Assembly: GCA_009911175.1 (NCBI GenBank)
Contig: QXWX01000029.1
Location: forward strand, 1 to 17,525
DNA length: 17,525 nucleotides
DNA from: Lachnospiraceae bacterium
GTDB taxonomy: Bacteria; Bacillota_A; Clostridia; Lachnospirales; Lachnospiraceae
Direction of reading: 5' to 3'
Below the pieces are notes generated by a model. That model was given only the letters and a program-made list of their open reading frames with translations. It was not told the origin of the DNA and searched no databases. The position numbers and the translations under genes are program-made. This document shows positions 1 through 17,525 of the stretch, piece after piece (positions within the stretch are counted from its first letter, which is position 1; every line of letters starts with the position of its first letter).

Positions 1-36
1 TATTAGCACATCGAAAATATTTTTTCAAGACCTTTT

Positions 37-62
37 GGGGAATAAACCATGGTTTCTTCCCC
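37..62. repeat. Inverted repeat / potential hairpin upstream of the NusG pair
   Basis: GGGGAA (37-42) pairs with TTCCCC (57-62), and AAACC (44-48) pairs with GGTTT (51-55) around a CATG centre, with one T/C mismatch. The potential stem is about 11 bp. No T-run follows on either strand, so it does not look like an intrinsic terminator. It may be a protein-binding palindrome or an RNA structure in the leader of the NusG genes. Function is unknown. Confidence 0.4.
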
Positions 63-249
63 ACCTGGAAGCACTGGAAATGCTGGATTTACGGGCTTTT
101 TCAATGTCGGCAACGCGCCGGAGGGCAGGGAAAAACGGGGATAAATCGTTGCGCACAGTCTGATCGGATGTTTGCAGCAAGGTATGAAGCAACGTGAAGG
201 TCAACGATATATTTCCCAAAAGCAGCTGTGGACAAAGGAGCTGGTAGAA
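63..249. other. Upstream region of the NusG pair, no gene seen
   Basis: No convincing coding sequence or -35/-10 pair is visible here. A short inverted repeat, GCAACG (113-118) with CGTTGC (147-152), could form part of a leader structure. The reading frame of the first NusG gene stays open upstream to 172, but that extension lacks NusG-like residues and a ribosome binding site. The promoter of the NusG genes is either weak or lies left of the window. Confidence 0.35.
234..240 (+). promoter_or_regulatory. Ribosome binding site deciding the start of the first NusG-like gene
   Basis: AAAGGAG lies nine bases before the ATG at 250. It supports the short form of the protein, beginning MWYVIQ as NusG-family proteins typically do, over an in-frame ATG at 172 that has no such site. 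Confidence 0.75.
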
Positions 250-756
250 ATGTGGTATGTGATACAGACGAAGACAGGCCAGGAAGAGCCCATGCGGCAG
301 CGGGTGGAGAAAATGCTTCCGGTGGATTCCTATGAGGACTGCAAGATTCTGTATTATATAAAAAAGAAGAAATATCTGGGCCAGTGGCATGAGGAGCGGG
401 AGCGTCTCCTGCCGGGATATATGTTTCTCATAACAAACGACCCGGAACCTGTTTCAAAAGCTCTGGACCGGATGACAGAATTTACCAGGCTGCTTGGAAC
501 CGGCAGCAGTTTCTGCCCGATCCGCCCGGAAGAGGAAGAGCTTCTGATCCGGCTGACCAACGGAAAGGATGAGATTGGGATGTCCTACGGGGTCATTGAG
601 AAGGGAACTTTGAAAGTGAGATCCGGAGTTCTGGCCGGGATGGAATCCAGGATCAAAAAGATTGACAGGCATAAGCGTAAGGGGTTTCTCAGTATGCGGA
701 TCGATGATCAGGAGAAGCTTGTAGGCGTGGGCCTGGAAATCACGGAGAAGAGCTGA
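250..756 (+). CDS. NusG-family antiterminator (LoaP/RfaH-like), first of a tandem pair
   Basis: This 168-residue protein has the layout of a specialised NusG paralog. An N-terminal NGN domain starts MWYVIQTKTG and holds the LLPGYMFL segment (about residues 53-60), equivalent to the FPGYxF signature. A C-terminal KOW domain covers about 117-165 (GTLKVRSGVLAGMESRIKKI). NusG paralogs bind RNA polymerase at the clamp helices and make it ignore terminators or pauses. In Firmicutes the LoaP subgroup controls long polysaccharide and antibiotic operons. The stop codon is one base from the next NusG-like gene, so the two are cotranscribed. It has a more divergent N-terminal domain than its neighbour and an insertion around residues 24-45. 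It could be a partner, a second-specificity factor or an antagonist of the second paralog. Family assignment is firm; the split of roles is inference. Confidence 0.88.
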   Translation: MWYVIQTKTGQEEPMRQRVEKMLPVDSYEDCKILYYIKKKKYLGQWHEERERLLPGYMFLITNDPEPVSKALDRMTEFTRLLGTGSSFCPIRPEEEELLIRLTNGKDEIGMSYGVIEKGTLKVRSGVLAGMESRIKKIDRHKRKGFLSMRIDDQEKLVGVGLEITEKS

Positions 757-757
757 T

Positions 758-1261
758 ATGTGGTATGTCATACAGGTCTACACCGGCAAGGAACTGCAGA
801 TTGCACAGCAGTGCAGGGAAAGAGTGGTGAACGAAGGCGAGGATGTGTTCGTTCCGCTGGCGGAAAGGTGGACCAAGATCCGTGGGGAGAGGACGCTGAT
901 TACATCCAGGCTTTTTCCGGGGTACGTGTTTATTGAGACGGAGAAGATTGAGGACTTTTATAAGCGTCTGAATCGGATCTATGCCATGACCAAGGTGCTG
1001 AGAACCGGGGATGAGATGACGCCGATCCAGAAGGAAGAGGAAGAGTATCTCAGGAAGCTGGGCGGGGATGAGCATGTGGTGAAGTACTCGGAAGGGTATA
1101 TCGAAGGGGATAAGCTGGTGGTGACTTCGGGGCCGCTGAAGGACTTTGAGGGTAGGATTAAAAAGATTTTAAGGCACAAAAGATTAGTTGTGATAGAAGT
1201 CTCTCTTCTTGGACAGACGGCGGAAGTGACGTTGGGGCTGGGGGTTGTGGAGAGAAGGTAA
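758..1261 (+). CDS. loaP: NusG-family antiterminator, LoaP-like, second of the pair
   Basis: This 167-residue protein is a full-length NusG paralog. The NGN domain begins MWYVIQVYTGKE and contains RLFPGYVF (residues 51-58). The KOW domain is near residues 118-160, with the GPLKDFEGRI segment typical of NusG KOW loops. Its start is one base after the stop of the preceding paralog and is preceded by the purine-rich GGAGAAG. It directly precedes a 555-base leader with hairpins and an intrinsic terminator in front of a large polysaccharide operon. This is the genomic setting described for LoaP, whose characterised Bacillus member binds a leader RNA hairpin and promotes processive antitermination. 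The gene is GC-rich compared with the operon it presumably controls. The gene symbol is by family and context, not by proven function. Confidence 0.85.
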   Translation: MWYVIQVYTGKELQIAQQCRERVVNEGEDVFVPLAERWTKIRGERTLITSRLFPGYVFIETEKIEDFYKRLNRIYAMTKVLRTGDEMTPIQKEEEEYLRKLGGDEHVVKYSEGYIEGDKLVVTSGPLKDFEGRIKKILRHKRLVVIEVSLLGQTAEVTLGLGVVERR

Positions 1262-1314
1262 TTTGCAAAAGATATTTTTGGAGTAAAAAATCTTAGAAAG
1301 GCAAGGAACGGTAG

Positions 1315-1372
1315 GAAATCAAGCTTGGTAAATGGTAGATTTATTTAGCTTGTTGGTTAAAACCTTGATTTC
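1315..1372 (+). promoter_or_regulatory. Competing long-range leader pairing
   Basis: GAAATCAAG (1315-1323) is perfectly complementary to CTTGATTTC (1364-1372). It shares bases 1320-1323 with the hairpin at 1320-1352, so the outer 9-bp helix and the base of the inner hairpin cannot both form completely. Mutually exclusive pairings of this kind are a hallmark of leader switches. Whether it works as one is not known. Confidence 0.4.
1320..1352 (+). promoter_or_regulatory. Strong leader hairpin, candidate antiterminator (LoaP/NusG-paralog) recognition element
   Basis: The 5' arm CAAGCTTGGTAAAT (1320-1333) pairs with ATTTATTTAGCTTG (1339-1352) at 13 of 14 positions. Two of these pairs are G-U and there is a single U-U mismatch; the loop is GGTAG. 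No T-tract follows, so this is not a terminator. Its place, just after a LoaP-like gene and about 210 bases before an intrinsic terminator, suits an RNA element that recruits the antiterminator. The GGTAG loop also matches the core of the ops element read by the related factor RfaH, which may be coincidence. The structure is read directly from the sequence; the role is inference. Confidence 0.55.
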
Positions 1373-1378
1373 GTTATT

Positions 1379-1498
1379 ATGAAATTATCAAAAGTATTTG
1401 ACGTTTCGCGCGCTATGCTGGAGGTAATGGATAGATTGAGTCATATTCAGAGTCACAAAATGATTCTGGAGTGGCGAAGCATGCCTGTTAAAAAATAA
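1379..1498 (+). CDS. Possible 39-residue leader ORF, doubtful
   Basis: An ATG at 1379 opens a 39-codon frame ending in TAA at 1496-1498. It would encode a basic peptide starting MKLSKVFDVS and ending SMPVKK. There is no Shine-Dalgarno sequence in front, and the frame contains the 10-bp hairpin at 1446-1470. I do not recognise the product. It could be a leader peptide, a remnant of a lost gene or a chance frame. Confidence 0.2.
   Translation: MKLSKVFDVSRAMLEVMDRLSHIQSHKMILEWRSMPVKK
1446..1470 (+). promoter_or_regulatory. Second leader hairpin
   Basis: TTCAGAGTCA (1446-1455) pairs with TGATTCTGGA (1461-1470) over ten positions, including G-U pairs, around the loop CAAAA. It is not followed by a T-tract. 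Lying between the first strong hairpin and the terminator, it may be part of the antitermination leader. The GAGTCA sequence of its 5' arm is also present just upstream at 1438-1443. Confidence 0.4.
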
Positions 1499-1554
1499 AA
1501 TCTAAAAATAAATAAGAGCAATTGGGACAAGAATAAAAAAATAACTGCTATATT

Positions 1555-1594
1555 AAGAGAGGAATCGGTTTGAGATTAGCCATTCCTTTTTTTT
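1555..1594 (+). terminator. Intrinsic terminator in the operon leader
   Basis: GGAAT (1561-1565) and GGTT (1567-1570), separated by one bulged C, pair with AGCC (1578-1581) and ATTCC (1582-1586). Eight consecutive T follow (1587-1594), and the AAGAGA before the stem can add A-U and G-U pairs. It sits about 220 bases before the first polysaccharide gene and would cut off most transcripts. This fits control by the LoaP-like proteins encoded just upstream. Confidence 0.7.
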
Positions 1595-1816
1595 GTGGCA
1601 TAGAAGATGTTTTTGTTTTCTTTATGGAAAGATAAAAATATATGAGGAACGATAATTCACGGAAAAAGCACGATATTCTTCTCCGACAATGCGGGAAAAA
1701 CAGGATTACGTAAGAGAACTATTTGATAGAAACCAGTATAGTATTCCCTGTTAATTATACTAGTTGGCTATACTTTGGGAATTGTATTACAAGGATTCGA
1801 AGGGAGATAGGAAAAT

Positions 1817-3154
1817 ATGGGTAGAACTATAAACTTCAGTATGCCTGATATAAGTGAAGATGAAATTGCAGAAGTTTCTGAAGTGTTGCGGTCAGGTTGG
1901 ATTACTACAGGATCAAAAACGAAGTTGTTGGAGAAAAGGCTGGCTGCGTATATAGAAACAGGATCTACAGATATTGATTGTGAAGAATCAGAGAATATTA
2001 AAAAATACAATAATCGGGTAGTTTGCTTAAATTCTGCTACAGCGGCTGAAGAACTGAATCTCCGAATTTTTGGAGTCGGGTTCGGAGATGAGGTTATTGT
2101 TCCTGCATATACCTATACGGCGAGTGCAAGTGCAGTCATTCATTGCGGTGCAAAGGTTGTATTTGTTGATATTCAAAAGAACGGTGATCCTTTTACGCAT
2201 ATGCCGGAAATAGATTACGATAAGTTAGAGGCTGCAATTACTGAAAAGACTAAGGCAATAATAATGATTGATCTTGGAGGCATTGTTTGTGATTACGAAA
2301 AAGTGTATGAAATTGTGCAGAGAAAAAAAGGACTGTTTAAACCTGTAAAAAGTGATGGTAGTCCTTTATCTAGCTTGTCTTCACGTATTCAAAATGCTGT
2401 TGGACGTGTAGCCGTTATGGCGGATTGTGCGCATAGCCTTGGAGCAAGCCGAGTATTTCGCAGCGAACGGAGATATTGTGGTCAAATGGCGGATTTTACC
2501 AGTTATAGCTTCCATGCGGTAAAAAATATTACTACAGCGGAAGGCGGTGCTTCTACATGGTTGCCTATATCGGGGATTGACAATGCTGAAATATATCACA
2601 TGTATCAGCTTTTATCCCTTCATGGTCAAAATAAGGATGCTTTATCTAAAACAAAGAATGCGGCGTGGGAATATGATATTATTGGCCCATGGTATAAGTG
2701 TAACATGACAGATATCATGGCAGCGATTGGTTTGAAGCAGCTTGATAGATATATTGGTCTGCTTGAAAGAAGAAAGGAAATTATAAATAAATATGATACA
2801 TATTTTAATAGAATGCATATTTTTCATTTAATCCATCATACGTCAGTTATGGACAGTTCGAATCATTTATATTTGATTCGCATTCCAGGGATTACTGTGA
2901 CACAGCGCAATGAAATAATTAAGAAGTTGGCAGAATATGGAGTGATGGCGAATGTGCATTATAAACCGTTGCCTATGATGACTGCTTATGGGAGCGACTG
3001 CAGTTTATATCCGAATGCATACGATTATTATCACAATTTGATCTCACTTCCACTTCATACATTACTATCCAATGAGGATGTTGAATATGCATGTGATTCA
3101 ATGAATGACGTGCTTAAGAAAATTTCATATACGGCAAGGAATAAAATACAATGA
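1817..3154 (+). CDS. DegT/DnrJ/EryC1/StrS-family PLP-dependent aminotransferase
   Basis: This 445-residue fold-type I aminotransferase is the kind that aminates keto-sugar nucleotides with glutamate as donor. Family marks include the N-terminal SGWITTGSKTKLLEKRLA stretch and VVCLNSATAAEELNLRIFG (about 68-86), which binds the cofactor phosphate. DEVIVPAYTYTASA follows at about 91-104, then MADCAHSLGA (about 201-210) with the pyridine-binding Asp, and SYSFHAVKN with the Schiff-base Lys near residue 236. It is longer than the usual 370-400 residues because of inserts near 48-66 and 165-195. The ribosome binding site AAGGGAG precedes the ATG. It overlaps the next gene by an ATGA. The substrate is uncertain: it may be the 4-keto sugar made by the CapE-like enzyme in the same operon (as PseC does in another pathway), another 4- or 3-keto sugar, or a step in the amino-acid part of the pathway. 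Confidence 0.9.
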   Translation: MGRTINFSMPDISEDEIAEVSEVLRSGWITTGSKTKLLEKRLAAYIETGSTDIDCEESENIKKYNNRVVCLNSATAAEELNLRIFGVGFGDEVIVPAYTYTASASAVIHCGAKVVFVDIQKNGDPFTHMPEIDYDKLEAAITEKTKAIIMIDLGGIVCDYEKVYEIVQRKKGLFKPVKSDGSPLSSLSSRIQNAVGRVAVMADCAHSLGASRVFRSERRYCGQMADFTSYSFHAVKNITTAEGGASTWLPISGIDNAEIYHMYQLLSLHGQNKDALSKTKNAAWEYDIIGPWYKCNMTDIMAAIGLKQLDRYIGLLERRKEIINKYDTYFNRMHIFHLIHHTSVMDSSNHLYLIRIPGITVTQRNEIIKKLAEYGVMANVHYKPLPMMTAYGSDCSLYPNAYDYYHNLISLPLHTLLSNEDVEYACDSMNDVLKKISYTARNKIQ

Positions 3155-4203
3155 AAATTACAGTTATTGGAGCTGGGAATTCTGGTTTGGCCATGTCTGC
3201 GCATCTGTCTTATTGCGGTAACGAAGTATGTCTCTGGAATCGCAGCGAGAGAACAATAGCGAAGCTTATAAATACACGGGCCATAAATGTAGATGGTATC
3301 ATTAATGATTCTGTTAAAATCCATAATGTAACAACAAATATGAATGACGCACTCCGGGATACGGAACTGATTCTTTTAACAACGCCAGCAAGTTCATACT
3401 ATGATTTGGCGAAGCTTTTAGCAGTAAAGATGACAAAAAGAGTCCCTATTATTTTAAATCCAGGAAGAACATTTGGTGCATTAAATTTCTATGAAATATA
3501 TAGAGGTTGTGGTGGTATATTGGATCCGATAATTGCAGAAACACAAACGATTATATATACATGTCGAAAAAATGCAGAAGATAATGTGTCTATATATACA
3601 CTTAAAAAAGCTGTGAAACTGGCTTCTTTAAAGAAGAGTGAGGAACAAATTTTTTTTGACATTATGCCACAATGTATTAAAATGCATTACATTTTGGGAA
3701 ACTCGTTTCTTGAAACATCTTTGGGCAACGTAGGAATGGTTCTTCATTGTATACCATTTATGCTTAATACTGGCTGGACAGAGTGTATAGCAGCGGAATA
3801 TAAGTACTATTATGATGGAATTACACCAACAATCGGAAGATTTATTCAACATATAGATGACGAACGCGTAGCTGTTGGAGCAGCGCTAGGAATAAAACTT
3901 GAAACAACTATGGAATGGATGAAGCGTGAGTATGCGACGAAGGGGACAACATTGTATGACTGTATACAAAATAATAAAGCATACAAAGAAATCGATGCGC
4001 CAAAATCAGTTTTTCATCGCTATATTTTTGAGGATGTTCCATATGGTCTGGTTCCATTTGAACGGCTTGGGAATGAACTTGGAATTGATACCCGTTACAT
4101 TACGGTTGCAATAGATCTAGCTAATGCGCTTGTAGAAGAAGATTTTAGAGCTTATATGCAAAATATAAATTTGGAAATAGTGAAAACATTTCTGAAAATG
4201 TAG
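3151..4203 (+). CDS. NAD(P)-dependent octopine/opine dehydrogenase family protein
   Basis: These 350 residues form two domains. The N-terminal Rossmann fold begins MKITVIGAGNSGLAMSAHL, with the GxGNxGxA dinucleotide loop. The C-terminal octopine-dehydrogenase domain carries VGMVLHCIPFMLNTG with the conserved His, then YYDGITPTIGRFIQ, ERVAVGAALGI, and APKSVFHRYIFEDVPYGLVP near the end. Family enzymes reductively join the amino group of an amino acid to a 2-oxo acid, giving N-(carboxyalkyl)amino acids. Some related folds reduce ketopantoate. Its start overlaps the aminotransferase stop (ATGA), with AAGGA about ten bases upstream. Opine-type substituents such as N-(1-carboxyethyl)lysine and alanopine are known in some Proteus and Providencia surface polysaccharides, so a role in making a polymer decoration is plausible. 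The actual substrates cannot be read from the sequence. Confidence 0.85.
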   Translation: MKITVIGAGNSGLAMSAHLSYCGNEVCLWNRSERTIAKLINTRAINVDGIINDSVKIHNVTTNMNDALRDTELILLTTPASSYYDLAKLLAVKMTKRVPIILNPGRTFGALNFYEIYRGCGGILDPIIAETQTIIYTCRKNAEDNVSIYTLKKAVKLASLKKSEEQIFFDIMPQCIKMHYILGNSFLETSLGNVGMVLHCIPFMLNTGWTECIAAEYKYYYDGITPTIGRFIQHIDDERVAVGAALGIKLETTMEWMKREYATKGTTLYDCIQNNKAYKEIDAPKSVFHRYIFEDVPYGLVPFERLGNELGIDTRYITVAIDLANALVEEDFRAYMQNINLEIVKTFLKM

Positions 4204-4204
4204 A

Positions 4205-6148
4205 ATGATAGAAAGTAGAATTTTTCATATGGAATGTAATAAAATGGAAATATTTGGTTTGATTAAAACATTAGGTGACGCACATACAATGGGAATTAGA
4301 TCTGCGGCAGCATTATTGCAGGATTGTGGGTATCAAGTATTGATTTCACCTAGTTATATTGAAGATGCGATGGAAAAGATTTATTTGGAATCGAACCAAG
4401 AACAGATTCTTGATTGGATTCTTAAAAATAATATTTCACACATTGGATTTTCATATAGGCTTGATCCGGACACAGCAGTCAAGTTGATGGGAAGATTGAT
4501 TTATACGTTAAAAGCAAATGGATATTATGAAGGATATAATCCACAGGTGAAAAGTGTTTTTTTTGCAGGGTTGACGCCAGCATGTAACGAAATTGACAAA
4601 GAGTATGGAGGTCGTGTACCAACGTTTCGTGGGGGAGAGTCGGCAGAAGAAACATTGTTGATTATGGGGGTTCCATTTAAGGATATTCCACGACGGATAA
4701 GAACAGGAAATCAATATGACAAAGAGCTTGCTAAATTTGGTGAGAAAATAATAAAAGTGGGTAGATACAAAAAAATGAAAGCCCCCGAACGAAAGAAATA
4801 TCCAGAATTTGGTACAGATAAAGATACATTGGAGTTGCGTCTGGATAATAACTATAAAGAAAGATTTCAACCCATCATCAGAGCGCATTCAGGTCCATAT
4901 TCTGCAGACAGGTCGCGCAACGCGTGTTTAAGAGAGTATTGCAACTGGTGTCATGAACTTGGAAAAGCAGGATTCTTGGACGTGCTTTCCATTGGTTCGT
5001 CACAGTTATCGCAATCTAATTTTGGGGAAAGTTGGGATGGAAAAGCGAACGGTGGCGGGGTTCCGGTTAATTCAGAAACTGAGTATATGGATATTTGGCT
5101 TTCTGCCCGTCCAATGCTGGTTAGAACATATTCCGGCACAAAAAATATTCGAGGGCTTGCAGAAATTTACGAAAGAAGTATAAATATTTCATGGCATGCA
5201 TTATCGCTTTGGTGGTTCAATCAGTTAGATGGTCGTGGACCAAATTCTCTTTATGATAATCTAAAAGAACATCTGGAAACAATTCGTTATATTGCAATAA
5301 CTAACAAACCAGTTGAGACGAATGTTTCTCATCATTTTGCATTTCGTGGATGTGATGATGTAACTTACATTTTAGCTGGGTTTCTTGCAGCCAAGACGGC
5401 TAAAAGATATGGTGTTAAGACATTTGTTCTTCAAAATATGTTGAATACACCCAGGAGTACATGGGGAATACAGGATTTGGCTAAAGGACGGACGCTGTTA
5501 AAGCTCGTAAAAGAATTAGAAGATAAAGACTTCCGTGTGATTTTTCAGACGAGAGCAGGTCTTGACTATTTTAAACCGAATATCGAAGTAGCAAAGGCAC
5601 AGTTGGCTTCTGTGACAGCGATGATGGACGATATCGATCCATTTAATGAGTATAGCCCTGATATAATTCATGTCGTAAGCTATTCAGAAGCGTTGTTTCT
5701 TGCCACTCCAGAGGTTATTAATGACAGCATTAAAATTACACGAACTGCTTTGCAGGAGTATAGAAAACAAAAGAATCAGGGTAATACTCCGGATGTTATG
5801 ACAGATGAAATAAAAATACGTCAGACAAGATTAGAGAGTTCAGTAAGAAAGATAATTAGAGCAATGGAAGAGAATGTATCAGATTTGTATTCACCGGAAG
5901 GACTATATCTCGCTTTTGTTGCTGGCTGGCTTCCAGTACCGGAGTTATGGTCTGATTCGGAAGAGTTTCGCTATGCAAAAGGATGGGGAACTAAATTAAT
6001 GGATGGAGGAATGGCTCTTTGTAATCATGAAATGTTTGTAACAGATGACGATAGGATTCACCAGTGTATCGGTAATATGTCTGATGCAAAATACATATTA
6101 AAACATAAATATTTAAAACACTGTTATGGTGAGAAAGCAAAGTATTGA
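4205..6148 (+). CDS. Cobalamin-binding protein with glutamate-mutase (GlmE/MutE)-like barrel
   Basis: The 647-residue protein begins with a B12-binding domain (about 14-160). It contains D25-A-H27-T-M-G30, an exact DxHxxG motif whose His would be the lower axial cobalt ligand, and a later GG at 143-144. A linker leads to a barrel-like region (about 222-520) and a C-terminal segment that resemble the epsilon subunit of glutamate (methylaspartate) mutase. ARPMLVRTYSGTKNIRGLAEI (about 301-320) aligns with the GlmE segment holding a substrate-binding Arg. LAGFLAAKTAKRYGVKTFVL and the final AGWLPVPELW...AKGWGTKLMDGG have GlmE counterparts. This suggests an adenosylcobalamin-dependent carbon-skeleton rearrangement with the B12 and catalytic domains fused, opposite to the separate S and E subunits of clostridial glutamate mutase. 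C241, C246 and C249 form CX4CX2C, not the radical-SAM CX3CX2C. The start has no clear ribosome binding site; ATGs at 4229 and 4244 are alternatives. The family link is by memory-based comparison, and the reaction is unknown. Confidence 0.75.
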   Translation: MIESRIFHMECNKMEIFGLIKTLGDAHTMGIRSAAALLQDCGYQVLISPSYIEDAMEKIYLESNQEQILDWILKNNISHIGFSYRLDPDTAVKLMGRLIYTLKANGYYEGYNPQVKSVFFAGLTPACNEIDKEYGGRVPTFRGGESAEETLLIMGVPFKDIPRRIRTGNQYDKELAKFGEKIIKVGRYKKMKAPERKKYPEFGTDKDTLELRLDNNYKERFQPIIRAHSGPYSADRSRNACLREYCNWCHELGKAGFLDVLSIGSSQLSQSNFGESWDGKANGGGVPVNSETEYMDIWLSARPMLVRTYSGTKNIRGLAEIYERSINISWHALSLWWFNQLDGRGPNSLYDNLKEHLETIRYIAITNKPVETNVSHHFAFRGCDDVTYILAGFLAAKTAKRYGVKTFVLQNMLNTPRSTWGIQDLAKGRTLLKLVKELEDKDFRVIFQTRAGLDYFKPNIEVAKAQLASVTAMMDDIDPFNEYSPDIIHVVSYSEALFLATPEVINDSIKITRTALQEYRKQKNQGNTPDVMTDEIKIRQTRLESSVRKIIRAMEENVSDLYSPEGLYLAFVAGWLPVPELWSDSEEFRYAKGWGTKLMDGGMALCNHEMFVTDDDRIHQCIGNMSDAKYILKHKYLKHCYGEKAKY

Positions 6149-6159
6149 AGGATAAAAGA

Positions 6160-6777
6160 ATGTATAAGAATTTTATAAAGCGGATATTAGATATTTTGGT
6201 TTCAATGATTGGACTTCCATTCTTTTGCTTGGTATTTTTTATATTTGCTCCAATCATTCATCTTTCCGATAAGGGACCAGTATTTTATAACGCGCCACGC
6301 CTTGGCAAGAATGGAAAAATTTTTAATATGTACAAATTTCGCTCCATGAAAGTGAATGCCCCAGACATTAGAAATTCAGATGGTTCTACTTTTAATGGCT
6401 CAGATGATCCACGTGTTACTAAAGTAGGTAAATTTATACGTAAAACCAGTATTGATGAACTACCACAAATTATAAATGTTTTAAAAGGAGATATGAGCTT
6501 AGTAGGTCCTCGTGCATTTTTGGCTTCAAAAAATAAATCATATGACGAATATGATGAAAAACGAAAAAAACGTCTGACTGTAAGGCCTGGTATAACAGGC
6601 TATTCGCAGGCAAAATTTAGAAATTCGATAGATACGGAACAGAAGATAGAAAATGATTGCTATTATGTAGATCATGTAAGTTTTTTGGGTGATGTAAAAA
6701 TATTGTTAGATACAGTTGTTTCAGTTTTAAAAAATAAAAATATATATAATACGAATAGTAGAAAAAGAGATGATTAG
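6160..6777 (+). CDS. Polyprenyl-phosphate phosphoglycosyl transferase (bacterial sugar transferase)
   Basis: This monotopic phosphoglycosyl transferase of 205 residues is PglC/WcaJ-core-like. It transfers a sugar phosphate from a nucleotide sugar to undecaprenyl phosphate and so starts the repeat unit at the inner face of the membrane. Visible marks are an N-terminal KRILDILVSMIGLP re-entrant membrane helix, PRLGKNGKIFNMYKFRSM, the catalytic Asp-Glu in SIDELPQ (residues 97-103), GDMSLVGPR and VRPGITG. I choose the ATG at 6160, with AAGGA about seven bases upstream. A TTG at 6145 overlapping the previous stop would add five residues and is less likely. The small size, lacking the extra membrane domain of WbaP/WcaJ, is normal for the PglC type. 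The sugar it uses is unknown. Confidence 0.93.
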   Translation: MYKNFIKRILDILVSMIGLPFFCLVFFIFAPIIHLSDKGPVFYNAPRLGKNGKIFNMYKFRSMKVNAPDIRNSDGSTFNGSDDPRVTKVGKFIRKTSIDELPQIINVLKGDMSLVGPRAFLASKNKSYDEYDEKRKKRLTVRPGITGYSQAKFRNSIDTEQKIENDCYYVDHVSFLGDVKILLDTVVSVLKNKNIYNTNSRKRDD

Positions 6778-6779
6778 TA

Positions 6780-7961
6780 ATGAAAAAGTTGCTTGTAGTT
6801 GGTGCTTCAATTTTGCAACTTCCAGCAATAATTAAAGCAAAAGAAATGGGATTTAAGGTTGCTGTCGCAGATTACAATCCAAAAGCAATAGGGATTAGAT
6901 ATGCGGATCAATACTTTAATGTAAGTACGGTAGATACTAACGGAATTATTGCGATTGCGAAAAAATATAAACCTGATGGAATTATGACACTTGCAACAGA
7001 TATGCCGATGCGTGCGATTGCCGCTGCATGTCAGGCGTGCAGTCTTCCAGGAATCAGTTATGAAACGGCTGTTAAGGCGACTGATAAAGGAGAAATGATA
7101 AAGGCTTTTGAAAAACATGATGTGGAGCATCCCTGGTATTATATTGCGGAAAATCGGACAGTATTTGAAGGACTTCTAAACAGTATTACGTTTCCATGTA
7201 TTATGAAACCAACTGACAATGCAGGAAGCAGAGGTGTTGTATTGTGCCATGATAAAGATATGTTAAAAAAGGAATATCAGTACTCTTGTAAGGAATCTAG
7301 AAATGGTGCAATTATTATTGAAGAATATCTTCAAGGGCCGGAAGTTAGTGTGGAAGTTATGATTATCGAAGGTGAACCACATGTTCTTCAGATTACGGAT
7401 AAAATGACAACAGGCGCCCCTCATTTTGTAGAAATGGGGCATAGTCAGCCAAGCAGAGAGTGCGAAGATAATCAAGAAAAAATAAAAGGGCTGGCTTGTC
7501 GGGCAGTGAAAGCAATAGGCATTCAGCGTGGTCCTGCTCATGTAGAAATAATATTGACAGCTCAAGGGCCTAAAATGGTGGAGCTTGGTGCGCGAATGGG
7601 TGGGGATTGCATTACAACACACTTGGTTCCTCTTTCAACGGGGATTGATATGGTAAAATGTACAATTGAAATAGCTTGTGGAATGAAAACGGATATCAGT
7701 CCTAAATTCCAAAAGGCATCGGCTATAAAATATTTTAATACTCCTTCAGGTATTTTGATGTCAATCGATGGTGTGGAAGCGGCTAAAAAGCTTCCGGGTA
7801 TTCAGGAAGTATCGTTTGTTAAAACAGTAGGGGAAAGAATAAAAGCAATTAGTAGCAGTGGAGATCGAATCGGATTTGTGATTGCGCAAGATGAGTCTCC
7901 TGAGCTTGCGATAGAGACATGTACAAGAGCAATGGAGAGTGTTTTGATTCGGGTAAAATAG
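6780..7961 (+). CDS. ATP-grasp ligase, first of two in tandem
   Basis: This 393-residue protein has ATP-grasp architecture. The N-terminal nucleotide-binding-like subdomain begins MKKLLVVGASILQLPAIIKA. The ATP-grasp core holds KPTDNAGSRGV (about 143-153) with the ATP-binding Lys and glycine loop, EEYLQGPEVSVE (181-192), GPAHVEI (251-257) and the magnesium-binding MVELGARMGGD (266-276). The fold is that of PurK/PurT/biotin-carboxylase-like carboxylate-amine ligases, which form an acyl phosphate and join it to an amine or thiol. In this operon a likely role is amide-bond formation between an amino acid (or opine-type acid) and a sugar amine or uronic acid, or assembly of a small peptide-like precursor. 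It starts three bases after the phosphoglycosyl transferase stop, and a second ATP-grasp gene follows. The substrates are not predictable from motifs. Confidence 0.88.
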   Translation: MKKLLVVGASILQLPAIIKAKEMGFKVAVADYNPKAIGIRYADQYFNVSTVDTNGIIAIAKKYKPDGIMTLATDMPMRAIAAACQACSLPGISYETAVKATDKGEMIKAFEKHDVEHPWYYIAENRTVFEGLLNSITFPCIMKPTDNAGSRGVVLCHDKDMLKKEYQYSCKESRNGAIIIEEYLQGPEVSVEVMIIEGEPHVLQITDKMTTGAPHFVEMGHSQPSRECEDNQEKIKGLACRAVKAIGIQRGPAHVEIILTAQGPKMVELGARMGGDCITTHLVPLSTGIDMVKCTIEIACGMKTDISPKFQKASAIKYFNTPSGILMSIDGVEAAKKLPGIQEVSFVKTVGERIKAISSSGDRIGFVIAQDESPELAIETCTRAMESVLIRVK

Positions 7962-7970
7962 TTTGTGGAT

Positions 7971-7975
7971 GGAGG
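7971..7975 (+). promoter_or_regulatory. Ribosome binding site deciding the start of the second ATP-grasp gene
   Basis: GGAGG sits seven bases before the ATG at 7983. A GTG at 7965 in the same frame would place this site inside the gene, so the ATG is preferred. Confidence 0.75.
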
Positions 7976-7982
7976 AAATAAA

Positions 7983-9215
7983 ATGGATCTTACTGGGAAA
8001 AGACTATTGATTTTAGGGGGGACTCGGTTAATGATTCATGTAGTAAAGACTGCAAAGGGAATGGGAGTATATACAGTTGTTACGGATATGGATCCGTATT
8101 CTCCAGCTAAAGCATATGCGGATCGGGCTTATGATATAAGCACAAAAGAAATAGATGATGTTACAAAAATGGCATTAGAAGAAAAAATAGAAGGAGTATT
8201 CGCTGGATATGATGATCAAAACACAGGTTATGCGATAGAAATATGCGAAAAACTGGGACTTCCTTTTTATGCAACAAAAGAGCAAATAAATATAACCAAA
8301 AATAAGAGTTTATTTAAAAGATTATGTAGAGAATATGGGTTGCCTGTCGTAACGGAATATGCTTTAGATGAGGTTGAGTATCCTTGCGTCGTAAAACCGA
8401 CAGACAGCTATTCTGCAAAAGGGATTACCATTTGCTATAGCAAGGACGAATTGGATAAAGCAATAAAATATGCATTATCATTTTCAGCATCAGGGCAATA
8501 TCTAATTGAAAAATATGTAGATTATACAGTAGCTGATTGTGTTAATATCGATTACTTATTGATCGATGGAGAAATAATATTAACCTTGGTAGGAGATAAG
8601 GTAGTTGTCAAACAAGGAAATAAAGCTCCTTTAACCGATGCCGTATTTTATCCTTCTAAGCATGTGGATAAATATGTTGCGATGATGGATGAAAAGATGA
8701 AAAAGATGTTTGAGAGTATCAATATGAAAAATGGAGTTGTTTTTATTGAGAGCTTTTTTGATGCAGATGGTTTTGCAATTTATGAAATGGGCTATCGTGT
8801 AGGTGGCGGACAAAGTTCGATTTTATTGGATCAAATGTGTGGTGTGGATTATATAAAACTACTTATCCAATTTGCTTTGACTGGGAATATGACGCATGAA
8901 AAATTAGAGTTGATCGATCCAGGAAAAGTTATGTTCGCTTGCGGACAGGTTGTTTTGATAAAACCCGGTACAATTGGAAAAATCGAAAATATAGATGAAA
9001 TTCAGAGGATGCCTGGTGTAGTAAATATTACTCAATACTTGAATGTTGGGGATTCTGTTGATAGTAAATATTGGGGAACATTAGGACAAACATTTGCCAG
9101 AATTCATGTTGTAGAAAAAGACGAACAAATGTTATTGAACACGTTAAGAAAAATTAAAAATAGATTACATGTAAAGGATGGAAAGGGAAAAGACATGATT
9201 GTAAGGACGAGGTGA
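7983..9215 (+). CDS. ATP-grasp ligase, second of two in tandem
   Basis: This 410-residue ATP-grasp protein has the same order of parts as its neighbour but low identity. An N-terminal subdomain begins GKRLLILGGTRLMIHVVK. It is followed by KPTDSYSAKGI (about 138-148), EKYVDYTVADCVNID (176-190), VVFIESFFDADG (252-263) and YEMGYRVGGG (267-276). The resemblance is to carboxylate-amine ligases found in polysaccharide clusters. Divergence from the first copy argues against a recent duplication and for two different ligation steps. The EMGYRVGGGQ segment replaces the usual E-x-N/G-x-R metal and phosphate site in a form common to this subgroup. A strong GGAGG precedes the ATG, and the next gene starts five bases after the stop. 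Function is inferred from fold and context. Confidence 0.86.
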   Translation: MDLTGKRLLILGGTRLMIHVVKTAKGMGVYTVVTDMDPYSPAKAYADRAYDISTKEIDDVTKMALEEKIEGVFAGYDDQNTGYAIEICEKLGLPFYATKEQINITKNKSLFKRLCREYGLPVVTEYALDEVEYPCVVKPTDSYSAKGITICYSKDELDKAIKYALSFSASGQYLIEKYVDYTVADCVNIDYLLIDGEIILTLVGDKVVVKQGNKAPLTDAVFYPSKHVDKYVAMMDEKMKKMFESINMKNGVVFIESFFDADGFAIYEMGYRVGGGQSSILLDQMCGVDYIKLLIQFALTGNMTHEKLELIDPGKVMFACGQVVLIKPGTIGKIENIDEIQRMPGVVNITQYLNVGDSVDSKYWGTLGQTFARIHVVEKDEQMLLNTLRKIKNRLHVKDGKGKDMIVRTR

Positions 9216-9216
9216 T
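9209..9216 (+). promoter_or_regulatory. Ribosome binding site for the GTG start of the GT4 gene
   Basis: GAGGTGAT, an eight-base match to the anti-Shine-Dalgarno complement, overlaps the stop codon of the preceding gene. It supports the unusual GTG start at 9221. The ATG at 9217 is in another frame. Confidence 0.7.
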
Positions 9217-9220
9217 ATGA

Positions 9221-10441
9221 GTGAAAATATTATTTTTTATAACGAGCAGTATGGAAAGGCCAAGCCCTTCGTGGCATCTAATGAAAGCACTGCTGGAAGA
9301 TACGCTGAGAGCCGGGATCTCAATACATGCGATACAGAGACACTTTCCAAATCCAGAGATGCTACCGTTTCCTGAAACAATTTTAAATAATAAATTGTTT
9401 TCCTATTCACAGATAAACGATATAGTAATTGATCGAAGAGATTTTGTTGGCCGTTATTTAAACGGTATTGTATATTCGATAAAATCAATGAGGCTATATC
9501 GAAAAAACAATGATTTTGATATGATTTTTGTTCAATCAGCGGCTACGTCATTGTTTTATATAGCAGTAGCTAAACACTATGCTAAAAACAGACCGGTATT
9601 ATATAACAGTCAGGATATGTTTCCAGGCAGTGCAGTGGCAAATGGTTCAATGCCAAAAAAATGGATGCAAAAAGTATTTTACTGTTTACAAAAAATAGCC
9701 TATAAAAAGGCAGATATTATAACGGCAATTTCAGAGGATATGAAAAGGAAGCTTCTTGAGCAGGGGGTACCGGAAGAAAAAATAAGGGTAATTGTCAATT
9801 GGTATGACGATGCTTCCGTACGGGAAATTCCTTGGAATGAGAACCGATTTGTTAAGAACAATCATTTATCACCAAAAAAGTTTTATATTCAATACGCAGG
9901 AACGATGGGGACAAATTTTAATCCTGAAATTATTCTAGAAACCGCAGAACGACTAAAAGGATATCTGGATATTGAATTTCAGATGATTGGTGATGGGATT
10001 AGAAAGAAATATTTGGAATCTGAGGCAGAACAAAGAGGTTTAAACAATATTGTTTTTTATCCTTTGCAGTCTCAAGATATGGTTTCGGATGTCTATAGTG
10101 CATGTTCAGTTTGTTTAATTCCGTTGATAAAAGGCGTTATTGGAAATTCTGTGCCCAGTAAGGCAGCTCTACTTATGGCCTGTGGACGTATTATAATCAA
10201 TTCGGTAGATGATGAATGCGATTATGGTCGAATTTTTGAGGACGAAAAAATAGGTTTTTCATCTGGCACTGCGGATTCAGAGAAAATAGCAGATGACATT
10301 TTGTTTTTATACAGGAATCCGATTATCAAAGCGGAATATGAAGAACGAGCAAAAGAATTTGCCAAAAGAGAGTATTCAAGAACAGTGAATACAATTAAAT
10401 ATATAGAGATATTTCAGCATATTGCACAGGGAGTGAAATAG
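9221..10441 (+). CDS. GT4-family glycosyltransferase, WbuB-like
   Basis: This 406-residue GT-B glycosyltransferase begins MKILFFITSSMERPSPSWHL. Its N-terminal acceptor half includes NSQDMFPGSAV, and AEIITAIS-type residues (ADIITAISEDMKRKL) mark the domain linker. The C-terminal donor half holds YAGTMGTNFNPEIILE, MIGDGIRKKYLE and the conserved NSVPSKAALLMACGR nucleotide-sugar site. The overall look is that of WbuB-like transferases, which often sit beside fnlABC/capEFG genes and transfer L-FucNAc-type sugars. The CapE- and CapF-like genes of this operon are consistent with an L-6-deoxy-HexNAc donor. It is the only recognisable non-initiating glycosyltransferase here. The start is a GTG. Confidence 0.88.
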   Translation: MKILFFITSSMERPSPSWHLMKALLEDTLRAGISIHAIQRHFPNPEMLPFPETILNNKLFSYSQINDIVIDRRDFVGRYLNGIVYSIKSMRLYRKNNDFDMIFVQSAATSLFYIAVAKHYAKNRPVLYNSQDMFPGSAVANGSMPKKWMQKVFYCLQKIAYKKADIITAISEDMKRKLLEQGVPEEKIRVIVNWYDDASVREIPWNENRFVKNNHLSPKKFYIQYAGTMGTNFNPEIILETAERLKGYLDIEFQMIGDGIRKKYLESEAEQRGLNNIVFYPLQSQDMVSDVYSACSVCLIPLIKGVIGNSVPSKAALLMACGRIIINSVDDECDYGRIFEDEKIGFSSGTADSEKIADDILFLYRNPIIKAEYEERAKEFAKREYSRTVNTIKYIEIFQHIAQGVK

Positions 10442-10442
10442 C

Positions 10443-11615
10443 ATGCATATGAGGAAAACAAAAACATGCAAGATATCTTGGACGAAACAAATATGTTATT
10501 TATTTTTTATTTTTTGCTTTATTCCTTTTTTGTTTCCAAATCCAATTGTAAAAACAAATATTCAGCCATATGCAGCAATATTGGGATCAATAATTCTTTT
10601 TCTATGGGGAAATAAAATTAAAACTATTCCGGCGGGGAGTATATGGATGCTAATTAGTAGTATGACATTTTTGGCATCAGTAATTCTTATATTTGTCAAT
10701 GGGATAACAATAAACGCATTTCGAGCAATTTATAATTACTTTGCCCTGTTTGCTATTCCTTGTGCAGTTGTAGTTTCATTGGTGCTTTTAGATGGTATTC
10801 CGGAACGCTTGTTTAAAATTATGATTATGCTTTGGTTTGTTGTATCAACCATTCAGTTTTTTGTTTATAGAGGTTTTGCGACAAACTTGATAAGCGCTGT
10901 TCGTTGGAGCTTTGAATATAGAGGTGTTGTCGGGCTTGCGTCGGAACCTTCTTTTTTGGGCATTTCTTCTTTCTACTTCTTGCATATTGTACAAAGATTT
11001 AAAGAAAAGAAAATTATTTATACGATTCTGATCATCGCAATGGGAACATTGTATGCACAGAGTGCTATAGGAGTGTTATTTATAGCAGGTTACTACATGG
11101 TTTATTTAATGGATGTGATAAATAGTAAGAAAGGAGTCGCCATTTGGATAGGATCTATAATAGCAGCAATAAGTTTTTTTATTTTGCTTAATACAAAGTT
11201 ATCAGGCACTAGATTGAATCAAATGATAGGCTCTCTTTTCACGGATGGAATAAGCGGTGTTTTATCCGATGCAAGCGCAGGTGTTAGATTTAATGCGATT
11301 AAAGGCGCTTTGAATAGAGCTTTTAAAAATATGCTTATTCCAAATGGATTTAATTCCAGAATAGGTAGTGGGTATGGAGGTCTACTTGTAGAGCTCGGTG
11401 TGTTGGCAATTCCCATAATGACGATGATTTCAATTTGGATGAGTAAGACATTTAAAAGATTATTTAGTCAGATTATATATTTTATTGTAATAACACTATT
11501 GCTATTCAATAATACTCAAATGGGAAATCCATTATTGCTTCTTGTTATAGGAATAAATTTATTTTATTTAACAGATAGTGTTAGAGTCTCTGTATACAAT
11601 GGAGCAAAAGTATGA
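10443..11615 (+). CDS. wzy: Wzy-like polysaccharide polymerase, multi-pass membrane protein
   Basis: The 390 residues consist largely of hydrophobic segments, about ten to eleven in number. A short basic N-terminus (MHMRKTKTCK) precedes the first. Polymerases of this type join lipid-linked repeat units on the outer face of the membrane. Sequence identity between families is low, so the assignment rests on topology, on the GLASEPSFLGISSFYF motif (about 164-177, resembling the SEPS motif of O-antigen ligase/polymerase proteins), on a polar external loop containing SAGVRF, and on position beside a flippase. It is preceded by GGGAG nine bases upstream and overlaps the next gene by ATGA. An ATG at 10449 is an alternative start. 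Confidence 0.8.
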   Translation: MHMRKTKTCKISWTKQICYLFFIFCFIPFLFPNPIVKTNIQPYAAILGSIILFLWGNKIKTIPAGSIWMLISSMTFLASVILIFVNGITINAFRAIYNYFALFAIPCAVVVSLVLLDGIPERLFKIMIMLWFVVSTIQFFVYRGFATNLISAVRWSFEYRGVVGLASEPSFLGISSFYFLHIVQRFKEKKIIYTILIIAMGTLYAQSAIGVLFIAGYYMVYLMDVINSKKGVAIWIGSIIAAISFFILLNTKLSGTRLNQMIGSLFTDGISGVLSDASAGVRFNAIKGALNRAFKNMLIPNGFNSRIGSGYGGLLVELGVLAIPIMTMISIWMSKTFKRLFSQIIYFIVITLLLFNNTQMGNPLLLLVIGINLFYLTDSVRVSVYNGAKV

Positions 11616-12838
11616 TTCGATTCATTAAAGAATATAAAAGAATTATAATAGATTTTTTATACAGTTTTGTTTCATATATCTTGCCAACATTTGCATTACA
11701 ATTTGTAATACAACCTCTGATTGCAAGGAGGATGTCCGCTGAGGAAAACGGTTTGTTTATTACTTTGTTTAATGTTATTAAGCTTGTCACAGGTGTATTT
11801 ATCATGCCGCTTGCAAATTTGCGTTTATTAAAAAAGAATGAATGCAATGAACAAAAGGAATATAATGCATTTTTCAATTATTTATTTTTAACAGCTGTCT
11901 TATATACCGTGTTTATAGGAAGTTTAATGAATGGAGCCTACCACAAATTGCTTTTTGATATAGGGAATATTAGTAGATTAGGGATTGTACTGGTTTTGAT
12001 AAGTATTCATGATTATTATATGATATCTTTTAGAATTGATCTTAATTACAAGAAAATTGTAGTAGAAAATCTTTTGATTGTTTTTGGATATGGAATCGGA
12101 ACGCTTCTTTTTATGAGGTATGGTCACTGGGAGTATATATTCATATGTGGTTATTTTTTAGGAACTATATTTGTTTTGACAAATACTGTTTTATGGCAAG
12201 ACTTCCCGAGAAAGGAGAATGGGAAAGCGTTAATTGGACAATACAGAGAACTAAGTGCTTCGTCTGCTTTGAATAATGTGTCTATTTATTGTGATAGAAT
12301 GATTATTTATCCGGTTTTAGGTGGATATGCGGTGTCTGTATATAATGCAGCATCAATTGTAAGTAAATCCATTTCGGTTGTAAGCGCACCATTAAGAAAT
12401 GTATTGCTAAGCTATATTGTAAATAGTAATGATTTAAGTATCAGCAAAAGAAAGTTTAAGCGATACATATTTCTTTTTGGCGGAGCAGGAATAATTGTTT
12501 TCTGTGTGTTCTGGGGATTTAGTTTATATGCATGTGATTTGTTATACCCAAAGTATGCAAACTCTGCAAAGGGATTTATTCCAATTATTGTATTGTCAAT
12601 AATGATTGAGACAATAGCTGGAATTCTGAATATTTTATTGTTGCGATTTGCAAAAACAGAAGTACAGACAGCTGTTTCAGCGCTAAAATTAAGTGTGTAT
12701 TTGATATGCGTATGTATGTTGTCACTAATACTAAAATGTGGCTTGTGGGGGTTCTGCATAGCAATAATGATGGCTTCATTTACACAAATAATAGCAGTTT
12801 GTATTGGATTAAGAAAAAAAATAAAGTTTGTTGAATAA
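11612..12838 (+). CDS. wzx: Wzx-like flippase (MOP superfamily)
   Basis: This 408-residue membrane protein has about twelve hydrophobic segments. Features of the MOP/polysaccharide-export fold include an N-terminal amphipathic stretch before YSFVSYILPTFALQFVIQPLIARRMSAEE, the helix-loop with LSASSALNNVSIYCDRMIIYPVLGG in the middle, and the SIVSKSISVVSAPLRNVLLSYI segment after it. It would move the undecaprenyl-linked repeat unit across the membrane for polymerisation by its neighbour. Its start overlaps the polymerase stop codon, suggesting translational coupling. Substrate specificity cannot be deduced. Confidence 0.85.
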   Translation: MIRFIKEYKRIIIDFLYSFVSYILPTFALQFVIQPLIARRMSAEENGLFITLFNVIKLVTGVFIMPLANLRLLKKNECNEQKEYNAFFNYLFLTAVLYTVFIGSLMNGAYHKLLFDIGNISRLGIVLVLISIHDYYMISFRIDLNYKKIVVENLLIVFGYGIGTLLFMRYGHWEYIFICGYFLGTIFVLTNTVLWQDFPRKENGKALIGQYRELSASSALNNVSIYCDRMIIYPVLGGYAVSVYNAASIVSKSISVVSAPLRNVLLSYIVNSNDLSISKRKFKRYIFLFGGAGIIVFCVFWGFSLYACDLLYPKYANSAKGFIPIIVLSIMIETIAGILNILLLRFAKTEVQTAVSALKLSVYLICVCMLSLILKCGLWGFCIAIMMASFTQIIAVCIGLRKKIKFVE

Positions 12839-12853
12839 TGGGAGGAAATATTT

Positions 12854-13876
12854 ATGGGAGTATTTGACGGAAAAGTCCTACTAATTACAGGTGGCACGGG
12901 ATCTTTTGGTAATGCTGTTTTGAAAAGGTTTTTAAATACAGATATTCGGGAAATTCGGATTTTTTCCAGGGATGAATTGAAACAGGATGATATGCGTAGA
13001 CATTACCATAATGACAAGATTAAATTCTATATTGGCAATGTAAAAGATATTGAATCAGTAAGAAATGCAGTACATGGTGTGGATTATATTTTTCATGCGG
13101 CAGCGTTAAAGCAAGTTCCTTCCTGTGAGTTTTTTCCGGTTGAAGCAGTAAAGACGAATGTGATTGGAACAGAGAACGTATTAACAGCATCTATTGAGGA
13201 GGGAGTGCGTTCGGTGATTTGTCTTTCAACAGACAAAGCAGCATATCCCGTAAATGCAATGGGAACCTCTAAGGCAATGATGGAAAAGGTGATTGTTGCT
13301 AAAAGCAGAACAACCATGCAGACGAAAATCTGCTGCACTCGATATGGCAACGTTCTTTGTAGCAGAGGAAGTGTGATTCCGTTGTGGATTGAACAGATTC
13401 AAGGAGGAAAACAATTAACATTAACAGATCCCACAATGACCCGATTTATTATGTCATTGGAAGAAGCAGTTGATTTGGTTTTGTTTGCTTTTGAAAAAGG
13501 TTTTAGTGGAGATATTCTTGTTCAAAAGGCGGCAGCCACAACCATAGAAGTTTTGGCAGATGCACTAAAGCGTCTTTTTAAGTATGAATGTGAAAACAAG
13601 ATAATTGGTCTTCGCCATGGTGAAAAAACATATGAGACTTTGCTAACTGATGAAGAATGTTATCATGCAGTTGACTTGGGGCATTTTTATAGAATTCCTT
13701 GCGATAAGAGAGATTTAAATTATGAAAAGTACCTTAGTGAGGGAACAGATCGAATTGGAGTAACTCAATTTAACAGTAATAATACTAAATTGTTGACTGT
13801 TGAGGAAACGATGAAGAAATTGTTGGAACTTGAATATATTAGAAATGAATTGGCGAAAACTGGAATCATATACTGA
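12854..13876 (+). CDS. capE: UDP-GlcNAc 4,6-dehydratase/5-epimerase, CapE/FnlA-like
   Basis: This 340-residue extended short-chain dehydrogenase/reductase has the nucleotide loop GGTGSFG (13-19), the HAAALKQVP strand and the active-site stretch STDKAAYPVNAMGTSK (125-140). The usual Tyr of YxxxK is replaced by Met (MGTSK), which is characteristic of CapE. CapE/FnlA removes water from UDP-GlcNAc and inverts C5 to give UDP-2-acetamido-2,6-dideoxy-L-arabino-4-hexulose, the first step towards UDP-L-FucNAc. The ribosome binding site GGGAGG lies eight bases before the ATG, so this gene opens a freshly initiated translational block after the flippase. It pairs with the CapF-like gene that follows. 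FlaA1/PseB-type dehydratases give the same product but keep Tyr, which favours CapE. Confidence 0.9.
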   Translation: MGVFDGKVLLITGGTGSFGNAVLKRFLNTDIREIRIFSRDELKQDDMRRHYHNDKIKFYIGNVKDIESVRNAVHGVDYIFHAAALKQVPSCEFFPVEAVKTNVIGTENVLTASIEEGVRSVICLSTDKAAYPVNAMGTSKAMMEKVIVAKSRTTMQTKICCTRYGNVLCSRGSVIPLWIEQIQGGKQLTLTDPTMTRFIMSLEEAVDLVLFAFEKGFSGDILVQKAAATTIEVLADALKRLFKYECENKIIGLRHGEKTYETLLTDEECYHAVDLGHFYRIPCDKRDLNYEKYLSEGTDRIGVTQFNSNNTKLLTVEETMKKLLELEYIRNELAKTGIIY

Positions 13877-13925
13877 ATGGTAATAGAAACAGAAGAACAG
13901 AGAAAATTGAAAACAGAGGAAAAAT

Positions 13926-15161
13926 ATGAATATCTTAGTAACGGGTGCGTTGGGTTTTATTGGACAGAATTTTGTGGAAAATTTAAAAACAATCCGAGAT
14001 GGGAAGAATCAAACTCGACCTAATATAATTATAGATAAAATTTATGAGTATGATAAAAATAACACATTAGAAGAACTGGATATATTTTGCTCGGACTGCG
14101 ATTTTGTGTTTAATTTTGCCGGTGTAAACCGTCCTAAAGATTTAGAAGATTTCAATAAAGGAAATTATGAATTTGCATATATCCTGTTAAATACACTAAA
14201 GAAACATGAAAATAAAGCATCAGTCATGTTAGCTTCATCAATCCAGGCAACACTCGGTGGCCGATTTGGTGTCACAGAGTATGGTTTGAGCAAGAAAGCA
14301 GGAGAAGATCTATTTTTTGCGTATGCCATTGAAACGGGAGCTAAAGTCCTTGTTTATCGTTTTCCAAACGTGGCTGGTAAATGGGTGCGACCTAATTATA
14401 ACAGTGTAGTTGGAACATTTTGCTATAATATTGCTAATGATTTGCCCATTACTGTAAGTAATCCTTCCGTTGAACTCGAAATACTTTTTATTGATGACTT
14501 AATAGACGAATTGTATGATGCGCTTGAAGGAAAAGAACATCATTGTATATATCCGGCAATGGGAGAGAAAATTGATGGCATTGTATACGATGGAGTGACT
14601 CCTCTGTGGTCAGATGAGGGAAAGTATTGCGGAGCAGTAACTACACATAAAGCTACTTTGGGAGAGATTGCAGAGAGGATTTCTACATTCCATGCTCAGC
14701 CAAATACTCTTATAATGCCCAGAATTACGGCGGGTTCGTTTGAATATAAACTCTATTCTATGTACTTGTCTTATCTGCCAAAAAATAAGATGATGTTCGA
14801 CCTTAAAATGAATACAGATGAACGAGGGAGTTTTACAGAACTTTTAAAGTCAGTTGATTATGGACAGATTTCTGTCAACATTATAAAACCTGGAATCACA
14901 AAGGGACAACATTGGCATAATACGAAATGGGAATACTTTTTTGTGGTGTCTGGTCACGGTTTAATTCGGGAAAGAAAAATTGGAACAGATGAAATGATTG
15001 AAATTGAGGTAAATGGAGAACATATCCAAGCAGTACATATGCTTCCTGGATATACTCATAGTATTACCAATTTAAGTGATATGGAGAATCTGATAACGGT
15101 AATGTGGGCAAATGAAATTTTTGATTCAAATTACCCAGATACATTTTTTGAGCCAGTTTAA
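13926..15161 (+). CDS. capF: CapF/FnlB-like bifunctional reductase/epimerase with C-terminal cupin
   Basis: This 411-residue, two-domain enzyme has an N-terminal SDR domain with GALGFIG (7-13), SSIQATL around Ser104 and YGLSKK (Tyr119, Lys123). The C-terminal cupin (about 290-411) contains GQHWHNTKWEYFFVVSG and LPGYTHSITN, with metal-ligand-like His329, His331, Glu336 and His378. In CapF the cupin epimerises C3 and the SDR domain reduces C4 with NADPH. The product is UDP-2-acetamido-2,6-dideoxy-L-talose (UDP-L-PneNAc). It is longer than the roughly 370-residue staphylococcal CapF, with extra sequence around residues 205-260. AGAGGA lies five bases before the ATG. The expected partner CapG/FnlC is not in the window. 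Confidence 0.92.
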   Translation: MNILVTGALGFIGQNFVENLKTIRDGKNQTRPNIIIDKIYEYDKNNTLEELDIFCSDCDFVFNFAGVNRPKDLEDFNKGNYEFAYILLNTLKKHENKASVMLASSIQATLGGRFGVTEYGLSKKAGEDLFFAYAIETGAKVLVYRFPNVAGKWVRPNYNSVVGTFCYNIANDLPITVSNPSVELEILFIDDLIDELYDALEGKEHHCIYPAMGEKIDGIVYDGVTPLWSDEGKYCGAVTTHKATLGEIAERISTFHAQPNTLIMPRITAGSFEYKLYSMYLSYLPKNKMMFDLKMNTDERGSFTELLKSVDYGQISVNIIKPGITKGQHWHNTKWEYFFVVSGHGLIRERKIGTDEMIEIEVNGEHIQAVHMLPGYTHSITNLSDMENLITVMWANEIFDSNYPDTFFEPV

Positions 15162-15180
15162 TTAATTTGAGGTATGCGGT

Positions 15181-15185
15181 AGGAG
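15181..15185 (+). promoter_or_regulatory. Ribosome binding site that makes the start of the chain-length gene ambiguous
   Basis: AGGAG directly abuts the ATG at 15186 but is nine bases from an in-frame GTG at 15195. A weaker GAGG at 15169-15172 is thirteen bases before the ATG. Either start is possible, and the proteins differ by three residues. Confidence 0.5.
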
Positions 15186-16745
15186 ATGGATAAAGTGCCA
15201 GAGAAGGTTGATTATGAGATTGATTTGCTTGATTTAATGTTTTATTGTTTAGAAAAATGGAGAGTCATTATATTTTCCATGTTGATTTTTGCAATAGTGC
15301 TAGGGGGATATAAATATCGAACGACTGTGAAAGAAAATTTATCAAAACAGCAAGAAATACTTTTTTTGCAAAAAGAGCAAGAAAAAAGAGATGAACAAGA
15401 AAAAAAAGAAAAGGCAGAACAGAGCATAGAAGCGAAAAATGAAAAGGAAATAAAAGAAGTTGATACTAGGTCTATAAAATCTTACAAGTTAGAAATTGAG
15501 AAAAGTGAACATATTTTGCAGAGACAAGAAGCGTATTTAAAACAATCTGTCGTTATGCAGTTAGATCCATACCATATTTCAACAGGGACATTAAGCTTTT
15601 ATATGGAAGGAGGAGACCATGTAGATACGTTGCTTTCTGCTTATCAAGTTTATATATCAGATGGAAGTCTGGCAAAAGATTTGCATTCTACGAATTCTGA
15701 GATTTCTGTAGAAGATTTGCGGTATTTGATTTCCTTCACGAATAGTGCAAATAGAACATATGAATTGGGAAATAATCAGGTGATACAGACTGTGCGGCCA
15801 GGAGACATTGTATTTCAAATACAAATTAAAATGCCGGATAGCGATTTGTGCGAGTTCTTTTTGAAGCAAGCGCAACAATTTATAATTGAATATTCAAATC
15901 AATTACAAACAGAGATGAATAGACATAATTTAACATTATTATCATCCTCCCAAGCTGAGATAACGGATTTAGATATTGAAAAATATCAATCTACTATACA
16001 TGCAGCATATACATCTTCCATTAAAAATTTACAGACATTAGAATCAGAATTAGACATGCTTTTATCTACAGAAGAAGAGGAAAAAATATCTGAGGAAAGT
16101 GTGGAAGAAATAAGTGAAGATGAGCAGAAATTAGACGAAAGTGAAGAAATTATATTAGTTGACCCTATATCTTCAACAATGATTTATGTTGCAACAGGGT
16201 TATTAATGGGAGCATTTTTATCATGCATAGCGTTGGCACTTCTTTATATAATGAGCGGCAGGTTACAAAACACGAAAAATTTTAAAGCCGAGTATGGAAT
16301 TCCAGTATTAGGATTCATTTATAATTTTTCCCAAAAAGGAAAATTTTTTGGATTTATAGATAGGTGGATTTATCGATTGCAGAAAGGAGTATATGCTAAA
16401 ATTGAATTTGATGAACAAATGAAGATAACGATAGCCAATATTAAAGTTGCAATTGAAGGAATTTCCACGCAAAAAAAAATAAAAAAGGTTATGCTTGCCG
16501 GTACAATATCAGAGAATGAAGCAGCAGAGCTATGTAGCCAGTTGAATACCAAAGCACAAGATTTTTCATTATCGTCATATAGACAGATTGTATTTTGCGC
16601 TATGGATCTTCAAGATTTGGTCAATTATGATGCACTACTTTTCATAGAGAAAAAAGGAGTGTCCTATTCGGAATTAATTTTTCAGGAAAAAAAATTAGCT
16701 TTGGATAGAAAAGTTGATATCTTAGGAGCAATTGTTATATCTTAG
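15186..16745 (+). CDS. Wzz/YveK-type chain-length determinant with degenerate BY-kinase-like domain
   Basis: This 519-residue membrane protein has a short cytoplasmic N-terminus, a transmembrane segment at about 26-44 and a long external region. That region holds a Lys/Glu-rich coiled coil (about 48-120) and an acidic stretch before the membrane (295-322). The second transmembrane segment is at about 331-357, and a cytoplasmic tail of about 160 residues follows. Chain-length proteins with this two-helix topology control polymer size with Wzy. The tail looks like a bacterial tyrosine kinase (BY-kinase) domain: KKVMLAG (433-439) is where Walker A normally starts, and DALLFIEKKGVSYSELIFQEKKL (482-504) and ILGAIVIS match the end of that fold. 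However, no GKS/T loop is present (ISENEAAEL instead) and no Tyr cluster ends the protein. It is therefore probably catalytically dead. A separate kinase gene is absent from the window. Confidence 0.8.
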   Translation: MDKVPEKVDYEIDLLDLMFYCLEKWRVIIFSMLIFAIVLGGYKYRTTVKENLSKQQEILFLQKEQEKRDEQEKKEKAEQSIEAKNEKEIKEVDTRSIKSYKLEIEKSEHILQRQEAYLKQSVVMQLDPYHISTGTLSFYMEGGDHVDTLLSAYQVYISDGSLAKDLHSTNSEISVEDLRYLISFTNSANRTYELGNNQVIQTVRPGDIVFQIQIKMPDSDLCEFFLKQAQQFIIEYSNQLQTEMNRHNLTLLSSSQAEITDLDIEKYQSTIHAAYTSSIKNLQTLESELDMLLSTEEEEKISEESVEEISEDEQKLDESEEIILVDPISSTMIYVATGLLMGAFLSCIALALLYIMSGRLQNTKNFKAEYGIPVLGFIYNFSQKGKFFGFIDRWIYRLQKGVYAKIEFDEQMKITIANIKVAIEGISTQKKIKKVMLAGTISENEAAELCSQLNTKAQDFSLSSYRQIVFCAMDLQDLVNYDALLFIEKKGVSYSELIFQEKKLALDRKVDILGAIVIS

Positions 16746-16946
16746 GAGCCTGATAAGACTTCTTAAGTTCACGAAATTTATATGTTTGAATATAGCAAAT
16801 CGAAAAGCATGAGACTGTAAAATAAACTGTGTATTGTCGTAAATTGGTATGTAAAATCATTTTTATTCGACATTGTCAAAATCATTTTTTAGTGCCGATT
16901 TTTTACATTTACCGTTATTTCTCGACGCTAGTTTAGTTCCCTTTAT
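16746..16946. other. Intergenic region after the operon, no gene seen
   Basis: This AT-rich stretch has no convincing coding sequence. It contains a direct repeat of AAAATCATTTTT (16853-16864 and 16878-16889). The sequence GAGACTGTAAAATAAACTGT (16811-16830) recalls terminal inverted repeats of some IS256-family elements, but no transposase remnant or matching opposite end is present in the window. Confidence 0.35.
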
Positions 16947-16993
16947 ATGAATAGTATTGCCATTTTCTGGTGATACTATTCATTTTATTTTTC
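16947..16993 (+). terminator. Strong intrinsic terminator at the end of the polysaccharide operon
   Basis: The arms at 16947-16962 (ATGAATAGTATTGCCA) and 16968-16983 (TGGTGATACTATTCAT) pair over all sixteen positions, with two G-U pairs, around a TTTTC loop. TTTTATTTTT follows. It lies 201 bases after the last operon gene. The opposite strand has no T-tract after the hairpin, so it mainly serves the plus strand. Confidence 0.85.
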
Positions 16994-16995
16994 CT

Positions 16996-17196
16996 CTATT
17001 TTTCATTTCTTAGCATTGTTTCATAGGAGTCCAGCCGGACGTTATCCAGGTAGACTTTTTTAATCTCACTTTCCGTATAAAAATCATACAGCATCTCCAT
17101 CAGTATACTTAAATATTCCTCAGACATTTCCTGCCCCTCATATTCCATGATCCGATAGGCCACACAGGCATACGCTCTGGAAGATTGATGTGTCAT
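16996..17196 (-). CDS. Small protein of unknown function
   Basis: From the ATG at 17196 this encodes 66 residues beginning MTHQSSRAYACVAYRIMEY and ending in a charged tail (ETMLRNEK). AAAGGA lies nine bases upstream of this ATG on the minus strand (17206-17211), which decides the start. An upstream in-frame ATG at 17232 (78 residues) has no good site. The sequence is acidic and appears helical, with no membrane segment. I do not recognise the family. It runs opposite to the polysaccharide operon and its stop is next to the operon terminator, so it belongs to a neighbouring unit. Confidence 0.6.
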   Translation of the reverse strand: MTHQSSRAYACVAYRIMEYEGQEMSEEYLSILMEMLYDFYTESEIKKVYLDNVRLDSYETMLRNEK

Positions 17197-17255
17197 GGCA
17201 TTGTTTCCTTTACTGTTGATTTCCGTGTTCATTCTCTATTCTGATCATAAACTAT

Positions 17256-17276
17256 GAAACCCCAATAGGTGGTTTC
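17256..17276. repeat. Short inverted repeat between the two minus-strand small genes
   Basis: GAAACCCC (17256-17263) pairs with GG (17268-17269) and GGTTTC (17271-17276), with one bulged T and an AATA loop. No T-tract follows on the minus strand. It could be an operator or an RNA structure between the two small frames. Confidence 0.3.
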
Positions 17277-17302
17277 CTTTGTGGTATTCCCTTCTTTTCC
17301 CC

Positions 17303-17485
17303 TCATTGGATTTCAAAGGGAATTGGTTCATTACCATTTTTTTCGATATATTTCTGTGATTCTTGCCAAAAGCCCTTCTGTCCTATGAATTCCTCCAGGT
17401 AAAACAGTTTTCTTTCCAGTTCCCGTACCCTGTCTTTTAGTATTTCAAGTAAGCGCCTCAAAAGATGGCGTAGTGCATTTCCCAT
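17303..17485 (-). CDS. Small Arg/Leu-rich coiled-coil protein, unknown, tentative
   Basis: This 60-residue frame begins MGNALRHLLRRLLEILKDRV and ends NEPIPFEIQ. The first half is an amphipathic Arg/Leu/Glu-rich helix likely to coil. AGGA about four to five bases upstream of the ATG is a modest ribosome binding site. It is followed about 106 bases later on the same strand by the 66-residue gene, and the two could be one operon. I do not recognise the product. A short overlapping frame in another phase (17445-17525) leaves some doubt about which frame is used. Confidence 0.42.
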   Translation of the reverse strand: MGNALRHLLRRLLEILKDRVRELERKLFYLEEFIGQKGFWQESQKYIEKNGNEPIPFEIQ

Positions 17486-17525
17486 CCATTCCTGCTATAC
17501 TGATAGACATCATATAACGAAAGGA
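17445..17525 (-). CDS. Possible 3' end of a gene running in from the right edge, doubtful
   Basis: The minus strand is open from the window edge to a TGA at 17445-17447 and reads SFRYMMSISIAGMDGKCTTP followed by six more residues. It overlaps the start of the 60-residue frame by about 40 bases. It is either the C-terminus of a gene lying outside the window, a very short peptide, or a chance frame. Confidence 0.15.
   Translation of the reverse strand, partial: SFRYMMSISIAGMDGKCTTPSFEALT

What the first reader, a model, noticed from the sequence alone, without database searches (positions are those of the whole stretch)
4205..6148. Fused cobalamin-binding / glutamate-mutase-like protein inside a capsule operon
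The sequence shows an exact DxHxxG cobalamin motif (D25, H27, G30) at the N-terminus. The barrel and C-terminal segments resemble the glutamate mutase epsilon subunit, including the region around its substrate Arg. Known glutamate mutases serve glutamate fermentation or, rarely, antibiotic peptides, and have separate S and E subunits. Here the B12 domain is fused in front, and no fermentation genes are nearby. A B12-dependent carbon-skeleton rearrangement used to build a surface polysaccharide would, as far as I know, be undescribed.
Basis: partly seen in the sequence, partly recalled or inferred. Interest (0 to 1): 0.87.

Follow-up and report, generated by a model that had tools for sequence, protein, structure and literature searches.

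The report
B12 mutase paired with opine dehydrogenase
A surface-sugar gene cluster carries a likely vitamin-B12-dependent rearranging enzyme together with a dehydrogenase partner, and relatives of this pair in other bacteria often sit behind a c-di-AMP RNA switch, which suggests an undescribed way of making an unusual amino acid for salt stress or for decorating the cell surface.

The parts
4205..6148 (+). Fused AdoCbl-dependent mutase-like protein, 647 aa: B12-binding domain (about residues 14-160) and glutamate-mutase-like barrel (about 204-620)
   Evidence: ORF; B12 domain; barrel; family
3151..4203 (+). Opine-dehydrogenase-like partner, 350 aa (PF02317 E 8e-45; closest solved structure by sequence 1bg6, N-(1-D-carboxylethyl)-L-norvaline dehydrogenase, E 3e-54)
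   Evidence: R290/H199/D295 invariant in 20 of 20 aligned; ends one base before the mutase start
1817..3154 (+). DegT-type aminotransferase (PF01041 E 9e-76), overlaps the dehydrogenase gene by 4 bases; likely makes an amino sugar
   Evidence: role inferred
6145..6777 (+). Bacterial sugar transferase (PF02397 E 1e-63), overlaps the mutase gene end; initiates the repeat unit (inferred)
6780..7961 (+). ATP-grasp ligase with L-amino-acid-ligase C-terminal domain (PF13535, PF18603); candidate for joining the mutase product to an amine
   Evidence: role inferred; ATP-grasp genes recur near the pair
7965..9215 (+). Second ATP-grasp protein
9221..10441 (+). Glycosyltransferase, GT4 type
12854..15161 (+). 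FnlA-like UDP-GlcNAc 4,6-dehydratase/5-epimerase (12854-13876) and FnlB/WbcJ-like reductase (13926-15161), both below the NCBIfam equivalog cut-offs
172..1261 (+). Two NusG-family proteins in tandem (172-756, 758-1261), likely operon antiterminators
   Evidence: role inferred

Best explanation
The protein is an adenosylcobalamin-dependent radical mutase from an uncharacterised branch of the glutamate mutase superfamily. It works in a two-gene pathway with the NAD(P)-dependent opine-dehydrogenase-like enzyme encoded just upstream. His27 of the N-terminal domain ligates cobalt; the barrel holds the adenosyl group (Glu495 in the place of GlmE Glu330) and a polyanionic amino-acid-type substrate, which is rearranged by hydrogen abstraction and a 1,2-shift. 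The dehydrogenase makes the substrate or processes the product by C-N reduction or oxidation. The pair yields a non-standard amino acid, often then amidated or ligated by an AsnB-like or ATP-grasp enzyme. In many sister loci the compound serves as an osmolyte or envelope constituent under c-di-AMP riboswitch control. In the window and a few other glycan-type loci an ATP-grasp ligase attaches it to an amino sugar of a surface polysaccharide. Shown: predicted fold, cobalt-ligand motif, gene pairing, riboswitch placement, ligase neighbours. Inferred: catalysis, substrate class, osmolyte role, glycan attachment.
For: Fold and B12 domain. Conserved His27 and Glu495. Pairing: the dehydrogenase lies within 300 bp, same strand, in 18 of 26 family-A loci and 34 of 36 B/C loci and 20 of 20 further B/C loci, against 0 of 17 GlmE loci within 1.5 kb. 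Dehydrogenase triad intact, 20 of 20. Reactivase link: MutL (PF13941) fused to the family-C mutase in L083 and L124 (same open frame), beside the mutase in L077, L081, L110 and 1.3 kb away in L065. c-di-AMP riboswitch upstream of the pair in 25 of 56 B/C loci and in L006, 0 of 17 GlmE loci; sole copy in 6 of 20 genomes that were chosen because they have it. Osmotic neighbours: MscS channel and trehalose phosphatase in L134. Glycan context: window, L001, L015, L075, L133. c-di-AMP riboswitch as OFF switch of a K+ uptake operon: passages of PMC6488665.
Against: No substrate, activity or cofactor has been measured. The sequence link to GlmE is weak for the window's family (hhalign E 0.006). The window has no c-di-AMP riboswitch and only 1 of 24 scanned family-A loci does, so the osmolyte role rests on sister families; 31 of 56 sister loci have none either. 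Aminicenantes loci L011 (8 kb flanks), L012 and L013 (about 2.4 kb) show no dehydrogenase and L025 has it 6.1 kb away; L051 has none in its flanks. MutL over the cut-off was found in 21 of 34 genomes, so 13 lack it by this test, and only 6 of 56 sister loci have it near. Riboswitch loci are related to each other (tree), so 25 is not 25 independent events.
Confidence: 0.55

Rival explanations
1. It is a true glutamate mutase: it turns L-glutamate into 3-methylaspartate, which the operon attaches to the polysaccharide.
For: Best PDB fold match is GlmE; acidic-amino-acid genes (glutamate dehydrogenase and a family-3 solute-binding protein in L019, an SDF symporter in L025) neighbour some relatives; MutL links.
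Against: GlmE substrate residues R66, R149 (and probably R100) are not conserved in A or B (B versus GlmE agrees for R149); several genomes hold both a true GlmE and this family (for example G003, G135, G304); the dehydrogenase is not within 1.5 kb of GlmE in any of 17 loci.
Confidence: 0.13
2. It is an aminomutase (lysine 5,6- or ornithine 4,5-aminomutase type) that also needs PLP and moves an amino group, the dehydrogenase then oxidising the product as in ornithine and lysine fermentation.
Against: Sister family B hits Met_asp_mut_E (E 8e-6 to 4e-7 in four of six proteins scanned, two of them over the cut-off; a fifth at 0.0065, the sixth not), and no aminomutase model was reported at E up to 0.1. 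No extra domain that would carry the PLP lysine is evident, but this was not tested directly.
Confidence: 0.17
3. It is catabolic: the pair degrades an amino acid or opine for energy in anaerobes.
For: Many hosts are anaerobes (from record titles and names; general knowledge); fumarase and malic enzyme genes follow the pair in L006; amino-acid transporters neighbour some loci.
Against: c-di-AMP riboswitch in 25 of 56 sister loci, ligase neighbours, and glycan-cluster members fit biosynthesis better.
Confidence: 0.12
4. It is a corrinoid methyltransferase, B12 carrier or B12 sensor without mutase activity (some sister proteins are labelled methionine synthase in public records).
For: Labels; B12 domains of methionine synthase also match.
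Confidence: 0.05

Closest known systems
Glutamate mutase (methylaspartate mutase, GlmS+GlmE, EC 5.4.99.1)
   Same: Barrel fold, B12 domain with His ligand, Glu330 equivalent, MutL association in some sister forms
   Different: Single chain with the B12 domain first; substrate arginines replaced; dehydrogenase partner; about 17% identity
Lysine 5,6- and ornithine 4,5-aminomutases
   Different: No Pfam aminomutase hit reported; no separate PLP-binding region evident (not tested)
Opine dehydrogenase, CENDH (1bg6)
   Same: Near full-length sequence match E 3e-54, catalytic Arg/His/Asp retained
   Different: Here it lies beside a B12 mutase in nearly all loci seen; substrate unknown
c-di-AMP (ydaO/yuaA) riboswitch regulon
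   Same: RF00379 leaders (64 to 110 bits, cut-off 38) upstream on the same strand
   Different: A B12 mutase plus opine dehydrogenase is not a target I recall from that regulon; the two founding papers were not held, so this is unchecked
Unnamed 'cobalamin B12-binding domain-containing protein' family of thermophilic Bacillota (sister family B)
   Same: Same two-domain fusion and same partner gene; hhalign to the window's family E 5e-81
   Different: About 550 aa; often behind a riboswitch; one locus (L075) was seen in a glycan-type cluster, but the neighbours of many were not annotated

Membership tests
Glutamate mutase | GlmE-type barrel | tested here: met
Glutamate mutase | B12 domain with DxHxxG | tested here: met
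   40 of 40 rows; domain fold
Glutamate mutase | Substrate arginines R66, R100, R149 | tested here: not met
   H228, Q270 (one mode; gap in the other) and Y309. Caveat: an alignment at about 17% identity; Arg226 and Arg307 lie two residues upstream of the R66 and R149 columns
Glutamate mutase | Glu171 | tested here: inconclusive
   aligned to invariant Asp342 by MAFFT, differently by hhalign for family B
Glutamate mutase | Pfam Met_asp_mut_E above cut-off | tested here: not met
   0 of 40 family-A rows; some family-B members just above it
Glutamate mutase | Turnover of L-glutamate | not testable with these tools
   needs purified enzyme
AdoCbl-dependent mutases (superfamily) | B12 domain plus mutase barrel | tested here: met
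   (predicted structures)
AdoCbl-dependent mutases (superfamily) | Adenosyl-binding Glu (GlmE E330) | tested here: met
   E495 (40 of 40), E414 of B (24 of 24) and E330 align; the role of E330 is recalled
AdoCbl-dependent mutases (superfamily) | Reactivase partner | tested here: inconclusive
   MutL fused or nearby in 6 of 56 sister loci; in 21 of 34 genomes; none seen in the window
AdoCbl-dependent mutases (superfamily) | Cobalamin binding and radical turnover | not testable with these tools
   needs purified enzyme
Lysine/ornithine aminomutases | Barrel fold | tested here: met
Lysine/ornithine aminomutases | PLP-binding lysine | not tested
   no alignment to LAM/OAM was made
Opine dehydrogenase (PF02317), partner gene | Domain and catalytic Arg/His/Asp | tested here: met
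   which 1bg6 residues are catalytic is recalled

The most novel reading that the evidence does not exclude
A B12-dependent compatible-solute pathway controlled by c-di-AMP: the dehydrogenase joins an amino acid and a keto acid into an opine, the AdoCbl mutase rearranges the opine itself (for example an N-(1-carboxyalkyl) to an N-(2-carboxyalkyl) form, which would fit the five arginines conserved across all three families), and AsnB-like or ATP-grasp enzymes amidate or ligate it. In gut bacteria the same chemistry was recruited to decorate surface polysaccharides.
Probability: 0.25. Interest if true: 0.93.

Novelty: new variant of a known kind. Interest (0 to 1): 0.82.

Why it matters
As far as I recall, AdoCbl amino-acid mutases are known from fermentation and a few antibiotics. 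A large mutase family tied to an opine dehydrogenase and, in many genomes, to a c-di-AMP riboswitch would link vitamin B12 to osmotic and envelope homeostasis and predicts an undescribed metabolite. It also predicts a rearranged amino acid in some bacterial surface polysaccharides, and a use for B12 that present labels ('cobalamin-dependent protein', 'methionine synthase') hide.

Tried and rejected
Single-sequence search of PDB sequences: no hit; profile search: two chance-level hits. Viral contigs: no match. No whole genome is held for the window. Literature, CC-licensed full texts only: glutamate mutase + opine dehydrogenase 0 papers; methylaspartate mutase + capsul 4, unrelated as far as the listing shows; octopine dehydrogenase + cobalamin + mutase 1, a genome paper, listing only; opine dehydrogenase + polysaccharide + carboxyethyl 0; glutamate mutase + biosynthe + gene cluster + cobalamin-dependent 6 held, 5 listed, listing only; glutamate mutase + exopolysaccharide 2, unrelated as far as the listing shows; methylaspart + lipopolysaccharide O-antigen 0; B12-binding domain, glutamate mutase, unknown function, Thermoanaerobacter (three of four) 2, listing only; c-di-AMP riboswitch + glutamate mutase 0; four of ydaO, c-di-AMP, riboswitch, octopine, opine dehydrogenase, cobalamin-binding 0. 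The founding riboswitch papers were not held, so whether they already list these genes is unknown. Cobalamin riboswitch: none at gathering score in the loci scanned. Considered and rejected: that the protein is unique to the window (2870 of 7999 scored candidates match at E 0.001; sister query 7680 of 7999). Wzx, Wzy and Wzz labels for window 10443-12838 and 15186-16745 would be guesses from length and position: no Pfam hit.

Full report
What is there. Window 4205-6148 is an intact 647-aa frame. It is tightly packed in an operon: the DegT gene overlaps the dehydrogenase gene by 4 bases, one base separates dehydrogenase and mutase, and the mutase overlaps the sugar transferase gene. Around it lie an initiating-type sugar transferase, a GT4 glycosyltransferase, two ATP-grasp proteins, FnlA/FnlB-like nucleotide-sugar enzymes and two NusG-family proteins. 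A surface-polysaccharide locus is a fair reading; whether it is a capsule is not shown.

Active site. GlmE numbering was fixed through the 6h9e alignment (position in alignment A2 plus 41). Joint alignment of 12 A, 10 B and 7 GlmE sequences puts R66 on His228 and R149 on Tyr309 in both modes, R100 on Gln270 in one mode (gap in the other), E171 on Asp342, K326 on Val491, and E330 on Glu495. An independent profile alignment of B with GlmE gives the same R149 to Tyr and E330 to Glu assignments but another one near E171. Arg226, 307, 344 and 450 are invariant in 40 of 40 family-A rows and Arg381 in 39 (one gap); the five counterparts in B are invariant in 24 of 24; the family-C protein shows them too by eye in its printed sequence. 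Some of them may serve cobalamin rather than substrate. The roles given to GlmE residues are recalled, not read here. The pocket is therefore probably rich in positive charge but is not the GlmE pocket.

Families. Family A (about 635 aa) holds the window protein. Families B (about 550 aa) and C (about 1,230 aa) were found by searching 299 sampled genomes of the phylum of G003: 61 matched, 3 of them through family A. A and B are clearly homologous (hhalign E 5e-81). B touches Met_asp_mut_E (E 8e-6 to 4e-7 in four of six proteins; hhalign 1.4e-4), A hardly (0.006). The tree separates A (100/100), C (100/100) and B (98/96); its program warns that the long branches of A and C meet and that row L075 is long. 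Public labels for B are 'cobalamin-dependent protein', 'cobalamin B12-binding domain-containing protein', 'methionine synthase' and the like in Thermoanaerobacter, Caldanaerobacter, Thermoanaerobacterium and others (the best 120 listed). Family A is patchy: 3 of 299 genomes in the family of G002 (record titled Lachnospiraceae; G002 itself included). In the phylum of G004 (a Bacteroidales record) the profile rings in 3 of 198, G004 itself and two family-B forms.

The partner. An opine-dehydrogenase-like gene lies within 300 bp on the same strand in 18 of 26 A loci (15 of 19 with 1.5 kb on both sides) and 34 of 36 B/C loci, 20 of 20 further B/C loci (one cut at the contig end), and adjacent in 2 of 2 further A loci and 2 of 2 Bacteroidota B loci. 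It is nearly always upstream (17 of 18, 33 of 34). Exceptions: L006 and L081 have it in the same gene run with other genes between; L025 has it 6.1 kb away; L011, L012, L013 and L051 show none in the flanks held; L003, L014 and L023 are cut at the mutase, and L012 is short on one side. Control: 0 of 17 GlmE loci have it within 1.5 kb, while 17 of 17 have MutL. The partner's Arg/His/Asp triad is invariant in 20 of 20 aligned, so it looks active.

Radical-enzyme signature. In L083 the family-C mutase runs into a MutL domain (PF13941 E 4.9e-81, residues 694-1209 of 1214); G086 has the same arrangement in one open frame. MutL is beside the mutase in L077, L081 and L110, and 1.3 kb away in L065: 6 of 56 sister loci in all. 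MutL is held to be a reactivase or chaperone of glutamate mutase (recalled). Of 34 genomes searched, 21 have MutL over the cut-off, so it is not universal.

Regulation. RF00379 c-di-AMP riboswitches sit upstream of the pair on the same strand in 25 of 56 B/C loci: 19 of the 36 loci L048-L083 and 6 of the 20 loci L106-L125 (in L116 an ATP-grasp gene, and in L081 only the dehydrogenase, follows directly). L067 has two in tandem. Of 24 scanned A loci only L006 has one (L012, L023 and the later loci L132 and L133 were not scanned), and the window has none. GlmE loci: 0 of 17 within 1.5 kb. In 20 genomes chosen because they carry this arrangement (19 sister genomes and that of L006) there are 45 such riboswitches over the cut-off; in 6 (G304, G007, G085, G207, G030, G182) it is the only one. 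In Bacillus thuringiensis this riboswitch turns off a K+ uptake operon when c-di-AMP is high (passages of PMC6488665). That makes an osmotic or envelope role for the pair's product my best guess. L134 adds an MscS channel and a trehalose phosphatase downstream.

Ligases. AsnB-like genes follow or join the pair in L006, L054, L058, L071, L134 and L135 (and lie 2.3 kb away in L055); three of these seven (L006, L134, L135) lack the N-terminal Cys of the glutaminase. ATP-grasp genes are near it in the window, L001, L014, L015, L016, L024, L062, L074, L075, L076, L081, L107, L110, L116, L118, L122 and L133, four of them divergently oriented (L062, L074, L076, L110); L059 and L078 have weaker matches further off. 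No formal background rate was computed.

Glycan cassettes. DegT and ATP-grasp with the pair recur in L015 (with rml genes), L075 (with a TibC/GT9-type glycosyltransferase gene nearby) and L133 (with LicD and an IspD-type cytidylyltransferase). L001 has a nucleotide-sugar epimerase-type gene and an ATP-grasp gene, and in L132 a Wzz-type gene follows. L075 is family B, the others family A, so glycan use probably arose more than once; the tree count on four labels is weak (3 changes, shuffled mean 3.9). The other family-A loci, among them the two-gene runs in L017-L022 and L026, were not seen in glycan loci.

Conclusion. The module is best described as an uncharacterised AdoCbl mutase plus opine-dehydrogenase pathway, behind c-di-AMP riboswitches in many relatives and recruited into polysaccharide loci such as the window's.

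Noticed in passing
L048, L049, L053, L054, L058, L059, L061, L063, L066, L067, L069-L073, L078, L079, L081, L082, L108, L109, L113, L115, L116, L122, L006: c-di-AMP riboswitch upstream of the dehydrogenase-mutase operon; in six of 20 genomes counted the only such riboswitch
   Followed up: yes
L083 1739-5380; L124: B12 domain, mutase barrel and MutL domain in one polypeptide of about 1,230 aa
   Followed up: partly
L006 6487-7971, L134 7373-8725, L135 4964-6301: AsnB-like proteins beside the pair that lack the N-terminal glutaminase Cys, as in AsnB relatives that form amides without glutamine (recalled)
   Followed up: partly
L109 4172-4824: OLE RNA (RF01071, 474 bits) near the riboswitch-controlled pair
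   Followed up: no
L030 (G135): The mutase match comes in two overlapping pieces with a stop in one, so this copy is probably broken or misassembled
   Followed up: no
window 172-1261: Two NusG-family genes in tandem ahead of the polysaccharide genes
   Followed up: no
window 12854-15161: FnlA- and FnlB-like genes are present; no FnlC-like epimerase was seen among the window genes that were scanned
   Followed up: no
L006 9967-12542: Two-part class I fumarase-type genes and a malic enzyme gene follow dehydrogenase-AsnB-mutase
   Followed up: no
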